Of a stretch of 64,000 bases of DNA, positions 1 through 64,000 are shown in pieces (within the stretch, counting starts at the first letter, position 1; each line of letters starts with the position of its first letter). Source of the DNA: Inhella proteolytica (GTDB lineage Bacteria; Pseudomonadota; Gammaproteobacteria; Burkholderiales; Burkholderiaceae_C); assembly GCF_016093275.1 (NCBI RefSeq), contig NZ_JAEDAK010000004.1, forward strand, positions 1-64,000, read 5' to 3'. Both the position numbers and the translations under genes were made by a program. The notes below the pieces were generated by a model that did no database searches, was not told where the DNA came from, and worked only from the letters and a program-made list of their open reading frames with translations.

Positions 1-705
1 GCGGCGCAGCGCGGCGGGCAGGGCGGGCGGCAGCGCGGCGGGCGTGGCCGCGGCGGCTTCGCTGGCCAGGATCAGCCGGCCCAGCTCGTTGGTGGCGGCC
101 GAGGGCGCGATGCCGAAGGCCTGGCGCAGCGCCAGGCGGCAGGCGTCCCAGGCGGCGATGGCGGCCGCGCGGTCGCCGCGCAGGTACAGGGCCTCCATGC
201 GCAGGCGCCAGCCGGATTCGTTCTCGGGCTGCGCGGCCAGCAGGGCATCGGCCGCGGCCAGCGCGCCGTCCAGGTCGCCCGCGGCCAGGCAGCGCTGGCC
301 CTGGGCGGCAGCGTCGCGCTCCTGGCGGCGCTGCTGCTCCTCGCGGCGCGTGGCCAGCCAGTCGGCGAACTCGGGCAGGGCATCGGTGTCGACGGTACCG
401 AGCAGCAGGCCCGGAGCGTCGTCGGCCACCACCACCTCGGCAGCGAGCGCCAGCACGCCCTCGCTGTCCACCACCAGCTCGCCCGCGCCGCGGCGCAGCC
501 GGGCCAGGGCCTGGCGCAGGTTGGCGCGCGCCTGCGCCTCGGTGCCCGCGGGCCAGAGCAGGCCAGCCAGGCGGCTGCGCGGCGTCGGGCCTTCGAGGTG
601 CAGCCAGGCCAGCAGCGCGGCCTCGCGCGCAGACAGGGGCACCGCCGCGCCGTCGGGCGGGCAGACCTGGGGCCGTCCGTTCAGTTGCAGCTGCTGACTT
701 GCCAT
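1..705 (-). CDS. BTAD/SARP-type transcriptional regulator, partial (C-terminus beyond window)
   Basis: The first 235 residues are visible, starting at an ATG at 705. Residues about 20-70 form a winged-helix-like segment (SAREAALLAWLHLEG, then RSRLAGLLWP and ANLRQALARLRR), typical of AfsR/SARP-type regulators. The helical, Ala/Leu-rich part from about residue 120 matches a bacterial transcriptional activation (BTAD) TPR-like domain. Family members often carry an AAA+ or TPR region after this, which would lie outside the window. It is divergent from the hydrolase at 809, with about 100 bases between. Target genes cannot be told. Confidence 0.7.
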   Translation of the reverse strand, partial: MASQQLQLNGRPQVCPPDGAAVPLSAREAALLAWLHLEGPTPRSRLAGLLWPAGTEAQARANLRQALARLRRGAGELVVDSEGVLALAAEVVVADDAPGLLLGTVDTDALPEFADWLATRREEQQRRQERDAAAQGQRCLAAGDLDGALAAADALLAAQPENESGWRLRMEALYLRGDRAAAIAAWDACRLALRQAFGIAPSAATNELGRLILASEAAAATPAALPPALPAALRR

Positions 706-808
706 GGTGGGGAGGGGCGTGGCGGGGGCGAGCCCGTCACGGGTGCGTCACGCCGGCCTTCCTAGAGTGCCGCGCATTCTGACCCGATGCCCTTTGGCGG
801 AGCCCCCG

Positions 809-1750
809 ATGGCCCTTTGGATTCTTTTGAGCGGCTTGGCGGCCACCTTGGCCAGCGGAGCCTCCCTGTGGTGGCGCCACCCACGCTGGTCGCGCCCGGC
901 CTTGCTGCATCTGAACCGCTGGGCCGCCGGGCTGCGCGCCAGCCAGCTCCAGGTGGCCGGGCACCGGCTGCAGCTGCTGAGCTCACGCCAGCACGACCCC
1001 GACGACACGCCGGTGGTGCTGCTGCACGGCCTGTTTGCTGAAAAAGACCATTGGGTGGACTTCGCCCGCGCCCTGCCCGGCCGACGCCGCCTGATCGTGC
1101 CCGACCTGCCCGGCTTCGGGCAGAGCGAACGGCTGGACAGCCAGCGTTACGGCTACGCCGAGCAACTGGAGCGCCTGGCCGCGCTGCTGGACGCCCTGGG
1201 CATCGCGCGCGCCCACTTGGCCGGCAGCTCGATGGGCGGCGCACTGGCGGCGCTGTTTGCGCAACGCCACCCGGAGCGCGTGGCCAGCCTGGCCTTCATC
1301 GGCGCCCCGCACGGCCTGCGCAGCAGCCGACCCAGCCCGGTGGACCGGTTGATCGACGCCGGCCAGGCGCCGCTGCTGGCGCGCACCGCGGCCGAGTTCG
1401 ACACCCTGCTGCAACGCCTGTTCGCGCGCCGGCCCTGGCTGCCTTACCCGGTGCTGCAGGCGGCGCGCCAGGAGGCCGTGGCCCGCGCCAGCTCCAACCT
1501 GCGCCTGTGGCGCGAGCATGTGGCCGACCGCTACTTGCTGCAGCAACGCCTGGCCGGCCTGCGCCTGCCGGTGCTGGCGCTCTGGGGCCGGCAGGACCAG
1601 GTGTTCGACGCCTCCGGCGCCGCCCTGCTCAAGGCCCTGCTGCCGCAGGCGGAAGTGCGCCTGCTGGAGGGCATCGGCCACCTGCCGATGATGGAAGCGC
1701 CGGCGGACTGCGCGCGCACCTACGGCGAGTTCCTGGCCGGCAAGGGCTGA
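809..1750 (+). CDS. alpha/beta-fold hydrolase
   Basis: A 313-residue alpha/beta hydrolase. The N-terminus (ALWILLSGLAATLASG) is a probable signal anchor. The oxyanion-hole HG motif (VVLLHGLFAEKDHW), nucleophile elbow GSSMGG, acid Asp in WGRQDQVFD and catalytic His in GIGHLPMMEAP are all in the expected order, so the Ser-Asp-His triad is complete. Substrate unknown; the family covers esterases, lipases and C-C hydrolases. The ATG at 809 is preferred because upstream in-frame codons lie in the non-coding-looking divergent region. It ends immediately before the stop codon of the convergent CYTH-CHAD gene. Confidence 0.82.
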   Translation: MALWILLSGLAATLASGASLWWRHPRWSRPALLHLNRWAAGLRASQLQVAGHRLQLLSSRQHDPDDTPVVLLHGLFAEKDHWVDFARALPGRRRLIVPDLPGFGQSERLDSQRYGYAEQLERLAALLDALGIARAHLAGSSMGGALAALFAQRHPERVASLAFIGAPHGLRSSRPSPVDRLIDAGQAPLLARTAAEFDTLLQRLFARRPWLPYPVLQAARQEAVARASSNLRLWREHVADRYLLQQRLAGLRLPVLALWGRQDQVFDASGAALLKALLPQAEVRLLEGIGHLPMMEAPADCARTYGEFLAGKG

Positions 1751-3190
1751 TCAGGGCTTGGGCAGGCGCAACGCCAGCACGGCCTGCCGGCGCGCCAGCA
1801 ACCAGCCGCGCGCCAGGGCCTGCGCGGCGTCGCCGGGGGCCAGCGGGCCGGCCAGCGCGAGCTCCAGGTCACACAGCTCGCCCAGCTGATCCTGCGCCGC
1901 CGCCAGGGCCTTGAGCCGGCGCGCCAAGGCCTTGGGCTTGTAGAGGCCGGCGGCCCACTCCAAGCCGTAGCGCAAGCGCTTGAGACGCAGGCGCAGCGCA
2001 TGGCGGGCTTCGGCGTCCAGCGCCGCGACGCCCTGGGCCTGGCGCTGCAGCCGCTGGCGCCAGCGGCGCAGCCGGGCGCGCAGCGGCCAGGGCGTGGCGT
2101 CGGCCGGCTGCTGGTCCAGCCAGTGCATCCAGCCCAGCCATTCCAGCAGGAATTGCTGGGTTTGCGGGGCGCGCACCAGGGCCAGGGCGGGGGCCGCGCG
2201 GGTGGGGCCGGGGGTTGCTGCGGGCAGGCGGAGCCCCTGCTCGGCCAGGGCCTGGGCCAGCGCCGGCCAGCGCTGCGCGGGCTGCAGCGCGGCATCGCGC
2301 AGGGGGCCCAGGGCCTTGAGCAAGGCGGTGGCCCGGGCCTCGAAGGCCGGCCAGGCCGGGTGCCGCGCGGTGGGCCCCAGGCCGCGGAACAGGCGCAGGC
2401 CGCTCTTGAGGCGGCGCAGGCCCACGCGCAGCTGGTGCAGGTGCTCGTCGGTCCAGTCGCCGCTGCCGATCTGGCTGGCATTCGCCGCCACCTGGTCGAA
2501 GCCGTTGAGCAGCAGGGCGCGCAAGGCGGCGGCAGCCGTCATGTCCTTGCGCAGGGCCAGGGGCTTGGCCTTGCGGGGCGGGCTTCGCAGCAGGCCGCGC
2601 GCCAGGTTCTCGCCGCGCTCGGCCTTGCTGCGCAGGTCCAGGCTGAGCGGCAGTCGCGTCACCAGGCCATGGGCGTAGGCCAGCAGGGCGTTGACGTCTC
2701 CGCCGGCCAGTTCCAGCTCCAGCTCGTGCACGGGCAGGCGCGCCTCGCCGGCACGCAGTTCACCCACGTCCAGCGCCAGCTCCAGCTGGGCGCCCGGCAC
2801 GCGGGAGGCGCGCTGGGCGCGCTCGATGCGGGTTTCGAACACCGGGCGCAAATCCAGGCCACCGCGCTCACCCAGAGCCGCCAGCCGCTCGCCCAGCGGG
2901 TGGCCGGCGTGGCGGCTCAGGTCCAGCTGCGGTTCGGCCGTGCCGGCGGCGGCGTTGTGCTCCAGCCGGGTGATGCCGTCCTCCGCCGGGCCCTTGCAGG
3001 TCTGCACCCACTGCGGCCCTTCCTGGCGCAGGCGCAGGCCGATGCCGGCGCGGGCCAGGGTCCGATCCGCAGTGTCGAAGTAGATCGCCGCCAGCGGCAG
3101 GCGCTCGGCCGGGCGGCGGGCGTCCAGCCAGCGGTGCACAGCGGGCAGTTGATCGGCGGGGACGTGGAAGCGCAGTTCGATCTCGTTCAT
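1751..3190 (-). CDS. CYTH and CHAD domain protein
   Basis: 479 residues. The N-terminal third is a CYTH (triphosphate tunnel metalloenzyme) domain that opens with MNEIELRFHV, where the family signature ExExK appears as EIELR, and it has acidic/basic strands such as VELEL and YFDTADRTLARAG. From about residue 235 follows a helical CHAD domain with the typical conserved His and Arg/Lys residues (LHQLRVGLRRLKSGLRLF; LRLRLKRLRYGLEWA). CYTH enzymes act on triphosphates or polyphosphate and CHAD domains bind polyphosphate, so a role in polyphosphate metabolism is likely. Start ATG at 3190; longer frames extend over the promoter region shared with the AlkB gene. Confidence 0.85.
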   Translation of the reverse strand: MNEIELRFHVPADQLPAVHRWLDARRPAERLPLAAIYFDTADRTLARAGIGLRLRQEGPQWVQTCKGPAEDGITRLEHNAAAGTAEPQLDLSRHAGHPLGERLAALGERGGLDLRPVFETRIERAQRASRVPGAQLELALDVGELRAGEARLPVHELELELAGGDVNALLAYAHGLVTRLPLSLDLRSKAERGENLARGLLRSPPRKAKPLALRKDMTAAAALRALLLNGFDQVAANASQIGSGDWTDEHLHQLRVGLRRLKSGLRLFRGLGPTARHPAWPAFEARATALLKALGPLRDAALQPAQRWPALAQALAEQGLRLPAATPGPTRAAPALALVRAPQTQQFLLEWLGWMHWLDQQPADATPWPLRARLRRWRQRLQRQAQGVAALDAEARHALRLRLKRLRYGLEWAAGLYKPKALARRLKALAAAQDQLGELCDLELALAGPLAPGDAAQALARGWLLARRQAVLALRLPKP

Positions 3191-3243
3191 GGCGGCGGGG
3201 ATTCTCGTTCGCACCCTTGCCAAGCGGCGGTGCGGCTCGCAGC

Positions 3244-4392
3244 ATGCAGGCCATGCAATCCACCCCTTGGCGCGACCCCAACCGCTGGCTCTGGGCCCTG
3301 GCCGGGCTGTTCCCCGGCCTGGTGTGGCTGAACCTGTGGCGCTTCGAGCAGCACGGCCAGGTGGCTTGGTTGTATGTACCCGCGCTGGTGATGCATGTAG
3401 GCATCCCGCTGCTGGACGCGCTGGTGGGCACCGACCGCCGCAACCTGCCGCCCGAAGCCGAAGGCGCACTGGCGGCCGACCCCTGGTACCGCGCCCTGCT
3501 GGTGGCCTTCATTCCGCTGCAGTTCGCGCTGCTGGTGCACGGCAGCGCGCTGGCCGTGCAGCACGCGGCCGAGCCCTGGGTGTGGCTGGGGCTGATCCTG
3601 AGTGTGGGCGGCATCAATGGCGTGGCCATCAACACCGCGCACGAACTGGGCCACAAGCACCCGCGCTGGGAGCGCTGGCTGGCGCGCGTGGCGCTGGCCC
3701 CGGTGGGGTACGGGCATTTCTACGTCGAACACAACCGCGGCCACCACCGCCGCGTGGCCACCTTCGAGGACCCGGCCTCGGCCCGCCTGGGCGAGAGCTT
3801 CTGGGCCTTCTGGCCGCGCACGGTGCTGGGCGGCATCCGCAGCGCCTGGGCGCTGGAGCGTGCGCGCCTGGCCGGGCGCGGCTTGGGGCTCTGGCACTGG
3901 CGCAACGAATGCCTGCAGGCCTGGGCGATGACGGTGCTGCTCTGGGGCGGGCTGCTCGCCGCCTTCGGGCCGCTGCTGCTGCCCTTCCTGCTGCTGCAGG
4001 CGCTCTACGGCTTCAGCCTGCTCGAGGTGGTGAACTACATCGAGCACTACGGCCTGAAGCGCCAGCCCGATGCGCAAGGGCGGCCCGAGCGCGTGCAGCC
4101 CGAGCACTCCTGGAACAGCAGCCACCGCGTCTCCAACCTCTTCCTGTTCCAGCTGCAGCGCCACAGCGACCACCACGCCCACCCGGGCCGGCGCTACCAG
4201 GTGCTGCGCCACTTCGAGGGCGCCCCGCAACTGCCCAGCGGCTATGCCGGCCTGCTGGTGCTGGCCTGGCTGCCGCCGCTGTGGTTCCGGGTGATGGACC
4301 GCCGCGTGCTGGCCCATTACCAAGGGGATGTGGGCCGCGCGAACGTACAACCCGGTTCGCGCTGGCAGCCGGCGATCGTTCAAACCCATTGA
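3244..4392 (+). CDS. alkB: AlkB-type alkane 1-monooxygenase (membrane di-iron hydroxylase)
   Basis: About 382 residues with several hydrophobic segments. All the histidine boxes of the AlkB family are present: HELGHKHPRWE near residue 130, EHNRGHHRRVAT near 160, and LQRHSDHHAHPGRRYQVLR near 300, plus the NYIEHYGL signature near 260. These coordinate the di-iron centre that hydroxylates terminal carbons of alkanes in the inner membrane, using electrons from rubredoxin. No rubredoxin or rubredoxin reductase gene is in this window. The start is uncertain: ATG at 3244 or 3253, or TTG at 3217. The downstream cytochrome b561 gene is 60 bases away and could share a transcript. Confidence 0.85.
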   Translation: MQAMQSTPWRDPNRWLWALAGLFPGLVWLNLWRFEQHGQVAWLYVPALVMHVGIPLLDALVGTDRRNLPPEAEGALAADPWYRALLVAFIPLQFALLVHGSALAVQHAAEPWVWLGLILSVGGINGVAINTAHELGHKHPRWERWLARVALAPVGYGHFYVEHNRGHHRRVATFEDPASARLGESFWAFWPRTVLGGIRSAWALERARLAGRGLGLWHWRNECLQAWAMTVLLWGGLLAAFGPLLLPFLLLQALYGFSLLEVVNYIEHYGLKRQPDAQGRPERVQPEHSWNSSHRVSNLFLFQLQRHSDHHAHPGRRYQVLRHFEGAPQLPSGYAGLLVLAWLPPLWFRVMDRRVLAHYQGDVGRANVQPGSRWQPAIVQTH

Positions 4393-4452
4393 AACCCATC
4401 GTCAGCCGGCTTGCGCCTAGGCTGCCGCCCGCGCGCTGACACTGGAGCCGTG

Positions 4453-4983
4453 ATGCAAAGCTCTCCCCACCGCTATTCCCGCCCGGCTGTGCTGCTGCAC
4501 TGGCTGATGGCCATCGGCCTGCTGGGCGCCATCGGCATGGGCCTGTATGTGTCCGATCTGCCCATGGGCCTGCAGCGCCTGAAGCTGATCAACTGGCACA
4601 AATGGGCCGGCATCACGCTGCTGTTGCTGGTGATCCTGCGCACCGCCTGGCGCGCCGGCCACCGCCCGCCGCCCGATCTGCCCATGCCGGCTTGGCAGGC
4701 GCGCGCCGCCCACGCCGTGCATGGCCTGCTCTATCTGCTGATGTTCGCCGTGCCTCTGCTGGGCTGGGCCTACAGCAATGCGGCCGGCTTTCCGGTGGTG
4801 TGGTTCGGCGTGCTGCCGCTGCCGGATTTCGTGGGCAAGAACCCCGAGCTGGCCGAGGCCCTGAAAGGCCTGCACAAGCTGGCCGCCTGGAGCCTGCTGC
4901 TGCTGATCCTGGCCCACGCCGCTGCCGCCATCAAACACCAATTCGTCGACCGCGACCGCCTGCTCGACCGCATGAGGTTTTGA
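4453..4983 (+). CDS. cytochrome b561 family protein (YceJ-like)
   Basis: 176 residues with four predicted transmembrane helices and conserved haem-ligand histidines (LLHWLMAIGLL near 17, INWHKWAGI near 50, the histidine of AVHGLLYLLMF near 92, LHKLAAWSLLL near 145). The family transfers electrons from quinol to periplasmic acceptors or oxygen. Start ATG 4453 has GGAG 6-9 bases upstream. In E. coli a b561 homologue (yceJ) is paired with yceI, and here two YceI proteins follow directly, so the pairing is conserved. A repeat with three hairpins separates this gene from the first yceI-like gene. Confidence 0.87.
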   Translation: MQSSPHRYSRPAVLLHWLMAIGLLGAIGMGLYVSDLPMGLQRLKLINWHKWAGITLLLLVILRTAWRAGHRPPPDLPMPAWQARAAHAVHGLLYLLMFAVPLLGWAYSNAAGFPVVWFGVLPLPDFVGKNPELAEALKGLHKLAAWSLLLLILAHAAAAIKHQFVDRDRLLDRMRF

Positions 4984-4992
4984 CCCACCCCC

Positions 4993-5050
4993 GAAGCGGC
5001 TGCGCCGCTTCCCCCTCAAGGGGGCGGCAGCAGCGGCCCGGCAAAGCCGG
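4993..5050. repeat. three-hairpin intergenic repeat, copy 1
   Basis: Three consecutive small hairpins follow the b561 stop codon: GAAGCGGC-TGC-GCCGCTTC (4993-5011), CCCCCT-CA-AGGGGG (5011-5024) and CCGGC-AAA-GCCGG (5038-5050). A second, diverged copy follows the YceI gene at 6257. Elements of this shape are common after genes in Burkholderiales and probably end transcription or protect mRNA 3' ends; this function is inferred. Confidence 0.65.
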
Positions 5051-5095
5051 TTCCGCGCTGCCCCCAAATCAACGGCTCACTTCACACCCTTCTGA

Positions 5096-5662
5096 ATGAA
5101 ATCAGGTCTTATCCGCTCCGCAGTGCTTGCTGCCCTCCTGCCCGCCTCCCCGCTTTGGGCCCAAACCCTGCTGCCGCAGGGCGCCGAGATCGTCTTCACC
5201 AGCAAGCAGATGGGCGTGCCGGTGGAAGGCCGCTTCAAGAGCTTCAAGCTCGACGCCTTCCAGTTCGACCCCAAGAAGCCCGAGGCCGCCAAGATTGCGC
5301 TGACCGTGCACACCAAGAGCGCCGCCGTGGGCACGCCCGAGGTGGATGCCGAATTGGTCAAGCCCGAGTGGTTCGATGCCGCCAAGTTCCCGGAGGCCAA
5401 ATTCGTCGCCCAGTCCGTCAAGCCCCTGGGCGGCGGCAAGTTCGAGATGCAAGGCCAGTTCACCCTCAAAGGCCAGAGCAAGGCCATGACGGTGCCCCTG
5501 CAACTGGCCCAGGCCGGTGCCATCAGCACGGCCACCGGCAGCTTCGCCCTCAAGCGCAAGGACTGGAAGATCGGCACCGGTGAATGGGCCGACACCAGCA
5601 TCGTGGCCGACGAGGTCCAGGTGCGCTTCAAGTTCCCCTTCAGCGGCATGGCGCCGCTCTAA
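5096..5662 (+). CDS. YceI family periplasmic protein (first copy)
   Basis: 188 residues. Residues 1-22 are a signal peptide ending in LWAQ. The mature part is a YceI-like lipocalin-fold domain that binds polyprenyl-type lipids in characterised relatives (segments GVPVEGRFKSFKLDAFQFD, FDAAKFPEAKFV, LKGQSKAMTVPL). It lacks an obvious Shine-Dalgarno sequence before ATG 5096. It is followed after 17 bases by a second YceI gene, and the pair shares only moderate similarity. With the upstream cytochrome b561 gene it forms a yceJ-yceI-like group of periplasmic redox or lipid-binding function. Confidence 0.85.
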   Translation: MKSGLIRSAVLAALLPASPLWAQTLLPQGAEIVFTSKQMGVPVEGRFKSFKLDAFQFDPKKPEAAKIALTVHTKSAAVGTPEVDAELVKPEWFDAAKFPEAKFVAQSVKPLGGGKFEMQGQFTLKGQSKAMTVPLQLAQAGAISTATGSFALKRKDWKIGTGEWADTSIVADEVQVRFKFPFSGMAPL

Positions 5663-5679
5663 CCCAAGGAAACACCCGC

Positions 5680-6249
5680 ATGAAGAAGTCCCTCTCCCTG
5701 CTGGCCGCGCTGGTAGCCGCCGGTGCCGTCCACGCCCAGCCCGCCACCTACAAGATCGAGCCGATGCACACCTTCGTCACCTTCGAGGCGAAGCATTTCG
5801 GCACCAGCACGAACCGCGGCCGCTTCGACAAGAAGGACGGCAGCATCACCATCGACCCCGCCGCCAAGACCGGCCGCGCCGAGATCACGGTGGACATGAG
5901 CTCCATCAACACCGGTACCGCCCGCTTCGACGGCCACCTGAAGAGCAAGGACTTCTTCGACATCGAGAAGTTCGCCACCGCCACCTTTGTGGGCGACAAG
6001 TTCGAGTTCGACGGCAGCAAGGTCAAGTCCGTCTCCGGCCAGCTGACCCTGCTGGGCAAGACCGGCCCGGTGACCTTCACGGCCGAGAACTACAACTGCT
6101 TCGACCACCCGATGTTCAAGGCCCAGGCCTGCGGCGGCGACTTCGTCGGCACCATCCAGCGCAGCCAGTGGGGCATGGGCTACGGCCTGCCTGGCATCCC
6201 CGACAGCGTGCGCCTGGTCATCCAAGTCGAAGCCATCAAGCAACCTTGA
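5680..6249 (+). CDS. YceI family periplasmic protein (second copy)
   Basis: 189 residues with a signal peptide (MKKSLSLLAALVAAGAVHAQ, cleavage after AQ) and a full YceI domain: YKIEPMHTFVTFEAKHFGTS, then DGSITIDPAAKTGRAEITVD and GHLKSKDFFDIEKFATATF, which are classic for the family. The ATG at 5680 has AAGGAA about 8 bases upstream. It is probably co-transcribed with the first YceI gene. Predicted to bind an isoprenoid-type ligand in the periplasm; which one is unknown. Confidence 0.9.
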   Translation: MKKSLSLLAALVAAGAVHAQPATYKIEPMHTFVTFEAKHFGTSTNRGRFDKKDGSITIDPAAKTGRAEITVDMSSINTGTARFDGHLKSKDFFDIEKFATATFVGDKFEFDGSKVKSVSGQLTLLGKTGPVTFTAENYNCFDHPMFKAQACGGDFVGTIQRSQWGMGYGLPGIPDSVRLVIQVEAIKQP

Positions 6250-6256
6250 CCCCCCC

Positions 6257-6320
6257 GAGGCGCCTCCTGGCGCCTCCCCCCAGGGGGCGCCGCTGGCGGA
6301 CCAGCAGAGCCGGATCCGCG
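6257..6320. repeat. three-hairpin intergenic repeat, copy 2
   Basis: A diverged copy of the repeat at 4993. The first hairpin is GAGGCGCC-TCCT-GGCGCCTC (6257-6276), followed by a C-run/G-run pair (6276-6287) and a weakly paired AGCCGGATCCG tail. The first stem differs from copy 1 at several positions but is still perfectly paired, which suggests the structure is kept. Confidence 0.6.
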
Positions 6321-6438
6321 GCGGCCACCTGATCCCCCTGCGCCGGCCTGTCGCAGATCCGTGCAGGTCGTCAGCTGATCCGGCCGGTGCATCGCGCCAC
6401 GCGCGACCCAGTCGGGCGGACTCCCTACAGTCCGCCCC

Positions 6439-7947
6439 ATGACGCAGTACAAGGCCCCCCGAATCCCCGCCTGGATCACCGATCCGGTCTGGCGCGAACG
6501 CCTGAGCCGCTGGCTGGCCGCCTCGATCAAGGGTTTCCACGGCTATGCCGGCTGGCTGGTGCGCCTGAGCTGGTGGCGTTTCACGGCCTATGCGCTGCTG
6601 ACGCTGATCGGCGTGAAGATCGTCACCGAACTGCCGCCCTTCACCTGGCGCTTCACCGAGACGGTCGAAGAGCAAGGCCCGAGCCTGCCGCCGCCCGACC
6701 TGCCGGAAATGCCCGAGCTGCCCGAACCCGAGGCGAAGCCGGAGGCCGCCGCCGAGCCGGAGGACACGGACACCCCTGAGCCCGCCAAGGTCAGCGCCAG
6801 CGCCCCCGAGCACTTTGAAGTCAAGATCGGCCGCGAAGGCGTGCGCTTCGGCCTGCGTGGCAAGACCGAGGAAGCCGCCGAGGTCAAGATCAGCCCCGAT
6901 GGCCTGCGCATCGTCACCCCGGGCCAGCCGGCCGCCAGCGGGGCCGCGTCCAGCCCCAACACCGTGCTCGACATCCGCCTGCCCCCCGAGGTGACGGAAG
7001 AAATCCGCAAGGAGATGGAGCAGGCCGCCCGCGAGGCCAGCGACAAGGCCAAGGAAGCCGCCCGCCGCCAGTACGAGGCCGAGAAGCGCCGCTGGGAGCA
7101 GGAAAAGCGCCGCGTGCTCAAGGCCTGGGAAAAGGCCAGCCGCGAAAGCCGCAAGCGCACCCGCGTGATCCAGTTCGGCGACTTCCTGATGGACCTGACC
7201 GTGCTGCTGCTGCTGGCCAGCGCGCTCATCAAGGCCACCTACAAGGGCCGCGCCGAGGCCGAGGCCAAGGCCGCCGCCGCCGAGGAAACCGCCGAAGCCG
7301 AGGCGCTCAAGCGCCAGCTGGTCGAGGCCCGCCTGAACACCATGCAGGCCCAGGTGGAGCCGCACTTCCTGTTCAACACCCTGGCGTCGATCGACCACCT
7401 GATCGAGGTGGACCCGAAGCGGGCCAGCCAGATGCAGAAGAACCTGATCGCCCTGCTGCGCGCCACCATGCCGACGATGCGCGAAGCCAACGGCAGCGGT
7501 TCGGGCCTGCGCGACCTGAGGCGCGAGATGGCGGTGGTGCGGCCCTACCTGGAGATCCTGCAGGTGCGCATGGAAGAGCGCCTGCAGGTGGAGATCGACG
7601 TGCCGGACGGCCTGCTGAGCGCCGAGTTCCCGCCCATGATCATCCAGGGCCTGGTGGAGAACGCCATCAAGCATGGCCTGGAACCCAAGCCCGAGGGCGG
7701 TTCCTTGGCGGTGCGGGCGCGCATCGAGCACGGCAAGCTCGTCGTCGAAGTGGCCGACACCGGCCTGGGCTTCGGCCGCGCCGCCACCAGCGGCACCGGC
7801 GTGGGCCTGGCCAACACCCGCGAACGCCTGCAGCTGCTGTACGGCAACAAGGCCAGCCTGACGGTGGCCGAGAACCAACCCTGCGGCACGCTCATCCGCA
7901 TCAGCGTGCCCTACAAGAGCAACGAAGCCGAAGGAGAAACGAAATGA
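6439..7947 (+). CDS. LytS/AgrC-type sensor histidine kinase
   Basis: 502 residues. One hydrophobic segment near residues 45-65 and a second near 250-265 flank a roughly 180-residue region that includes a Pro/Glu-rich stretch (about 75-115), a beta-rich part and a Lys/Arg/Glu-rich coiled coil (about 185-245). The catalytic part is the His_kinase family: phospho-acceptor in QAQVEPHFLFNTLASIDHL (about 305-325), then HATPase with VENAIKHGL and DTGLGFG plus GVGLANTRERLQ. It pairs with the LytTR regulator at 8398. The sensed signal is unknown. Start ATG 6439 has no strong ribosome site. Confidence 0.88.
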   Translation: MTQYKAPRIPAWITDPVWRERLSRWLAASIKGFHGYAGWLVRLSWWRFTAYALLTLIGVKIVTELPPFTWRFTETVEEQGPSLPPPDLPEMPELPEPEAKPEAAAEPEDTDTPEPAKVSASAPEHFEVKIGREGVRFGLRGKTEEAAEVKISPDGLRIVTPGQPAASGAASSPNTVLDIRLPPEVTEEIRKEMEQAAREASDKAKEAARRQYEAEKRRWEQEKRRVLKAWEKASRESRKRTRVIQFGDFLMDLTVLLLLASALIKATYKGRAEAEAKAAAAEETAEAEALKRQLVEARLNTMQAQVEPHFLFNTLASIDHLIEVDPKRASQMQKNLIALLRATMPTMREANGSGSGLRDLRREMAVVRPYLEILQVRMEERLQVEIDVPDGLLSAEFPPMIIQGLVENAIKHGLEPKPEGGSLAVRARIEHGKLVVEVADTGLGFGRAATSGTGVGLANTRERLQLLYGNKASLTVAENQPCGTLIRISVPYKSNEAEGETK

Positions 7948-8369
7948 GCAAGTTCCTGAAGTTCCTGGCCTGGACGAGCCTGGCCGTCCTCGTGGCCAGC
8001 CTGGTGATGGGTGGCGTGCTGGTGGGCCTGGCCCAGGAAGGGCTCTCGCAGGCCGGCAGCTGGCATGTGGTGGTGGATGGCGAAGACATCAGCGACTTCG
8101 TGCACCTGGGCGGCCTGGAGGCCGAACATGGCGTGCTGGGCCTGATTGCCGCGGCCGTGGCCCTGGGCTTCACCCTGGTGGTGGTGCTGCCCCTGGTGCT
8201 GCTGGTCGGCGTCGGCGTGCCGGTGCTGGCGGTGCTGTTCAGCCTGGGCCTGGTGGCGGTGGTGCTGGCCGGCACCTCGGCCCTGCTGCTCGCCCCCTTG
8301 GCCCTGCCGGTGCTGCTGATCGTCTGGCTGCTCAAGCGCAAGCAACCCGCCCGGCCGGCCAGCGCATAA
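7944..8369 (+). CDS. small membrane protein between kinase and regulator
   Basis: 141 residues, starting at the ATG that overlaps the kinase stop codon (ATGA, 7944-7947), so translation is probably coupled. It has an N-terminal transmembrane segment (about 5-27), a short polar loop (about 30-60), then three closely spaced very hydrophobic segments (about 62-130) and a basic tail KRKQPARPASA. I do not recognise the family. Its place inside a two-component operon suggests an accessory or signal-modulating subunit of the kinase; that is inference only. Confidence 0.72.
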   Translation: MSKFLKFLAWTSLAVLVASLVMGGVLVGLAQEGLSQAGSWHVVVDGEDISDFVHLGGLEAEHGVLGLIAAAVALGFTLVVVLPLVLLVGVGVPVLAVLFSLGLVAVVLAGTSALLLAPLALPVLLIVWLLKRKQPARPASA

Positions 8370-8397
8370 AGTCGCGGCCCGACCCCAGGAGCCTGCC

Positions 8398-9207
8398 ATG
8401 CCCATCCGCGCCATCCTTGCCGACGACGAACGCCTGATGCGCGAGCAACTGCGCGCCCGCCTCGCCGAGGTCTGGCCGGAGCTGGAGATCGTGGCCGAGG
8501 CCAAGAATGGCCTGGAGGCGGTAGAGCTGACCAAGGAGCACAAGCCCGATCTGTGCCTGCTGGACATCCGCATGCCGGGCCTGACGGGCGTCGAGGCGGC
8601 CAAGCAGATCGCCCAGCTGGAAGAGACGGACGACTGGCGCATCCCCGAGATCGTCTTCATCACCGCCTACGACCAGTACGCCGTCGAGGCCTTCGAGCAG
8701 GGCGTGGCCGATTACGTGCTCAAGCCCGCCGAGCGCGAGCGCCTGCAGCTGACGGCGGAACGCATCAAGAAGCGCCTGGCCGCGCGCGATTCAGACGATG
8801 CCGCCGGCGCCACCCCGGCCCAGCCGATCCAACAGCTGCTGCACTCCCTCTCTGCCAAGTTGCAGCCCGGCGGCGTGCCGCGCTACCTCGAATGGATCCA
8901 AGCCACCGTGGGCCAGGAAATCCGCATGATCCCGGTGGCCGAGGTGCTGTTCTTCATCTCGGACGAGAAGTACACGCGAGTGCAGACCGAGCAGATCGAA
9001 GCCCTGATCCGCAAGCCCATCAAGGAGCTGGTGGACGAGCTCGACCCGCATCTGTTCTGGCAGATCCACCGCAGCACGCTGGTGAACGTCAAGGCCATCA
9101 CCGGCATCGGACGCGACTTCCGCGGCCGTCAGCTGGTCTCGGTGAAGGGCGTGAACGAGAAGCTGGAAGTCAGCCGCAGCTACACGCACCTGTTCAAGGG
9201 GATGTAG
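8398..9207 (+). CDS. LytTR-family response regulator
   Basis: 269 residues. The receiver domain (1-120) has acidic residues DDE at 9-11, the phospho-acceptor Asp in LCLLDIRMPG (about 57) and the conserved Lys in VLKPAER (about 108). A linker of about 45 residues leads to a LytTR DNA-binding domain (about 165-265: EVLFFISDEKYTRVQT, FWQIHRSTLVNVKAI). It has an AGGAG site before the ATG and is the third gene of the kinase operon. LytTR proteins bind paired imperfect repeats in target promoters. Its 3' end overlaps the convergent beta-helix gene by 14 bases. Confidence 0.92.
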   Translation: MPIRAILADDERLMREQLRARLAEVWPELEIVAEAKNGLEAVELTKEHKPDLCLLDIRMPGLTGVEAAKQIAQLEETDDWRIPEIVFITAYDQYAVEAFEQGVADYVLKPAERERLQLTAERIKKRLAARDSDDAAGATPAQPIQQLLHSLSAKLQPGGVPRYLEWIQATVGQEIRMIPVAEVLFFISDEKYTRVQTEQIEALIRKPIKELVDELDPHLFWQIHRSTLVNVKAITGIGRDFRGRQLVSVKGVNEKLEVSRSYTHLFKGM

Positions 9208-10462
9208 GCGGCGACTGCGGCAGCTGCTCCAGCGCGGCCTGCGCGTCCTCGGTCTCGGGGCGCCAGCGCTGGTGGCTGGCCACGCTGAGCCGGTTGCCGC
9301 GGCGCGCGTGCAAGGCGGCGCTGCCCACATTGGCCTCGGCATGGGCGCTGGCTTCCTTGCCCCGCACCGTGACGCCACCGCCCCCCAGGAAGCGGTTGCC
9401 GCGCAGCACGACGCCGGCGGACTGGTTGACGTCGAAGCTGCTGTCGTTGCAGTTCAAGACCGTGTTGTCCTCGGCCAGCCCATCCAGGTGCTCGTAGCCG
9501 GCGACGTTCGGGCGCATCAGCTTGGGATCGGTCAACCCGCCGCCGAAGGAAATGCCGATCTGGAAGCCGCCCGGCTCGAAGCCCGGCCGCGGCGCGCACA
9601 CCACCCGGTTGCGCAGGAAGCGCCCGCCCTGGCCGCCGCCCTTCATGAAGAGCGCGTAGCTGATGTGGTCCCCGCCGCCCTTGGCGTAGCCCAGCACGGT
9701 GTTGTCCTCGACCGTCCAGGCGGAGGCGCCGACGAGGTCGAAGGCCACCGTCGGCGCGTCGCCCGGGCGGGGGGCCTGGTTCTCCAGCCAATTGCCCTGC
9801 ACCCGGCCGTGATCCGGCCAGCGGCCACGCTCGCCATTGACCTTGATGGCGGCATTGAAGTTGAGCAGGCGGTTGGCCTGGATCAGGCTGTGGTGGGCGT
9901 CGCCCGCCACCTGCATCGCATGCTCGCAATCGGCCGCGTTGCGGCATCGCCCCTCGATGTGCAGGCCTTCGATGACCCAGTAGGGCTGCGTGAGCTTGAG
10001 GGCCATGACGCCCTGCGCCAGCAGGCGCGCGCCGGGGCGGCCGCGCAGCACGATCGGGGCGTCGGCACGGCCGGCGCGCGGCGTCTGCAGGTAGGCGGCG
10101 ATCGGGTAGTCGCCGGCCTGCAGCTCGATCACATCGCCGGCCTGCGCTTGGTCGAAGGCCGTCCGCAGGGCGGCCACATCGGTCACCCGGACCCAGCGGC
10201 CCTGGGGCACGCGCTCTGGCAGCGCGGGCGGCGGCCAGCTGGCTTGCAGGGCTTGGGTGAGGAGCGGGTGCTGCAGATTCGCACGCCAGGCCTGCGCGCG
10301 GCTGCGCCAGTCGGGGTCCGGCGTGCGCTCCTGCCAGGCCGCCAGCGCCTGGCTCAGCGTGCGGTCCAGCCCCGGCAGCACCGGGTCCGTGCGCCCGAAC
10401 GCCCACAGACCGGCGCTGCCCCCCAGCAGAACGCCCGCGCAACCCAACCACAGCCAGCGCAT
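9194..10462 (-). CDS. right-handed parallel beta-helix protein, PL6/chondroitinase-B-like
   Basis: 422 residues. The N-terminus (RWLWLGCAGVLLGGSAG) is a membrane anchor or signal. From about residue 95 it has the opening typical of PL6 polysaccharide lyases: AAFDQAQAGDVIELQAGDY-type repeats, APIVLRGRPGARL, then many short strands with N at turn positions (RLLNFNAAIKVNG, NTVLGYAKGG, NTVLNCNDSSF, NRFLGGG). It is predicted to act on an acidic polysaccharide in the periplasm, but I could not confirm the lyase Lys/Arg pair, so it may be a binding or non-PL6 helix. Start ATG 10462 is chosen over upstream in-frame codons. Confidence 0.7.
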   Translation of the reverse strand: MRWLWLGCAGVLLGGSAGLWAFGRTDPVLPGLDRTLSQALAAWQERTPDPDWRSRAQAWRANLQHPLLTQALQASWPPPALPERVPQGRWVRVTDVAALRTAFDQAQAGDVIELQAGDYPIAAYLQTPRAGRADAPIVLRGRPGARLLAQGVMALKLTQPYWVIEGLHIEGRCRNAADCEHAMQVAGDAHHSLIQANRLLNFNAAIKVNGERGRWPDHGRVQGNWLENQAPRPGDAPTVAFDLVGASAWTVEDNTVLGYAKGGGDHISYALFMKGGGQGGRFLRNRVVCAPRPGFEPGGFQIGISFGGGLTDPKLMRPNVAGYEHLDGLAEDNTVLNCNDSSFDVNQSAGVVLRGNRFLGGGGVTVRGKEASAHAEANVGSAALHARRGNRLSVASHQRWRPETEDAQAALEQLPQSPPTSP

Positions 10463-10508
10463 GTCCAGACCCCCGTGCGAAAAGGCGCAGAGCATCGCAC
10501 CCGCAGAC

Positions 10509-10528
10509 GCTCCTTCTTACGAAGGAGC
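10509..10528. promoter_or_regulatory. perfect inverted repeat in divergent intergenic region
   Basis: GCTCCTTC-TTAC-GAAGGAGC, an 8-base perfect palindrome with a 4-base centre, lies in the roughly 200-base space between the beta-helix gene (start 10462, minus) and the LuxR-type regulator (start 10662, plus). It could be an operator for either gene, or an RNA hairpin in the regulator's leader. Confidence 0.4.
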
Positions 10529-10661
10529 AGAGAATGTCGCGCAGCCCCCTAAAGTCCCCGCCAGCGCTGTCATCCTCGAACGAGGCCTTCAGGGGGAACG
10601 GGGGGCGGTCGGGCTGCGGAACGGCCGCGTTCCGCGGCCCGATTCATTTCTAAGCTTACGC

Positions 10662-11285
10662 ATGCGCGCCCTTTGGATCGAAGACCACCAGCTGATCGGT
10701 GAATCGCTGGAAATGCTCTTGCAGGTGGTGATGCCCGAGCTCTCGCTCGACAAGGCCCGCGACCTCGACACCGCACGGCAACTCGTGCAATCCATCCCCT
10801 ACGAACTGGTGCTGCTGGACTGGTGGCTCGAACAGAGCGACGGTGCGGCCGCCATCAGCGCCCTGCGCGCCCAGGGCTGCCACGCGCCCATCATCGTGGT
10901 CTCGGGCGACGACCGCGAGCCGGTGATGCGCCGGGCGCTTGAGCTCGGCGTGGCCGGCTATGTGCGCAAGTCGGCCGGCGCGCAGGAGCTGATCGACACC
11001 CTCCAGACCGTGCTGTCCGGCGGCAAGCCTTCCACCCCGCCGGCCGCGCCGGCACGCACCGGCCTGCCACCGCTCGATCTGGCCTTGCTCTACCCCAGCC
11101 TGACGCCGCGCCAGATCGACGTGCTGGAGCAGCTGATGCGCGGCCAGTCCGACAAGCAGATCGCCCGCCTGCTCGGCATCGGCGACACCACGGTCAAGAG
11201 CCATGTGCGGGCCATCCTGGCGGCGCTGCAGGTGCGCAGCCGCGGTGAGGCCGCTCATCGGGCGCGCAGTGACGGCGCCAGCTGA
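10662..11285 (+). CDS. NarL/FixJ-type response regulator (receiver + LuxR HTH)
   Basis: 207 residues. Receiver domain: ED at 7-8, phospho-acceptor Asp in LVLLDWWLEQSDG (about 53), Lys in GYVRKSAGA. LuxR-type helix-turn-helix at about 145-200 (LTPRQIDVLEQLMRGQSDKQ, then GIGDTTVKSHVRAIL). It overlaps the following hybrid kinase by 17 bases, so the two are probably partners. The ATG at 10662 is favoured because the receiver fold begins at once (MRALWIEDHQLIG); longer frames upstream are non-coding in character. Confidence 0.9.
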   Translation: MRALWIEDHQLIGESLEMLLQVVMPELSLDKARDLDTARQLVQSIPYELVLLDWWLEQSDGAAAISALRAQGCHAPIIVVSGDDREPVMRRALELGVAGYVRKSAGAQELIDTLQTVLSGGKPSTPPAAPARTGLPPLDLALLYPSLTPRQIDVLEQLMRGQSDKQIARLLGIGDTTVKSHVRAILAALQVRSRGEAAHRARSDGAS

Positions 11286-13035
11286 AGACGGCGCGCTGAA
11301 CCCGGCCCAGCTGGAACAGCTGCAGGCCGAGCGCCTGCTGCTGCTGCGCGAGGGCGTGCGCCAGGTGCGCGGCCCGCGCTTCCTGGTGGACCTGGCCGTG
11401 GCCTGGGCGGCCTACCAGGCGGGGGCCGGCTGGGGTGCCTGGATCTACCTGGGCGTGATGACGCTGGGCCTGTGGGGCCGCAGCCTGCTGCTGGAACATG
11501 GGCTGGCGGCCGGCTGGGCGCCGGGCCGCATCCTGCGCCAGATGACGACGGTGCTGGCCGCTCTGGGCCTCGTGCACGCCGGCCTGTTCGTGCTGGTCTT
11601 CCTGCAGCCGCACAGCCATTGGCATTACCTGCTGACCATGGTGCTGGTGGGCAACGCGGCCGGCGCCGTGGCCACGGTGGCCGGCGATGTGCGCGCCTAC
11701 CTGCTGTGGGTGGCCATCTATGGCGGCAGCCTGGGCTTGGGCTGGCTGGCACGCGGCACGCAGGAGGGTCTGATCGTGGCCGGGCTGCTGGTGCTGATGT
11801 TCGGCGTGCTGGTGCGCCATGTGCACGGCGAGGGCCGGGCCCAGGTGCGCTTGGTGCGCCTGGCCGACGAGCTGCGCTCCGCACGCGACCGCGCCGAGCG
11901 CGCCAGCGAATCCAAGACCCGCTTCTTCGCTGCCGCCAGCCACGATCTGCGCCAGCCGCTGACCGCCCTGAGCTACCACGTGGCCACCGTGCAGGCCCTG
12001 GCCAGCCAGCAGAAGGACGAACGCCTGGCCCAGGTGGGTGCAGGCCTGCGCCGCGCGCTGCAGGACAGCCAGGCGCTGCTGAACAGCCTGATGGAGGTCT
12101 CGCAGCTGGACGCCGGCGCCGTGGCCGTGCAGGCCGAGGACGTGGACCTGGTCGAGCTGCTGCGCCGTTGTGCCGATGACTACGCGCCGCAAGCCAGCCA
12201 GCAGGGCCTGGCCTTCGACTGCGTGCTGCCCGAGCTGCCGCCAGGCGAGCCGCTGCGTGTGTACACCGACCCCGCCCTGCTGCGCCGCATCCTCAGCAAT
12301 CTGTTCAGCAATGCGCTCAAGTTCACCGCCCAGGGTCGCATCTGCCTGATGCTGCTGCGCGAAGGCGAGCGCGCCGCGCTGTGCGTGCAGGACAGCGGCC
12401 CGGGCATTCCACCCGAGCTGCAGGAGCGCGTGTTCGAGGAGTTCTTCCAGATCAACAACTCCGGCCGCAACCGCGCGCAGGGGCTGGGCCTGGGCCTGGC
12501 CATCGTGCGCCGGCTGGTGAACCTGCTGGGGCTGGAGCTGCGGCTGGAGAGCCAACCCGGCCAGGGCAGCTGCTTCACGCTCTGGCTGCCGCTGGGCAGC
12601 TCACAGGCTACGCACGCGCCCGCCGCGCTGGCCGGCAGCACCACGCCGGGCGGGCCCGGGCACCGCTTGCTGGTGGTGGACGACGAGGTGGCCATTCGCG
12701 ACGCGCTGGCCGAGCTGCTGATGACCCTGGGCTGGAGCGTGCGCACGGCCAGTGGCGTCACCGAGGCGCTGAGCTGCCTGAGCCCGCAGTGGCAGCCCGA
12801 GGCCCTGGTGCTGGACTACCGGCTGCGCGACGAGGTGACCGGCCTGGACGCGCTGGAGGCCCTGCGCGCCCAGGGCTGCGAAGCGCCGGCCTGGGTCATC
12901 ACCGGCGAGACCACGCCGGAGCGGGTGCAGACCCTGCTGGCCGCCGGCCTGCCGGTACGCCACAAGCCGGTGGACGGCCTGGCGCTGGCGCATGAGATCA
13001 GCGCCACCTTGCGAGGCGCGAAGGCAGCGCGCTGA
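11269..13035 (+). CDS. hybrid sensor histidine kinase/response regulator
   Basis: About 588 residues from the GTG at 11269 (start uncertain). The N-terminal 190 residues hold about six transmembrane helices. Then a short coiled linker, HisKA with phospho-acceptor His in FFAAASHDLRQPLTALSYH, an HATPase domain (NLFSNALKFTAQGR, DSGPGIPPELQERVFEEF, GLGLGLAIVRRL) and a C-terminal receiver (LLVVDDEVAIRDAL, Asp in LVLDYRLRDE, Lys in RHKPVDG). The layout fits membrane-embedded hybrid kinases with HDLRQP-type H boxes. It follows its likely partner, the LuxR-type regulator. Its 3' end overlaps the convergent YhhN gene by 38 bases. Confidence 0.88.
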   Translation: MTAPAEDGALNPAQLEQLQAERLLLLREGVRQVRGPRFLVDLAVAWAAYQAGAGWGAWIYLGVMTLGLWGRSLLLEHGLAAGWAPGRILRQMTTVLAALGLVHAGLFVLVFLQPHSHWHYLLTMVLVGNAAGAVATVAGDVRAYLLWVAIYGGSLGLGWLARGTQEGLIVAGLLVLMFGVLVRHVHGEGRAQVRLVRLADELRSARDRAERASESKTRFFAAASHDLRQPLTALSYHVATVQALASQQKDERLAQVGAGLRRALQDSQALLNSLMEVSQLDAGAVAVQAEDVDLVELLRRCADDYAPQASQQGLAFDCVLPELPPGEPLRVYTDPALLRRILSNLFSNALKFTAQGRICLMLLREGERAALCVQDSGPGIPPELQERVFEEFFQINNSGRNRAQGLGLGLAIVRRLVNLLGLELRLESQPGQGSCFTLWLPLGSSQATHAPAALAGSTTPGGPGHRLLVVDDEVAIRDALAELLMTLGWSVRTASGVTEALSCLSPQWQPEALVLDYRLRDEVTGLDALEALRAQGCEAPAWVITGETTPERVQTLLAAGLPVRHKPVDGLALAHEISATLRGAKAAR

Positions 13036-13651
13036 TCATCAGCGCGAGCGACAGCCAGTACAGGCTGTGGATCCAGACCGTGGCCAGCGGCACGCCGCCG
13101 GCGAAGCGGTCGATGGCGATCAGGCTGTCCGACACCAGGAAGGCCGCGCCCCCCAGCGCAGCAAAGCCCGCTGCCGGGCTGCGCGCCTGCAACCACCAGG
13201 CCGCCCCCTGGCCGGCCATGGCCACCAGCACGGCCACATAGACCAGCACGGACGCGCGCAGATCGGCCGGCAGGCCCGGCCACAGCACCAGACCGATCAG
13301 CAGGCCGGCCAGACCCGCGTACTCAATAAAGGGCCAGGGCGGGCGCCCGAAGCGGGACTGCGTCGTCATGCTGCGGATGAAGGCCAGGTGCGCCAGCAGA
13401 AAGCTCACCAGGCCCGGCAGAAAGCCCTGCTCGGGCCAGAGCAGCGCCACATCGCCGCCGAGCGAGAACACCAGGCCCACGCGCAGCCAGCGCCGCTGCA
13501 GGAACTGCTGCGCCCCGCGCGGCCAGGCCCAGGCCATCAGCAGCAGGGTGGCGGCCGGCTTGGCGGCAAAACGCAGTGCTGCGGGCAGCAAGGCCAGATC
13601 GGCAGCAATGAACACGGCGCCGCAGAGCGCGGCCAGGACCAAGAGGATCAC
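12998..13651 (-). CDS. YhhN family membrane protein (lysoplasmalogenase-like)
   Basis: 217 residues with about eight transmembrane helices. Segments such as FAAKPAATLLLMAWA, LVFSLGGDVALLW, FLLAHLAFI and GGAAFLVSDSLIAIDRF match the YhhN/TMEM86 family, whose characterised members hydrolyse the vinyl-ether bond of lysoplasmalogen; KPxxT, GD and SD residues are conserved. Start is the GTG at 13651, with a strong AAAGGAG site just upstream and a 4-base overlap with the rep stop codon. It is the last gene of the four-gene minus-strand operon. Confidence 0.83.
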   Translation of the reverse strand: MILLVLAALCGAVFIAADLALLPAALRFAAKPAATLLLMAWAWPRGAQQFLQRRWLRVGLVFSLGGDVALLWPEQGFLPGLVSFLLAHLAFIRSMTTQSRFGRPPWPFIEYAGLAGLLIGLVLWPGLPADLRASVLVYVAVLVAMAGQGAAWWLQARSPAAGFAALGGAAFLVSDSLIAIDRFAGGVPLATVWIHSLYWLSLALMISALPSRLARWR

Positions 13652-15687
13652 GGTTTCTCCTTTGGGGCGCTGGCCTCCCGCGCTGCCACCTCGGCGGCCA
13701 TGCGCGCCTTCAGCGCCAGCAGCTCGGCGCGCGGGTCGCGCTTGGGGCCGCCTTCGCCCAGGCGCATCTCTTCCACAAAGCGGCTGGGCCGCGCCATCAG
13801 CATCTCGCGACCCTTCTTGCGCCGGCGCAGCACGCTCACCGCCAGGGTGCGGCGCGCGCGCGTGATGCCGACATACATGAGCCGACGCTCCTCGGCCAGG
13901 CGCTCGGGAGTGATGGGGTCGTCGTCGGAGTGGAAGGGCAGCAGGCCCTCCACCACCGAGGCCAGCACCACATGCGGCCACTCCAGGCCCTTGGAGGCAT
14001 GCAGGGTCGAAAGCACCAACTGGTCCTGGTCGTCGCCGCGCTCCATCAGGCTGAGGATGACGTTCAGGGTCTGGGCCACGTCGAGCAAGGTGGCCTCCTC
14101 GCGGTCGGTGCCCTCGCCGCCGCAGCGGCGCGCCATCCAGTCGACGAAGTCCAGCACATTGCTCCAGCGGTTCGCCGCGGTCTTCTCGCTGTCCTCGCCG
14201 TCCATCAGATGGGACTCGTAGCCGATCTCCTCCAGCCAGGCCATCGCCAGGGTGCGCGCTGCAGCGCCGCCCACCGCATCTCGGGCGCGCCCGGCCAGGT
14301 CGTTCACGTAGCGGCCGAACTCGTGCAGGCCGTGCAACTGGCGCGGGCTCATCACGGTGTCCAGGCTCTCCTGGAACAGGGCCTCGAACAGGCTGGTCTT
14401 GCGCGCGCCGGCGAACTGGCCCAACGCCGCCAGGGTCTGGTGACCGATACCACGCTTGGGAGTGGCGACGGCACGCAGAAAGGCCGGGTCGTCGTCGGGG
14501 TTCACCAGCAGACGCAGCCAGGCGCACAGGTCCTTGATCTCGGCGCGCTCGAAGAAGCTCTGGCCCCCGCTCACCTTGTAGGGCACCTGGGCGCGGCGCA
14601 GCGCCTGCTCGAACAGCTTGGCCTGGTGGTTGGCGCGGTAGAGGATGGCGCAGTCGCTCCATTTGCCGTTCGCGCCATCGGCGTTCTTCTTGGCGACGAG
14701 ACGGGCGACGGCGCGCTCGGCCTCGTGCACCTCGTCGTCGCACTCCAGCACCGTCACCGGCTCGCCCTCACCCAGGTCGCTCCACAGCTTCTTCTCGAAC
14801 AGCTTGGGGTTGGCGGCGATCACATGGTTGGCGGCACGCAGGATGGCGCTGGTGGAGCGGTAGTTCTGCTCCAGCGCAATCACCTGCAGCGCCGGGTAAT
14901 CGGTCTGCAGGCTCTTCAGGTTTTCCAGCGTGGCGCCGCGCCAGCCGTAGATGCTCTGGTCGTCGTCGCCCACCGCCGTGAAGATGCCGGTCGCGCCCAC
15001 CAAGCCCTTGAGCAGCGCGTACTGCACGGCATTGGTGTCCTGCACCTCGTCGATCAGCACATGACGGTAGCGCTGCTGCCAGCGCGCGGCCACCTCCGCG
15101 TTCGTGCTCAGGAGCTTGAGCGGCAGGCCGATCAGGTCGTCGAAGTCCACCGCCTGGAAGGCCGCCAGGCGCTCGCTGTAGGCCTGAAAGATCAGCGCGG
15201 CCTGGCGTTCGGATTCGCTCTCGGCCACGGCCAGGGCGCCAGCGGCGTCCAGGCCCTCGTTCTTCCACATCGAGATCTGCCACTGCCAGATCTTGGGCAG
15301 CTTGGCATCGGTGGTGCTGGCACAGTCGCGGATCAGGCCCGTCACATCGTCGCTATCGAGGATGGAGAACTGCGGCTTGAGGCCCAGCAGCGGGCCCTCC
15401 TCGCGCAGGAAGCGCACGCCCAGCGCGTGGAAGGTCGAGATGGTCAGCTTGGCCGCCGCCTTGCCGCCCACCAGCTCCTTGGCGCGCTCGCGCATCTCCT
15501 GCGCGGCCTTGTTGGTGAAGGTGATGGCGGCGATCTGCTCGGGTCGCAGCCCGCTTTGCAGCAGGCGCACGATCTTGTGCGTGATGACGCGCGTCTTGCC
15601 CGAGCCCGCGCCGGCCAGCACCAGGCAGGGCGTATGCAAATGGTTGACGGCCGCCATCTGGGCGGCGTTCAGACCGACCGCGCTCAC
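13648..15687 (-). CDS. rep: ATP-dependent DNA helicase Rep (UvrD/Rep superfamily 1A)
   Basis: 679 residues, the usual Rep length. All SF1 motifs are visible: Walker A LAGAGSGKTRVITHK near 25, Ia FTNKAAQEMRERA, II IDEVQDTNAVQ (Val where E. coli has Tyr), III VGDDDQSIYGWRGA, IV LEQNYRSTSAILRAAN, the Rep-like SGGQSFFERAEIKDL, V LHASKGLEWPHV, VI LMYVGITRARRTL, and the C-terminal PSRFVEEM. It unwinds DNA 3' to 5' and helps replication forks pass bound proteins. The GTG start at 15687 overlaps the ligase stop codon by four bases. Confidence 0.93.
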   Translation of the reverse strand: MSAVGLNAAQMAAVNHLHTPCLVLAGAGSGKTRVITHKIVRLLQSGLRPEQIAAITFTNKAAQEMRERAKELVGGKAAAKLTISTFHALGVRFLREEGPLLGLKPQFSILDSDDVTGLIRDCASTTDAKLPKIWQWQISMWKNEGLDAAGALAVAESESERQAALIFQAYSERLAAFQAVDFDDLIGLPLKLLSTNAEVAARWQQRYRHVLIDEVQDTNAVQYALLKGLVGATGIFTAVGDDDQSIYGWRGATLENLKSLQTDYPALQVIALEQNYRSTSAILRAANHVIAANPKLFEKKLWSDLGEGEPVTVLECDDEVHEAERAVARLVAKKNADGANGKWSDCAILYRANHQAKLFEQALRRAQVPYKVSGGQSFFERAEIKDLCAWLRLLVNPDDDPAFLRAVATPKRGIGHQTLAALGQFAGARKTSLFEALFQESLDTVMSPRQLHGLHEFGRYVNDLAGRARDAVGGAAARTLAMAWLEEIGYESHLMDGEDSEKTAANRWSNVLDFVDWMARRCGGEGTDREEATLLDVAQTLNVILSLMERGDDQDQLVLSTLHASKGLEWPHVVLASVVEGLLPFHSDDDPITPERLAEERRLMYVGITRARRTLAVSVLRRRKKGREMLMARPSRFVEEMRLGEGGPKRDPRAELLALKARMAAEVAAREASAPKEKP

Positions 15688-18308
15688 GGCTTGGCCGGCA
15701 GCGGTGCCACCACCGGCGGCGGTGCGCGCAGGCCCAGGGCCAGGGCCAGCAGCAGGTAGTAGAGGAAGGCGATGCGCGTCGCATCGACCAGGCTGTCGAA
15801 CAGCCCGACGACGGCGAAGCCCAGCAGCGCGCCGGCCAAGGCCGGTGCGAGCGGGTGCTCGCGCGCCGCGCCCAGGCTCAGCCGGCCCAGCGCCAGCAGC
15901 CACAGGCTGGTGGCCAGCCCCAGGCCCACCAGCCCCTGCTCGAACAGCAGGTGCAGCGGCAGGCTCTTCATGTGGAAGGGCATGTGGTGGCGGTCGCTGC
16001 TGGGGAACCAATGCGCCAGCTCGCGGCTGAAGTCGCCATTGCGCAGCAGCTCGACCCCGTCGCTGCCACGCAGGGAGAGCTTGCGCAGCTCGATCTTCTG
16101 ACCCGGTGTGGCCAGGGCCACGGCGAACACCAGTTCGCGCGCCGGCCAGCCGCGCTCCGCCAGTTCACCAGCACCGCCCAGGTTCAGTTCGTAGCGCTGC
16201 CAGCTCCAGTCGACCTTGTCCACGTTCAGCTCGGCCGCGCGGCAGGCGGCCTCGTAGAGCAGATGCTTCTGGCACAGCTCGGCATGCAGTTGAACGGGCT
16301 GGATGGCACGCGCCTCCAGCACCAGCTTCAGGCCAGCGGGGGCATCCTTGACGCGCTGCGTCAGCCGCAACAGCTCGCCATGTCCCTGCGTGTGGGTGCC
16401 GGCAGCCAGCACCAGCCGAGGCCCGGCGGCGCCGCCGGCCCAGCGGTAGTCGCCCACGCGTTCGTCCACCGCCGCGTTGTTCTGGGCCTGAGCGACGAAG
16501 CGCCCGGCGCCAACCCCGAACAGCCAGGCCTGCCGGGCCTGCACGATGGCCAGCGCACGCTCCCAATGGGTCAGCCGGCCCTGGAAGTCCTGCGCGCCAG
16601 TGCTGAAGCGTTCGGCCATGTAGGCACCGCCGCCCAGAGCCGCCACCACCGCGCCCACGGCCAGCAGCAAACCGGCCGCCCCGACCCGGGTGCGCCAGCT
16701 CAGGGTGGCCAGCAGGCTACCCAGGCTGCCACCCTGCGTCATCGGCCAGAGCATTGCCAGCAGGATCAGGGGCAGCCAGGCGGCCTGCAATGCGGCATCG
16801 CCACCCCAGTTCCAGGCCACCAGGGCGGTCATCGCCAGGGTCCAGAACCAGGCCGCGGCGCGCAGGGCGTCCGCCAGCGGCCGCCGCCACAGGCCCGGCG
16901 CACGCCAGGCCAAATGCGCCAGCACCATGCTGCTGCACCAGGCCAGCACATAGGAGAGGTAGGCCGACTTGTCGAAGGCCAAGGCGAGCAGCGCGCACAG
17001 GCCGGCAGGCACCAGGGCGAGCACCAGCCCGAGCCCCGTCACCAGGGCGCGCTGGGCCGTCTCGGCGCGTTGCAGGGTGGGCGGCTGGAACAGCAACGCC
17101 ACCATGGCGCCGCAAACCCCGATCAGCCCACGGTAGCCGCTGCTGGGAAAGAGCTGCCAGCACACCCAGGCGGCCACGCCCAGCATGGCCAGGGCTCCCA
17201 CGCGGCCCGGCCAGGGGTCGCGGGGCAGATCGGCGTCGCTCGGCACCTGGCCGGTCAGCCAGCTGGAGGCGGGGTCGGCCACGCCACGGCGCAGGTGCTG
17301 GCGCTGCCGCCAGGCCAGCAGCGCCGTCAGCGCCAGGCCCAGCAGCACGCCCAGGTAGAGCGCGCGCGAAAAGGTCGTCAACCAGACGTACAGACCAAAG
17401 CCGAGCAGCGCCACGGCCAAGCTGAAGCGCTTCACCCCTTGCTGGCGCAGCACCAGCACCAGCACGAAGGGCAGGCTCAGGGCCAGCGCGCCGTCGAGCG
17501 CGGCACCGCCCACATGCATTTCCCAGAAGCCGCTGGTGGTGCGGTAGTCGGCACTGAAGTTGGTGAGCCCCGTGAAGGCCAGGCGCTCGGCGAATGCGCC
17601 CCAGGCCACGCCCAGCATCAGCAGCGCCATGCCGACGAGCAGGCTGGGCGTGAGGGCCTGCGGGGCGCGGCGCGCCGCGCGCAGCCACAGGGGCAGCATC
17701 AGCAAAAGGGCCAGCAAGGTCTTGGCCGGCCGCAAGCTGAAGCCGGGCTCCAGGTAGCCGTCAAACCAGCCCAGCCCGGCTCCGGCGTCCTGCAGGCCCA
17801 GCGCGGCGGCCACCGCCACCGACACCACCCAGCCCAGCAAGGCCAGCTTGACTGGCCCGCTCCAACGCAGCTCGTGCCGCCACGGGGGTTGCGGCGCGGG
17901 CGGGCGCTGGCGATTCGGGCCGCTCCAGGCCAGATAGCCGCCGGCCGCGCTGGCCAGCACCAGCAGGTCCAGCTCCTCCAGCCACAGCCAGCCCGTCCAG
18001 GGCGCGAGTCCAATGAGCGGCACCAGCGCCAGCATCCAGCCCGGCCAGGGGGCCCAGAAATAGCGCGCCAGCAAGGCCGCCAGCAGCACGCCCACCATCG
18101 CCGGGGCGACGCCGAGCGGGTACTGGCTGGCCAGCGCCAGCGCCATCGCCAGGCACAGCAGCCCCAGCACGCCGAGCGCGATGCGCAGGCTCATCGGCGT
18201 GCGGCGCAGATGCGCGGGCAAGTGCCCGGCCGAGCGCGCCTCCGCCTGGGAATCGTCCTCCACGCGGCGGGTCGAGCGCCGCCGCCGACGCGCCTGCAGC
18301 GCCTGCAT
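15684..18308 (-). CDS. O-antigen ligase/polymerase (Wzy_C)-like membrane protein
   Basis: 874 residues with more than ten transmembrane helices. A family-typical motif lies near residue 610: GRLTHWERALAIVQARQAWL followed by FGVGAGRF. After it comes a long soluble segment (about 640-790, strand-rich, containing FAVALATPGQKIEL) and then more helices. Such proteins join or polymerise lipid-linked glycans in the periplasm. The size and the beta-rich insert between helices are larger than usual for O-antigen ligases. Start ATG 18308 shares one base with the preceding stop (TGATG); an inner ATG near 18194 is possible. Confidence 0.72.
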   Translation of the reverse strand: MQALQARRRRRSTRRVEDDSQAEARSAGHLPAHLRRTPMSLRIALGVLGLLCLAMALALASQYPLGVAPAMVGVLLAALLARYFWAPWPGWMLALVPLIGLAPWTGWLWLEELDLLVLASAAGGYLAWSGPNRQRPPAPQPPWRHELRWSGPVKLALLGWVVSVAVAAALGLQDAGAGLGWFDGYLEPGFSLRPAKTLLALLLMLPLWLRAARRAPQALTPSLLVGMALLMLGVAWGAFAERLAFTGLTNFSADYRTTSGFWEMHVGGAALDGALALSLPFVLVLVLRQQGVKRFSLAVALLGFGLYVWLTTFSRALYLGVLLGLALTALLAWRQRQHLRRGVADPASSWLTGQVPSDADLPRDPWPGRVGALAMLGVAAWVCWQLFPSSGYRGLIGVCGAMVALLFQPPTLQRAETAQRALVTGLGLVLALVPAGLCALLALAFDKSAYLSYVLAWCSSMVLAHLAWRAPGLWRRPLADALRAAAWFWTLAMTALVAWNWGGDAALQAAWLPLILLAMLWPMTQGGSLGSLLATLSWRTRVGAAGLLLAVGAVVAALGGGAYMAERFSTGAQDFQGRLTHWERALAIVQARQAWLFGVGAGRFVAQAQNNAAVDERVGDYRWAGGAAGPRLVLAAGTHTQGHGELLRLTQRVKDAPAGLKLVLEARAIQPVQLHAELCQKHLLYEAACRAAELNVDKVDWSWQRYELNLGGAGELAERGWPARELVFAVALATPGQKIELRKLSLRGSDGVELLRNGDFSRELAHWFPSSDRHHMPFHMKSLPLHLLFEQGLVGLGLATSLWLLALGRLSLGAAREHPLAPALAGALLGFAVVGLFDSLVDATRIAFLYYLLLALALGLRAPPPVVAPLPAKP

Positions 18309-19471
18309 CAGCGCAGCCAGACCAGCAGGACCAGACCCGCCACCACCACGGCGCCGCCCACCCACCAGAGGGCCGCTCGCCCTGGCGGCTCCGGTTCAGC
18401 GACCGGGGCCGGCGCAGGCCCGGCCGACGGCCGATTGGATGGCTGCTTGGGCGGCGGCAGGGTCTTGGCAGAGCGTTTGGGTGGCAGGGTGGCCGAACTC
18501 GGGGGCTCGGCCGGCGGCATCGTCTTGGCCTCGTCCAGCGGCATGCGCATCGTCGGCGCCTCGGCGCGCTGCTTGCGCTGCACGGCGTCCAGCGCGGCCG
18601 CTTCGGTGCTGGCCATGCCGGCGCTGGCGTCCAGCCAGCCTTCCACGGCTTCGGCCAGCTCACCCAGGTCGGCCGGGCGCTGCTTGGGGTCGGCCGCGGT
18701 GGCGCGGCGCAGCAGTTCGTCCAGGGCCTCACGCGCCTCGGGCTTCAGGGCCAGCCACTGGCTCAGCGCCTGCACCGGGGCATTGGCGGGTTCGGCCTGC
18801 TGCGGCAGCCGGCCATTGACGAGCAGGCAGGTCACCATGCCGACGGCATAGACCTGCGCTGCGCCGCTGCTGGCCACGCCGGGCGCGCGCGCCTGGGCCT
18901 CGGGGCAAGCCATGGCCTGTGCCGCGTGGCAGAGCTGACCCTGCAGGCTGCCCATGCGCTGAGCCTTGGCGTCGGCGCGCACCAGGGCCAGGGCCATCAG
19001 GCGCAGCTGCTGCTGCGGGCCAACCCACAGCAGGCTGGGGTCGAGCTCGACCAGACCGAAGCCGGCCGTCTCGGCCATCAGCAGCAGCTCGCACAGCTGC
19101 ACCACCCACTCCAGGCGCCGACGCAGCGAGGCCTGCCGCACCGCCAGCAGCAGCGGCTCCCCTTCAGACAGCGGGAACACCACATAGGGCCGCCCCTCGC
19201 TCGTCAGGCCGGAGTCGAGCGGCCAGGTGATGTCTGGGTGCTGCCAGGGCTGGCCCTCGGTCTGCGCGATACGCAGCAGCACCGCGGCGGCATCCTCGGG
19301 GCGCGCATAGACCACGACCCAGGCGCCCTGGTGGCTCAGGCTGTGCTGGGCCAGCCACCAGCGCCCCGAAGGCACCTCGGCCAGCGCCTGCTCCAGGCGC
19401 CACACGCCGAGCTTGTCGCCCGCCTGGGCACCCGAGGCATTGAGATCGAAATCGACGTTGGACTTGGTCAT
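18308..19471 (-). CDS. degenerate Ser/Thr kinase-like (pseudokinase) with C-terminal membrane anchor
   Basis: 387 residues. Residues about 20-285 follow the order of a bacterial Ser/Thr kinase: a beta-rich N lobe (GVWRLEQALAEVPSGRWWLA), strand VVVYARPEDAA, hinge-like YVVFPLSEGEPLLLAV, then a helical C lobe ending in LLRRATAADPKQRPADLGELA, the usual kinase tail. The catalytic HRD is replaced by LVELDPSLLWVG and no DFG is visible. A Pro/Ala-rich linker with TMRMP/TMPP/TLPP-type repeats (about 295-360) leads to one transmembrane helix and a tail of LVWLR. It is the first gene of the operon with the O-antigen-ligase-like protein, so it may control glycan synthesis as a non-catalytic scaffold. Confidence 0.7.
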   Translation of the reverse strand: MTKSNVDFDLNASGAQAGDKLGVWRLEQALAEVPSGRWWLAQHSLSHQGAWVVVYARPEDAAAVLLRIAQTEGQPWQHPDITWPLDSGLTSEGRPYVVFPLSEGEPLLLAVRQASLRRRLEWVVQLCELLLMAETAGFGLVELDPSLLWVGPQQQLRLMALALVRADAKAQRMGSLQGQLCHAAQAMACPEAQARAPGVASSGAAQVYAVGMVTCLLVNGRLPQQAEPANAPVQALSQWLALKPEAREALDELLRRATAADPKQRPADLGELAEAVEGWLDASAGMASTEAAALDAVQRKQRAEAPTMRMPLDEAKTMPPAEPPSSATLPPKRSAKTLPPPKQPSNRPSAGPAPAPVAEPEPPGRAALWWVGGAVVVAGLVLLVWLR

Positions 19472-19553
19472 GGGCGGCAGCTGGGAGCGCAGGGGCCGAT
19501 GTTAGGCGCGCGGCCGGCCGACCGGGCAGGGCAACACTTGGATACTGCGCCCC

Positions 19554-20528
19554 GTGCTCAGCATCGTCGGCCACTGCCTGCCCTTCTTCCTGCTCGTGCT
19601 GGCCGGCTATGGCGCCGCGCGCCTGCGCTGGCTGGGGCTGGACGCCCTGCCCGGCCTGAACACCTTCGTGCTCTTCTTCGCCCTGCCGGCGCTGCTGTTC
19701 CGGCTGGGCCGCGAACTGGTGCAACAGGCCGATGTGGCCGCGTTGCTGGCGGTCTATGGGCTGGCGAGCCTGGCCCTGCTGAGCCTGGCCTGGCGCTGGC
19801 TGCGCCGCCACGGCCGCAGCCGGCTGGACAGCGGCATGGCCACGCTCGCCGCCGCCTTTCCGAACAGCGGCTTCCTGGGCGTGCCGCTGATCGGCTCCCT
19901 GCTCGGGCCGACCGCCGCCGCGCCGGTGGTGGCCACCATCGCGGTGGACCTGCTGTTCACCAGCACGGTGTGTCTGGCCCTGGCCGGCCAGGGCGCCCAG
20001 GCCGGTGCGGCCGATGGCAGCCGCCCGCCCTGGCGCGAGGCCCTGCGCCCGGCGCTGCGCAACCCGCTGGCCTGGGCCATCGCGCTGGGCCTGCTGGCCG
20101 GCGCCCTGCAGCTGCAGGCGCCGGCCCCGCTGGAGCGCAGCCTGGCCCTGCTGGCACAGGCGGCGTCGCCCACGGCGCTGTTTGCGCTCGGCCTGGCGCT
20201 GCGCCGCACCGAGCTGGCGGCCCATGGGCAGACGCACGGCGAGCGCCGCCAGGCGCACCGCGAGGCGCTCGGGCTGGCGCTGATCAAGCTGCTGGCCCAC
20301 CCGCTGCTGGTGGGCGCCCTGGCCTGGAGCGCGCAGCAGCTCGGGCTGCTCGGGGGCGAGGCCGTGGCGGTACTGCTGCTGGTGGCCGCGCTGCCCTGCG
20401 CCGCCAATGTGGCGCTGCTGACCGAACGTGTGGGTGCGGACAATGCGCTGGTGTCGCGCGCCATCCTGACCTCCACCCTCCTCGCCCTGGGCAGCCTGCC
20501 GCTGCTGGCCTGGTGGCTGCGCGGATGA
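19554..20528 (+). CDS. AEC family transporter (auxin efflux carrier-like)
   Basis: 324 residues, about ten transmembrane helices in two fivefold halves. Hallmarks of the AEC/MdcF family are present: LPFFLLVLAGYGAARLRWL, NTFVLFFALPALLF, FPNSGFLGVPLIGSLLG, ASPTALFALGLALRR, ALPCAANVALLTERVG. These carriers export or import organic acids or related small molecules. Start is a GTG at 19554. It is divergent from the pseudokinase operon and overlaps the following S9 peptidase by four bases (ATGA). Confidence 0.87.
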   Translation: MLSIVGHCLPFFLLVLAGYGAARLRWLGLDALPGLNTFVLFFALPALLFRLGRELVQQADVAALLAVYGLASLALLSLAWRWLRRHGRSRLDSGMATLAAAFPNSGFLGVPLIGSLLGPTAAAPVVATIAVDLLFTSTVCLALAGQGAQAGAADGSRPPWREALRPALRNPLAWAIALGLLAGALQLQAPAPLERSLALLAQAASPTALFALGLALRRTELAAHGQTHGERRQAHREALGLALIKLLAHPLLVGALAWSAQQLGLLGGEAVAVLLLVAALPCAANVALLTERVGADNALVSRAILTSTLLALGSLPLLAWWLRG

Positions 20529-22903
20529 AGGCCGCCGCCCTGCTGCTCTGCCTGCTGGCCTGGCTGCCGGCACAGGCCGCCGAACCCTACCGGCAGCCGC
20601 CGGCCGCCACCCGGGCGGCGCTGGATGCCACGCTGCCGGCGCGCGCCAGCATCTCGCCCGACCGCCGTTGGCTGGCGCAGATCGAGACGCGCCGCTACAC
20701 CCCGCTGGCCGAGCTGGCCCAGCCCCTGCTGCGCCTGGCGGGGGTGCGCTTCGCGGCCGGCAGCCTCTCCGCCCCGCCCGGCAGCGCCGCGCTGCAGGGC
20801 CTGCGCCTGCGCCCCCTGCTGCCGGCCCAGGCGCCGGAGCGCCGCATCGCCCTGCCCAGCGGCGGTGCCTGGCACAGCTTTGCCTGGGCCCCCGACGGCA
20901 AGCATTTCCTGCTGCAGCGCCGCACTGCCCAGGCCACCGAGCTCTGGTGGGGCAGCAGCGCCGGCGGCGGCGTGCAGCGGGTGGAGGGCCTGCGCCTGAA
21001 CGGCGTGCTCTGGGATGGCGAGCCGGCCTGGCTGTCCGCCCACGAGGTGCTGGTGCTGGCCGCGGCCCCGAAGGGCGCGCCGCCCGCCGCCCCGCTGCCC
21101 GGGCCACAGGTGCAGGAACACCAGGGCCGCGCCAGCCCCGAGCGCCCGCTGCCCGACCTGCTGCGCACCGAGCACGACGAAGCCCTGTTCGAGCACCATG
21201 CGCGCGCCCAGCTGGTGGCGGTGAACCTGCTCTCTGGCGGCTGGCGCCGGGTGGGCGAGCCGGGACTGATCCACACGGTGGCGGTGGCCGGCCAGGGCCA
21301 GGCCATCCTGGTGGAGCGCCTGGTGCGGCCCTTCAGCCGCGCCTTCGCCTGGGACGATTTTCCGCAGGTCATCGAACTGCTGGACCGCCAGGGCCGGCGC
21401 CTGCGCGAACTGGCCCGCCTGCCCTCGCGCCAGGGCATTGCCATCGACGGCGTGCTGCCCGGCCCGCGCGTGTTCTACGCCAGCCCCACAGCCGATGCGG
21501 CGATCTACTGGGTGGAAGCGCTGGACGGCGGCAACCCCAGCCAGCGCGCCAGCTACCGCGACCGCGTGATGCGCCTGGAGCCGCCCTACAGCGGCGAGCC
21601 CCAGGAGGTGCAGCGCATGCCCTACCGCTTCTCGCGCCTGCGCTTCCTGGAGAACGGCCGCCACGCCCTGCTCACCGAAACCGACCGCGCACGCGCGCTG
21701 ACCCGCACCTACCTGCTGCCGCTGGACGGCAGCCAGAGCCGCCTGCTGTTCGAGCACGCGCTGCGCGAGCGCTTCCGCCACCCCGGCGCGCCGCTGATGC
21801 GCACCCTGCCGCATGGCGGCCGCGTGGTGGCGGGCAGCAAGGATGGCGAGTCCTTCTACTTCGTGGGCAGCGGCGCCAGCCCGAAGGGAGAACGCCCCTT
21901 CGTGGACCGCTACAGCATCAAGGACCAGCCCGTGCAGCGCGTCTTCCAGGCCGCCGAAGGCGTGCTGGAAATGCCGCTCGCCTGGCTGGACGAGCGCCAG
22001 CTGCTGACCCAGGTCGAGCGCGCCCACGAGGCCCCGCAGCCGGGGGTGCGCGATGGCGCGCAGTGGCGCGCGCTGCTGCCCCCGCGAGAGCTCTCGGCCG
22101 CCTGGCGCGCCATCAAGCGCCAGCACCTGAGCTTCAAGCGCGAAGACGGCGTGGAGATGTCCGCCTGGCTGCTGCTGCCGCCGGACCACCAGGAAGGCCA
22201 GAGGCGCCCGGCGCTGATCTGGGCCTACCCGCGCGAGTTCACCGACGCCGAACTCGCCTCGCAGGCCGCCGCCTACAGCGAGCTGAACGGCCTGCCGCCA
22301 CCCGGCAGCCCGATCTGGCTGGCACTGGAGGGCTATGCGGTGGTGGTGGAGGCCACGATGCCGGTGGTGGGCGACTCGCGCACCGTCAACGACGGTTTCG
22401 TCGAGCAGCTGCAGATGAACGCCAAGGCCCTGGTGGAGCAGCTGCGCGAGCACGGCGGCGTGGACATCAGCCGCCTGGCCATCGGCGGCCAGAGCTATGG
22501 CGCCTACATGGCCGCCAATCTGCTGGCGCACACCAATCTGTTCAAGGCCGGCATCGCCCGCGGCGGCGCCTACAACCGTACGCTCACCCCCTTCGGCTTC
22601 CAGAGCGAGCGCCGCAACCTTTGGGAAGCGCGCGAGACTTATATGAAGGTCTCGCCCTTCCTGCACGCCGAGCGCATCAAGGAGCCGCTGCTGCTGATCC
22701 ACGGCGAGCAGGACGCCAACCCCGGCACCCCGGCGCTGCAGAGCGAGCGCCTGCACCAGGCCCTGGCCGGCCTGGGGCTGACGACGCGCCTGGTGCTGCT
22801 GCCGCTGGAAGGGCACAGCCTGCAAAGCCGCGAGGCCGCCGGGCAGGTGCAGTGGGAGATGCACAACTGGCTGCGCCGCCACCTGGGCCCCGGCAAGCCC
22901 TGA
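20525..22903 (+). CDS. S9 family (prolyl-oligopeptidase-type) serine peptidase, secreted
   Basis: 792 residues with a signal peptide (MKAAALLLCLLAWLPAQA). A long beta-propeller region (about 40-540) with SISPD/WAPDGKHF-type blades is followed by an alpha/beta hydrolase domain. Its triad is Ser in GGQSYGAYMAANL, Asp in HGEQDANPGTP and His in LEGHSLQSRE. The sequence resembles glutamyl-endopeptidase-like S9D proteins. Predicted to cut short peptides in the periplasm. Translationally coupled to the AEC carrier (ATGA overlap), which hints at joint peptide or amino-acid use. Confidence 0.87.
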   Translation: MKAAALLLCLLAWLPAQAAEPYRQPPAATRAALDATLPARASISPDRRWLAQIETRRYTPLAELAQPLLRLAGVRFAAGSLSAPPGSAALQGLRLRPLLPAQAPERRIALPSGGAWHSFAWAPDGKHFLLQRRTAQATELWWGSSAGGGVQRVEGLRLNGVLWDGEPAWLSAHEVLVLAAAPKGAPPAAPLPGPQVQEHQGRASPERPLPDLLRTEHDEALFEHHARAQLVAVNLLSGGWRRVGEPGLIHTVAVAGQGQAILVERLVRPFSRAFAWDDFPQVIELLDRQGRRLRELARLPSRQGIAIDGVLPGPRVFYASPTADAAIYWVEALDGGNPSQRASYRDRVMRLEPPYSGEPQEVQRMPYRFSRLRFLENGRHALLTETDRARALTRTYLLPLDGSQSRLLFEHALRERFRHPGAPLMRTLPHGGRVVAGSKDGESFYFVGSGASPKGERPFVDRYSIKDQPVQRVFQAAEGVLEMPLAWLDERQLLTQVERAHEAPQPGVRDGAQWRALLPPRELSAAWRAIKRQHLSFKREDGVEMSAWLLLPPDHQEGQRRPALIWAYPREFTDAELASQAAAYSELNGLPPPGSPIWLALEGYAVVVEATMPVVGDSRTVNDGFVEQLQMNAKALVEQLREHGGVDISRLAIGGQSYGAYMAANLLAHTNLFKAGIARGGAYNRTLTPFGFQSERRNLWEARETYMKVSPFLHAERIKEPLLLIHGEQDANPGTPALQSERLHQALAGLGLTTRLVLLPLEGHSLQSREAAGQVQWEMHNWLRRHLGPGKP

Positions 22904-22919
22904 GCCTGCGTTCGCAGCC

Positions 22920-23399
22920 TCAGGGCAGCAGCTCGGCCACGGCGTCCCAGGCCTCGGGCGGCACCCGCCCCTCGTAACGCTGCACCACCTCGCCCTGCGC
23001 ATTGAGCACCAGGGTCAGCGGCAGCTTGGCGGGGCGCCGTGGCAGCAGGGCATCACGCGTGTCCTTGGCCGGGCGCCAGAGGGAGATGCCACGCATCGCC
23101 GCATCGGGCTGGGTGGTGGCCTGCAGCTGCTCGAACTGCCGCCAGTCGGCCTCGCGCGCGTCCATGCTGACGCTGACCAGGTCAAAGGGCTTGAGCTTCC
23201 AGCCGCGCAGGTTCGCGCGCAGCTCGGGCAGCTGGGTGCGGCAGGGCGCGCAGTCGCTGGACCAGTAGTGCACCATCACCACACGCCCACGCTGGGCGGC
23301 CAGGTCAAAGGCGCGGCCATCGGCGCTGCGCCCCTGCAGCTGGGCCAGGGCGGGCAGGGACAGCAGGCCGCAAAGCAGCAGCAGGGCAAGACGGCGCAT
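22920..23399 (-). CDS. TlpA-like periplasmic thioredoxin
   Basis: 159 residues. Signal peptide MRRLALLLLCGLLSLPALAQ, then a thioredoxin fold with the redox motif CAPC (YWSSDCAPCRTQLPEL) and the cis-Pro segment in PAKLPLTLVLNAQG. TlpA/ResA-type proteins reduce periplasmic disulfides, for example in cytochrome c maturation or copper-centre assembly. The ATG at 23399 has CTGGAG about 9 bases upstream. It lies 63 bases beyond the 3' end of priA on the same strand, so it may be read from the priA transcript. Its own 3' end converges with the S9 peptidase gene. Confidence 0.88.
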   Translation of the reverse strand: MRRLALLLLCGLLSLPALAQLQGRSADGRAFDLAAQRGRVVMVHYWSSDCAPCRTQLPELRANLRGWKLKPFDLVSVSMDAREADWRQFEQLQATTQPDAAMRGISLWRPAKDTRDALLPRRPAKLPLTLVLNAQGEVVQRYEGRVPPEAWDAVAELLP

Positions 23400-23462
23400 G
23401 GGCAACTCCAGAGACCACAAGGGCCCCAGCGGTCGGCCCGCAGACGCGTTTCCTTACACCGC

Positions 23463-25523
23463 TCAGATCGCCAGCGGGTCCACGTCGATGGCCCAGCGCG
23501 TCAGCCCCTTGTGCTGGCGCTTGAGCGCGTGCAGCTCAGGCACCCAGGCCGCGAGCGCGCGTTGCAGCGGCGCGCGTTGTGGGCTCTCCACCAGCATCTG
23601 CCAGCGCCACTGGTTGGCCACCTTGGGCACCGGATGGGGCACGGGCGGGTACCAGAACAGGTCGGCGTCCGGAGCCAGCATGCGGCCGGCCTCGGCGGCG
23701 GCCTGCAGGAAGTCGCGGGCCACGAACTCCTCGCGGCTGTCGGCGCGCAGCAGGGCCAGGTGCGCGAAGGGCGGCAGGCCGGCGAGCTGGCGCTCTTCGA
23801 GCTGGCTGGTGGCGAAGGCGACGAAGTCGTGCTTCTGCAAGGCCTGGTAAAGCGGGTGGCGCGGTTGGTGGGTTTGCACCCACATCTCGGCGGCGTGCCC
23901 GGCACGGCCAGCGCGGCCGCCGGCCTGCATCAAGAGCGCGAACAGGCGCTCGGGGGCGCGGAAGTCGCTTGAATAGAGCAGGTTGTCGGGGTTGAGCGCT
24001 GCCACCAGCGTCACGTTGCGGAAGTCGTGGCCCTTGGCAATCATCTGCGTGCCCACCAGCACGTCCACCTCGCCGGCGTGCACGCGCGCCAGCTGGGCTT
24101 CCAGGCTGCCGGCTTTTGCGGTGCTGTCGGCGTCCAGGCGCGCCAGGCGGGCGTGGGGCAGCAGGTGTTCGAGCTGCTCCTCCAGGCGTTCGGTGCCGCG
24201 GCCGATGGGGGCAATGTCCTGGTTGCCGCAGTCCGGGCAGGCGCTGGGCACCCGCTCGGTGAAGCCGCAGTGGTGGCAGCGCAGCGTGCGGTCGCTCTTG
24301 TGGAAGACGCGCCAGGCGCTGCAATGCGGGCAGCCGCTGCGCCAGCTGCACTGGCCGCAGTGCAGCACCGGGGCATAGCCGCGCCGGTTCAAGAGCAGCA
24401 GCGACTGCTCGCCGCGCGCGATGCGCTGTTCGATGGCCTGCAGCAGGGGCGCAGCGAGCGGTGGCGGCGTGGCGCCCGGGCCCTTGGGCGGCGGCAGGCT
24501 GGCCAGATCGAGCAGGCGCACCGTGGGCAGGGGCGCGGCGCCGATGCGCTCGGTCAGATCGACCCGGCGGTAGCGGCCGGTCTGCGCGTTGTGCCAGCTT
24601 TCCAGCGAGGGTGTGGCCGAACCCAGCAGCACCGGGAAGCGCCCGTGGGCGGCGCGCCAGACGGCCAGATCACGCGCCGACTGGCGCGCGCCGTCCTGGG
24701 CCTTGAAGCTGGGATCGTGCTCCTCGTCCACCACGATGAGCCCGAGGCGCGGCAGCGAGGCCATCACCGCCAGGCGCGTGCCCAGCACCAGATCGGCCTG
24801 GCCGCTGTGCGCGCGCAGCCAGTCGCGCAGGCGCTGCGGGGGCGTCAGGCCGGAATGCAGGCAGGCCACGCGCTCCTGCCCGAAGCGCGCCGCAAAGCGG
24901 GCCTGCAGCTGCGGGGTCAGGTTGATCTCGGGCACCAGCACCAGCACCTGGCGCCCCAGGGCCAGGGCCTGGGCGGCGGCGTGCAGGTAGACCTCGGTCT
25001 TGCCGCTGCCCGTCAGGCCCCAGAGCAGCACCGGCTGGGGCGGCACCTCGCCGCGCAGCTGGGCGCTGAGCAGGTCCACCGCGGCCTGCTGGCCGGCTTG
25101 CAGGGCCGGGCCGGCGCCGGGCGCGGCGGCCTCCAGCGCGCCGGGCTGGCGCTTCAGGCGCCGCGCCAGCTGGGTGTCGTCCAGCTGGGCCAGGGTGGGC
25201 GGCAGGGCGGCCAGCGCCAGCTCGCCCAGGCCGCGCTGGTAATAGGCGGCGGCAAAGCGCACCAGGGCGCGCCAGCCGGCGTCCAAGGGCGGCAGATTCA
25301 GCACCCCGGCCAGGGGCTTCAGTTCCACGCCGGGGTCGGGGTCCGGCTCGCCGTCCCACACCACCCCCAGCACCTGGCGCTTGCCCAGCGGCACGCGCAC
25401 CAGGCTGCCGGGCGGCAGGGCCTGGTGGTGGCGGTAGTCCAGCGGCGCACCCAGGCCGCTGTGCTGCGGGGTGGGCACGGCCACCTTCAGCACGACGTCA
25501 CGGGAGTTTGAGGAATCCGTCAC
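23463..25523 (-). CDS. priA: primosomal protein N' (PriA), replication restart helicase
   Basis: 686 residues. An N-terminal 3'-DNA-end binding domain (LGAPLDYRHHQALPPGSLVRV), then SF2 helicase motifs: Walker A LLWGLTGSGKTEVYLH, VPEINLTPQL, DEEHD (VVDEEHDPSFK), GSATPSLESW. The two zinc sites are carried by paired Cys motifs (CGQC, CPHC, CHHC, CPDC). Later motifs include LVGTQMIAKGHDF and QAGGRAGRAG. PriA reloads the replisome at collapsed forks. Start is a GTG at 25523; the promoter region upstream holds a perfect DnaA-box sequence. Confidence 0.95.
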   Translation of the reverse strand: MTDSSNSRDVVLKVAVPTPQHSGLGAPLDYRHHQALPPGSLVRVPLGKRQVLGVVWDGEPDPDPGVELKPLAGVLNLPPLDAGWRALVRFAAAYYQRGLGELALAALPPTLAQLDDTQLARRLKRQPGALEAAAPGAGPALQAGQQAAVDLLSAQLRGEVPPQPVLLWGLTGSGKTEVYLHAAAQALALGRQVLVLVPEINLTPQLQARFAARFGQERVACLHSGLTPPQRLRDWLRAHSGQADLVLGTRLAVMASLPRLGLIVVDEEHDPSFKAQDGARQSARDLAVWRAAHGRFPVLLGSATPSLESWHNAQTGRYRRVDLTERIGAAPLPTVRLLDLASLPPPKGPGATPPPLAAPLLQAIEQRIARGEQSLLLLNRRGYAPVLHCGQCSWRSGCPHCSAWRVFHKSDRTLRCHHCGFTERVPSACPDCGNQDIAPIGRGTERLEEQLEHLLPHARLARLDADSTAKAGSLEAQLARVHAGEVDVLVGTQMIAKGHDFRNVTLVAALNPDNLLYSSDFRAPERLFALLMQAGGRAGRAGHAAEMWVQTHQPRHPLYQALQKHDFVAFATSQLEERQLAGLPPFAHLALLRADSREEFVARDFLQAAAEAGRMLAPDADLFWYPPVPHPVPKVANQWRWQMLVESPQRAPLQRALAAWVPELHALKRQHKGLTRWAIDVDPLAI

Positions 25524-25555
25524 AAAGTGGCGCCAGGCTTGGGTTTTTCGAACGA

Positions 25556-25573
25556 TCCACAGCCTGTGGATAA
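25556..25573. promoter_or_regulatory. DnaA-box sequence within a palindrome upstream of priA
   Basis: TCCACAG-C-CTGTGGA is an inverted repeat at 25556-25570, and TGTGGATAA (25565-25573) is the exact reverse complement of the consensus DnaA box TTATCCACA. It is followed by TTTGTGGGAAAAA and, near 25740, TGTGGGGACAA, which are looser matches. It lies 33-50 bases upstream of the priA start, so DnaA control of priA is plausible. The rest of the 291-base priA-hemE gap shows no AT-rich unwinding stretch. Confidence 0.5.
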
Positions 25574-25783
25574 GTTTGTGGGAAAAAGCGGGGCAGCCGC
25601 AGGGCGGTCGGGCGGGCTCTGGGCCGGAAGCCCATTCTCACGCCCAGGGCGCCTGAAAAAACGCTTTCAGGACAAGGGTTTAGCCCGGTCGCCCGAGGGC
25701 ATGGCACCGACCCTGGGTTGGAGCCCCCGCTCCACAAAATGTGGGGACAAGTACGCCCGGCTCGTGTAGCGGCGCGCCATTTC

Positions 25784-25807
25784 GCGCCCGCCCGAGTGAG
25801 CGGGCGC
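25784..25807 (-). terminator. hairpin downstream of hemE, possible terminator
   Basis: GCGCCCGC-CCGAGTGA-GCGGGCGC, an 8-bp perfect stem just after the hemE stop codon. On the minus strand it is followed by GAAATGG rather than a run of T, so it may pause or stabilise RNA rather than act as a classical intrinsic terminator. Confidence 0.4.
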
Positions 25808-25814
25808 TAACCGA

Positions 25815-26900
25815 CTAGCGCAGCGTGCGCGAGTGGTTGTGCACGGTCTCGACCAGGGCCGCGACCTGCTCGATCGGCGTGTGCTGGCTGATGCCATGGC
25901 CCAGGTTGAAGACATGGCCGCCCCAGCTGCCATCGGCGCGCTGGGGGCGGCCGAAGCTGTCCAGCACCTTGATGGCCTCGGCCTGCACCACGGCGGGCGG
26001 GGCGAACAGGCACATCGGGTCCAGATTGCCCTGCAGGGCCACGCGGTCCTGCGTGAGGGCGCGGGCGCGGCCGAGGTCCATGGTCCAGTCCAGGCCCAGC
26101 ATGTCGGCGCCGGTCTCGGCCATTTCCTGCAGCCACAGGCCGCCGCCCTTGGTGAAGAGGATGTGCGGCACGCGCTGGCCGTCGGCGCCGATGCGCTTCA
26201 GGCCGGCCAGCACGCGCTGCGAGGCCGGCAGGGCGAAGCGCAGGTAAGCGTCGTGGCTGAGCACGCCACCCCAGCTGTCGAACAGCATCACGGCCTGGGC
26301 GCCGGCGTCGATCTGGGCGTTCAGGTACTGGATGGTGGCGTCCACCAGCTTGTCCAGCAGGCCCTGCATCAGGTCGGGGCGGCTGTACATCAGGGTCTTG
26401 ACCTGGCGGTAGTCGTCGCTGCCCTTGCCCTCGACCATGTAGCAGGCCAGGGTCCAGGGGCTGCCGGCAAAGCCGATCAGCGGCACCTTGCCGCCCAGGG
26501 CCTGGCGGATCGAGGCTACCGCATCCACCACATAGCGCAGCTGGTTGAGGTCGAACACGGCCTCCTTCAGCGAGGCTTCGTCGCGCACCGTCTTGGCAAA
26601 GCGCGGGCCCTCGCCCTCGCCGAAGCTCAGGCCCAGGCCCATGGCGTCGGGCACGGTCAGGATGTCGCTGAACAGGATGGCAGCGTCGAGCGGGAAACGC
26701 TCGAGCGGCTGCAGCGTCACCTCGGTGGCGTAGTTGGGCGACTTGGCCAGGCCCATGAAGCTGCCCGCCTTGGCGCGCGTGGCCTTGTACTCGGGCAGGT
26801 AGCGGCCGGCCTGGCGCATCAGCCAGACGGGGGTGTAGGGCGTGGCCTGGCGCAGCGCGGCGCGCAGGAAGACGTCGTTCTTGAGCGGGACGTAAGACAT
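25815..26900 (-). CDS. hemE: uroporphyrinogen decarboxylase
   Basis: 361 residues, standard length. It decarboxylates the four acetate side chains of uroporphyrinogen III to give coproporphyrinogen III in haem synthesis. Signature segments: [15 protein letters not shown] (Arg residues that bind substrate) near 25-40, [12 protein letters not shown] with the essential Asp near 80, [16 protein letters not shown] near 140, [12 protein letters not shown] near 330. Starts at ATG 26900, nine bases after the stop of the upstream NAD(P)-binding protein, so it is probably co-transcribed with it and the S9 peptidase. Confidence 0.97.
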
Positions 26901-26909
26901 GGGCCGGGA

Positions 26910-27653
26910 TTATCCGGACCGGCCCAGGCCCCGCTCCTTGTTCTGCATCAGCTCCAGGCGCAGTGCCGCCTCCACCCCCTGCGGCGCATGGGCGGCGCGG
27001 CTGGCCAGCTCCTGGCTCAGCACCCAGGTACCGGGGCCGGCCTCGCGCAGCACGCGCTCCGCCGCCACCGCCACACGCGCCAGCGCCACCGAGCGCAGCG
27101 GGCGCTCGCTGTCCGGCAGCATCCAGCGCAGCTGCGACCACCAGGCCGCGGCAAAGCGCTCCAGCCAGCTGCCCTGCACCGCCACGCGCTCGCGGCTGCT
27201 GCGCAGCAGCACCAGCTGGGTGAATCCGAGCTGGCTGAGCGCCTGCTCGTCCTGATCGGCAAAACCGTCGCGCAGCGCCACCGGCAGGCTGTTGGGCGCA
27301 TGCGGCAACACCACGAAGAGCCGCGCCACGCCGAGCGCACGCAGCTGGCGGCCCAGTTCAGGCAGCTGCGCGACGCCGGGCGCCACGAAGGCGGCGTCGC
27401 GCGTGCCGGTGAGGCCGGAGCGCTCCAGCACCAGGTAGGCGGTGGCACCGGCCCAGCGGCCGCGGGTGGCGACGTCGGGCGCCTGCAGCTCCGCGACCGA
27501 GAGCGTCAGCAGCCCGCGGTGCGTGCTGGCCAGGGGCTGCTGCACCAGCGCGCCCACCGCGCGATGCCCGGCCGCCAGCACCTGGGCCAGCAGGGCCGCG
27601 CCCAACCAGCCGCCGGCGCCCAGCACCAGGGCGGGGCCTTGCACCGTGCTCAC
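26910..27653 (-). CDS. Rossmann-fold NAD(P)-binding protein, epimerase/reductase-like
   Basis: 247 residues. The N-terminus carries a dinucleotide-binding loop (LVLGAGGWLGAALLAQVLAAG). The remainder looks like an atypical short NAD(P)H-binding or NmrA-type protein (LFVVLPHAPNSLP, LVLLRSSRERVAVQGSWLER), without a clear YxxxK catalytic pair. Function unknown. The GTG start at 27653 overlaps the S9 peptidase stop by four bases (GTGA), and hemE follows after nine bases; the three genes form one transcription unit. Confidence 0.72.
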   Translation of the reverse strand: MSTVQGPALVLGAGGWLGAALLAQVLAAGHRAVGALVQQPLASTHRGLLTLSVAELQAPDVATRGRWAGATAYLVLERSGLTGTRDAAFVAPGVAQLPELGRQLRALGVARLFVVLPHAPNSLPVALRDGFADQDEQALSQLGFTQLVLLRSSRERVAVQGSWLERFAAAWWSQLRWMLPDSERPLRSVALARVAVAAERVLREAGPGTWVLSQELASRAAHAPQGVEAALRLELMQNKERGLGRSG

Positions 27654-29644
27654 TGCAAATGCCTTTCCAGGAAGCGCTCGACACGCTGGGCGAAATCCAC
27701 CCGGTTCTTCAATAGAGCCCAGAAATGGCCTTCACCGGGATAGCTGACCCACTCGGGCTCATTGCCGGCCTTCTGCAGCGCCGCGCGCAAGCGCTGGCCG
27801 TGGGCCAGCGGTACCCGGCGGTCGTCCTCTCCAAAGCCCAGCAACACCGGAACCTGAATGCGCGCCGCCTGGTGGACCGGGGAGTGGGCGCGCAGCATCT
27901 CGGCGTCTCGGACCGGGTCGCCAATCATTTCGGGCAACGAGTGCCGACGCGCCAGGTCGCTGGTGTCGTCATCGATCCAGACGGAGCCGTTCAGCAGCAG
28001 TTCCAGGTCGGTGACCGCCACCCAGGCCACACCACAGCGGTAGAGCTCGGGGTGACGGACCAGCCCCATCAAAGCGCTGTAGCCGCCGTAGCTGGCACCG
28101 GCAATGCAGGCCTTCTCGCCCGCCAGGCCTTGTTTGCGTGCCCATTGCAGGGCATCCGCGACATCGTCCTGCATCGCCCGCCCCCATTGCTTGTAGCCCG
28201 CGCGCTCGTGCGCGTCGCCGTAGCCGGAACTGCCACGGAACTCCGGGGCGATCACTAGGTAGCCACGCGAGGCCAGGAACTGCGTCCAGGTCTCCCACGT
28301 CCAGGACCACCCGCGCACCCACGGCCCGCCATGCACCAGCACCACCGCCGGCTTGCCGGCCGCGGGTCGGCGCGGGGTGCTGACCCAGACCGGCAGCTCA
28401 TGCCCGTCGCGCGCACGGATGCGGTGCAAATCCAAGGTTGCCATCTCGGCGGGCTGCAGCTCCTTGCGCGCGGCGGCCACCGCCGTCCACTCCGTTTGCC
28501 CCTGGGGCGGGCTGCCCCGGTAGAGCCAAACCCGACCCGCTTCGACATCGGCATAGGAGTGGATCAGTGCCACCACATCCTTGCCATCGCAACGTCGGCA
28601 ACTCATGCGATTCACGCGCCCTGGGAGCTGGGCGTCCACCTTCTGCTGCAACTGCTTGTGGGCCGCGCTGAACCAGATCGTGGTCTCGGCATCGTGCGTC
28701 AGACGCAGGCCCAGGGCCCGCTCACCCGGCGCACCGCGCAACAGGCGCCCCTGGAAGTCGAAGCCCTGCAGCGACACCAGAACCTTGCCAGGCGCCTTGC
28801 TCGCGAAGTCGTACAAGCTCAGGACCGTCCGGCCTTCCGGGCCCTCGCCATGGGTCACGTAGAGCTGGCCCTTGTCGTCCACGCTGTGGGGCAGGAAGGG
28901 CATGCGCAGCACATCGCCACTCGCCAGCACCTGCCACTCGGTCTGGCCGGGTGCGCGCCAGTGCAGGGTCAAGTACTGGTCCTTGCGGGTCATCACCGCG
29001 CGCGCCTCTCCCTGGCCGTCAAACCACCAACGGAGCGGTTCGCCTGGTGCGCGAACTTCCGCTCCCCGGGTACGACCGGTGCGGGTATGGAGCCAGAGCG
29101 GGTAATAGCTCACCGAGTCGTCCAGCCCGAACTTGAGCTCGGCAATGAGCACCTCCTCATTGGTCTCGGCCGCCCGGGGCTGCGGAACCATCAGCAGCTC
29201 GTGGTTCCAGTCCAAGGTGCGGCTGACGATATGGGTGCCGGTCTGCATCGGCGCATGGCGACGGCGCACCAACATGCGCAGGTTCTCGCCGCTCGCGTCC
29301 ACCGCAAACAGCCCCGGCGCTCCGCTGGGGCGTCCGCCGCCCGCAGAGAAGTCGGTGGTACTGAAGATCAGACGTTCGTCATTGACCCAGTGGATGTCAT
29401 TGACATCCACATCCGAGAAGTGAGCCACGGCATGGCCCTTGCTGGTGTCATCGACCTCCAACACGAACAGCCCGACCCGGCGCCCGTCGCCGCCAAAGCT
29501 CAAAGCCAGCTTGGTGCCCGAGGGAGACAACACCGCCTGGCGCAGTTCGCTCTCCTTGAAGAAGAGTTCGGCCGGCAGGCCAGTGGCCGCTTGCACCCAA
29601 GCCATGCAACACCATGCCATCAAGCCGCACAACCAATTCCGCAC
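27650..29644 (-). CDS. S9 family (prolyl-oligopeptidase-type) serine peptidase
   Basis: About 664 residues. A hydrophobic N-terminus ending WVQAATG suggests export. The first 400 residues form a WD-like propeller (LSPSGTKLALSFGG, DIHWVNDERLIFST), followed by the alpha/beta hydrolase domain with VLVHGGPWVRG, Ser in GASYGGYSALMG, Asp in GFGEDDRRVPLAHG and His in YPGEGHFWAL, a complete triad. It differs in sequence from the S9 protein at 20525. The start is uncertain: the GTG at 29644 is used because the signal peptide begins there. Codon use is less GC-biased than in its neighbours. Confidence 0.82.
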   Translation of the reverse strand: MRNWLCGLMAWCCMAWVQAATGLPAELFFKESELRQAVLSPSGTKLALSFGGDGRRVGLFVLEVDDTSKGHAVAHFSDVDVNDIHWVNDERLIFSTTDFSAGGGRPSGAPGLFAVDASGENLRMLVRRRHAPMQTGTHIVSRTLDWNHELLMVPQPRAAETNEEVLIAELKFGLDDSVSYYPLWLHTRTGRTRGAEVRAPGEPLRWWFDGQGEARAVMTRKDQYLTLHWRAPGQTEWQVLASGDVLRMPFLPHSVDDKGQLYVTHGEGPEGRTVLSLYDFASKAPGKVLVSLQGFDFQGRLLRGAPGERALGLRLTHDAETTIWFSAAHKQLQQKVDAQLPGRVNRMSCRRCDGKDVVALIHSYADVEAGRVWLYRGSPPQGQTEWTAVAAARKELQPAEMATLDLHRIRARDGHELPVWVSTPRRPAAGKPAVVLVHGGPWVRGWSWTWETWTQFLASRGYLVIAPEFRGSSGYGDAHERAGYKQWGRAMQDDVADALQWARKQGLAGEKACIAGASYGGYSALMGLVRHPELYRCGVAWVAVTDLELLLNGSVWIDDDTSDLARRHSLPEMIGDPVRDAEMLRAHSPVHQAARIQVPVLLGFGEDDRRVPLAHGQRLRAALQKAGNEPEWVSYPGEGHFWALLKNRVDFAQRVERFLERHLQ

Positions 29645-29756
29645 ACCACCCCCCGCTTCAGAAAGTCGCGCAGGGTAGCGGACCTGCGCTCGAAACCGAT
29701 TCACGCCCCCGGCACTCCAGCCGGCAGGCTGCACGACAGCTTGCGCACAGGTGCCC

Positions 29757-30491
29757 TCACCACTCCCCGCGGCGGATGCGCGCGACATGGGCGTTGATGC
29801 GCGGCCGCAGCAGGCGCTCGAACAGCCAGCGGCGCGGCCCGCGCAGGTTCACGCCCTGTTGCGCATAGAAGGCGTCGGGGGTATTGAACAAGCCGAAGTC
29901 TTGGCGGATGCCCTCGCGCTGAATAAAGGTGTCCTGGCCGCGCCACTGCACGGCCACGGTCTGCAGGTTCGGCGTGGCGGCGCCATAGCCGCAGAAGGGC
30001 CCGCCCTGGCGGGCGAAACGGCGTTGCAGGCTGGCGAGGTAGTGGTCGTCGAGGATCAGGCCCTCCAGCGCGATCCAGCGCCCCTGATGCTGCACCTCGA
30101 CCCAGCTGTGCAGGATCTCGCGCGGCGCCAGCGACTGGATGGGCGCCGGCAGGGCGCCGGCCTGCAGGGCCTTGTCGATGGTGAAGCCGTGCAGCCGGCA
30201 GGGCAGGCCCAGGCGGCGCAGCAGGGCCATGAAGAGCGTGGCCTTGGTGTTGCATTGGCCATGGCCATCGGCCAGCACCTGCGAGGCCGGTACGTCGTCC
30301 GAGGCGTTGTAGCCAAACACGATCTCGTTGCGCACGAAGTCATAGGCCGCCCGGATGCGCTCGGCAGGCGGCAGGTACAGCCAGTGACGGCCTTGCACCA
30401 GTTGCTCGATGGCCGGGTGGTCGAAATCCAGCAGCGGGCTGGGTTGCAGCAACAAGTTCACGGCGGGGACAGGAAGTGGGCGGGCGGCCAT
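29757..30491 (-). CDS. transglutaminase-like cysteine peptidase-fold protein
   Basis: 244 residues with a transglutaminase-core domain (about 45-160). The Cys-His-Asp triad is readable: Cys in GHGQCNTKATLFMALL, His in REILHSWVEVQ, and Asp in IALEGLILDDHYL. Such proteins hydrolyse or cross-link peptides, and many bacterial ones are cytoplasmic peptidases. No signal peptide. ATG 30491 is the likeliest start. It is downstream of the AraC regulator on the same strand (53-base gap), which may control it. Confidence 0.83.
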   Translation of the reverse strand: MAARPLPVPAVNLLLQPSPLLDFDHPAIEQLVQGRHWLYLPPAERIRAAYDFVRNEIVFGYNASDDVPASQVLADGHGQCNTKATLFMALLRRLGLPCRLHGFTIDKALQAGALPAPIQSLAPREILHSWVEVQHQGRWIALEGLILDDHYLASLQRRFARQGGPFCGYGAATPNLQTVAVQWRGQDTFIQREGIRQDFGLFNTPDAFYAQQGVNLRGPRRWLFERLLRPRINAHVARIRRGEW

Positions 30492-30544
30492 GGTGGCCTG
30501 GCGGCCCCGTGCGCGCTTGAACGAAACAGTCGCGCGGCCCTGCT

Positions 30545-31273
30545 TCAGAGCAGGCGCACGCCGCGCAGCGCGATCGAAGCCGTCACACCCAGCATCTCGC
30601 GCAGGGTGCGGGCGAAATGCGCCTGGTCGGCAAAGCCGGCGCCATGCGCGGCTTCGGTGAGGCTGCGGCCGGCCAGCGCCTGCTCGATGGCCAGCAGCAA
30701 GCGCAGCCATTTTCGGTAGCTGCGCAGGGGCATGCCGGACTGCGCTTTGAACCAGTGCGAGAAGCGGTCGGGGGACAGCGCACAGGCCTGTGCCAGGGCC
30801 TGGCGCTCGCCCTTGTCCCCGCCGGCCAGTGCCCGGCGCAGCAGCGCCAGCACGCTCGCCAGCCGGGCGTCCGCCGCCGCGGCAGCCGGCGGCAGCAAGG
30901 CCATGAGCGTCGCGGCCTGCGGGTTCAGCGCCAGCGCCTGAAGGCGGGCGGACCAGGCGGGCTCCAGGTGGCCCCAGGCAGCGGGGTCCGACCCCAGCAG
31001 GGCCGGCGCCAGCGCGTGGGTCGGGTCCACCCACAGCAGCAGGCCCTGGTGGCCGAGCAGGCGGTGCCGCGTGCCAGAGCGCAGCCACAGCGCCTCGCCT
31101 TGCACCACGCCCTCGTCCATCTCCAGCTGCAAGACCGTGCCGGGCCGCGCCAGGCAGACCTGGTGCGCCAAATGCCGGTGCGCCCGGTTGTCCCCGCTGT
31201 GGCCGACGAACAGCGCCAGCCCGGCACCCAGCAAGGCTTGGCCCTGCCAGTACGGCTGGGGGCTTGCGCTCAT
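30545..31273 (-). CDS. AraC family transcriptional regulator
   Basis: 242 residues. The C-terminal 100 residues form an AraC double helix-turn-helix (ACALSPDRFSHWFKAQSG, PLRSYRKWLRLLLAIEQAL, LTEAAHGAGFADQAHFARTL). The N-terminal half is a cupin-like ligand domain (HLAHQVCLARPGTVLQLEMD). The ATG at 31273 shares one base with the stop of the upstream solute-binding gene (TGATG), with a GTG immediately before it as an alternative. The effector and target are unknown; the transglutaminase gene downstream is a candidate. Confidence 0.88.
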   Translation of the reverse strand: MSASPQPYWQGQALLGAGLALFVGHSGDNRAHRHLAHQVCLARPGTVLQLEMDEGVVQGEALWLRSGTRHRLLGHQGLLLWVDPTHALAPALLGSDPAAWGHLEPAWSARLQALALNPQAATLMALLPPAAAAADARLASVLALLRRALAGGDKGERQALAQACALSPDRFSHWFKAQSGMPLRSYRKWLRLLLAIEQALAGRSLTEAAHGAGFADQAHFARTLREMLGVTASIALRGVRLL

Positions 31274-32085
31274 CACTCCGCCTGGGCCGGGCAGGGCAAG
31301 CTCTCGCCGCCTTCACGGGGCTGCAAGCGCTGGCTGGCCTGGCACAGCGCCGCCCAGAAGGCCTGCACGAACTGCGGGTGGCGTGCCAGCAGCGCGCGGC
31401 TGCTGGCGGCGAAGTAGAGCGTGCGCTGCACCGGTGGGCCCACGGGCACCAGGGCCTCGGGGCCTTCGAGTGCCGCGGCGGGCAGGGCCTCGGGGTTGAC
31501 GAGCAGCAGGTCGAAGCGCTGCGCCTTGAGCATTGGCAGCGCGCTGTCGAAGCCGCGGATGGGCACGACGGTGAAGCCGCGCCGCTGCGCCACGCCGTCC
31601 TGCGTCGTGCCCTGCACCACGCCCACCGTCAGGCCGGGCGCCAGGCGCTCGCCGTTCCAGGCCTGGGCCGGCACGCGCTGCGGCCAGGCGTACAGGCGCA
31701 GCGCGGTGGTGGCGATGGCGCGACGCGCATCCGGGCGGCCCTGGGCATCGAGCGGGAAGCCCAGCAACGCACCGCGCTCCGGCGTGTAGCCGAACAGCAG
31801 GCCCAAGCCCAGCTGGCCGCCCTGCAGCTCCAGGTCCATGCGGCGGTGCGGCAGGCGCAGCAGCTCGGCCTTGCAGCCCAGCTGCTGAAGGGCGGCGCGG
31901 GTGGCCAGCACCAGCCAGCCGGGATCGGGCTCCGGGAAGCCCGGGCCCTGGCCCTTCAGGCTGGGCGGAAAGGCTTCGTGGTTGAAGCTGATGCGCAGCT
32001 GGGGCGGGCAATCGGCCAAGGCCGGCCCGACCACGGCCAGCGCGGCCGCCAGCAGCAGCGTGTTGCTCAGTTTCGTCCTCCCCAT
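31273..32085 (-). CDS. periplasmic solute-binding protein (SBP family 3-like)
   Basis: 270 residues. Signal peptide (SNTLLLAAALAVVGPALA) followed by a periplasmic-binding-protein fold like bacterial extracellular solute-binding family 3: LRISFNHEAFPP, LLRLPHRRMDLELQGGQLGL, GVVQGTTQDGVAQRRGF, FDLLLVNPEALP. No permease or ATPase lies beside it; it instead overlaps the AraC gene, so it may serve in sensing. ATG 32085 is used because the signal peptide starts there. It is divergent from the anion permease (22-base gap). Confidence 0.72.
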   Translation of the reverse strand: MGRTKLSNTLLLAAALAVVGPALADCPPQLRISFNHEAFPPSLKGQGPGFPEPDPGWLVLATRAALQQLGCKAELLRLPHRRMDLELQGGQLGLGLLFGYTPERGALLGFPLDAQGRPDARRAIATTALRLYAWPQRVPAQAWNGERLAPGLTVGVVQGTTQDGVAQRRGFTVVPIRGFDSALPMLKAQRFDLLLVNPEALPAAALEGPEALVPVGPPVQRTLYFAASSRALLARHPQFVQAFWAALCQASQRLQPREGGESLPCPAQAE

Positions 32086-32107
32086 GGCGCTTGGATTCTG
32101 GGGGACG

Positions 32108-33349
32108 ATGACGGCCATGTCTGCCCCCGCCCTGCATGCTCCTTTCGATGGGGGCGTCGTCATCGTCTTTGCCGTCGTCTACCTGGGCATGTTCCTGGGC
32201 GGCCTGCCAAAGCTCAAGCTGGACCGCGCCGGCATCGCACTGCTCGGTGCCATCGCCGTCATCCCGCTGGCGGGCGAGACCATCCAGGACGCCGCCCGCG
32301 CCGTGGACCTGCCCACCCTGGTGCTGCTGTTCGCCTTCATGGTGGTGTCGGCGCAGATGCGCCTGGGCGGCTTCTATACCGAGGTGACGCGGCGTGTGGC
32401 CGCGCTGCCGCTCTCGCCCGCGGCCCTGCTGGCGGCGCTGATCGCCGTGGCCGGCGCGCTCTCGGCGGTGTTCAGCAACGACGTGGTGTGCCTGGCCATG
32501 ACCCCGGTGGTGGCGCGCCTGGCCCTGCGCCGCGGCCTGGACCCCCTGCCCCTGCTCGTGGGCCTGGCCTGCGCGGCCAACATCGGCTCGGCCGCCACCT
32601 TGATCGGCAACCCGCAGAACATGCTGATCGGCTCGGTGCTGAAGCTGCACTTTGGCGACTACCTGCGCCAGGCCCTGCTGCCGGTGGGCCTGGGTCTGGG
32701 CCTGCTGTGGGCCTGGCTGGCGTTTGGCGTGCGTTGGCAGCTCACAGCAGCACGCGCGGCCGGTGCCGCGCAGGAGCCCGCCTTCGACGCCTGGCAGTCC
32801 ACCAAGGGCCTGATCGTCGCCACCGCGCTGATGGGCGTGTTCCTGTTCAGCGACTTCCCGCGCGAGGTCGCCGCGCTGATCGGCGCGGGTGTGCTCCTGA
32901 TGAGCCGGCGCCTGCACAGCAGCGAGGTGATGGGCTTTGTGGACTGGCAATTGCTGCTGCTCTTCATCGGCCTGTTCGTCGTCAACCACGCTTTCGAGGC
33001 CACGGGCCTGAGCGCGCAGGCCGTCACCTGGCTGCAGGGCCGTGGCGTGCACCTGCACGAGCCGGGCACGCTGACGGTGATCGCGGTGCTGCTCAGCAAT
33101 CTGGTCTCCAACGTGCCGGCGGTGATGCTGCTGCTGCCGCACCTGGGCAGCAACCCGCAGCAGGCCGGCGTGCTGCTGGCGCTGGTGAGCACCCTGGCCG
33201 GCAACCTGCTGCTGGTGGGCTCGATCGCCAACCTGATCGTGGTGGACCTGGCGGAGAAGGAAGGCATCCGCCTGGACTGGCGCGCCCACCTGCGCCTGGC
33301 CGCTCCCGCGGCGCTGGCCAGCCTGCTCCTTTGTGTCCTTGTGATGTGA
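32108..33349 (+). CDS. SLC13/ArsB-NhaD-type anion permease
   Basis: 413 residues with about eleven transmembrane helices. Two matching halves carry the re-entrant loop motifs of the ion-transporter superfamily: SAVFSNDVVCLAMTPVV near 125, SAATLIGNPQNMLIGS near 160, and SNLVSNVPAVMLLLPHL near 335 with LLLVGSIANLIVV near 370. Such proteins move anions (sulfate, arsenite, dicarboxylates) or exchange Na+ for H+. Substrate not assignable. ATG 32108 or 32117. Confidence 0.85.
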   Translation: MTAMSAPALHAPFDGGVVIVFAVVYLGMFLGGLPKLKLDRAGIALLGAIAVIPLAGETIQDAARAVDLPTLVLLFAFMVVSAQMRLGGFYTEVTRRVAALPLSPAALLAALIAVAGALSAVFSNDVVCLAMTPVVARLALRRGLDPLPLLVGLACAANIGSAATLIGNPQNMLIGSVLKLHFGDYLRQALLPVGLGLGLLWAWLAFGVRWQLTAARAAGAAQEPAFDAWQSTKGLIVATALMGVFLFSDFPREVAALIGAGVLLMSRRLHSSEVMGFVDWQLLLLFIGLFVVNHAFEATGLSAQAVTWLQGRGVHLHEPGTLTVIAVLLSNLVSNVPAVMLLLPHLGSNPQQAGVLLALVSTLAGNLLLVGSIANLIVVDLAEKEGIRLDWRAHLRLAAPAALASLLLCVLVM

Positions 33350-33397
33350 GTCTCGTCACTGTGGCGCGGGGCTAACACCCAGCGGGTTTCCCTGACC

Positions 33398-33419
33398 CAC
33401 CCTAGGGCAGACACCCTAG
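33398..33419. promoter_or_regulatory. CACCCTAG direct repeats upstream of fadL-type gene
   Basis: CACCCTAG occurs twice (33398-33405 and 33412-33419), spaced 14 bases start to start, within ACCCACCCTAGGGCAGACACC. It is 55-76 bases before the start codon of the outer-membrane protein. Tandem sites of this kind often bind an activator close to the promoter; here this is inferred. Confidence 0.4.
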
Positions 33420-33473
33420 CCCACCGTCCGCACAATCGACCGCCCTGGATTTCAGTCCCCGGAGGTCAAGAAA

Positions 33474-34940
33474 ATGAAAACCCCGTCCCACCTTCCCCTG
33501 GTCGGCGCGCTGGGCCTGGCCCTGCTGGCACCGCTGGCCGCGCAGGCCTCGGGCTACCGCTTCGGCACCCAGTCGGCCGCGGCCGAAGGCACCGCCAACT
33601 CGAACGGCGCCGAGGCGCTCGACGCCAGCACCCTCTTTGCGAACCCGGCCGGCCTGACCCGCCTGTCCGGCATCCGCTTCTCGGGCGTGCTCGATTACGT
33701 GGAGCCCAAGGTGCGCTTCACCGATGCCGGCTCCTTCATCACCTCGCCGGAGTCGGGCCTGCAGCCGCGCCCCACCTCGCAGCCCGGCAATGTGCAAAGC
33801 CCCGCCGGCCCGGCCTATGTGCCGCATTTCTACGCCAGCTACCAGCTCAACGACCGCATGGTGGCCGGCTTCGGCACCTTCGTGCCCTGGGGCGCCAAGC
33901 TCAATTACGACGAGAACTGGGGCGGCCGCTACAACATCCAGAAGGTGGTGCTGAAGTCCATCGCCTTCAACCCCAACCTGGCCTTCAAGGTGACGGACGA
34001 GCTCTCGCTCGCCGGCGGCCTGGTGGCGCAGTACATGGAAGGCGAGATCAAGCGCGCCGTGCCCTACGCCTCGGCCTACGCCCTGGGCCTGCTGGGCGCC
34101 GCGCGCCAGGCCGCGGCCGCCGGCGCCCCTGCGCTGGCGCTGGAGCTGCAGCAGCAGGCCGCGCAGGTGTTCGGCAACCCGGCCTTCGACGGCTCGATCG
34201 CCGTCGACGGCAAGGACTGGGGCTTCGGCTTCAACCTCGCGCTGATGTGGGAGCCGGTCAAAGACAGCACGCGCATCGGCCTGAGCTACCGCTCGCCCGT
34301 CAAGCAGCGCCTGAAGGGCAATGGCGACTGGACCCAACCCGCCAACCTGCCCGCCACCGTGCTGGCCGCCATCAAGGCCGCACCGTACGACGGCGCCGGC
34401 AAGCTGGACCACAACGACTCCGGCGCCTCGGTCTCGGTGCGCACACCCGAGTCGCTCTCCACCCACATCTACCAGCAGATCACGCCGACTCTCGCGCTGA
34501 TGGCCGACGCCACCTGGATGCGCCAGTCGCGCCTGGAGCAGCTGCGCATCGACTTCGACAGCAGCACGCCCGACTCGATCAGCCCCGAGCACTGGAAGGA
34601 CACCCTGCGCCTGTCGCTGGGTGCGAACTGGAAGGTGCACAAGGACCTGACGCTGCGCGCCGGCGTGGCGCGCGAGAAGTCGCCCGTGCCCTCGGCCACC
34701 CGCAGCCCGGTGCTGCCCGACGCCCACCGCACCTGGACCACGCTGGGCGCGAACTTCATCGTCGGCGCCAACACCACGGTGGACTTCGCCGTCGGCCTGA
34801 TCGACGTGAAGGACGCCGCCATGGACATCACCGACGACGCCGAGGGCGAGACCCCCTGCAACTGCAGCAAGGCGCGCGTGCGCGGCAACTACACCAGCAA
34901 GGCCAATTTCTTCGGCCTGCAGCTGAACCACAAGTTCTAA
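33474..34940 (+). CDS. FadL/OmpP1/TodX-family outer-membrane transport protein
   Basis: 488 residues. Signal peptide ending AAQASG, then the conserved N-terminal plug segment YRFGTQSAAAEGTANSNGAE and STLFANPAGLTRLSG, hallmarks of FadL-type channels for long-chain fatty acids and other hydrophobic compounds. Alternating aromatic strands follow and the chain ends in FFGLQLNHKF, with a terminal Phe as in beta-barrel proteins. ATG 33474 has GGAGG 10 bases upstream. It is 12 bases before the PhoD-type phosphatase, so the two are co-transcribed. The pair could take up and cleave phosphate esters, though FadL proteins normally carry hydrocarbons. Confidence 0.87.
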   Translation: MKTPSHLPLVGALGLALLAPLAAQASGYRFGTQSAAAEGTANSNGAEALDASTLFANPAGLTRLSGIRFSGVLDYVEPKVRFTDAGSFITSPESGLQPRPTSQPGNVQSPAGPAYVPHFYASYQLNDRMVAGFGTFVPWGAKLNYDENWGGRYNIQKVVLKSIAFNPNLAFKVTDELSLAGGLVAQYMEGEIKRAVPYASAYALGLLGAARQAAAAGAPALALELQQQAAQVFGNPAFDGSIAVDGKDWGFGFNLALMWEPVKDSTRIGLSYRSPVKQRLKGNGDWTQPANLPATVLAAIKAAPYDGAGKLDHNDSGASVSVRTPESLSTHIYQQITPTLALMADATWMRQSRLEQLRIDFDSSTPDSISPEHWKDTLRLSLGANWKVHKDLTLRAGVAREKSPVPSATRSPVLPDAHRTWTTLGANFIVGANTTVDFAVGLIDVKDAAMDITDDAEGETPCNCSKARVRGNYTSKANFFGLQLNHKF

Positions 34941-34952
34941 GGAGGCGCCCCC

Positions 34953-37283
34953 ATGGATCGCCGCAGTTTTCTCCGTCGCAGCGCCGTCCAGGCTGGCGCT
35001 CTTATCACCGCTTCCTCTGCCGTCGGCGGCCTGACCGGCTGCAGCGGCGGCGGGGGCGATGTCGGCACGCCCATCGTGCCGCTGCCGCCCACCTTCCCGG
35101 GCTCCAGCATTCCGCTGCCGGCCACGCCGGCGGCCACCGGGGCGCACAAGTTCCCGCAGTCCATCGCCTCGGGCGACCCCAAGCCCGATGGCGCCGTGCT
35201 GTGGGCCCGCGTGGTGCCCAGCAGCGCCGATGACGTGGCCTCGGTCAGCGGTGGCAACTTCAGCGTCAAGCTGCGCATCAGCGCGGCGGTGGCCAACTCC
35301 AGCGCCGTGGGCACCACCACGGCCCTGGGCGGCACCATGGACGCCGAGGCCGATGTGCCGGTCTACGCCCAGTACGACCACAGCCTGCGCCACCGCATCA
35401 GCGGCCTGCAGGCCAACACGGTGTACTACTACCAGTTCACCGCCGGCGACACCCGCTCCAAGGTCGGCCGTTTCAAGACCGCTCCGGCCGCGGATGCCGA
35501 CAACGCAAGCCTGAAGTTCGCCTTCATGTCCTGCCAGGACTGGAGCGTCAACCACTGGGCCGGCATGGAAAGCCTGGCGCAGGAGGACGTGGACTTCATC
35601 GTCCACCTCGGCGACTACATCTACGAAACCGTGGGTGAGGCCTTCCAGACCGGCGGCGTGGAAGCCGGCCACCCGCTGCTGCAACTGCCGCAGGGCACCG
35701 CCCTGCCCAGCGGCGGCAAGTACGCCAATGGCCTGGCCGACTACCGCTACCTCTACAAGCGCTACCGCACCGACCCGCGCCTGCAGGCCGTGCACGAGCG
35801 TTTCGCTTTTGTGGCGGTGTGGGACGACCACGAGTTCAGCGACGACTGCTGGCAGGACCGCAGCACCTACGACAACGGCAGCTTCAACGCCAGCACCGGC
35901 GTGGCCGACAACACCGTGCAGACGAGCCGCCGCCTGGGCGCCAACCAGGCCTGGTTCGAGTACATGCCGGCCGACATCCCGTTCAGCTTCGAGCCCGGCC
36001 AGGGCATCACCAACATCCGCATCTACCGCGACCTCAAGTTCGGGAAGCTGATGCACCTGGTGATGACCGACCAGCGCCTCTACCGCGCCGACCACATGAT
36101 CCCGGAGGCCGCGCCCAGCCCGCTGACGGGCCAGCCGCTGGGCCAGATCGGGGCGCGCTACATGGTGCCGGAGACCTCGCTCTACGGCATTGAGGCGCAG
36201 AAGCTTGCCGCCGGCGCCGCCCTGCCCGACCCGCTCGCCCTCGTCACCGTACTGGGTGGTTCGCAGCGCCAGTGGTGGACGCAGACCATGACCAGCTCGA
36301 CCTCGCAGTGGAAGATCTGGGGCAACGAGACCTCGCTGCTGAAGATGGCCGTGGATGGCGCCAAGATCCCCACTGCCCCGGCCGCCTTCAAGACCAAGTT
36401 CATCCTGAACGCGGACCAGTGGGACGGCTTCAACACCGAGCGCAAGTACCTGATGGGGCAGCTGCTGGGCAAGGGCGTGAAGAACGTGGTGGCTGTCACC
36501 GGCGACATCCACGCCTTCTACGCCGGCGTGGTGATGGCCGACTACAACGCCGCCGCGCCCGTGCCGGCGATGGTGGACCTGGTCACCGCCGGCATGTCCA
36601 GCAACAGCAACTTCACCTACTTCCTGCAGGCCGCCAGCTCGCCCGCCTTTGCGGCGCTCAAGCCCCTGGTGGCTGTCAGCGAAGCCGAGGTGGAGGGCAT
36701 CGCCATCCAGATGCTGAGTGCCGCCATCGCCCTGGGCGCGGGCCTCACCGATCTGAGCAACACCGCCGCCATCCAGGCCGCGGTGGGTGCGGCGATCCAG
36801 GCCGGCATGGTGCCGGCCGCCGCCTTCGCGCCCACGCCCACGCTGTCGCGCGCCATCATCAACACCTTCGATGAAACGCAGGCCGGGGTGATGGGCACGA
36901 TCGTGGCGCAGACCATCGCCGGTCTGGCCGCCACCAGCCGCTCGGTGGCCGCGATGACGCTCTACGGCGCCATCGCCGGCCGCCTGGCCGCGGCGCTGGG
37001 CATCCCGATGTCCGCGGTGCCGGCCAGCGAAGTGATCAAGCGCCTCAACCCCTTCGCCAACAGCACCACCGGCGTCGGCCCCACCGTCAACAACCCCTGG
37101 ATCAAGCATGTGGACAGCGATGCCCAGGGCTACGCGGTGGTCACGCTCAGCAAGACCGAGCTGCTGTGCGACTTCAAGAAGCTCAAGCGCCTCGCCAACG
37201 GCCAGGCCCCGGCCCAGCCGGCGGTAGCCAGCGTCAAGCGGGTGCGCGTGGCGGCGGGCGTCACGGATGTGACCGTGGTCTGA
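34953..37283 (+). CDS. PhoD-type alkaline phosphatase, Tat-exported lipoprotein candidate
   Basis: 776 residues, long for the family. The N-terminus has a twin-arginine signal (MDRRSFLRRSAVQAGAL) and an LTGC lipobox near residue 30, suggesting Tat export and lipid anchoring. Then a fibronectin-like PhoD_N domain (about 60-180), then the PhoD metallophosphatase: FMSCQDW, HLGDYIYE (Asp ligand), WDDHEFSDD, ending with VTGDIHAFYAG and GMSS. PhoD enzymes cleave phosphodiesters and monoesters using Ca/Fe. A Gly/Ala-rich block from about 565 to 690 is extra compared with typical PhoD and holds no motif I know. Starts after TAAGGAGG. Confidence 0.85.
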   Translation: MDRRSFLRRSAVQAGALITASSAVGGLTGCSGGGGDVGTPIVPLPPTFPGSSIPLPATPAATGAHKFPQSIASGDPKPDGAVLWARVVPSSADDVASVSGGNFSVKLRISAAVANSSAVGTTTALGGTMDAEADVPVYAQYDHSLRHRISGLQANTVYYYQFTAGDTRSKVGRFKTAPAADADNASLKFAFMSCQDWSVNHWAGMESLAQEDVDFIVHLGDYIYETVGEAFQTGGVEAGHPLLQLPQGTALPSGGKYANGLADYRYLYKRYRTDPRLQAVHERFAFVAVWDDHEFSDDCWQDRSTYDNGSFNASTGVADNTVQTSRRLGANQAWFEYMPADIPFSFEPGQGITNIRIYRDLKFGKLMHLVMTDQRLYRADHMIPEAAPSPLTGQPLGQIGARYMVPETSLYGIEAQKLAAGAALPDPLALVTVLGGSQRQWWTQTMTSSTSQWKIWGNETSLLKMAVDGAKIPTAPAAFKTKFILNADQWDGFNTERKYLMGQLLGKGVKNVVAVTGDIHAFYAGVVMADYNAAAPVPAMVDLVTAGMSSNSNFTYFLQAASSPAFAALKPLVAVSEAEVEGIAIQMLSAAIALGAGLTDLSNTAAIQAAVGAAIQAGMVPAAAFAPTPTLSRAIINTFDETQAGVMGTIVAQTIAGLAATSRSVAAMTLYGAIAGRLAAALGIPMSAVPASEVIKRLNPFANSTTGVGPTVNNPWIKHVDSDAQGYAVVTLSKTELLCDFKKLKRLANGQAPAQPAVASVKRVRVAAGVTDVTVV

Positions 37284-37308
37284 GGCCACGCCGCCCTCAT
37301 CAGGCTCC

Positions 37309-37334
37309 AGGGCCCGGCTTGCCGGGCCCTTTTT
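37309..37334 (+). terminator. intrinsic (Rho-independent) terminator
   Basis: AGGGCCCGGC-TT-GCCGGGCCCT followed by TTTTC: a 10-bp GC-rich stem at 37309-37330 with a short T-run, 26 bases after the phosphatase stop codon. It ends the fadL-phoD transcript. Confidence 0.85.
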
Positions 37335-37461
37335 CTTGGCGTCTTGTACCGGTGGGGCCAGGGGTACAGCCTCGGCCGCCTGGGCCCGGCTTGTGCCTTG
37401 GCCCGCGCGCCGCGGCTGCCTACTCTGGCGGCCCTGCAATGTGCCTGCGAAGCCCGCCCTG

Positions 37462-38049
37462 ATGCCCGACCTGATGCCCCTGATGACCTACTGCTTCGTG
37501 ATGTCGAGCACGCCGGGGCCCAACAACGTGATGCTCACGGCCTCGGGCGCCAACTTCGGCTACCGCGGTGCGCTGCCGCAGATCCTCGGCATCGGCGTGG
37601 GCGGCTTCGTCCTCACCCTGCTGAGCTGCCTGGGCCTGGGCAATCTCTTCATGGCCTGGCCGCTGGCGCGCGAGCTGTTGCGCGTCGTCGGTGCGCTCTA
37701 CCTCGTCTATCTGGCCTGGAAGCTCAGCGGCGCGGGCAGCCTGCAGGGCGCCGAGCTGCCGCGCCCGGCCAGCTTCTGGCAGGGTTTTGCCTTCCAGGCG
37801 GTGAACCCGAAGAGCTGGGTCAAGGCCATCACCATCGGCTCGGTGTTCCTGCCCAGCGGTCTCAGCCCCGCCGAGGGCGGCCTGCTGGCCGCCGGCCTGG
37901 GCCTGCTGATCGGCCTGCCCTGCGCCTCCAGCTGGGCGCTGTTCGGCGTCGGCATCCGGCGCTTCCTGAGCGACCCGCGCAAGCTGCGCGCCTTCAATCT
38001 GACCATGGGCCTGAGCCTGCTGGCGCTGGCGCTCAATCTGCTTTCATAG
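37462..38049 (+). CDS. LysE/RhtB-type amino-acid exporter
   Basis: 195 residues with about six transmembrane helices. The family signature TPGPNNVMLTASGANFGYR is near residue 20, with AVNPKSWVKAITIGSVFLP near 120. LysE-type proteins export amino acids or amines. Several closely spaced Met codons make the exact start unclear; the ATG at 37462 is used. It runs directly into the MocR regulator 11 bases later on the same strand, its likely controller. Confidence 0.87.
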   Translation: MPDLMPLMTYCFVMSSTPGPNNVMLTASGANFGYRGALPQILGIGVGGFVLTLLSCLGLGNLFMAWPLARELLRVVGALYLVYLAWKLSGAGSLQGAELPRPASFWQGFAFQAVNPKSWVKAITIGSVFLPSGLSPAEGGLLAAGLGLLIGLPCASSWALFGVGIRRFLSDPRKLRAFNLTMGLSLLALALNLLS

Positions 38050-38059
38050 ACTCGGGCGC

Positions 38060-39508
38060 ATGTTTGCCATCGACCGCACGATCAGCACCCCGCTGGCCGA
38101 CCAGATCGAGCAGCGCCTGGGCGGCCTGATCCAGAGCGGTCAATTGCCGCAAGGTGCGCGCTTGATGTCGATCCGCCAGCTCGCCCAGCAGCTGGGGGTC
38201 AGCGTCAACACCGTGGTGCTGGCCTACGAGCGCCTGGCCGCCTCGGGCCTGGTCGACAGCCAGGGCACGGCCGGCACCTTCGTGCGGCGCGCCGCCGCCC
38301 CCATGCCGGATGCCGCGGCCATCGAGGCCGGCGAGGCGCAGGAGCCGGTCTGGCTGGCGCAGCAGGCGCACGACGTGCACGCCGGCCTGCTGCTGGCCAG
38401 CAGCGGCGCCCTGCCGGCCAGCTGGCTGCAGGACGCCGTGCCCGCCAGCACGGTGGCGCGCGCCCTGGCGCACAGCCCGGCCGGCATGGCCACGCGCTGC
38501 CCGCCCCAGGGCCTGCCCGAGCTGCGCGAGCGCCTGGCCCAGCAGCTGCGCGCGCAAGGCGTGGCGGTGGATGCCGGACGCGTGATGACCACCTTCGGCG
38601 GCACGCATGCGATCGACCTGATCTGCCGCGCCCTGCTGCGCCCGGGCGACGCGGTGCTGGTGGAGAACCCCGGCTACTTCCTGATGTTCAGCCGCCTGCG
38701 CGAGCTCGGCCTGCAGCTCGTGCCGGTGACGCGCCGGCCCGAGGGCATCGACCTCGAAGAGCTCGATGCCGCCTGCCGCGTGCACCAGCCACGCCTGCTG
38801 TTCACGCAGACCGTGCTGCACAACCCCACCGGCTGGGGCAGCAGCCCGGCCCATCTGCACCGCCTGCTGATGCTGGCGCAGCGGCACGGCTTCCTGATCG
38901 CCGAGGACGATGTGCAGGGCCATTTCCACCCCGGCCAGCCCACGCGGCTGGCGGCGCTTTCCGGCCTGGAGCGGGTCATCTATTACTCCAGCTTCTGCAA
39001 GGCCGTGAGCCCGGCGCTGCGCGTGGGCTACCTGGCGGCCGAGCCCACGCTGCTGCGCGCCCTGCTGCGCGAAAAGATCCACCAGGTGCTGACCGGCGCG
39101 GCGCTGAACGAGCTGGTGTTCCAGGAGCTGCTGGCCGCCGGGCGCTGGCGCAAGCACCTGGAGCGCCTGCAGCGCAAGCTGGCCGCGGCGCGCCACCACA
39201 GCCTGGGCCTGCTGCGCCAGGCCGGGTTGCGCATCGAGGTGCCGGGCGAAGGCGGCCTGTTCCTGTGGGCCCAACTGCCCGCCGGCGTCGACCCCGAGGC
39301 CCTGGTGCAGGACGCCTACCGCCAGCAGATCCTGCTGGTGCGCGGCGCCACCTTCATGGCCGATGGCGCGGGCGACACCCATCTGCGCTTCAACGTGGCG
39401 CAGAGCCAGCACCCGCGGCTGGCCGCCTACCTGAACCGTTACATGAGCCGCTACCTGGGCGAGCAGCCCGCGGCAGCGCGCTCAGGGAGCGCCGACACCC
39501 GGGTCTGA
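38060..39508 (+). CDS. MocR-type (GntR + aminotransferase) transcriptional regulator
   Basis: 482 residues. N-terminal GntR winged helix (SIRQLAQQLGVSVNTVVLAY, then ERLAASGLVDSQGTAGTFVR) at about 30-80, then a linker and an aminotransferase-like fold from about 110. The PLP-binding Lys lies in YYSSFCKAVSPALRVGYL. Supporting motifs: TQTVLHNPTGWGSS and LIAEDDVQGHF. MocR proteins respond to PLP, amino acids or related ligands and usually control a neighbouring gene, here most likely the LysE exporter just upstream. Ends four bases before the stop of the convergent PglL-like gene. Confidence 0.9.
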   Translation: MFAIDRTISTPLADQIEQRLGGLIQSGQLPQGARLMSIRQLAQQLGVSVNTVVLAYERLAASGLVDSQGTAGTFVRRAAAPMPDAAAIEAGEAQEPVWLAQQAHDVHAGLLLASSGALPASWLQDAVPASTVARALAHSPAGMATRCPPQGLPELRERLAQQLRAQGVAVDAGRVMTTFGGTHAIDLICRALLRPGDAVLVENPGYFLMFSRLRELGLQLVPVTRRPEGIDLEELDAACRVHQPRLLFTQTVLHNPTGWGSSPAHLHRLLMLAQRHGFLIAEDDVQGHFHPGQPTRLAALSGLERVIYYSSFCKAVSPALRVGYLAAEPTLLRALLREKIHQVLTGAALNELVFQELLAAGRWRKHLERLQRKLAAARHHSLGLLRQAGLRIEVPGEGGLFLWAQLPAGVDPEALVQDAYRQQILLVRGATFMADGAGDTHLRFNVAQSQHPRLAAYLNRYMSRYLGEQPAAARSGSADTRV

Positions 39509-39512
39509 AGGC

Positions 39513-41210
39513 TCAGAACGCGGTCCAGGGCACGGGCGCCGGCGGCGCCGCGCAGAACCATTCTTCCGGGCTGGATTCGCATTCCGCCAGCCAGGCCTTG
39601 CCCTCGGGGCTGCGGAACTCGCGCAGGCGTGCCACCAGGTGCAGGGCCTGGTCGGTCTGGCCATTGGCGTGCAGGCTGCGCGCCCAGGCCATCATCAAGC
39701 GCGCGTCGATCAGCTGGTGCCCGGTGCGCCGCGCCGCGGCCAGGGCATCGGGGCCGGTACCGAGGGCGGTGGCGGCGGCGTAATCGGCCTGGGCACCGAA
39801 GAACAGGGTGCGCTGGCCGCGCGCGATGCGCTCGCGCAGCGAGGCCCCCTCATGCCCCGGCGCATAGATGGCGGTGAGGGCGCGGTACTCCCAGACGGCA
39901 TACAGGCTGCCCAGCAGCAGCACCAGGGCCACACCCTTGTGCAGGGCGGCCTGCGCCGCCTGCGGGCGGGCCGGGACGTCCTGCCCCTCCGCCGCCAGAC
40001 ACAGGCCGAAGGCATAGGCCGTGGGCAGCAAGAAGTAGGCGTACCAGAGCGGGTACTCCAGCATGCTGTGCACGCCGGCGATCAGGATCAGCATCAGCGC
40101 GGCACGGCGGTCCAGCGCATCGCCCCCCCGCGCGCGCCAGGCCAGGCGCACGGCGGCGGCAAAGGCCAGCGTCAGCGGCAGCAGCACCAGGGCGCCCAGG
40201 GGCACGCCCAGCTCCACCAGCAGCTGCAGCGGCAGGTTGTGGTTGTGGTCGAAGAAGGCGATCGGACGGTCCGGGAAGGGCGTCAGCGTCCAGGCGCGGT
40301 TGAACTCGCTCCAGCCCACGCCGATCCAGGGTTGCTGCTTCAGCAGCTCCCAGCTGTTGAGCAGGATCTTGATGCGCGAGGGCGAGCCCGCGCCCTCGCT
40401 GTCCAGCCGCACCTCGGCGCCGAAAGTGGCACCGCTCAGCTCCGCCCACAGGTGCAGCCCGCCCCAGGCCAGCAGGGCCAGCACAGGCGTGAGCAGCAGA
40501 GCAATGCGCTGCGGGCGCGCGAGCTGGCGGTCCAGCAGGCCCCAGAGCAGCAGCAGGGGCACGCCAAACCACAGGCCGGTGCGCGAGGCCGTCAGCACCA
40601 GGGTGGTGATCAGCAGTGCCAGCAGGCCCAGCAGGCGCGGCAAGGGCCAGCCGCGCCGCTGCGCCAGCCAGACGGCGGCGATGGCCGCCCACACCATCAG
40701 CGTGGCCAGGTGGTTGGGCTGGCGCAGATTGCCGACCGCGCGGCCGGCATAGCCGCTGCGGGCGATCCAGCTGCCGTCGGCCCAGGCCGGCGCGAACACC
40801 TGCACCGCGCCGATGGCCGTGCCCGCCAGACCCGCCGCCAGCAGGCCCAGCGCCAGGCCCTCGACCCCCAGGCGCGCCGCACCCAGCAGGGCCACGGCGG
40901 CGGCGGCCAGCACGAAGACGTTCAGCTCCAGCAGCGGCGCCAGCGGGGCCTTCAGCAGGCCCTGCGGCCCGGCCAGCAGCGCGCCCACCAGCAAGGCCAC
41001 CAGCGCGGCCAGCAGCAGCTTGAGCCCCAGGCTGGCGCGCGCCGGCCAGCCGGCCGGCGCCAGCAGCAGCACGCCGCCCCAGGCACCCAGCGCCAGCAGC
41101 TGGTTGAACAGCGTGGACGAGGGGGCGAGGTTGTAGGCCAGCAGCGTGGGCGCCAGGCAGGCCAGCGCCAGGCCGGCCGTCAGCGGCCGGAGTTCCTTAG
41201 ATCCAACCAA
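39513..41210 (-). CDS. PglL/PilO-type O-oligosaccharyltransferase (Wzy_C)-like protein
   Basis: About 565 residues with about twelve transmembrane helices and a C-terminal soluble part (about 420-565). A large periplasmic loop holds HNLPLQLLVELGVPLGALV, with GVGWSEFNRAWTLTPFPDRP before it, as in PglL-type ligases that transfer glycan from undecaprenyl carriers to pilin or other proteins. The start is uncertain: a TTG at 41210 (used here) overlaps the end of the response-regulator gene by 14 bases, and translation could begin further in. It is on the same strand as the two-component pair above it. Confidence 0.75.
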   Translation of the reverse strand: MVGSKELRPLTAGLALACLAPTLLAYNLAPSSTLFNQLLALGAWGGVLLLAPAGWPARASLGLKLLLAALVALLVGALLAGPQGLLKAPLAPLLELNVFVLAAAAVALLGAARLGVEGLALGLLAAGLAGTAIGAVQVFAPAWADGSWIARSGYAGRAVGNLRQPNHLATLMVWAAIAAVWLAQRRGWPLPRLLGLLALLITTLVLTASRTGLWFGVPLLLLWGLLDRQLARPQRIALLLTPVLALLAWGGLHLWAELSGATFGAEVRLDSEGAGSPSRIKILLNSWELLKQQPWIGVGWSEFNRAWTLTPFPDRPIAFFDHNHNLPLQLLVELGVPLGALVLLPLTLAFAAAVRLAWRARGGDALDRRAALMLILIAGVHSMLEYPLWYAYFLLPTAYAFGLCLAAEGQDVPARPQAAQAALHKGVALVLLLGSLYAVWEYRALTAIYAPGHEGASLRERIARGQRTLFFGAQADYAAATALGTGPDALAAARRTGHQLIDARLMMAWARSLHANGQTDQALHLVARLREFRSPEGKAWLAECESSPEEWFCAAPPAPVPWTAF

Positions 41211-41856
41211 GATCGATCGCGCGCAGCACGGCCTGGGTGCGGTCGCGCACACCCATCTTGGCGAAGATCGACGAGCAGTGGTTCTTGATCACGCCCTCGC
41301 TATTGCCCAGCAGGCCGGCGATCTCGGTGTTCGAGCGGCCGCTGGCCACCAGGCGCAACACCTGCAGCTCCTTGGGGCTGAGCGGTTCGGGGTCGGGCAG
41401 GCCCTCGAAGGCGCGCTCGGTGGCGCCGGGGCGGGTGGCGCGCTCGGTCAGGCCGGGGCGCAGCGCAGTGCTGCCGCTGGCCACGTCGCGCAGCGCCTGG
41501 GCCAGGGTCTCGACGCTGATGGCCTTGAGCAGGAAGCCCTTGGCACCGGCGCGCACGGCCTCGTCGAAAGCCTCGCGGTCGTCGAAGGTGGTGAGCAGCA
41601 GCACCGGCACGGCCAGCGCGCGCGCGGCCAGGGCGCGGATCAGGCCGATGCCGTCCAGGCGCGGCATGCGCATGTCGGACAGCACCACATCGGGCATCAG
41701 CGTGGGGATGAGTTCGAGCGCCTTGGCGCCGTCCTCGGCCTCGCCGACGAGCTCGATGTCGCCGCACAGGGCCAGCAGGCCCTTCAGGCCTTCACGCACC
41801 AGCTGCTGGTCTTCCACCAGCAGCACTCGGATCGGATTCGGGGCAGCAGCTTGCAC
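41197..41856 (-). CDS. NarL-type response regulator
   Basis: 219 residues. Receiver domain with ED at 15-16, phospho-acceptor Asp in VVLSDMRMPRLDG (about 60), Thr in LLLTTFDDREAF and Lys in GFLLKAISVE. LuxR helix-turn-helix at about 155-210 (LSPKELQVLRLVASGRSNTE, then GVIKNHCSSIFAKM). The GTG start at 41856 sits directly after the TAA of the kinase gene with no gap. Receives phosphate from the kinase at 41857. Downstream genes include the PglL-like ligase. Confidence 0.92.
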   Translation of the reverse strand: MQAAAPNPIRVLLVEDQQLVREGLKGLLALCGDIELVGEAEDGAKALELIPTLMPDVVLSDMRMPRLDGIGLIRALAARALAVPVLLLTTFDDREAFDEAVRAGAKGFLLKAISVETLAQALRDVASGSTALRPGLTERATRPGATERAFEGLPDPEPLSPKELQVLRLVASGRSNTEIAGLLGNSEGVIKNHCSSIFAKMGVRDRTQAVLRAIDLGWI

Positions 41857-43116
41857 TTAGAGCCTCTCTTGGCGCGGGATGCGCAGTTCCAGACAAAAAC
41901 CGGGTTGGTGGCGCAGCACCGTCAGGCTGCCCCCCAATTCTTCTACGCGCTCGCGCATGCCCGTCAGGCCGTTGCCGGCCTGCAGGCGGGGCGCGCCCAC
42001 GCCGTCATCTTCGATGCGGACCAGCACCTGGTCGCCGGATTCGACGCTGAGCAGGCGCATCGCCACTTCGACCTGGCGGGCGCGCGCGTGGCGCACGCAG
42101 TTGGTCACCGCCTCTTGCACGCAGCGCAGCAGGGCGTGGGCACAGCGCGGGCTCAGGTCCTGCACGGCGTCGGCCGCCACATCGAGCACGATGCGCGGTG
42201 ATTCGATGCCGGCCTGCAGGGCCTGCAGCGCGGCGCGCAGGTCGATGCGGGCCTCGTCGCGCTGGGCACTCACGGCCGCGCGCACATCGGCCAGCAGCTG
42301 CTGCGCCACGGCGCGCGCCTTGCCCAGGGCCGGCGTGGCGGCGTTCGCGTCGCCGCGCGCGGCCAGGGCCTCGCCCAGCTGCAGTTGCAGGTTCAGCGCG
42401 GCCAGGTGGTGACCCATCAGATCGTGCAGCTCGCGCGCGATGACCAGGCGCTCGGAATAGCGCAGCTGCTCGTCGTGCAGGCGCTCGGCGCTCAGGCGTT
42501 CGGCCAGCATGGCCTGCAGCCAGCGGCGCTTCTCGGCCTGCGAGGCCGTGAGCCGGCCCAGGCCATAGGCCAGGCCGTGCAGGGCCAGCATGGACATCGC
42601 CGTCATCGTCACGCCGTAGAGCAGGCCCTGGTGCAACTGCTCGTCGCGCTGGCCGGCATTGGGCAGCCAGAGGTAATTGGCCAGGGCCAGCAACACCTGC
42701 AGGGCGGCAAAGATCAGCGCGGCGCGCGCGCGCAGCAGCACCGCGGCCATGGCGGTGACGAGAAAGGGCAGGCCGGGCGTGACGGCGAAGGCCAGCACGT
42801 CCAGCAGCACCAGCCAGCGCAGCGCGTGGCGCGGCGGGTTGTCCATGTGCTGCGGCCGCGCCAGGCGCCACAGCAGCCAGCCGAAGGCGCCCAGCAGCAT
42901 CAGCGAGAGGATCAGCGGCGTGGGGTTGCGCGGCGCGCCGCCCAGCGCGGCCCAGGCCTGGGCGATCAGGCCGTCATACGGCTCGGTGGCGGCGCCGGCC
43001 AGCGTGGCCACGGCCGAATAGAGCTCCAGCGCGCAGATCACCAGTGCGGCCATGCGCAGCGCCACGGCCGGCTCGGTGAAGCGGTCGATCCAGGGGCGGC
43101 GCGGGGCGGGGCTCAA
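41857..43116 (-). CDS. NarL-type (HisKA_3) sensor histidine kinase
   Basis: 419 residues. About six transmembrane helices in the first 190 residues, then a short coiled linker and a HisKA_3 dimerisation domain with the phospho-acceptor His in IARELHDLMGHHLAALN (about 230-245). A reduced HATPase follows (EAVTNCVRHARARQ, IEDDGVGAP, GNGLTGMRERVEEL). Start is taken as the TTG at 43116, but a GTG or ATG at residues 18-22 is possible. Operon with its response regulator. Signal unknown. Confidence 0.88.
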   Translation of the reverse strand: MSPAPRRPWIDRFTEPAVALRMAALVICALELYSAVATLAGAATEPYDGLIAQAWAALGGAPRNPTPLILSLMLLGAFGWLLWRLARPQHMDNPPRHALRWLVLLDVLAFAVTPGLPFLVTAMAAVLLRARAALIFAALQVLLALANYLWLPNAGQRDEQLHQGLLYGVTMTAMSMLALHGLAYGLGRLTASQAEKRRWLQAMLAERLSAERLHDEQLRYSERLVIARELHDLMGHHLAALNLQLQLGEALAARGDANAATPALGKARAVAQQLLADVRAAVSAQRDEARIDLRAALQALQAGIESPRIVLDVAADAVQDLSPRCAHALLRCVQEAVTNCVRHARARQVEVAMRLLSVESGDQVLVRIEDDGVGAPRLQAGNGLTGMRERVEELGGSLTVLRHQPGFCLELRIPRQERL

Positions 43117-43175
43117 GGGCGGGAGGCTCTCAAAAAGCCGGCGAGCTTAGGGGCGGGCCGGCCAGACACCATTCG

Positions 43176-44303
43176 TCACGAAGTCATCGGGGCGGCCTGG
43201 GCAATCACCCCGCCGCCCAGGCAGACCTCGCCGTCGTACAGCACGGCGCTCTGGCCGGGCGTCACCGCCCACTGCGGCTGCTCGAAGTCGAGCGCGAAGC
43301 CGGCCGGGGCGGCTTCAAAGCGGCAAGCGGCATCGGCCTGGCGGTAGCGCGTCTTGGCGCCATAAACCCCGGGGGCGGGCGTGCGACCGGCAATCCAGCT
43401 GCAGTCGTCCGCCACCAGGGCGGGGCTTTGCAGCAGCGAGTGGTCGTGCCCTTGCACCACCACCAGGCGGTTGCGCTCCAGGTCCTTGCGCGCCACGAAC
43501 CAGGGGGCGTGCTCGCCTCCGCCGCGCGGCGCACCCTTCTCCTTCACGCCGCCAATCCCCAAGCCCTGGCGCTGACCGAGGGTGTAGAAGCTCAGGCCCA
43601 CATGCTGGCCGAGCTTGCGGCCGCGCTCGTCGACGATGTCGCCGGGCGCGTGGCTCAGGTAACGGTTGAGGAATTCGCGGAAGGGCCGCTCGCCGATGAA
43701 GCAGATGCCGGTGGAGTCCTTCTTCTTGGCGTTGGGCAGGCCCCATTCGGTGGCCAGGCGGCGCACCTCGGTCTTGGGCAGTTCGCCCACCGGGAACAGC
43801 ACCTTGCTCAGCTGCGCCTGGCTCAGCCGGTGCAGGAAGTAGCTCTGGTCCTTCAGCGGGTCCAGTCCCTTGAGCAGCTGCGACTCCCCGCTGGGCAGCA
43901 CGCGGCGGCGCGCGTAGTGCCCGGTGGCGATCGCGTCGGCGCCCAGGCGCATCGCGTGGTCCAGAAAGGCCTTGAACTTGATCTCGGCGTTGCAGAGGAT
44001 GTCCGGGTTGGGCGTGCGGCCGGCCTGGTACTCGCGCAGGAACTCGGCGAATACGCGGTCCTTGTACTCGGCGGCGAAATTCACGTGCTCGATCTCGATG
44101 CCGATGACCTCGGCCACCGCGGCGGCGTCGACGAAGTCCACGTTCGAGGAGCAGTACTCGGAATCGTCGTCGTCTTCCCAGTTCTTCATGAAGATGCCGA
44201 TGACCTCATGGCCCTGGCGCTTCAGCAGGGCGGCGGAGACGGCGGAATCGACGCCGCCGGAGAGGCCGACGACGATGCGTTGTTTCGGTGTGGCAGAAGA
44301 CAT
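43176..44303 (-). CDS. mnmA: tRNA-specific 2-thiouridylase MnmA
   Basis: 375 residues, standard length. It makes the 2-thio group on uridine 34 of Lys, Glu and Gln tRNAs, using ATP and sulfur relayed from IscS. Readable features: the PP-loop [34 protein letters not shown], the catalytic Cys in [16 protein letters not shown] and the partner Cys in [12 protein letters not shown]. It is divergent from the metallo-hydrolase gene (53-base gap) and sits just after the kinase promoter on the same strand. Confidence 0.97.
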
Positions 44304-44356
44304 GGTCTTGCGATTGTCGTTAGGCTGCCGGCTTTTCCCAGAACGGAGCCCGAGAC

Positions 44357-45301
44357 ATGCGCCACAGCCTTGCCGCCTTCGCCCTTGCCCTGCCGCTCTT
44401 GGGCAGCACCCTGGCCCACGCTGCCCCGCCCCAGGCCGGTGGCCAGGCGCCGGGCTGGTACCGGATGAAGCTGGGCAGCTTTGAGGTGACCTCGCTCTAC
44501 GACGGCTTCTTCCGCCTGCCGGTGGACAAGCTGCTGCAGACCGACGACCCGACCCTGGTGGCGCGCCGCCTGCAGCACCACTACCTGGGCCTGCCGCTGG
44601 AAACCTCGGTGAACGCCTTCCTGGTGCACACCGGCGAGAAGCTGGTGCTGATCGACACCGGCCACGCCGGCCAGGGCGGCGAGGCCACCGGCCGCGTGCT
44701 CGCGCATCTGAAGGCCAGCGGCTACAGCCCCGAGCAGGTGGACGAGGTCTACATCACGCACTTCCACGGCGACCATCTGAACGGCCTGGTCGACAAGGAC
44801 GGCAAGCCCGCCTACCCGAACGCCGTGGTACGCGCGGACCAGCGCGAGTCCGGCTTCTGGCTGAGCGACCCGGCGCAGGCCCCGCAGGCCGCCCGCGGCG
44901 GCATGGCCAACGCGCAGCGCGTGCTCAAGCCCTACCTGGACGCAGGCCGCTTCAAGCCCTTCGATGGCGCCACCGAGCTGGTCAAGGGCGTGCGCGCCGT
45001 GCCCGCCTACGGCCACACGCCCGGCCACAGCATCTATGTGGTGGAGTCCGGCGCCGACAAGATGGTGCTCTGGGGCGACCTGATGCATGTGGCGGCCGTG
45101 CAGTTCGCCCATCCCGAGGTAACGATCGCCTTCGACAGCGACCAGAAGGCCGCGCGTCCGCAGCGTGAGGGCCAGTACAAGGCCGCGGCCGAGGGCGGCT
45201 ACTACGTCGGCGTCACGCACGTGAGCTTCCCGGGCATCGGCAAGCTGCGCGCCGACGGCAAGGGCTACGAATGGATTCCGGTGAACTACCCGCGACCGTG
45301 A
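44357..45301 (+). CDS. periplasmic metallo-beta-lactamase-fold hydrolase
   Basis: 314 residues with a signal peptide ending AHA (residues 1-22). The metal-binding motif is [11 protein letters not shown] near 135-145, with further ligands in [10 protein letters not shown] and LWGDLMH. The overall length and [20 protein letters not shown] match the AHL-lactonase/phosphonate-type branch of the family. The substrate is unknown; lactones or acyl esters are plausible. Its stop overlaps the start of the acetyltransferase gene (GTGA). Confidence 0.88.
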
Positions 45302-45756
45302 ACATCGAGCTGCGCGAGATCACGGCCGAGACGGTGATCGCCATCATCAAGCTGCAGGTGGCTCCGGCCCAGCAGGGTTTTGTGGCGCCCAACTCGGTCT
45401 CGCTCGCCCAGGCTCTGTTCCACCCCGAGGCCTGGTACCGAGCCATCTATGTGGATGGCGAACCGGCCGGCTTCGTGATGCTGGAAGACCGCAGCGGCCT
45501 GCCCGACGCGCAGGCCAAGGACCGCGAAGAGGCCGGCTTGTGGCGCCTGATGGTGGACGCGCGCTACCAAGGCCTGGGCGTGGGCCGCGCGGCGCTGCGG
45601 CAGGTGATCGGGCAGCTGCGCGCACGCGGCTTCCAGCGCCTGCTGACCTCCTATGTGCCCGGCCCGGGCTGCCCGGAGCCCTTCTACAAGCGCCTGGGCT
45701 TCACGCCCACCGGCGAGGTGGACGGCGGCGAGGTGGTGCTGGCGCTGACGCTTTGA
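45298..45756 (+). CDS. GNAT family N-acetyltransferase
   Basis: 152 residues. The acetyl-CoA-binding loop is in LWRLMVDARYQGLGVGRAAL (R/Q-x-x-G-x-G/A), with the C-terminal strand SYVPGPGCPEPFYKRLGFTP characteristic of the fold. Resembles diamine/spermidine acetyltransferase-like GNATs. Start is the GTG at 45298 overlapping the upstream stop by four bases (GTGA); the 9-residue longer frame is less likely. Co-transcribed with the metallo-hydrolase. It ends ten bases before the stop of the convergent EAL gene. Confidence 0.86.
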   Translation: MNIELREITAETVIAIIKLQVAPAQQGFVAPNSVSLAQALFHPEAWYRAIYVDGEPAGFVMLEDRSGLPDAQAKDREEAGLWRLMVDARYQGLGVGRAALRQVIGQLRARGFQRLLTSYVPGPGCPEPFYKRLGFTPTGEVDGGEVVLALTL

Positions 45757-45766
45757 TGGCGCCGGC

Positions 45767-46564
45767 TCAGTCCAAGCTGCCCGCCAGCGGCGCCACCACG
45801 GCGTCCAGGCTGGGGCGGGCGAACCAGTAGCCCTGCATCAGGCGCACACCCAGATCGGCCAGCGCATCGCGCTCGGCCCGCGTCTCGATGCCCTCGGCAA
45901 TCACCTGGATGCCGAGCTCCGCGCAGGTGGCCAGCAGGCCGCGCACGATGGCGCGGCGCGGTTTGTCGGCATCGATGCCGCGCACCAGGTGCATGTCGAG
46001 CTTGACCAGATCGGGCTGGAAATCGGCCAGCAGCTTGAGCCCGGCATAGCCGGCGCCGAAGTCGTCGATCGCCGTCAGGAAGCCGGTGCGGCGGTACTCG
46101 CGCAGGATCTCGGCCAGCCAGGCGCCGTCCTCGACCTGCTCGCCCTCCGTCACCTCAAAAATGATGCGTTCCAACGGAAAGCCGTGGGTGCGCGCCGCCG
46201 CCAGGGTGGTGCGGATGCAGACCTCGGGCCGGTAGATGGCGTTGGGCAGAAAGTTGATCGAGATGCGCTCGCTCAGGCCCTGCTCGGCGGCCATCTTGAT
46301 GGCCTTGACGCGACAGGCCTGGTCGAAGCGGTAGCGATTGCCGTCGTGCACCTGGTCCAGCACCCAGCCGGCGCCCTGGCCCTCGGTGCCGCGCACCAGG
46401 GCTTCGCGGGCGAACACGCTGCGCGTGCCCAGGTCCACGATGGGTTGGAAGGCGAAGCGGAAGTCAAAACCGAGCGCATCGCCGCGTGCGCAGGATTCGC
46501 AGTCGGCGGCGCTGCCCTGCAATGGCGTGAAGTTGGATGGAAATACGGGGTGGGCCGAAGCCAT
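45767..46564 (-). CDS. stand-alone EAL-domain c-di-GMP phosphodiesterase
   Basis: 265 residues with no sensor domain beyond a short N-terminus that contains a Cys pair (ADCESCARGD). The EAL signature is in FAREALVRG near 52. Catalytic residues are present: Asn in SINFLPNAIY, Glu in FEVTEGE, Asp pair in AIDDFGAGYAGL (family consensus DDFGTG), Lys in LVKLDM, Glu in IAEGIET, and MQGYWFARP. It probably breaks cyclic di-GMP in the cytoplasm. The Cys pair suggests a redox or metal input. Eleven bases downstream of the solute-binding gene on the same strand. Confidence 0.87.
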   Translation of the reverse strand: MASAHPVFPSNFTPLQGSAADCESCARGDALGFDFRFAFQPIVDLGTRSVFAREALVRGTEGQGAGWVLDQVHDGNRYRFDQACRVKAIKMAAEQGLSERISINFLPNAIYRPEVCIRTTLAAARTHGFPLERIIFEVTEGEQVEDGAWLAEILREYRRTGFLTAIDDFGAGYAGLKLLADFQPDLVKLDMHLVRGIDADKPRRAIVRGLLATCAELGIQVIAEGIETRAERDALADLGVRLMQGYWFARPSLDAVVAPLAGSLD

Positions 46565-46575
46565 TCAGTCCTCCA

Positions 46576-47427
46576 TCAGAGACGGGCGAAATAGCGCTCG
46601 GGCATGGCGCGAAAACGCGCCGACAACCCGGGGTTGGGCAATTCCAGCACCTGCGCCCGCAAGGGCTCGGTGCGCTGCAGCCAGCGCGCGAAACCCGGGC
46701 TGGCCGCCAGCAGGCGGCGCAGGCTGCCGTCCTCGAATGCCGACTCCAGCCCGCGTTGTAACGCGTCGCGCAAGGCCAGGCGGCCGGGGGCGACGAAATA
46801 CAGACGCGCAAAGCGGTAATGCAGCAGGGGTCGCTCCAACACCTCGCAATCGGGCGCCAGCGCCCGGTGGCGCTGCAGCTGCTCCTGCGCCTCTTCGATG
46901 CCCAGGGGCAGCACATCGAAGCGGCCGCCCTGCAGCATGCGGAACAGGGCCTTGAACGGGGCCGTGTCCACCGCCAGGCCGGCGGCCTCCAGGATGCGCT
47001 GATCGGCCCAGCCGGGCCCCTGGCCGACGCGAAAGCGGCGCAAGCCGGCCAGGTTGCGCACGGCCGCCACCTCGGCGGCGCGGTCGTGCCGCACCAGCAG
47101 GCAGCGCCAGCCGCTCAGGCCCAGGTCGATGGGGAAGAACACCGGCTCGTAGCGGTCTTCCAGCTCGGGGCCGGTACCCATGTCCATCACGTCCACGGCA
47201 CCACTGCCCAGGGCGCGGCGAAGGCCTTGCGGCCCCAAGGTCTCTTCGCCCATGTGCAACTGGTAGGGCTGGCCGCTCTTGCGCAGGGCCAGGTCCAGCA
47301 GGCGGTAGCCATAGGCCTGCTCGCCACGTTCATCCACGCGCGGGTACACCACCTCCAGCGGTTCGGCCTGCGCGCGCGGCAGCAGGCCCAGGCCGGGGCT
47401 CAGCGCGAACAGGGCACGACGCTGCAT
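46576..47427 (-). CDS. periplasmic solute-binding-like protein B of the ABC export cluster
   Basis: 283 residues with a signal-type N-terminus (LFALSPGLGLLPRAQA). It is a clear paralogue of the protein at 48143: both share EVVYPR, AYGYRLLDLALRKSG, FDLGLSG-type segments, a VDTAPFKALFRMLQGGRFDV-like block and a PNPGLSARFRAMP-like ending. The fold resembles family-3 solute-binding proteins (two lobes with GLRRFRVGQG as hinge). It lies 26 bases after the ABC ATPase gene on the same strand, so it should be in the same transcript. Its ligand is not known. Confidence 0.75.
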   Translation of the reverse strand: MQRRALFALSPGLGLLPRAQAEPLEVVYPRVDERGEQAYGYRLLDLALRKSGQPYQLHMGEETLGPQGLRRALGSGAVDVMDMGTGPELEDRYEPVFFPIDLGLSGWRCLLVRHDRAAEVAAVRNLAGLRRFRVGQGPGWADQRILEAAGLAVDTAPFKALFRMLQGGRFDVLPLGIEEAQEQLQRHRALAPDCEVLERPLLHYRFARLYFVAPGRLALRDALQRGLESAFEDGSLRRLLAASPGFARWLQRTEPLRAQVLELPNPGLSARFRAMPERYFARL

Positions 47428-47453
47428 GGGCGCCCTCCATGGATCGGGAAGGC

Positions 47454-48142
<689 letters not shown>

Positions 48143-48146
<4 letters not shown>

Positions 48147-49057
48147 GCCGCCCCCCCGGCGAGCGGGCGTACGAGCGGGTGCAGGGCGCTGGCCGGCACC
48201 TGGCGGTAGACCGCGGGTAGCTCGGGGTTGGGCAGGCGCACGATGCGCTCCGGGACCTGGGCGCGGGGGCCCAGCAGCGGCGCCAGGCCGGCTTGCAGCT
48301 GCAGCACCGCCAGCACCGCGCCCTCGGCGTGGGCCTGCTGCAGGCCGCGCAGCAGGGCCTCGCGCAGCCGGGTGTGGCCGCGCGTCACCATGAACTTGCG
48401 GGCCAGCGGGTAGTGCAGGGCCAGCCCCGGCACCAACACGGCCGAAGGCGCCAGGGCCTGGTGCTGGCGCAGTGCCGCATGGATCTCCTCCACCCCCAAC
48501 GGGTAGAGATCGAAGCGGCCGGCTTCGAGCATGCGGAACAGGTTCAGGAACTGGCTGGTGTCCACGCGCAGGCCGGCGGCGCGCAGGATGCGCGTGTCCA
48601 CCCACTCATCGCCCTGACCGAAGCGAAGCGCCTTCAGATCCTGCAGGGTGCGAACCTCCGCCAGCACCGGCAGCAGGCTGCGCCGCGCCAGCAGCTGGCG
48701 CAGGCCGCTCAGGCCCAGATCCAGGGCAAAGGGCACGAGGTCGAAGGCGGCCTCGGCCTCGCGGGAGATGCCGCCGTCGAGCACCTGCACGCGGCCCGCG
48801 GCCAGTTCCTCGCGCGCCCGGCGCGAGGACAGGGGCGCATCCGTCAGTCGCAGCTGGAAGGGCTCGCCCGAGCGCTGCAGGGCCAGCTCCAGCAGGCGGT
48901 AGCCATAGGCATCGACCGGGCGCTCCGCCAGCCGGGGGTAGACGACCTCCAGCACCGACGTGTTGGCACCACCCGGCTGCCAGCTCCCCGCCGCCGCGGC
49001 AACGGCCACGCGGGCCAGCGCGCGCCGGCGCAGCGGCCTGGCGAGGCCGTTGCTCAC
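48143..49057 (-). CDS. periplasmic solute-binding-like protein A of the ABC export cluster
   Basis: 304 residues with a signal peptide (ALARVAVAAAAGSWQPGGA). It shares its domain order with its paralogue at 46576, including AYGYRLLELALQRSG, FALDLGLSGLRQLLARR, NLFRMLEAGRFDLYPLGVEE and LPNPELPAVYRQVP. It is inserted between the permease and the ATPase, with 4-base overlaps on both sides, so its product is made in fixed proportion to the transporter. Solute-binding-like proteins are usual for importers, but the neighbours are exporter parts. Confidence 0.75.
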
Positions 49058-50298
49058 GCTGCCCCCCGCAGGATGTCCACCGGGTGCACGCGGGCGGCCT
49101 TGCGCGCTGGCAGCCAGGCCGCCGCCAGCGCCGAAGCCAGGGCGAAGCCGGCCGCCAGCGCGAACTGCTCGGCCCCCCAGTACAGCGGCAGGTTCGTCAC
49201 CTCCACCGCGCCGGGCGGCTTCACCGCCACCTGCCCGAGCGCATGCATCAGCAGGGCGCCCAGGGCCAGGCCGAGCAGGCTGCCCACCACGCCCACCGCC
49301 GCGCCCTGCAGCAAAAAGATGCGCTGCAGCTCGTTGGCGTGAAAGCCCATGCTCTTGAGGATGGCGATGTCCTTGGTCTTTTCCAGCGCCACGGTGCTCA
49401 GGGTGTTGTAGATGCCCAGGCTGGCCACCACCAGGATGGCCGACACCACGGTGTACATGATGAGGTTGCGGATGACGAGCAGGGCCAGGATGTCCTGATT
49501 CGCCTCGCTCCAGGCCACCGCCTTGTAGCCCCACTCGGCCTCGATGCGCGGCGCCAGCTGGCCGGCGGCCTGCACGTCGTCGAGCTGCAGGATCAGCCGG
49601 TTGGCGCGGTTCTCGCGCCCCAGCAGGGCCTGGGCGCGCTGCAGCTTCACGAAGGCCTGGCCCTCGTCGTAGCCCTGGTTGCCGGTGTAGAACACCCCGA
49701 CCACCTTCATCTGCCGCGCCAGGCCCGAGGCCGCCACCACGCTGACGGTGCCACCCACGCGCAGCTGGAACTGCTTCATCAGCCCGGCGCCGAGCACGAT
49801 GCCGTTCGGGTCGGCATTCAGGCTGTCCAGATTGCCCTCGGTCATCTTGGACTCGATGGTCGAGACCCCGCGCATCGCCTCGGGCTCGATGCCCTGCAGT
49901 TGCACGCCCTGCACGCGGCCGGCGAAGCTGAGCACCACGGCGCCGTTGAGCACCGGCGCCACGCGCAGGCCGGGCTGCTGGCGCAGCGCCTCCAGCATGC
50001 GCGGCCAGCCGCGGATGCCGCGGTTCTCGCGCTGCGGCTTGACGCGCGGCAGCTCCAGCGCGGCGGCGGGCCAGCGCAGCGCGGCGGGTTGGGGTTGGGC
50101 TTCGCGGTATTCGTCGTAGACGGTGATGTGCGGCGCGTTGTCCACCAGGCGCTGCAGGAAGTCGCGCTCGGAGCCGCGCATCAGGCTGGAGGTGGCCAGG
50201 AAAAAGGCCACGCCGAGGATGACACCGCCGAGTGCGACCAGGGTCTGGCGCTTGCGGCCGATGAGGTGGGCCCAGGCGACGGAGAGGACGACGCTCAC
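49054..50298 (-). CDS. ABC transporter permease (MacB/FtsX-type)
   Basis: 414 residues. One transmembrane helix near 20-40 (LVALGGVILGVAFFLATSSL), a periplasmic MacB_PCD domain (about 45-260), then three C-terminal helices of the FtsX domain (NLIMYTVVSAILVVASLGIY, LLQGAAVGVVGSLLGLAL, FALAAGFALASALAAAWLP) and the cytoplasmic coupling motif LEKTKDIAILKSMGF. Start GTG at 50298. The 562-base region between it and the adaptor gene is filled by the nested repeat. Confidence 0.9.
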   Translation of the reverse strand: MSVVLSVAWAHLIGRKRQTLVALGGVILGVAFFLATSSLMRGSERDFLQRLVDNAPHITVYDEYREAQPQPAALRWPAAALELPRVKPQRENRGIRGWPRMLEALRQQPGLRVAPVLNGAVVLSFAGRVQGVQLQGIEPEAMRGVSTIESKMTEGNLDSLNADPNGIVLGAGLMKQFQLRVGGTVSVVAASGLARQMKVVGVFYTGNQGYDEGQAFVKLQRAQALLGRENRANRLILQLDDVQAAGQLAPRIEAEWGYKAVAWSEANQDILALLVIRNLIMYTVVSAILVVASLGIYNTLSTVALEKTKDIAILKSMGFHANELQRIFLLQGAAVGVVGSLLGLALGALLMHALGQVAVKPPGAVEVTNLPLYWGAEQFALAAGFALASALAAAWLPARKAARVHPVDILRGAA

Positions 50299-50311
50299 TT
50301 GGGCGCCCCTT

Positions 50312-50845
50312 GCAACGAGCCCTTGGGGGCTTCAGCCCCAAGCCCCGACCCGCATTTCTTTGCTGCGCCAATGAAACGCAGGGCAAAGAAAGGCGCCAAT
50401 GCACGCAGCCGGCCTCGGGCCGGCCGCGATTGCACGGCTGGCTCACAGGGCTCCCACACCCCTCCTGGGACTGGGAAAAACTGCCCGCTAAGCTGGCCGG
50501 AGTACCGGCCGTCTAGACCACCGCAAACCATTGCGGGCTCTCTGCGATGAATGGAGCCCCAACCGGCGAACGGAAGGGTTTGGTGCTCATTGGGGGTCTG
50601 TTCTTCGGAGCGCAGCGGGTGATGGTCTGCGGTGCCCGGGACGACCGGTACTCCGGGCGCCTTCGTTGTCCTGCCCGTCGAAGTCAGATGAGGGCTCGTC
50701 TCAGTGTGAGCCCAAGCACCGCCATCACAGTTCGCCCCTAGGGCGACTGTGCGCATTGGCGCCTTTCTTTTCCCCGCGTTTCTTTGGCGCAGCAAAGAAA
50801 TGCGGGTCGGGGTGCAGGGGTTGAAGACCCCTGCGGGCTGCAACG
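50312..50845. repeat. nested inverted-repeat element between adaptor and permease genes
   Basis: Two diverged copies face each other. The 60-base outer arms are at 50343-50402 and 50753-50812; they match at 57 of 60 positions as reverse complements. Outside each arm is a hairpin: CTTGGGG-GCTTCAG-CCCCAAG (50322-50342) and GCAGGGG-TTGAAGA-CCCCTGC (50814-50834). Each keeps a perfect 7-bp stem though the bases changed. An inner pair (CCGGAGTACCGG near 50490, CCGGTACTCCGG near 50647) extends the symmetry. No gene is seen in this 562-base gap. Each arm carries a TTTCTTTGC/GCAAAGAAA-like motif common in Burkholderiales intergenic repeats. Confidence 0.75.
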
Positions 50846-50860
50846 AGAGAACACCAACGT

Positions 50861-51862
50861 TCACGGCGCCACCCGCACCCGTTGCCCCTCCACCAACCCT
50901 TCCGGCTTCGCAATGACCCGCGCATCGGCCGGCAAGCCGGTTCGCACCTCCACTCGCCCATTGCCGCTCGCCCCCACCTGCACCTTCAAAGCCCGCGCCC
51001 GCCCCTCCACCACCTGCCACACCTGCCCCTTCAGCACGGCGGCGGTCGGCAGGAGCAGCGCATCGGCCCGGCGCGCGGCGATCAGGTTGGCATCCACCGT
51101 CATGCCCACGCGCAGGGCGGCAGGCGGTGCGCTCAGGGCAATGCGCACGCGGTAGCTGCGTGCCACCGGGTCGCCGCGCGGGGTGATGCTGTCCACCTTG
51201 CCGTCGAACACCTGGGCGCCGAGGGCCTGGGCGCGCAGCACCACGGGCATGCCGGGCTGCACGCGCGGGATGTCCTCCTCGTCCACCTCGGCGCTGACGC
51301 GCAGCTTCAGCGCGTCACCCAGGTAGAGCAGGGGCTGGCCGGCGGCGAAGAACTGGCCGGGTTCGGCGTCACGCCTCAGCACCAGGCCGGCCACCGGCGC
51401 GTGCAGCAGGGCATAGGCGCGCTGGGCGCGCACGCGCTCGATCTGCGCGCGCACGGCGTCGCGCTCGGCGCGCGTGCGGTCGGCCTCGCTGGCGGCCATG
51501 AAGTTCTGCTTGACCAGGGTCTCCACACGGTCCAGCGCCAGCTGGGCCTGGCGCTCGCGCGCCGCCAGCTCCTGCAGCTGGGCCTCCAGCTCGGCGGTTT
51601 CCAGGCGCGCCAGCAGCTGGCCCTTCTTCACCGCCTGGCCCTCGTCCACCAACAGCTCGATGACCCGCCCGCCCACCCGCGGTGCGACCGGCAGCTGCAG
51701 CACCGGCTCCACGCTGCCGGTGGCGAACACGGCCTCGATGGCCTCGCCGCGCGTGGCCCCCACCAACTGCACCGGCGCCGGCCGGGCCCACCAGGCCCAC
51801 GCTCCCCCCACCAGCAGCACCAGCACGCCCAGCAGCGCGAACCATCGTCTTCTTTGCGTCAT
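50861..51862 (-). CDS. MacA/HlyD-type periplasmic adaptor protein
   Basis: 333 residues. N-terminal membrane anchor (WFALLGVLVLLVGGAWAWW), biotinyl-lipoyl half (GGRVIELLVDEGQAVKKGQL), a coiled-coil hairpin (LEAQLQELAARERQAQLALD, then KQNFMAASEADRTRAERDA) at about 95-150, then the second lipoyl half and beta barrel (LHAPVAGLVLRRDAEPG, VDEEDIPRVQPGMPV). Such adaptors bridge an inner-membrane MacB-type pump to an outer-membrane channel. Start ATG 51862. It leads the transport operon, but the repeat element separates it from the permease. Confidence 0.87.
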   Translation of the reverse strand: MTQRRRWFALLGVLVLLVGGAWAWWARPAPVQLVGATRGEAIEAVFATGSVEPVLQLPVAPRVGGRVIELLVDEGQAVKKGQLLARLETAELEAQLQELAARERQAQLALDRVETLVKQNFMAASEADRTRAERDAVRAQIERVRAQRAYALLHAPVAGLVLRRDAEPGQFFAAGQPLLYLGDALKLRVSAEVDEEDIPRVQPGMPVVLRAQALGAQVFDGKVDSITPRGDPVARSYRVRIALSAPPAALRVGMTVDANLIAARRADALLLPTAAVLKGQVWQVVEGRARALKVQVGASGNGRVEVRTGLPADARVIAKPEGLVEGQRVRVAP

Positions 51863-51894
51863 GGGGGCGCATCTTGCCGCTGCCGGGCCGCTCG

Positions 51895-51918
51895 GGGCTT
51901 TGCTCGGGCGCAAAGCCC
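51895..51918. repeat. 9-bp stem hairpin in divergent intergenic region
   Basis: GGGCTTTGC-TCGGGC-GCAAAGCCC, a perfect 9-bp inverted repeat between the adaptor gene (start 51862, minus) and the small gene at 52053 (plus). It could be an operator or leader hairpin. The rest of the 190-base gap shows no clear feature. Confidence 0.4.
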
Positions 51919-52052
51919 TGGCGGGCGGGCCGCCGCTTTACCTTTCATGACGCCAAGGTCACACACGCCAGACCGCGCGCCGCCAGCATGGCAGCCCACG
52001 CCCTCACCCGCGCAGGGCGCCGCACGTTTGCTGACACCCAAGGGTCCTCGTG

Positions 52053-52685
52053 ATGCCTAGACTTGCTCCGTCCCCGCCCGCCCACCCGCCGCGCATGCAG
52101 CACCTGACACCCGAGCAGGTCGCGCTGGTCGACCGCCTGGCGCACAGCCTGTACCAGGTCGTTCCGGCCCGCTACAAGACCTACTGCGCCGTCACGGCCG
52201 GGGTGTGCCTGCGCGTGCTGCAGGCCTGCGGTGTGCCCGCCCAGCTGCAGCCCTGCCAGCTCTGGCACCTCGGCCCGCACCACAACCATGTGATCGGCTT
52301 CATCGGCGGGCGCCACAAGCCGGGCACCTGGGATGGCCATGTGGTCTGTGCTGCGGGGCATCTGCTGATCGAAACCGCCGCCCAGCACTTTGACGTCCAG
52401 TTCGGTCTGCCCTGCCCCTGGGTGGTGGTCACACCGCGCGTGGAGCTGCCCACCCAGGCGCTGGCCCGTGCGGAACTGAGCGAGGGCAACAGCCTGATGT
52501 GGATGCAGCCCCCGCCTGACGTGGACCCCACGCCCCCGCATGAGCCGGACGATCTGGTGCAAGGCCTGGCCCGCCAGCTGCTCGCGCGCCTGCACCCTGC
52601 CGGCGGCCGCGTGGGTGCAGCCTCCCTGCACACGGCGCTGCTGCCCGCTCAGCGACCTGCGACGCGCTCCCAGCTCAAGCCATAG
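52053..52685 (+). CDS. unrecognised protein with possible papain/transglutaminase-like fold
   Basis: 210 residues, no signal peptide. A Cys followed by a helix (YCAVTAGVCLRVLQACGVPA, about 50-68) and a later His before a strand (WDGHVVCAAGHLLIETAAQHF, about 102-120) are in the order of Cys-His peptidase-like folds, but no third residue is certain. The last 50 residues look unstructured. The ATG at 52053 has AAGGG about 9 bases upstream; an ATG at 52095 is an alternative. Its 3' end overlaps the end of rtcR by 37 bases, on the opposite strand. Function unknown. Confidence 0.6.
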   Translation: MPRLAPSPPAHPPRMQHLTPEQVALVDRLAHSLYQVVPARYKTYCAVTAGVCLRVLQACGVPAQLQPCQLWHLGPHHNHVIGFIGGRHKPGTWDGHVVCAAGHLLIETAAQHFDVQFGLPCPWVVVTPRVELPTQALARAELSEGNSLMWMQPPPDVDPTPPHEPDDLVQGLARQLLARLHPAGGRVGAASLHTALLPAQRPATRSQLKP

Positions 52686-54247
52686 CGCCCGAGGTACTTG
52701 CGCAGGCGGTCGGCATCGTTCACCACGCTGCGCTGGGTGCGGCTCACATTGAACAGCTGCCGCCCGGCCTCGCTCAGGCTGGGCGCCTTGGCGCAGACGG
52801 CCAGCACGGCGTCCAGCTGCAGCTGGTCGAAGTGGTCCAGCGCCGCCCAGGCCTCAGGGCCCAGCAAGGCCTCGGCACGCCCCTGCGTGGCCTCGTTCTG
52901 ACGCCGCCACAGCCAGCGCAGGCGCTCGATCTCGGCCTCCACCAGCTCCAGGCCGATGCGCCCGCCCTCGGCCAAGGTGGCCAGGCGGGTGATCGAGGCG
53001 GAGAGATCACGGAAGTTGCCGCGCCAACAAGCCTCGGCGCTGCGCGCAAAGCGCAGGTAGCGCTCGCGCGCCTCCACGTTGAAGCGCGCCACCTGGCCGG
53101 TCTCGCGCGCGTGCAGCTGCAGCAGGTGCTCGATATTGGGCGCGATGTCCTCGCTGCGCTCGGCCAGGCCCGGCAGCGCGTACGTCCAAAGGTTGATGCG
53201 CGCGAACAGGTCGTCGCGGAAGCGCCCGGCGGCCACTTCGGCGCGCAGGTCTCGGTGCGTGCCGGCCACCAGCTGGAAGTCGCTCTCCACCTCGGCGTCG
53301 CTGCCCAGCGGGTAGAAGCGCTTTTCCTCGATGGCCTTGAGCAGCATGGCCTGCTCGTCCAGACCCAGCTCGCCAATCTCGTCCAGGAACAGCAGGCCCT
53401 GGTGGGCGCTGCGCAGATAGCCCGCGCGCTCGGCCTGCGCGCCCGTGTAGGCGCCCTTCTTGTGCCCGAACAGCGCCGAGGCTGCGCCGTCGCCCCTCAA
53501 GGTGGCGCAGTTCACCTCCACGAAGGGCCCGGCGAGCTGGTGGCGCGCCTTCTTCAGTTCGTACATGCGCCGCGCCAGATGCGACTTGCCCGCGCCCGTG
53601 GGCCCGATCAGCAGCACCGGCGCCTTCGAACGCACGGCCACACGCTCCACCTCGTCGATCAAGGCGTTGAAGCGCGGGCTCTGGGTGGCGATGCCGGCCT
53701 TCAGGAAGCTCACCGCATCGGCGTGCGCGCGCTCGAAGCGCTGGGCGATCTGGTCGTACTTGCTCAGGTCCAGATCGATCAGCGCGTAGCTGCCGGGGTT
53801 GCCGGCCTTCTGCTTGCGCGGCGGCGAGGTCTGCAGCAGGGGGCCTGGGATGAAGCGCGCCTCGGCCAGCAAGTACATGCAGATCTGCGCCACATGGGTG
53901 CCGGTGGTGATGTGCACCCAGTAGCGCTCGCGCTCGGTGTCGAAGCGGTAGGCGCGCACCCAGTCGTACAGCGCGGCGTAGACCTCGCCGAAGTCCCAGG
54001 GGTCCTTCAGCGGCATCTCCACGAGGTTCACCGTCGTCTCGGGCGAGACCGTGTGCACATCCGCCGCCACCAACTCGGCCAAGCTGCGGTGCTGGGGCGA
54101 ATACAGCAGCTCGAAGCGCTGCACCGCCATGTCCTCGTGCTGAACGATGGACAGCGTCGGCCGCCACTTCTCCCAGCGCCCGGCACCCTGGCCGGCGTCG
54201 AGCTGGGAGCCGAGGAAGCCGATGACGACGGTTTTCGGGCTAGCCAT
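52649..54247 (-). CDS. rtcR: RtcR, sigma-54-dependent activator of the RNA-repair operon
   Basis: 532 residues, the usual RtcR length. The N-terminal 180 residues form the RtcR regulatory domain, related to CARF-type ligand-binding folds (VVIGFLGSQLDAGQGAGRW, VHITTGTHVAQICMYLLAE). AAA+ domain: Walker A GPTGAGKS at 215-222, the sigma-54 contact loop GAYTGA at 265-270 (consensus GAFTGA), Walker B LLFLDEIGEL near 285-294. The C-terminus ends with a helix-turn-helix (LFNVSRTQRSVVNDADRLRK). It activates rtc genes after RNA damage. Divergent from the operon it should control. Confidence 0.96.
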   Translation of the reverse strand: MASPKTVVIGFLGSQLDAGQGAGRWEKWRPTLSIVQHEDMAVQRFELLYSPQHRSLAELVAADVHTVSPETTVNLVEMPLKDPWDFGEVYAALYDWVRAYRFDTERERYWVHITTGTHVAQICMYLLAEARFIPGPLLQTSPPRKQKAGNPGSYALIDLDLSKYDQIAQRFERAHADAVSFLKAGIATQSPRFNALIDEVERVAVRSKAPVLLIGPTGAGKSHLARRMYELKKARHQLAGPFVEVNCATLRGDGAASALFGHKKGAYTGAQAERAGYLRSAHQGLLFLDEIGELGLDEQAMLLKAIEEKRFYPLGSDAEVESDFQLVAGTHRDLRAEVAAGRFRDDLFARINLWTYALPGLAERSEDIAPNIEHLLQLHARETGQVARFNVEARERYLRFARSAEACWRGNFRDLSASITRLATLAEGGRIGLELVEAEIERLRWLWRRQNEATQGRAEALLGPEAWAALDHFDQLQLDAVLAVCAKAPSLSEAGRQLFNVSRTQRSVVNDADRLRKYLGRYGLSWERVAGR

Positions 54248-54255
54248 TTGGCTAG
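54240..54255. promoter_or_regulatory. palindrome CTAGCC-ATTT-GGCTAG at the rtcR start codon
   Basis: A perfect 6-bp inverted repeat with a 4-base centre spans the rtcR start codon (54245-54247). Its position suggests autoregulation of rtcR or a hairpin at the ribosome site. Basis: seen in sequence; role inferred. Confidence 0.45.
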
Positions 54256-54260
54256 TTTAC

Positions 54261-54288
54261 GAGCTCCATAGATAGCCTCCTTGGAGCT
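54261..54288. promoter_or_regulatory. inverted repeat, candidate RtcR upstream activating site
   Basis: GAGCTCC (54261-54267) and GGAGCT (54283-54288) are inverted partners 15 bases apart, about 85-112 bases upstream of the sigma-54 -24 element. This is the usual distance for an enhancer-binding activator. Confidence 0.4.
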
Positions 54289-54372
54289 GGCTCGGCGATA
54301 AGTGACCGAGACCGGAGGCACGACCAAATCAAATCAATGACTTACAAGATTCGTGACGCACTTGAGCCGGAC

Positions 54373-54388
54373 TGGCACAGCTCCTGCA
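54373..54388 (+). promoter_or_regulatory. sigma-54 (-24/-12) promoter of the rtc operon
   Basis: TGGCACAGCTCCTGCA matches the sigma-54 consensus TGGCAC-N5-TTGCA: GG and GC are correctly spaced and only one of the highly conserved bases differs (CTGC for TTGC). It fits the divergent RtcR activator. Transcription would start at about 54399. Confidence 0.8.
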
Positions 54389-54399
54389 ATGAAGAAGGC

Positions 54400-54530
54400 A
54401 TCGAAACCACCTCCTGGGCGGCCCCTGCCAAACAAGGGCAACCCAAGCGGCCGGGGCCCGGAGCCTCGGACGGTCGGGCCGGCGCAGCACCGTTTCACCA
54501 CGGTTCGGCTGCGCCGGCCAGGCGCCGGGG
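54400..54530 (+). ncRNA. structured leader of the rtc operon, candidate regulatory RNA
   Basis: Between the sigma-54 promoter and the first gene the RNA can fold into an outer 6-bp stem (GGCCCC 54420-54425 with GGGGCC 54453-54458) around a small hairpin (TGCC 54426-54429 with GGCA 54437-54440). A strong hairpin follows at 54477-54519: the 12-bp stem GGCCGGCGCAGC/GCTGCGCCGGCC with ACCG/CGGT inside. There is no T-run, so it is not a classical terminator. It could be a control element or a Y-RNA-like RNA as found in some rtc operons; no match to a known RNA family was made. Confidence 0.45.
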
Positions 54531-54548
54531 GTGACCACTGACCGATCC

Positions 54549-55331
54549 ATGCAAAGCCCCATGTCCACGCCCTCGCTTCTCGCTGCCGTTCAGAACGCCT
54601 ACCGCGTGTTCGGGCGTCGCTCTGCGCCCACCCTGCCGCTGAATGTCTGCACGGGCTGCTGCATGCCACCCGAGCTGGAGCAGGAGATGCGCAGCCTGCC
54701 CCTACAGCAACTGAGCGCCCGCCACTTCTGGGAGTACGCCGATGGTGCGATGGGGGTTCAGCCCGCCGCGGAGATCAAGTACCTGCTGCCGCGCTGGCTG
54801 GAGCTGCTGGCCGAGGGGCACGATCTGCGCCACTCGATCGAGGTCACGCTGGACCGGGTGGGCTGCTGCCCCGCTGACTCGTTCACCGAGGCCGAGCGCG
54901 CCGTACTGAACGACTTCATGCTGGCCTACTTCGACGCCCACATGAGCGGGCAGGCCTGCAGGGAGGGCCAGTGGTACCGGGCCGACGATCCGATCGGCCT
55001 GCTGCTGATGGCGGACTACGCCGGGCTGGAGGTGCGCCCCCTGCTGCAGCACTGGGCTGCGATGGAGCACCCGCAGTCCACCTTGGCCTTCGTGCACGCC
55101 GTCTACTGGGACTACCTGCCCACCGGTGACATCGGCTCGGCCTTCGCGGGTGACCGCCCAGCCTTCCGGGCCCTGATGCGCGAGTGGTTGGAAAGCCCTG
55201 CCACCCAGGCCGCCTTCACGCGCAAGCTGATGGACGCTGATCTGTTGGCCCGGGTTGCCCAGCACCCGCCCTGGGGCCACACCGCCATCGCCACCATGGT
55301 CGACGCCGTGTTCGACCACCTGACTCTCTGA
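54549..55331 (+). CDS. unrecognised Cys-rich protein, first gene of the rtc operon
   Basis: 260 residues from ATG 54549 (GTG 54531 and ATG 54561 are alternatives). No signal peptide or membrane segment; mostly helical. The notable motif LNVCTGCCMPPELEQEMR has C34, C37 and C38 (counted from 54549), and VGCC has C106-C107, which may bind zinc or another metal. HFWEYADGAMG follows near 59-69. I do not recognise the family. It is the first gene after the sigma-54 promoter and 31 bases before rtcB, so it should be induced with the RNA ligase. A role in RNA repair is inferred from context. Confidence 0.8.
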   Translation: MQSPMSTPSLLAAVQNAYRVFGRRSAPTLPLNVCTGCCMPPELEQEMRSLPLQQLSARHFWEYADGAMGVQPAAEIKYLLPRWLELLAEGHDLRHSIEVTLDRVGCCPADSFTEAERAVLNDFMLAYFDAHMSGQACREGQWYRADDPIGLLLMADYAGLEVRPLLQHWAAMEHPQSTLAFVHAVYWDYLPTGDIGSAFAGDRPAFRALMREWLESPATQAAFTRKLMDADLLARVAQHPPWGHTAIATMVDAVFDHLTL

Positions 55332-55362
55332 GAACAATCCCACAAGAAGCCCAAGGAGCCCC

Positions 55363-56574
55363 ATGAACTACAACGAACTCAAACCCGCCGGCGGCGTGCC
55401 CGTCAAGATGTGGACGAAAGGCGTCCCTGTCGAGGCCGACGCCCAAAAGCAACTGGCCAACGCCGCCCAGTTGCCCATCGTCTTCAAGCACATCGCCGCC
55501 ATGCCGGACGTGCACCTCGGCATCGGCGCCACCATCGGCTCGGTGATCCCCACGCTCAAGGCCATCATTCCGGCCGCGGTGGGGGTGGACATCGGCTGCG
55601 GAATGATGGCCTGCAAGACCACCCTGCGTGCCGAAGATTTGCCCGACAACCTGGCCCCGTTGCGCAGCGCCATCGAGCGCGCCGTGCCGCACGGCCGCAC
55701 CCCGGGGCCGCGCGACGTGGGCGCCTGGGACACCCCGCCCGAGACGGTGGACCAGATCTGGTCCGGCCTGGTGGGCGAGTTCGAGCAAATCTGCGAGAAG
55801 CACCCGCGCCTCAAGAACACCAACAACCGCAAGCACCTCGGAACCCTGGGAACCGGCAACCACTTCATCGAGGTCTGCCTGGATGAGCTGGGCTTCGTCT
55901 GGTTCATGCTGCACAGCGGTTCGCGCGGGGTGGGAAACGCCATCGGCAACCACTTCATCGAACTGGCGAAGAAGGACGCCGAGCTGCACCAGCGCAACCT
56001 GCCGGACAAGGACCTGGCCTACTTCGACGAAGGCGCGCAGTACTTCGGCGACTACGTGCAGGCCGTGGGCTGGGCGCAGCGCTTCGCGCAGAAGAACCGC
56101 GAAGTGATGATGGCCAATCTGATCGCCGTGGTGAAGAAGGTCATCACCAAGCCGTTCGAGAGCCACATCGAAGCGGTGAACTGCCACCACAACTACGTGC
56201 AGCAGGAGCGCCACTTCGGTGAAGACGTGTTCGTGACCCGCAAGGGCGCGGTGAGCGCGAAGAAGGGGCAGCTGGGGATCATTCCGGGCTCGATGGGGGC
56301 GCGCTCCTACATCGTGCGAGGGAAGGGGAACCCCGAAAGCTTCGAGAGCTGCTCACACGGCGCCGGCCGCACGATGAGCCGCACCGCGGCGAAGAAGCGC
56401 TACACGGTGGCCGATCAGATCAAGGCCACCGAGGGCGTGGAGTGCCGCAAGGACGCCGACGTGATCGACGAGATCCCGATGGCCTACAAGGACATCGATG
56501 CGGTGATGGCGGCGCAGGAGGATTTGGTGGAGGTGGTGCATACCTTGAAGCAGGTGGTGTGCGTTAAGGGCTGA
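55363..56574 (+). CDS. rtcB: RtcB, GTP-dependent 3'-5' RNA ligase
   Basis: 403 residues, the bacterial RtcB length. Joins RNA 3'-phosphate or 2',3'-cyclic phosphate ends to 5'-OH ends. The Mn-binding and catalytic residues are readable: D76 and C79 in GVDIGCGM, H167 in GTGNHFIE, H184 in MLHSGSRG, H275/H276 in VNCHHNY and the guanylated His332 in ESCSHGAGRTMSR. Ribosome site AAGGAG before ATG 55363. Second gene of the operon; the transcription control by RtcR is inferred from the divergent regulator and the promoter. Confidence 0.97.
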   Translation: MNYNELKPAGGVPVKMWTKGVPVEADAQKQLANAAQLPIVFKHIAAMPDVHLGIGATIGSVIPTLKAIIPAAVGVDIGCGMMACKTTLRAEDLPDNLAPLRSAIERAVPHGRTPGPRDVGAWDTPPETVDQIWSGLVGEFEQICEKHPRLKNTNNRKHLGTLGTGNHFIEVCLDELGFVWFMLHSGSRGVGNAIGNHFIELAKKDAELHQRNLPDKDLAYFDEGAQYFGDYVQAVGWAQRFAQKNREVMMANLIAVVKKVITKPFESHIEAVNCHHNYVQQERHFGEDVFVTRKGAVSAKKGQLGIIPGSMGARSYIVRGKGNPESFESCSHGAGRTMSRTAAKKRYTVADQIKATEGVECRKDADVIDEIPMAYKDIDAVMAAQEDLVEVVHTLKQVVCVKG

Positions 56575-56586
56575 GATGGGACCGAG

Positions 56587-56644
56587 GACAGCTCTGAGGG
56601 CTGTCTGACGCCCATCGAAGGACACGCCGCGTCCCGCGCGGCGT
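56587..56644 (+). other. two hairpins in the gap between rtcB and the zinc-ribbon gene
   Basis: GACAGC-TCTGAGG-GCTGTC (56587-56605) and ACGCCGCG-TCCCG-CGCGGCGT (56624-56644) lie in the 126-base gap after rtcB, with no T-run. They may slow read-through, protect rtcB mRNA or form part of a small RNA. Confidence 0.45.
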
Positions 56645-56700
56645 GGCTGGGGAGCTGGTGTCAGTACGGCAGGCCGGCAATCGTCGAAGAGCAGGTGAGT

Positions 56701-57309
56701 ATGAAAAGCAACAAGCAACGCCGCCAGGAAATCAAGGCCCGCCGCCACCAGCGCGCAATGGCGATGAACACGGCCAAGCCCGGCCAGCGCACCCAGGCCG
56801 TGTCGGCCGACGCCGTGCCCGCGGATCCCGCCAAACTCACCCACAACAACACCTACGGCCTGTTGCCTCGCTTCTATCTGGATCGTCCCTTTGTGTGCCG
56901 CGACTGCAGCGCCGAAGCGGTCTGGACCGGCACGCAGCAGAAGTGGTGGTACGAGGAGTTGCAGAAGCCCATTGCCTCCCAAGCAGTACGCTGCCTCGAC
57001 TGCCGCCGCGCAAGGCGGCAGCTGGTGGAGGCAAGCGGCGACGCCGCATTGCGACTTCGTTGTGAGGTGCAAGCATTGCGAGCGCTCGGCGATCGGGAGC
57101 CGACACCGAACGCTCGTGCAAGCGCAGAAGCAGCCCTGCACTCGAAGTGGGATGGCTTGCGCGTCACCGCCGTCAAGGTCCTGTGCCGCTGGAGCGATGT
57201 CGAATCGCTGCGGAAAGCCAGCGAGGCCGCGATGCGCGAATGCGCGGAAGGCCGCCGCACCGACGCCGGCCACGCAATGAACAAGGTGCTCGCTATGCGG
57301 CGGGCCTAG
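56701..57309 (+). CDS. zinc-ribbon domain protein in the rtc operon
   Basis: 202 residues. A basic N-terminus (KSNKQRRQEIKARRHQR) suggests nucleic-acid contact. A zinc ribbon follows with C66, C69, C98 and C101 around KWWYEELQKPI, matching the probable zinc-ribbon (zf-trcl) family. The C-terminal third is helical. The ATG at 56701 is used. It lies between rtcB and the RlaP-type gene, with an 11-base gap to the latter. A role in binding RNA or a repair partner is inferred from operon position. Confidence 0.82.
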   Translation: MKSNKQRRQEIKARRHQRAMAMNTAKPGQRTQAVSADAVPADPAKLTHNNTYGLLPRFYLDRPFVCRDCSAEAVWTGTQQKWWYEELQKPIASQAVRCLDCRRARRQLVEASGDAALRLRCEVQALRALGDREPTPNARASAEAALHSKWDGLRVTAVKVLCRWSDVESLRKASEAAMRECAEGRRTDAGHAMNKVLAMRRA

Positions 57310-57320
57310 CAAGAACTCAC

Positions 57321-58130
57321 ATGAAGAACAACAAGCTCTTCACCGCCCACCCCATCGCCCCCGCCACCCGCGAGCGCATTGACCACGAACTCGCCCGCAT
57401 CGAAACCGAGCACGAGGTCCAGATCCTCTACGCCTGCGAATCTGGCAGCCGCGCCTGGGGCTTCGCCTCGCCAGACAGCGATTACGACGTGCGCTTCGTC
57501 TATCTGCGCCGGCCCGCGCGCTACCTGACGGTGCGACCGGAGCGCGAGGTCATCGAGTGCCCGATCGACGCCGAGCTGGACATCAGCGGCTGGGACCTGC
57601 GCAAGGCGCTGGAGCTGGGCGGTGAGTCCAACCCCACGCTGCTGGAGTGGCTGCGCTCGCCGGTGGTCTACCGCCAGCACGCCCAACGCGCCGCGCAACT
57701 GCGCGAACTGACCGAGCGCTTCTTTGCGCGCGACCGGGCCTACCACCACTATGTGTCGATGGCACGCAAGAACGACCGCGAGCACCTGAAGGGCGAAACG
57801 GTGCGGCTGAAGAAATACCTGTACGTGCTGCGTCCGCTGCTGGCGGCGCGCTGGCTGCGCGAGCGCAGCGATGCGCCGCCGATGGTGTTTGCCGAGCTGG
57901 CGGAAAGCGTGCTGCATGAAGCCGAGCTGATCGACGCCATCAACGAGCTGCTGGCCGTAAAGATGCGCGCCGGCGAGGCCGAGCGCGGTGCCGCGCGGCC
58001 GGCGCTGCGCGCCTTCATCGACCGCGAGCTGGAACGGGCGACGCAGCAGGCGCCCGCCAAAGGCGAGCGGCAGCCGTTCGCGGCCCTGGATGCCTTCCTG
58101 GCCGACTGCGTGCTGAATCAACTGCGGTGA
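57321..58130 (+). CDS. RlaP/YcgL-type nucleotidyltransferase
   Basis: 269 residues. DNA-polymerase-beta-fold nucleotidyltransferase: G42-S43 in GSRAWGFASPDSDYDVRFVY, with metal-binding D54 and D56, and further acidic residues in IDAELDISGWDLRK. The long helical part is rich in Arg/Lys (KNDREHLKGETVRLKKYLY). Family PF10127 (RlaP) is linked to RNA-repair genes in comparative genomics, so it may add or trim nucleotides on RNA ends before RtcB or RtcA acts. ATG 57321 is 11 bases after the previous stop. Activity not known directly. Confidence 0.85.
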   Translation: MKNNKLFTAHPIAPATRERIDHELARIETEHEVQILYACESGSRAWGFASPDSDYDVRFVYLRRPARYLTVRPEREVIECPIDAELDISGWDLRKALELGGESNPTLLEWLRSPVVYRQHAQRAAQLRELTERFFARDRAYHHYVSMARKNDREHLKGETVRLKKYLYVLRPLLAARWLRERSDAPPMVFAELAESVLHEAELIDAINELLAVKMRAGEAERGAARPALRAFIDRELERATQQAPAKGERQPFAALDAFLADCVLNQLR

Positions 58131-58143
58131 TTGACTGACTTCA

Positions 58144-59505
58144 ATGCATTCGTTTCCATTCAAGGACTGGCTGAGGCAACTGCGCGAGCGTGCGGGGTCC
58201 GCCACAGAACTCACACGTTCACTTCACTGCCCGCCCACCTCGTGGCTGCACTGGATCGAGGACTGCACCTCGACCAACGGCTATCGCAGGGAAGATGCGC
58301 TGAAGCGCATTGCCGGACTTCCTGTCGAAGTCCGCGCCCAGGCGCTCCGCTTCGTGCTGGCCCGACTGAACGACTGGGTCGCCCCCGTGCGCACCGCAGC
58401 GAATACGGCCGCCATCGCCCTGCTCGTCGATGACCTGGAGTTGGTCTGGATCGAGGAGCTGCCAGCCGTCGTAGCCCTGCTGCGTGCTGGGCGATCGGAT
58501 CAGCGCGCATTCATCGAGCAGGTTCAGACCTTCTTCTTTTCGAGCCCCTCGCGCCGTCGGGCGTTGATGCAGGCCATGCCAAGCTACGGCGTGGCTGCTC
58601 GCCGCTGGGTCGCGCAATCTGGATGGCTCGCCGGCACGCTCCCAGAACGCACCCAGGGCCTTGTGGCCGCACTGACCGGACCTGACGCCGTGGTGGCGCG
58701 CGCCGCGCTGGCAGTCGCGCTCGCAGCGGACTCCGAGTTCAGCAGCCGCCCCGAGGTGCTGGCCGCTTTGAACCAGATCCGCTTGCCACGCCTGCGCCTG
58801 CTGGTGCTAAGGCAACGCCAAGCCGAAGGGCAGTTCCCTCCGCCCGATGCCGTCGCCTTGGCGTTGGGGCCGCACCGGGCAACGCGCGAGTGGCTTTGTT
58901 TTCACGCCGACACAGCGCTCAAGGAGCGCCTGCGTGAGGCCTGCGTCAGCGCGCTGAGCGGCAGCTGCTCAGACAGACCTTCGGGCCTGCGCGGGGCCGC
59001 CCTTGAAACCCTTTACCTGGTCGATTCGCGCGCCTGCCAACCCTGGATCTCGTCCCTACAGACAGATGCGGAGCCCCGCACACGCCTGTCGGCCTTCCAT
59101 CTGGCGCTGAAGGCTGCATCAGGCACGGAAAGGGGCGCCCTGGCACTCCGGACACTGGCAGACCCAGCACCCAAACTTCGCAAGCTGGGCGTTCGAGCCA
59201 TTCGCCGGGGACATGCGCTGTGCGACACAAGCCAGCTGCTGGCATTGGGCCGGGAGCATCCCGATGCATGGCCCCAGGTTCTGAGTGCGGCGCAGGTGTT
59301 TGGAGCTGTCGCTGGCCTGCGAATGGTCCTGCAGTTGACCCTGCTGCGGAACGAGATCCCCAAGCATTTGCATCGGGCCCTCCACGCTGCAAGCGCACGG
59401 CTGCGGCGCAGTGTGTATGCGCCCAGCGAGTCCGAATCAGTCGAGCTTGCCGCCTTGTGGAGCCAGGCGATTACCAAACACCCAAATCTCAAAGAAGCCC
59501 AATGA
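58144..59505 (+). CDS. alpha-solenoid (HEAT-like) protein in the rtc operon
   Basis: 453 residues, nearly all helical, with repeat-like helix pairs of about 35-40 residues (for example GLPVEVRAQALRFVLARLND near 58, ARAALAVALAADSEFSSRPE near 181, LGVRAIRRGHA near 365). No enzyme motif. Alpha-solenoids usually bind proteins or RNA. Its ATG lies 13 bases after the upstream stop, and its stop overlaps the rtcA start (ATGA). Its codon and base use are less GC-rich than its neighbours, which suggests separate acquisition. Confidence 0.78.
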   Translation: MHSFPFKDWLRQLRERAGSATELTRSLHCPPTSWLHWIEDCTSTNGYRREDALKRIAGLPVEVRAQALRFVLARLNDWVAPVRTAANTAAIALLVDDLELVWIEELPAVVALLRAGRSDQRAFIEQVQTFFFSSPSRRRALMQAMPSYGVAARRWVAQSGWLAGTLPERTQGLVAALTGPDAVVARAALAVALAADSEFSSRPEVLAALNQIRLPRLRLLVLRQRQAEGQFPPPDAVALALGPHRATREWLCFHADTALKERLREACVSALSGSCSDRPSGLRGAALETLYLVDSRACQPWISSLQTDAEPRTRLSAFHLALKAASGTERGALALRTLADPAPKLRKLGVRAIRRGHALCDTSQLLALGREHPDAWPQVLSAAQVFGAVAGLRMVLQLTLLRNEIPKHLHRALHAASARLRRSVYAPSESESVELAALWSQAITKHPNLKEAQ

Positions 59506-60611
59506 TCGACATCGACGCCTCCGCCGGCGAAGGCGGCGGCCAGGTGCTGCGCAGCAGCCTGAGCCTGTCCCTGCTCACCGGCACCCCCATCACCCTGACC
59601 GGCATCCGCGGGCGCCGCCCCAAGCCGGGGCTGATGCGCCAGCACCTGACCTGCGTGCAGGCCGCCCAGGCCATCGCACCGGGCGCGACCGTGCAGGGCG
59701 CGGAGCTGGGTTCGCAGCAACTGCGCTTCGTGCCGGCCCCCGTGCAGCCCGGCGCCTACCGCTTCGAGATCGCCACCGCCGGCTCCTGCCTGCTGGTGCT
59801 GCAGACCGTCTGGCTGCCGCTGGCCCTGGCCGGCGGCGCCAGCGAGCTGGAGCTGAGCGGCGGCACGCACAACCCGATGGCGCCGCCCTTCCCCTTCATC
59901 GAGCAGGCCTTTGCGCCCCTGCTGGCGCGCCTGGGCGCGCCAGCTGAGCTGGAGCTGCAGCGCGCCGGCTTCTATCCGGCGGGTGGCGGGCGCCTGAAGG
60001 TTCGCATCGCGCCGGCGGCGGCGCTGCAGCCCTTTGATCTGCTCGAACCGGGCGCACTGAAGGCGCGCCGCGCCCAGGCGATGGCGCCGGGGCTGCCGCG
60101 CTCGATTGCCGAGCGCGAGCTGCAGACCTTGGCCGGCCAGCTGGACTGGCCGGGTGATGCACTCGAGGTACTGCCCTGCCGCCAGAACGAGGGCCCGGGC
60201 AACGCGCTTTGGGCCCGGCTGGAGCATGAGGTGCTGACCGAACTGTTCTGCGCCTTCGGTGAGAAGGGCCGCACCGCCGAGGACGTGGCGCGCGAGGTGG
60301 CGCGCGCCGTGCAGCGCCACCAGCAGACCGGCGCGGCCCTGGGGCCGCAGCTGGCCGACCAGTGGCTGCTGCCGCTGGCCCTGGCCGTGGCTCAATCTGG
60401 CAGGGGAGCGACATTCAGCGCCAGCGAGTGGACCGAGCACGCACGCACCAATGCCGGGCTGGTCGAACGATTCCTGCCCGTGGTGATGCACGTCACCAAG
60501 GCGCAGGGAAATGCGGTGCGTGTCGAATTGCTGCCCCGCCCCCTGGGCCAGAATTCGCGCCCTGACCCGCCCGGCACCCGGCCGCGCGGCAGCTGGTTTG
60601 GAAATTCGTGA
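59502..60611 (+). CDS. rtcA: RtcA, RNA 3'-terminal phosphate cyclase
   Basis: 369 residues. Converts RNA 3'-phosphate to 2',3'-cyclic phosphate with ATP. Features: IDIDASAGEGGGQVLRSSLS near the start, GLMRQHLTCVQA, FYPAGGGRLKV near 157-167, and the catalytic His313 in WTEHARTN, which carries AMP. The last 20 residues (PRPLGQNSRPDPPGTRPRGS) are an unstructured tail longer than in E. coli. The ATG overlaps the solenoid gene stop. In the classical locus rtcA directly follows rtcB; here three genes lie between. Confidence 0.95.
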   Translation: MIDIDASAGEGGGQVLRSSLSLSLLTGTPITLTGIRGRRPKPGLMRQHLTCVQAAQAIAPGATVQGAELGSQQLRFVPAPVQPGAYRFEIATAGSCLLVLQTVWLPLALAGGASELELSGGTHNPMAPPFPFIEQAFAPLLARLGAPAELELQRAGFYPAGGGRLKVRIAPAAALQPFDLLEPGALKARRAQAMAPGLPRSIAERELQTLAGQLDWPGDALEVLPCRQNEGPGNALWARLEHEVLTELFCAFGEKGRTAEDVAREVARAVQRHQQTGAALGPQLADQWLLPLALAVAQSGRGATFSASEWTEHARTNAGLVERFLPVVMHVTKAQGNAVRVELLPRPLGQNSRPDPPGTRPRGSWFGNS

Positions 60612-61567
60612 TGAAGCAAGTGATGGCCAAGCGCATGGCGCTGAAGGTGGCGGCCCTGGTCGCCGGGGTGATGCTGGCGGGCGCCTCCGCGGCGCAAACC
60701 GCGCCCACCGTGGGAACGATCGTGCGCGTGGCCACGGACAAAGGCCCGATCGACATCCAGCTCTACGACACCGATGCACCCGCCACGGTGGCGAACTTCC
60801 TCAGCTATGTGCGCAAGGGCGCCTACACCGGCGGGCTGCTGCATCGCTCGGTAAAAAACTTCGTCATCCAGGGAGGCGGCTTCAGTTTCAATGAGGACAG
60901 CAACCCGCGTATGGCCTCCATCCCGACCGACGCGCCGGTGAACAACGAGTTCAACGCCGCGCGCTCGAATGTCCGCGGAACCATCGCCATGGCCAAGCTC
61001 GACAACGCGCCCAATAGCGCGACGAGCCAGTGGTTCGTGAACCTGGCCAACAACGGTGCGGGCGCCAGCACCAATCTGGACAGCAACAACGGCGGGTACA
61101 CCGTGTTCGGCCGCATCAGCACACCCAGCATGGCGACCGTGGATGCGCTGGCAGCCCTGCCCACGGTAGATGCCCGGGCCTGCACCACGACGCTGGGCCC
61201 CCAGGCCACGGCACTGGCCACCCTGCCGCTGGCCCAGCCCCTGGTGCCGGTGACCTGCGCCAACATCAAAGCCGTCAACGTGGTGCAGATGCGCTGGGCC
61301 AAGGAACTGCCTGCCAAGGCCACGAGCACGGACACCGACCGCGTGCTGAACTACCTGGAGGCGATGTACCCGCAGCACATCGCCCCGGCCAGCCCGACCA
61401 CGCAGACGGCCCAGGGCTACACCTACCGCTACTACGCCGGCACCAATGCCCATGTGGGCAGCAAGGACGGCGTCGTGTACTACTTGGTGCCCGCCGTCAG
61501 CGCCGAGATCCAGACCCTCGGCCCGCTGGCCGAGCTGCTGCAGCAGGCGGCTGCCGCCGGCTACTGA
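60611..61567 (+). CDS. secreted cyclophilin-type peptidyl-prolyl isomerase, first copy
   Basis: 318 residues. Signal-type N-terminus (ALKVAALVAGVMLAGASAAQ), then a cyclophilin domain (TDKGPIDIQLYDTDAPATVA, NFLSYVRKGAY, NSATSQWFVNLANN, YTVFGRI) at about 38-190. From about 230 an extra domain (VLNYLEAMYPQHIAP, GYTYRYYAGTNAHVGSKDG, VVYYLVPAVSA) ends in a helix LLQQAAAAGY. The ATG shares a base with the rtcA stop, so it is translationally coupled to RNA repair, though a periplasmic foldase has no clear link to it. Confidence 0.85.
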   Translation: MKQVMAKRMALKVAALVAGVMLAGASAAQTAPTVGTIVRVATDKGPIDIQLYDTDAPATVANFLSYVRKGAYTGGLLHRSVKNFVIQGGGFSFNEDSNPRMASIPTDAPVNNEFNAARSNVRGTIAMAKLDNAPNSATSQWFVNLANNGAGASTNLDSNNGGYTVFGRISTPSMATVDALAALPTVDARACTTTLGPQATALATLPLAQPLVPVTCANIKAVNVVQMRWAKELPAKATSTDTDRVLNYLEAMYPQHIAPASPTTQTAQGYTYRYYAGTNAHVGSKDGVVYYLVPAVSAEIQTLGPLAELLQQAAAAGY

Positions 61568-61577
61568 GGAGCCGGGC

Positions 61578-62513
61578 ATGAACGCAAAGGCTCCCCAAGG
61601 CCTGCTGCGCCTCGGCACCGCGCTGCTGGCTGGTCTGCTGCTGGCCGGTGCGGCCGCGGCGCAAACCGTGGGCACCACCGTGCGCGTGGCCACGGACAAA
61701 GGCCCGATCGACATCCAGCTTTACGACAGCGCCGCCCCCGCCACGGTGACGAACTTCCTCAATTACGTGCGCCGCGGCGCCTACGACGGGGTGTTCTTCC
61801 ACCGCCTGTCGCTGGGTTTCGTGCTGCAGGGTGGCGGCTTCAAGTTCAGCGACGGCGCAGCACCGCGTGTCTCCGCCATTGCGCAGGACCCGCCGGTGGT
61901 GAATGAGTTCAGCGCCACGCGCTCGAACCTGCGCGGCACGGTGGCCATGGCCAAGCTGGGCGGCAATCCCAACAGCGCCACCAACCAGTGGTTCATCAAC
62001 CTGACCAACAACGCCAGCAATCTGGACGGCCAGAACGGCGGCTTCACGGTATTCGGCCGCATCAGCACGCCCGGCATGGCCACGGTGGATGCGCTGGCCG
62101 CGCTGAACACTGTCAATGCCGCCGGCTGCACGAATGCGCTGGGAAGCCAGGCCGGGGCGATGGGCGAGCTGCCACTGATCAAGGCCCTGAGCAGCCTGAG
62201 CTGCGACGCCATCCGCAACGAGAACCTGGTAGTGATGCGCTCGGTCAAGGAACTGCCGAAACCCTCCGCCAGCTCCGACTCGGACCGCATCTTCAACTAC
62301 CTGGAAGCCGCCTATCCGCAGTACGCGGCGCCGGCCAGTGCGCCCACGCTCAGCGCGCTGGGCTACACCTACCGCTACTACGCCAACACCCAGGCCTATG
62401 TGGGCACCAAGGACGGCGAGGTCTTCTATCTGGTGCCGGCCCTCAGCAGCAACATCACGAAGCTGGCCTCGATGGCCGAGTTGCTGCAGCAGGCGGCTGC
62501 GGCCGGCTACTGA
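61578..62513 (+). CDS. secreted cyclophilin-type peptidyl-prolyl isomerase, second copy
   Basis: 311 residues. A tandem paralogue of the preceding gene: same signal, cyclophilin core (DKGPIDIQLYDSAAPATVTN, FFHRLSLGFVLQGGGFKF, NSATNQWFINL) and the same C-terminal domain (FNYLEAAYPQYAAP, GYTYRYYANTQAYVGTKDGE, ending LLQQAAAAGY). ATG 61578 has GAGGAG upstream. Ends immediately before the stop of the convergent cupin gene. The active-site segment FFHR is kept here, while copy 1 has LLHR. Confidence 0.87.
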   Translation: MNAKAPQGLLRLGTALLAGLLLAGAAAAQTVGTTVRVATDKGPIDIQLYDSAAPATVTNFLNYVRRGAYDGVFFHRLSLGFVLQGGGFKFSDGAAPRVSAIAQDPPVVNEFSATRSNLRGTVAMAKLGGNPNSATNQWFINLTNNASNLDGQNGGFTVFGRISTPGMATVDALAALNTVNAAGCTNALGSQAGAMGELPLIKALSSLSCDAIRNENLVVMRSVKELPKPSASSDSDRIFNYLEAAYPQYAAPASAPTLSALGYTYRYYANTQAYVGTKDGEVFYLVPALSSNITKLASMAELLQQAAAAGY

Positions 62514-62939
62514 TCATGAAGGCTTGATCGGCAGCGTACCCGTGGGCCCGCTGCCCGTTTCCTGGTACTCCACCTCGCCGTCCTTGGCCCAGAGCCAATG
62601 CGGCACCCCGGCCGGCGCCACGTAGAGCGCGCCGGCCGGCACCGCCACCCAGCGGGCCTCGTCCACCGCCCCGCCAAATCCCACGTAGAGCGTGCCCCGC
62701 AGCACCGTGCTGTGGCGCGTGTCCGGATGGGTGTGCGGCGGGATGCGCGTGCCCGCCTCCAGCTGCACCCGCAGCACGTAGGGGCCGGCGCCCTTCTCGC
62801 TGCCCAGCAGCCAGGCCGCGCGCAGGCCCGGCAGCTGCGGCGGGCTGAACCAGGGCTGTGCCTCGGGCCGGATGGGCTCCGGCTGCGCCGCGCAGCCCAG
62901 GCTCAGGCACAGCCCCAGCAGCAGCACGGCCGGCCTCAT
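62514..62939 (-). CDS. small cupin-domain protein, lipoprotein candidate
   Basis: 141 residues. N-terminus LLLGLCLSLGCAAQ has an LSLGC lipobox-like Cys near 16. A cupin fold follows: PPHTHPDTRHSTVLRGTLYV and VPAGALYVAPAGVPHWLWAKD, with His/Glu metal ligands readable. It may bind a small ligand or metal in the periplasm. It overlaps the stop of the upstream membrane-protein gene (ATGA). ATG 62939 is preferred to the longer frames. Confidence 0.83.
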   Translation of the reverse strand: MRPAVLLLGLCLSLGCAAQPEPIRPEAQPWFSPPQLPGLRAAWLLGSEKGAGPYVLRVQLEAGTRIPPHTHPDTRHSTVLRGTLYVGFGGAVDEARWVAVPAGALYVAPAGVPHWLWAKDGEVEYQETGSGPTGTLPIKPS

Positions 62940-64000
62940 GGCGCCTCGCCTTCGGCCGCAACCACCGTGGGCTTGATGAGGCGCGGCTTGGCGCGCCACA
63001 AGCCACCCGCGCTGAAGGCCCCCCAGGCCCAGCGCACCCAGCCCAGCACGGCCGCGGCCAGCCACAGCGCCCACAGCAGCATCGCCACGCGGTAGGCCCA
63101 GATCGGCAGGCTCAGCAGCCAGGCGCTGCGCTCCGCGCCGCCGCTCACGCGGTCGGCGTACCAGATCAGCTGCTGCGCGGTCGAGCCATTGCCCTGGATC
63201 AGCAGGTCCGGGTGGCCGAGCAGGCCCACCGACAGCGCGTGCAGCAGGGCCGAGACGGTGAACAGGGTCCACAGCAGCAACAGCAGCTGCAGGCCGTTGA
63301 ACTGCCAGCGCTTGAGCTCCACAGCGGCCAGGCGCTCGCGGGCGCGCAGCATCAGGAACCAGGCCAGGATGACCGCCAGGCCGGAGAGGCTGGCCGGCGC
63401 CACGCCCAGGCCCAGCAGCAGCCAGCCCCAGCCCTTCAACGGCAGGCCCTGCAGCCGGCGCAGACCGAAGGCCACCGCCGCCAGCAGCACCAGCAGCACG
63501 CCCCAGAACAGCACCGCCGGCCCCAGGGCCGGGCCGCCGCTCAGGCCCATGGCCAGCGCCACTCGGTCTTGCGGCACGGCCAGCACCAGGCGCTCGTTCA
63601 CGCCCTGCAGCTTGCCCAGGCCCAGCGGCATGCTGCGGAACAGGCCGCTCATGCCCTCGGGCTGGCGCCAGCGCAGCTTCAGCAGCTGCTGGCCCGGCGT
63701 CAGCGGCACGGTGATCGCGCCCTCGCGTGCCTGCACCGGCAGCGGCGCGCCGTTGAGCTGCAGCTCCAGCAGCTCGGCGCCGGGCGGCAGCTGCAGCCGG
63801 TGGTCCTGCCCCAGGCTGACGCGCAGGTTCAGCTGGCTGTTGTAGGTGCTGGCGCGCTGGCCGGGTTCAATCTCGGTGTGCAACGCGTCCAGCGTCAGGG
63901 TCTGGCCCTCCACACCCTGGGGCTTGCTGATGCGCAGCTGCATCTTCTCGCCCGGCCAGGGCTGCCACTGCGGCGCCCAGCGGCCGTCCTGCTGGTGCCA
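62936..64000 (-). CDS. large inner-membrane protein, partial (N-terminus beyond window)
   Basis: At least 355 residues; the reading frame continues through the right edge (WHQQDGRWAPQWQPWPGEKM), so ATG 63943 is internal. A beta-rich region (STYNSQLNLRVSLGQDHRL, PLPVQAREGAITVPLTPGQQ) precedes about six transmembrane helices with RARERLAAVELKRWQFNGLQ in a cytoplasmic loop. I do not recognise the family; it looks like a conserved membrane protein with a periplasmic beta-sandwich domain. In an operon with the cupin gene. Confidence 0.7.
   Translation of the reverse strand, partial: WHQQDGRWAPQWQPWPGEKMQLRISKPQGVEGQTLTLDALHTEIEPGQRASTYNSQLNLRVSLGQDHRLQLPPGAELLELQLNGAPLPVQAREGAITVPLTPGQQLLKLRWRQPEGMSGLFRSMPLGLGKLQGVNERLVLAVPQDRVALAMGLSGGPALGPAVLFWGVLLVLLAAVAFGLRRLQGLPLKGWGWLLLGLGVAPASLSGLAVILAWFLMLRARERLAAVELKRWQFNGLQLLLLLWTLFTVSALLHALSVGLLGHPDLLIQGNGSTAQQLIWYADRVSGGAERSAWLLSLPIWAYRVAMLLWALWLAAAVLGWVRWAWGAFSAGGLWRAKPRLIKPTVVAAEGEAP

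Follow-up and report, generated by a model that had tools for sequence, protein, structure and literature searches.

The segment 52649-60611 of the window (the whole stretch of DNA that was analysed, 64,000 nucleotides) is, with a probability that we put at roughly 0.55, an RNA-repair cassette under RtcR and sigma-54 in which non-catalytic helpers accompany the repair enzymes and from which the neighbouring cyclophilin genes are excluded. The gene order claimed in an earlier, sequence-only reading of this DNA was confirmed by the frame layout and the family searches: rtcR is divergent and is followed by geneX, rtcB, the treble-clef gene, rlaP, sol and rtcA, which are tightly packed (Table 1). 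The assignments of RtcR, RtcB and RtcA made in that reading were borne out by the Pfam and NF family matches, and that of an RlaP-type nucleotidyltransferase by the match to PF10127.

Table 1 Features of the cassette and its flanks. geneX and sol are working labels. The family searches of rtcA and cyclophilin 2 were scanned from 59505 and 61446, respectively.
Feature	Position	Strand	Description
Left-flank gene, function unknown	52050-52685	+	41% identical homologue in L154
rtcR	52649-54247	-	CARF-AAA-HTH sigma-54 activator; PF06956 E 1.4e-83, PF00158 E 1.1e-49
-24/-12 promoter TGGCACAGCTCCTGCA	54373-54388	+	Pattern match 10/12
geneX	54549-55331	+	260 aa, all-helical, N-terminal Cys cluster
rtcB RNA ligase	55363-56574	+	PF01139 E 1.5e-127
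Dispersed two-hairpin repeat, part	56575-56660	+	Within the gap after rtcB
Treble-clef (zf_Tbcl) protein	56695-57309	+	204 aa from GTG; PF13451 E 3.3e-15
RlaP nucleotidyltransferase	57321-58130	+	PF10127 E 4.6e-94
sol	58144-59505	+	453 aa HEAT-like helical repeat protein
rtcA RNA 3'-phosphate cyclase	59502-60611	+	NF003246 386.5 bits (cut-off 352); TIGR03399 above cut-off
Cyclophilin 1	60608-61567	+	PF00160 E 1.2e-34; flank, outside the cassette
Cyclophilin 2	61578-62513	+	PF00160; flank

On the + strand the genes are separated by 31 bases between geneX and rtcB, 11 between the treble-clef gene and rlaP and 13 between rlaP and sol, while sol overlaps rtcA, and rtcA overlaps cyclophilin 1, by 4 bases each. 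This agrees with the gaps of 11-31 bases and the overlaps claimed earlier; the 126 bases claimed after rtcB are obtained only when the treble-clef gene is taken to begin at the ATG at 56701, the gap being 120 bases otherwise. Possible alternative starts of geneX lie at 54531 and 54561. The gap after rtcB is the site of a dispersed palindromic repeat: 56575-56694 folds as two strong hairpins (z -2.57), and its first 86 bases recur at six other places of the genome with 74-85% identity. A role of this gap as a promoter or terminator was rejected after simple scans of the + strand had shown neither a sigma-70-like nor a terminator-like site in it. No known RNA was found within the cassette, a sub-threshold snoRNA-type match at 52259-52307 lying outside it.

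An RtcR carrying CARF, AAA+ and HTH domains is encoded divergently from rtcB and rtcA, as in an RtcR-regulated operon. It scores 821.6 bits against NF038308 (cut-off 650) and contains the Walker A motif GPTGAGKS and the GAYTGA motif. When positions were scored against the familiar -24/-12 consensus, TGGCACAGCTCCTGCA was found 126 bases from the start of rtcR and about 160 bases upstream of geneX; 18 sites in the window, both strands considered, are as good and none is better. Among 64 other RtcR loci, 59 have a site scoring at least 10; its distance to the start of rtcR is 74-268 bases overall and 130-170 bases in 50 of these 59 cases, the loci with no such site being L032, L036, L059, L061 and L102. 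This conserved site supports the control by RtcR and sigma-54 that had been claimed. Control of RtcR by damaged tRNAs is described in excerpts of PMC7790460, and binding of RtcAB to the CARF domain of RtcR in excerpts of PMC9650030. The CARF domain would sense RNA cleavage products here as has been published for Salmonella, and RtcR with sigma-54 polymerase acting at 54373 would then switch on the genes from geneX to rtcA.

RtcB, RtcA, RlaP and RtcR all keep the segments that we take to be the motifs of their families. The rtcB gene is the sole match to its family in the sequence of the genome, and by PDB alignment and motif check its product has the segments DIGCG, GNHF, LHSGSRG, HHN and HGAGR, so that both the metal-site segments and the guanylylated histidine segment of the family are present. 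In RtcA the histidine of EHARTN was aligned with the corresponding E. coli histidine segment (PDB alignment), and RlaP reaches 315.2 bits against PF10127, for which the cut-off is 23, with an intact GS...D.D motif. In these families RtcA turns 3'-phosphate ends into cyclic ones, and RtcB ligates ends that bear a 2',3'-cyclic phosphate or a 3'-phosphate to ends with a 5'-OH, whereas an enzyme of the polymerase-beta type extends a 3'-OH. The linear order proposed earlier, in which nucleotides are added and the ends are then cyclised and ligated, is chemically doubtful when this 3'-OH extension is set against the phosphate-bearing substrates of RtcB. In the portions of PMC7824862 available, RlaP is predicted to restore lost nucleotides ahead of ligation, and a similar statement is found in those of PMC6514570. 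In the cassette RtcA would cyclise 3'-phosphate ends and RtcB would ligate the cyclic or 3'-phosphate ends to 5'-OH ends, and RlaP would most likely refill ends with a 3'-OH, for example the 3' ends of trimmed tRNAs. RlaP would probably act on a branch of its own, in parallel, and not as the step just before RtcB, because a nucleotide added to a 3'-OH cannot be joined by RtcB without an extra step. The treble-clef protein, GeneX and Sol would most likely be non-catalytic helpers, the first two binding damaged RNA or ribosomes and Sol acting as a scaffold for the enzymes.

The cyclophilin that the sequence-only reading had placed in the operon and its pathway was rejected as a repair protein. 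No cyclophilin was found in any of 75 searched loci, the 64 RtcR loci of the census among them. In a congener that has no RtcR (G572), homologues of the left flank of the window reach up to the 52050-52685 gene, whose homologue, 41% identical, ends at 8504 of L154, and a cyclophilin match begins at 8668, 164 bases further. The repair cassette is missing at this corresponding place. Since the left flank and a cyclophilin are adjacent in a congener without RtcR, we consider the cyclophilins as part of the backbone, and the cassette therefore ends at 60611. Either the cassette was gained in the genome of the window or it was lost in G572; within the genus two of six genomes match RtcR, the present one included, and the other matches only at 3.2e-6. 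Adjacency alone was misleading in the case of the cyclophilin. The earlier reading named cyclophilin 1 only, and a second copy stands in tandem with it, starting 10 bases further on and 62% identical (194/311). On inspection of the sequence, the N-termini of both resemble signal peptides.

Matches to RtcR were found in 36 of 300 genomes sampled from the order and in 39 of 250 sampled from the family, the genome of the window being counted in both. We assembled from these a census of 64 RtcR loci in 63 other genomes, which was analyzed on the operon strand with iterated models. The census leaves out the window's own locus, the weak matches of the order sample (G046, G054, G209 and G298) and of the family sample (G739, G747 and G782), G655 of the family sample, which is cut at a contig end, L084 and L085, which repeat L126 and L122, and the weak RtcR-like L094. 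Cut or odd loci were kept, among others L044, L045, L047, L049 and L040, in which rtcR is split; tRNAs were scanned for in 60 loci, all but L044, L045, L047 and L124. In addition, models of nine families (rtcR, rtcB, rtcA, rlaP, treble clef, Ro, Band7, sol and geneX) were run on 40 control stretches of 17.5 kb located elsewhere in RtcR genomes and gave no matches there, which puts the grouping of these genes above chance.

Across the census, rtcB is present in 58/64 loci and rtcA in 49/64. The claim that the extra genes occur with them in other genomes holds for rlaP (30/64) and the treble-clef gene (16/64); for sol (5/64) and geneX (2/64) the co-occurrence is weak, even if the placement is right. 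The four extras are found together in none of the 64 loci. Ro was recognised in 29 loci and Band7 in 21, and one or the other in 49. Being enlarged does not set the operon apart, extra genes being the rule in the sampled RtcR loci. Ro comes first among the labelled features in 27 loci, Band7 in 19, rtcB in 12, the treble-clef gene in 4 and another in 1, with none in the last; at the place that geneX takes here, 46 of the 64 related loci have Ro or Band7 as their first recognised gene.

GeneX had been described as Cys-rich. With six cysteines in 260 residues this was overstated, and what stands is an N-terminal cluster (C34, C37 and C38) that family alignments, one of them (A4) covering 14 of 15 relatives with L137 left out, show to be conserved in most relatives and lost in some (L106, L136 and L141). 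No Pfam family matches the protein at E 1 or below. Its structure model is all-helical (pLDDT 89.7, pTM 0.89), and the best hits of the fold search had E 0.97 in the PDB and 1.3 in BFVD; no solved relative was found by sequence at E up to 1. The fold search is compatible with a modelled fold that has no solved relative, and such a search can miss one. A single-sequence search of 274 genomes of the class returned the protein itself and one weak match with an in-frame stop (L065), which was discarded. With a four-sequence profile, five of the 300 order genomes matched, namely the present one and four of a single genus, and no rtc-type model matched near these four copies. There was no match in viral_contigs.

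Deinococcus plasmids carry relatives of geneX, and so does E. coli, in which one such gene is matched at the DNA level by 2996 of 5426 genomes and is annotated as hypothetical among the five matches listed; in one E. coli record it stands amid genes of the glg/glp type, with rtcR some 4 kb away and other genes between. The census has geneX on the operon strand in L098 and L120, and L106 carries a copy on the opposite strand about 400 bases beyond rtcA. A search of genome_contigs found 15 loci, of which four are in RtcR operons, two are beside other repair genes and nine are neither, and no model other than geneX matched within reach in these nine. The closest relative in sequence (L127, 48% identical) is one of them. 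Two of the RtcR loci, in Pelomonas (L128 and L129), have the order Ro-geneX-rtcB-rtcA, and two in Vandammella (L130 and L131) contain Band7, geneX, rtcB and sol, with an ADP-ribosylglycohydrolase gene between geneX and rtcB in L131. L129 is the same as L098 and L130 the same as L120, so these two add nothing new to the evidence of the census. In Flavivirga (L140) geneX lies between two RtcB genes, the second of which is followed by an RF-1-domain gene, and a WYL-domain gene stands next to these; in Ferruginibacter (L135) it is accompanied by Band7, HEPN_AbiV and two RlaP frames.

The alpha-solenoid proposed for the product of sol was retained as a helical repeat protein whose profile and structure model (pLDDT 73.6) resemble alphaRep and HEAT proteins. 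HEAT_2 of Pfam is matched by six of eight members of the family but not by Sol of the window, for which no Pfam family gives a match at E 1 or below. Searched with its sequence alone, sol matches in five of the 249 other family genomes, the two strongest (G720 and G639) being in RtcR operons, while the order sample gave, besides its own genome, only G269, distant from its RtcR. A profile for which RtcR loci had supplied part of the sequences matched 17 of 250 family genomes at 1e-6, five of them below 1e-120 and the next at 5e-17. Four of these five strong members (G000, which is the genome of the window, G720, G639 and G658) are in RtcR operons, and the fifth (G651) has sol away from its own RtcR operon. 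Leaving out the present genome, sol was found in 3 of 38 RtcR genomes and in 2 of 211 others, a modest association (p 0.026) between genomes that are not independent. In addition, 22 stretches of genome_contigs were picked by a DNA pattern of sol, and none proved to be a relative.

A rival explanation is that this is an ordinary RtcR-RtcB-RlaP-RtcA operon into which geneX and sol have come as passengers, out of mobile or fast-evolving gene pools, and take no part in repair. Their low counts in RtcR operons, their occurrence elsewhere and the generic nature of HEAT-like proteins are in its favour, yet we regard it as somewhat unlikely, since here both overlap or nearly touch genes of the operon, since sol recurs in L034, L043 and L126 with rtcB or rlaP on one side and rtcA on the other, and after rtcB in L122 and L120 (no labelled rtcA following in these two), and since geneX has RtcB or RlaP genes as neighbours in two Bacteroidota. 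The sol copies of L034 and L043 were found only with the iterated model. Because geneX and sol both recur in some similar clusters elsewhere, we infer that they are candidate helpers of repair, as the cassette reading has it. A stronger version of that reading makes GeneX a dedicated, so far undescribed partner of RtcB-type repair in Pseudomonadota and Bacteroidota, its helical fold having no solved counterpart. It would replace Ro and Y RNA, or Band7, and would recognise a damaged substrate, be it a stalled ribosome or a tRNA cut by a nuclease, and pass it to RtcB, with Sol holding RtcB, RlaP and RtcA together in one complex; we hold this to be unlikely.

The cassette might also be an anti-phage or anti-toxin island that mends RNA cut by nucleases triggered by phages or competitors, its extra genes encoding adaptors for particular cuts. 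The neighbours of geneX in L135 (HEPN_AbiV) and L140 (RtcB, RF-1-domain and WYL-domain genes) would fit such an island, as would the protection from colicin E3 that excerpts of PMC9223846 report for an RtcB2-PrfH operon in E. coli. Family searches, however, matched no nuclease family in the cassette, and the PADLOC matches are limited to RtcR (RtcR and CARF models, and weaker AAA-type ones) and, weakly, RlaP (PDC-S09, E 0.005). We consider an island of this kind quite improbable, and the helper-assisted repair cassette remains our preferred reading.

RtcR operons with extra genes and the place of RlaP in RNA repair are already known. The recurrence of geneX and sol in a few RtcR operons is possibly new, as is the position of geneX next to RtcB/release-factor or RlaP/HEPN genes in the two Bacteroidota: the open-licence literature, in the portions available and with Burroughs and Aravind 2016 outside its scope, gave no recognisable description of either family. 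Among the varied extras of RtcR operons, these two recurrent unnamed families offer handles on the substrate of bacterial RtcB in the cell and on its partners.

The rtcR-rtcBA operons of E. coli and Salmonella likewise have a divergent RtcR, a sigma-54 promoter, RtcB and RtcA, to which the present operon adds RlaP, the treble-clef protein, GeneX and Sol. The Salmonella operon has Ro (rsr) and Y RNA, whereas the operon of the window has no Ro (TROVE) gene by Pfam or census model, and a search of 50000-64000 gave no Rfam match to Y RNA with an E of 1 or less; it is thus not an RtcR operon of the Ro/Y RNA type. The RlaP RNA-repair systems of Burroughs and Aravind (PMC6514570 and PMC7824862) place RlaP in an RNA-ligase operon, as here, and geneX and sol are not named in the parts of these papers available. 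The RFH (PrfH)-RtcB loci, as excerpted from PMC6514570, differ in that the cassette has no release factor matched by Pfam, that its repeats are HEAT-like rather than TPR and that its nucleotidyltransferase is RlaP. In those loci, as in the window, a repeat protein, a nucleotidyltransferase and a zinc protein have accreted around RtcB, and the likeness extends to L140, in which geneX itself lies in an RtcB/RF-1-domain locus.

In 6 of the 64 RtcR loci surveyed (L058, L059, L124, L032, L036 and L047, the last being itself a cut locus), no rtcB was labelled in the stretch of operon strand covered, and some of these loci have Ro or Band7. The Vandammella RtcR locus L131 carries an ADP-ribosylglycohydrolase gene (PF03747, E 7.1e-59) between rtcB and geneX, the gene for an all-helical protein that opens the operon in the window. 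Of 5426 complete E. coli genomes, 2996 contain a DNA-level match to a relative of geneX, which lies about 4 kb from rtcR in the E. coli locus L066 and is annotated as hypothetical among the matches listed. Two RtcR operons contain matches to a Y RNA, and the window itself holds a two-hairpin repeat that matches six further places in the genome, two of them near each other on contig C40.

Features in the window and at RtcR loci of other genomes
Feature	Locus	Position	Remark
Y RNA (YrlA, RF02553)	L128	7666-7795	3' of Ro gene; operon with geneX
Y RNA (YrlA, RF02553)	L126	6687-6816	3' of Ro gene; operon with sol (HEAT-like repeat protein)
ADP-ribosylglycohydrolase	L131	9069-10046
geneX relative	L066	5992-6759
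Two-hairpin repeat	window	56575-56660
tRNA-Pro	window	25029	single tRNA-Pro gene
Five tRNAs	L128	12017-12553	Rfam matches
tRNA array	L051		22 genes
tRNA array	L098		25 genes
tRNA array	L103		14 genes
tRNA array	L114		8 genes
tRNA array	L097		6 genes

Arrays of tRNA genes adjoin the RtcR operon in 5 of the 60 RtcR loci scanned, whereas 40 control stretches from elsewhere in RtcR-bearing genomes had at most one tRNA gene each (a single gene in 7). Because this comparison, made for arrays of six or more genes, gave a Fisher p of 0.073, the association of tRNA arrays with RtcR operons is suggestive only. In Anabaena, a single repressor, TrcR, governs both an operon of 26 tRNAs and rtcB (PMC10272220).
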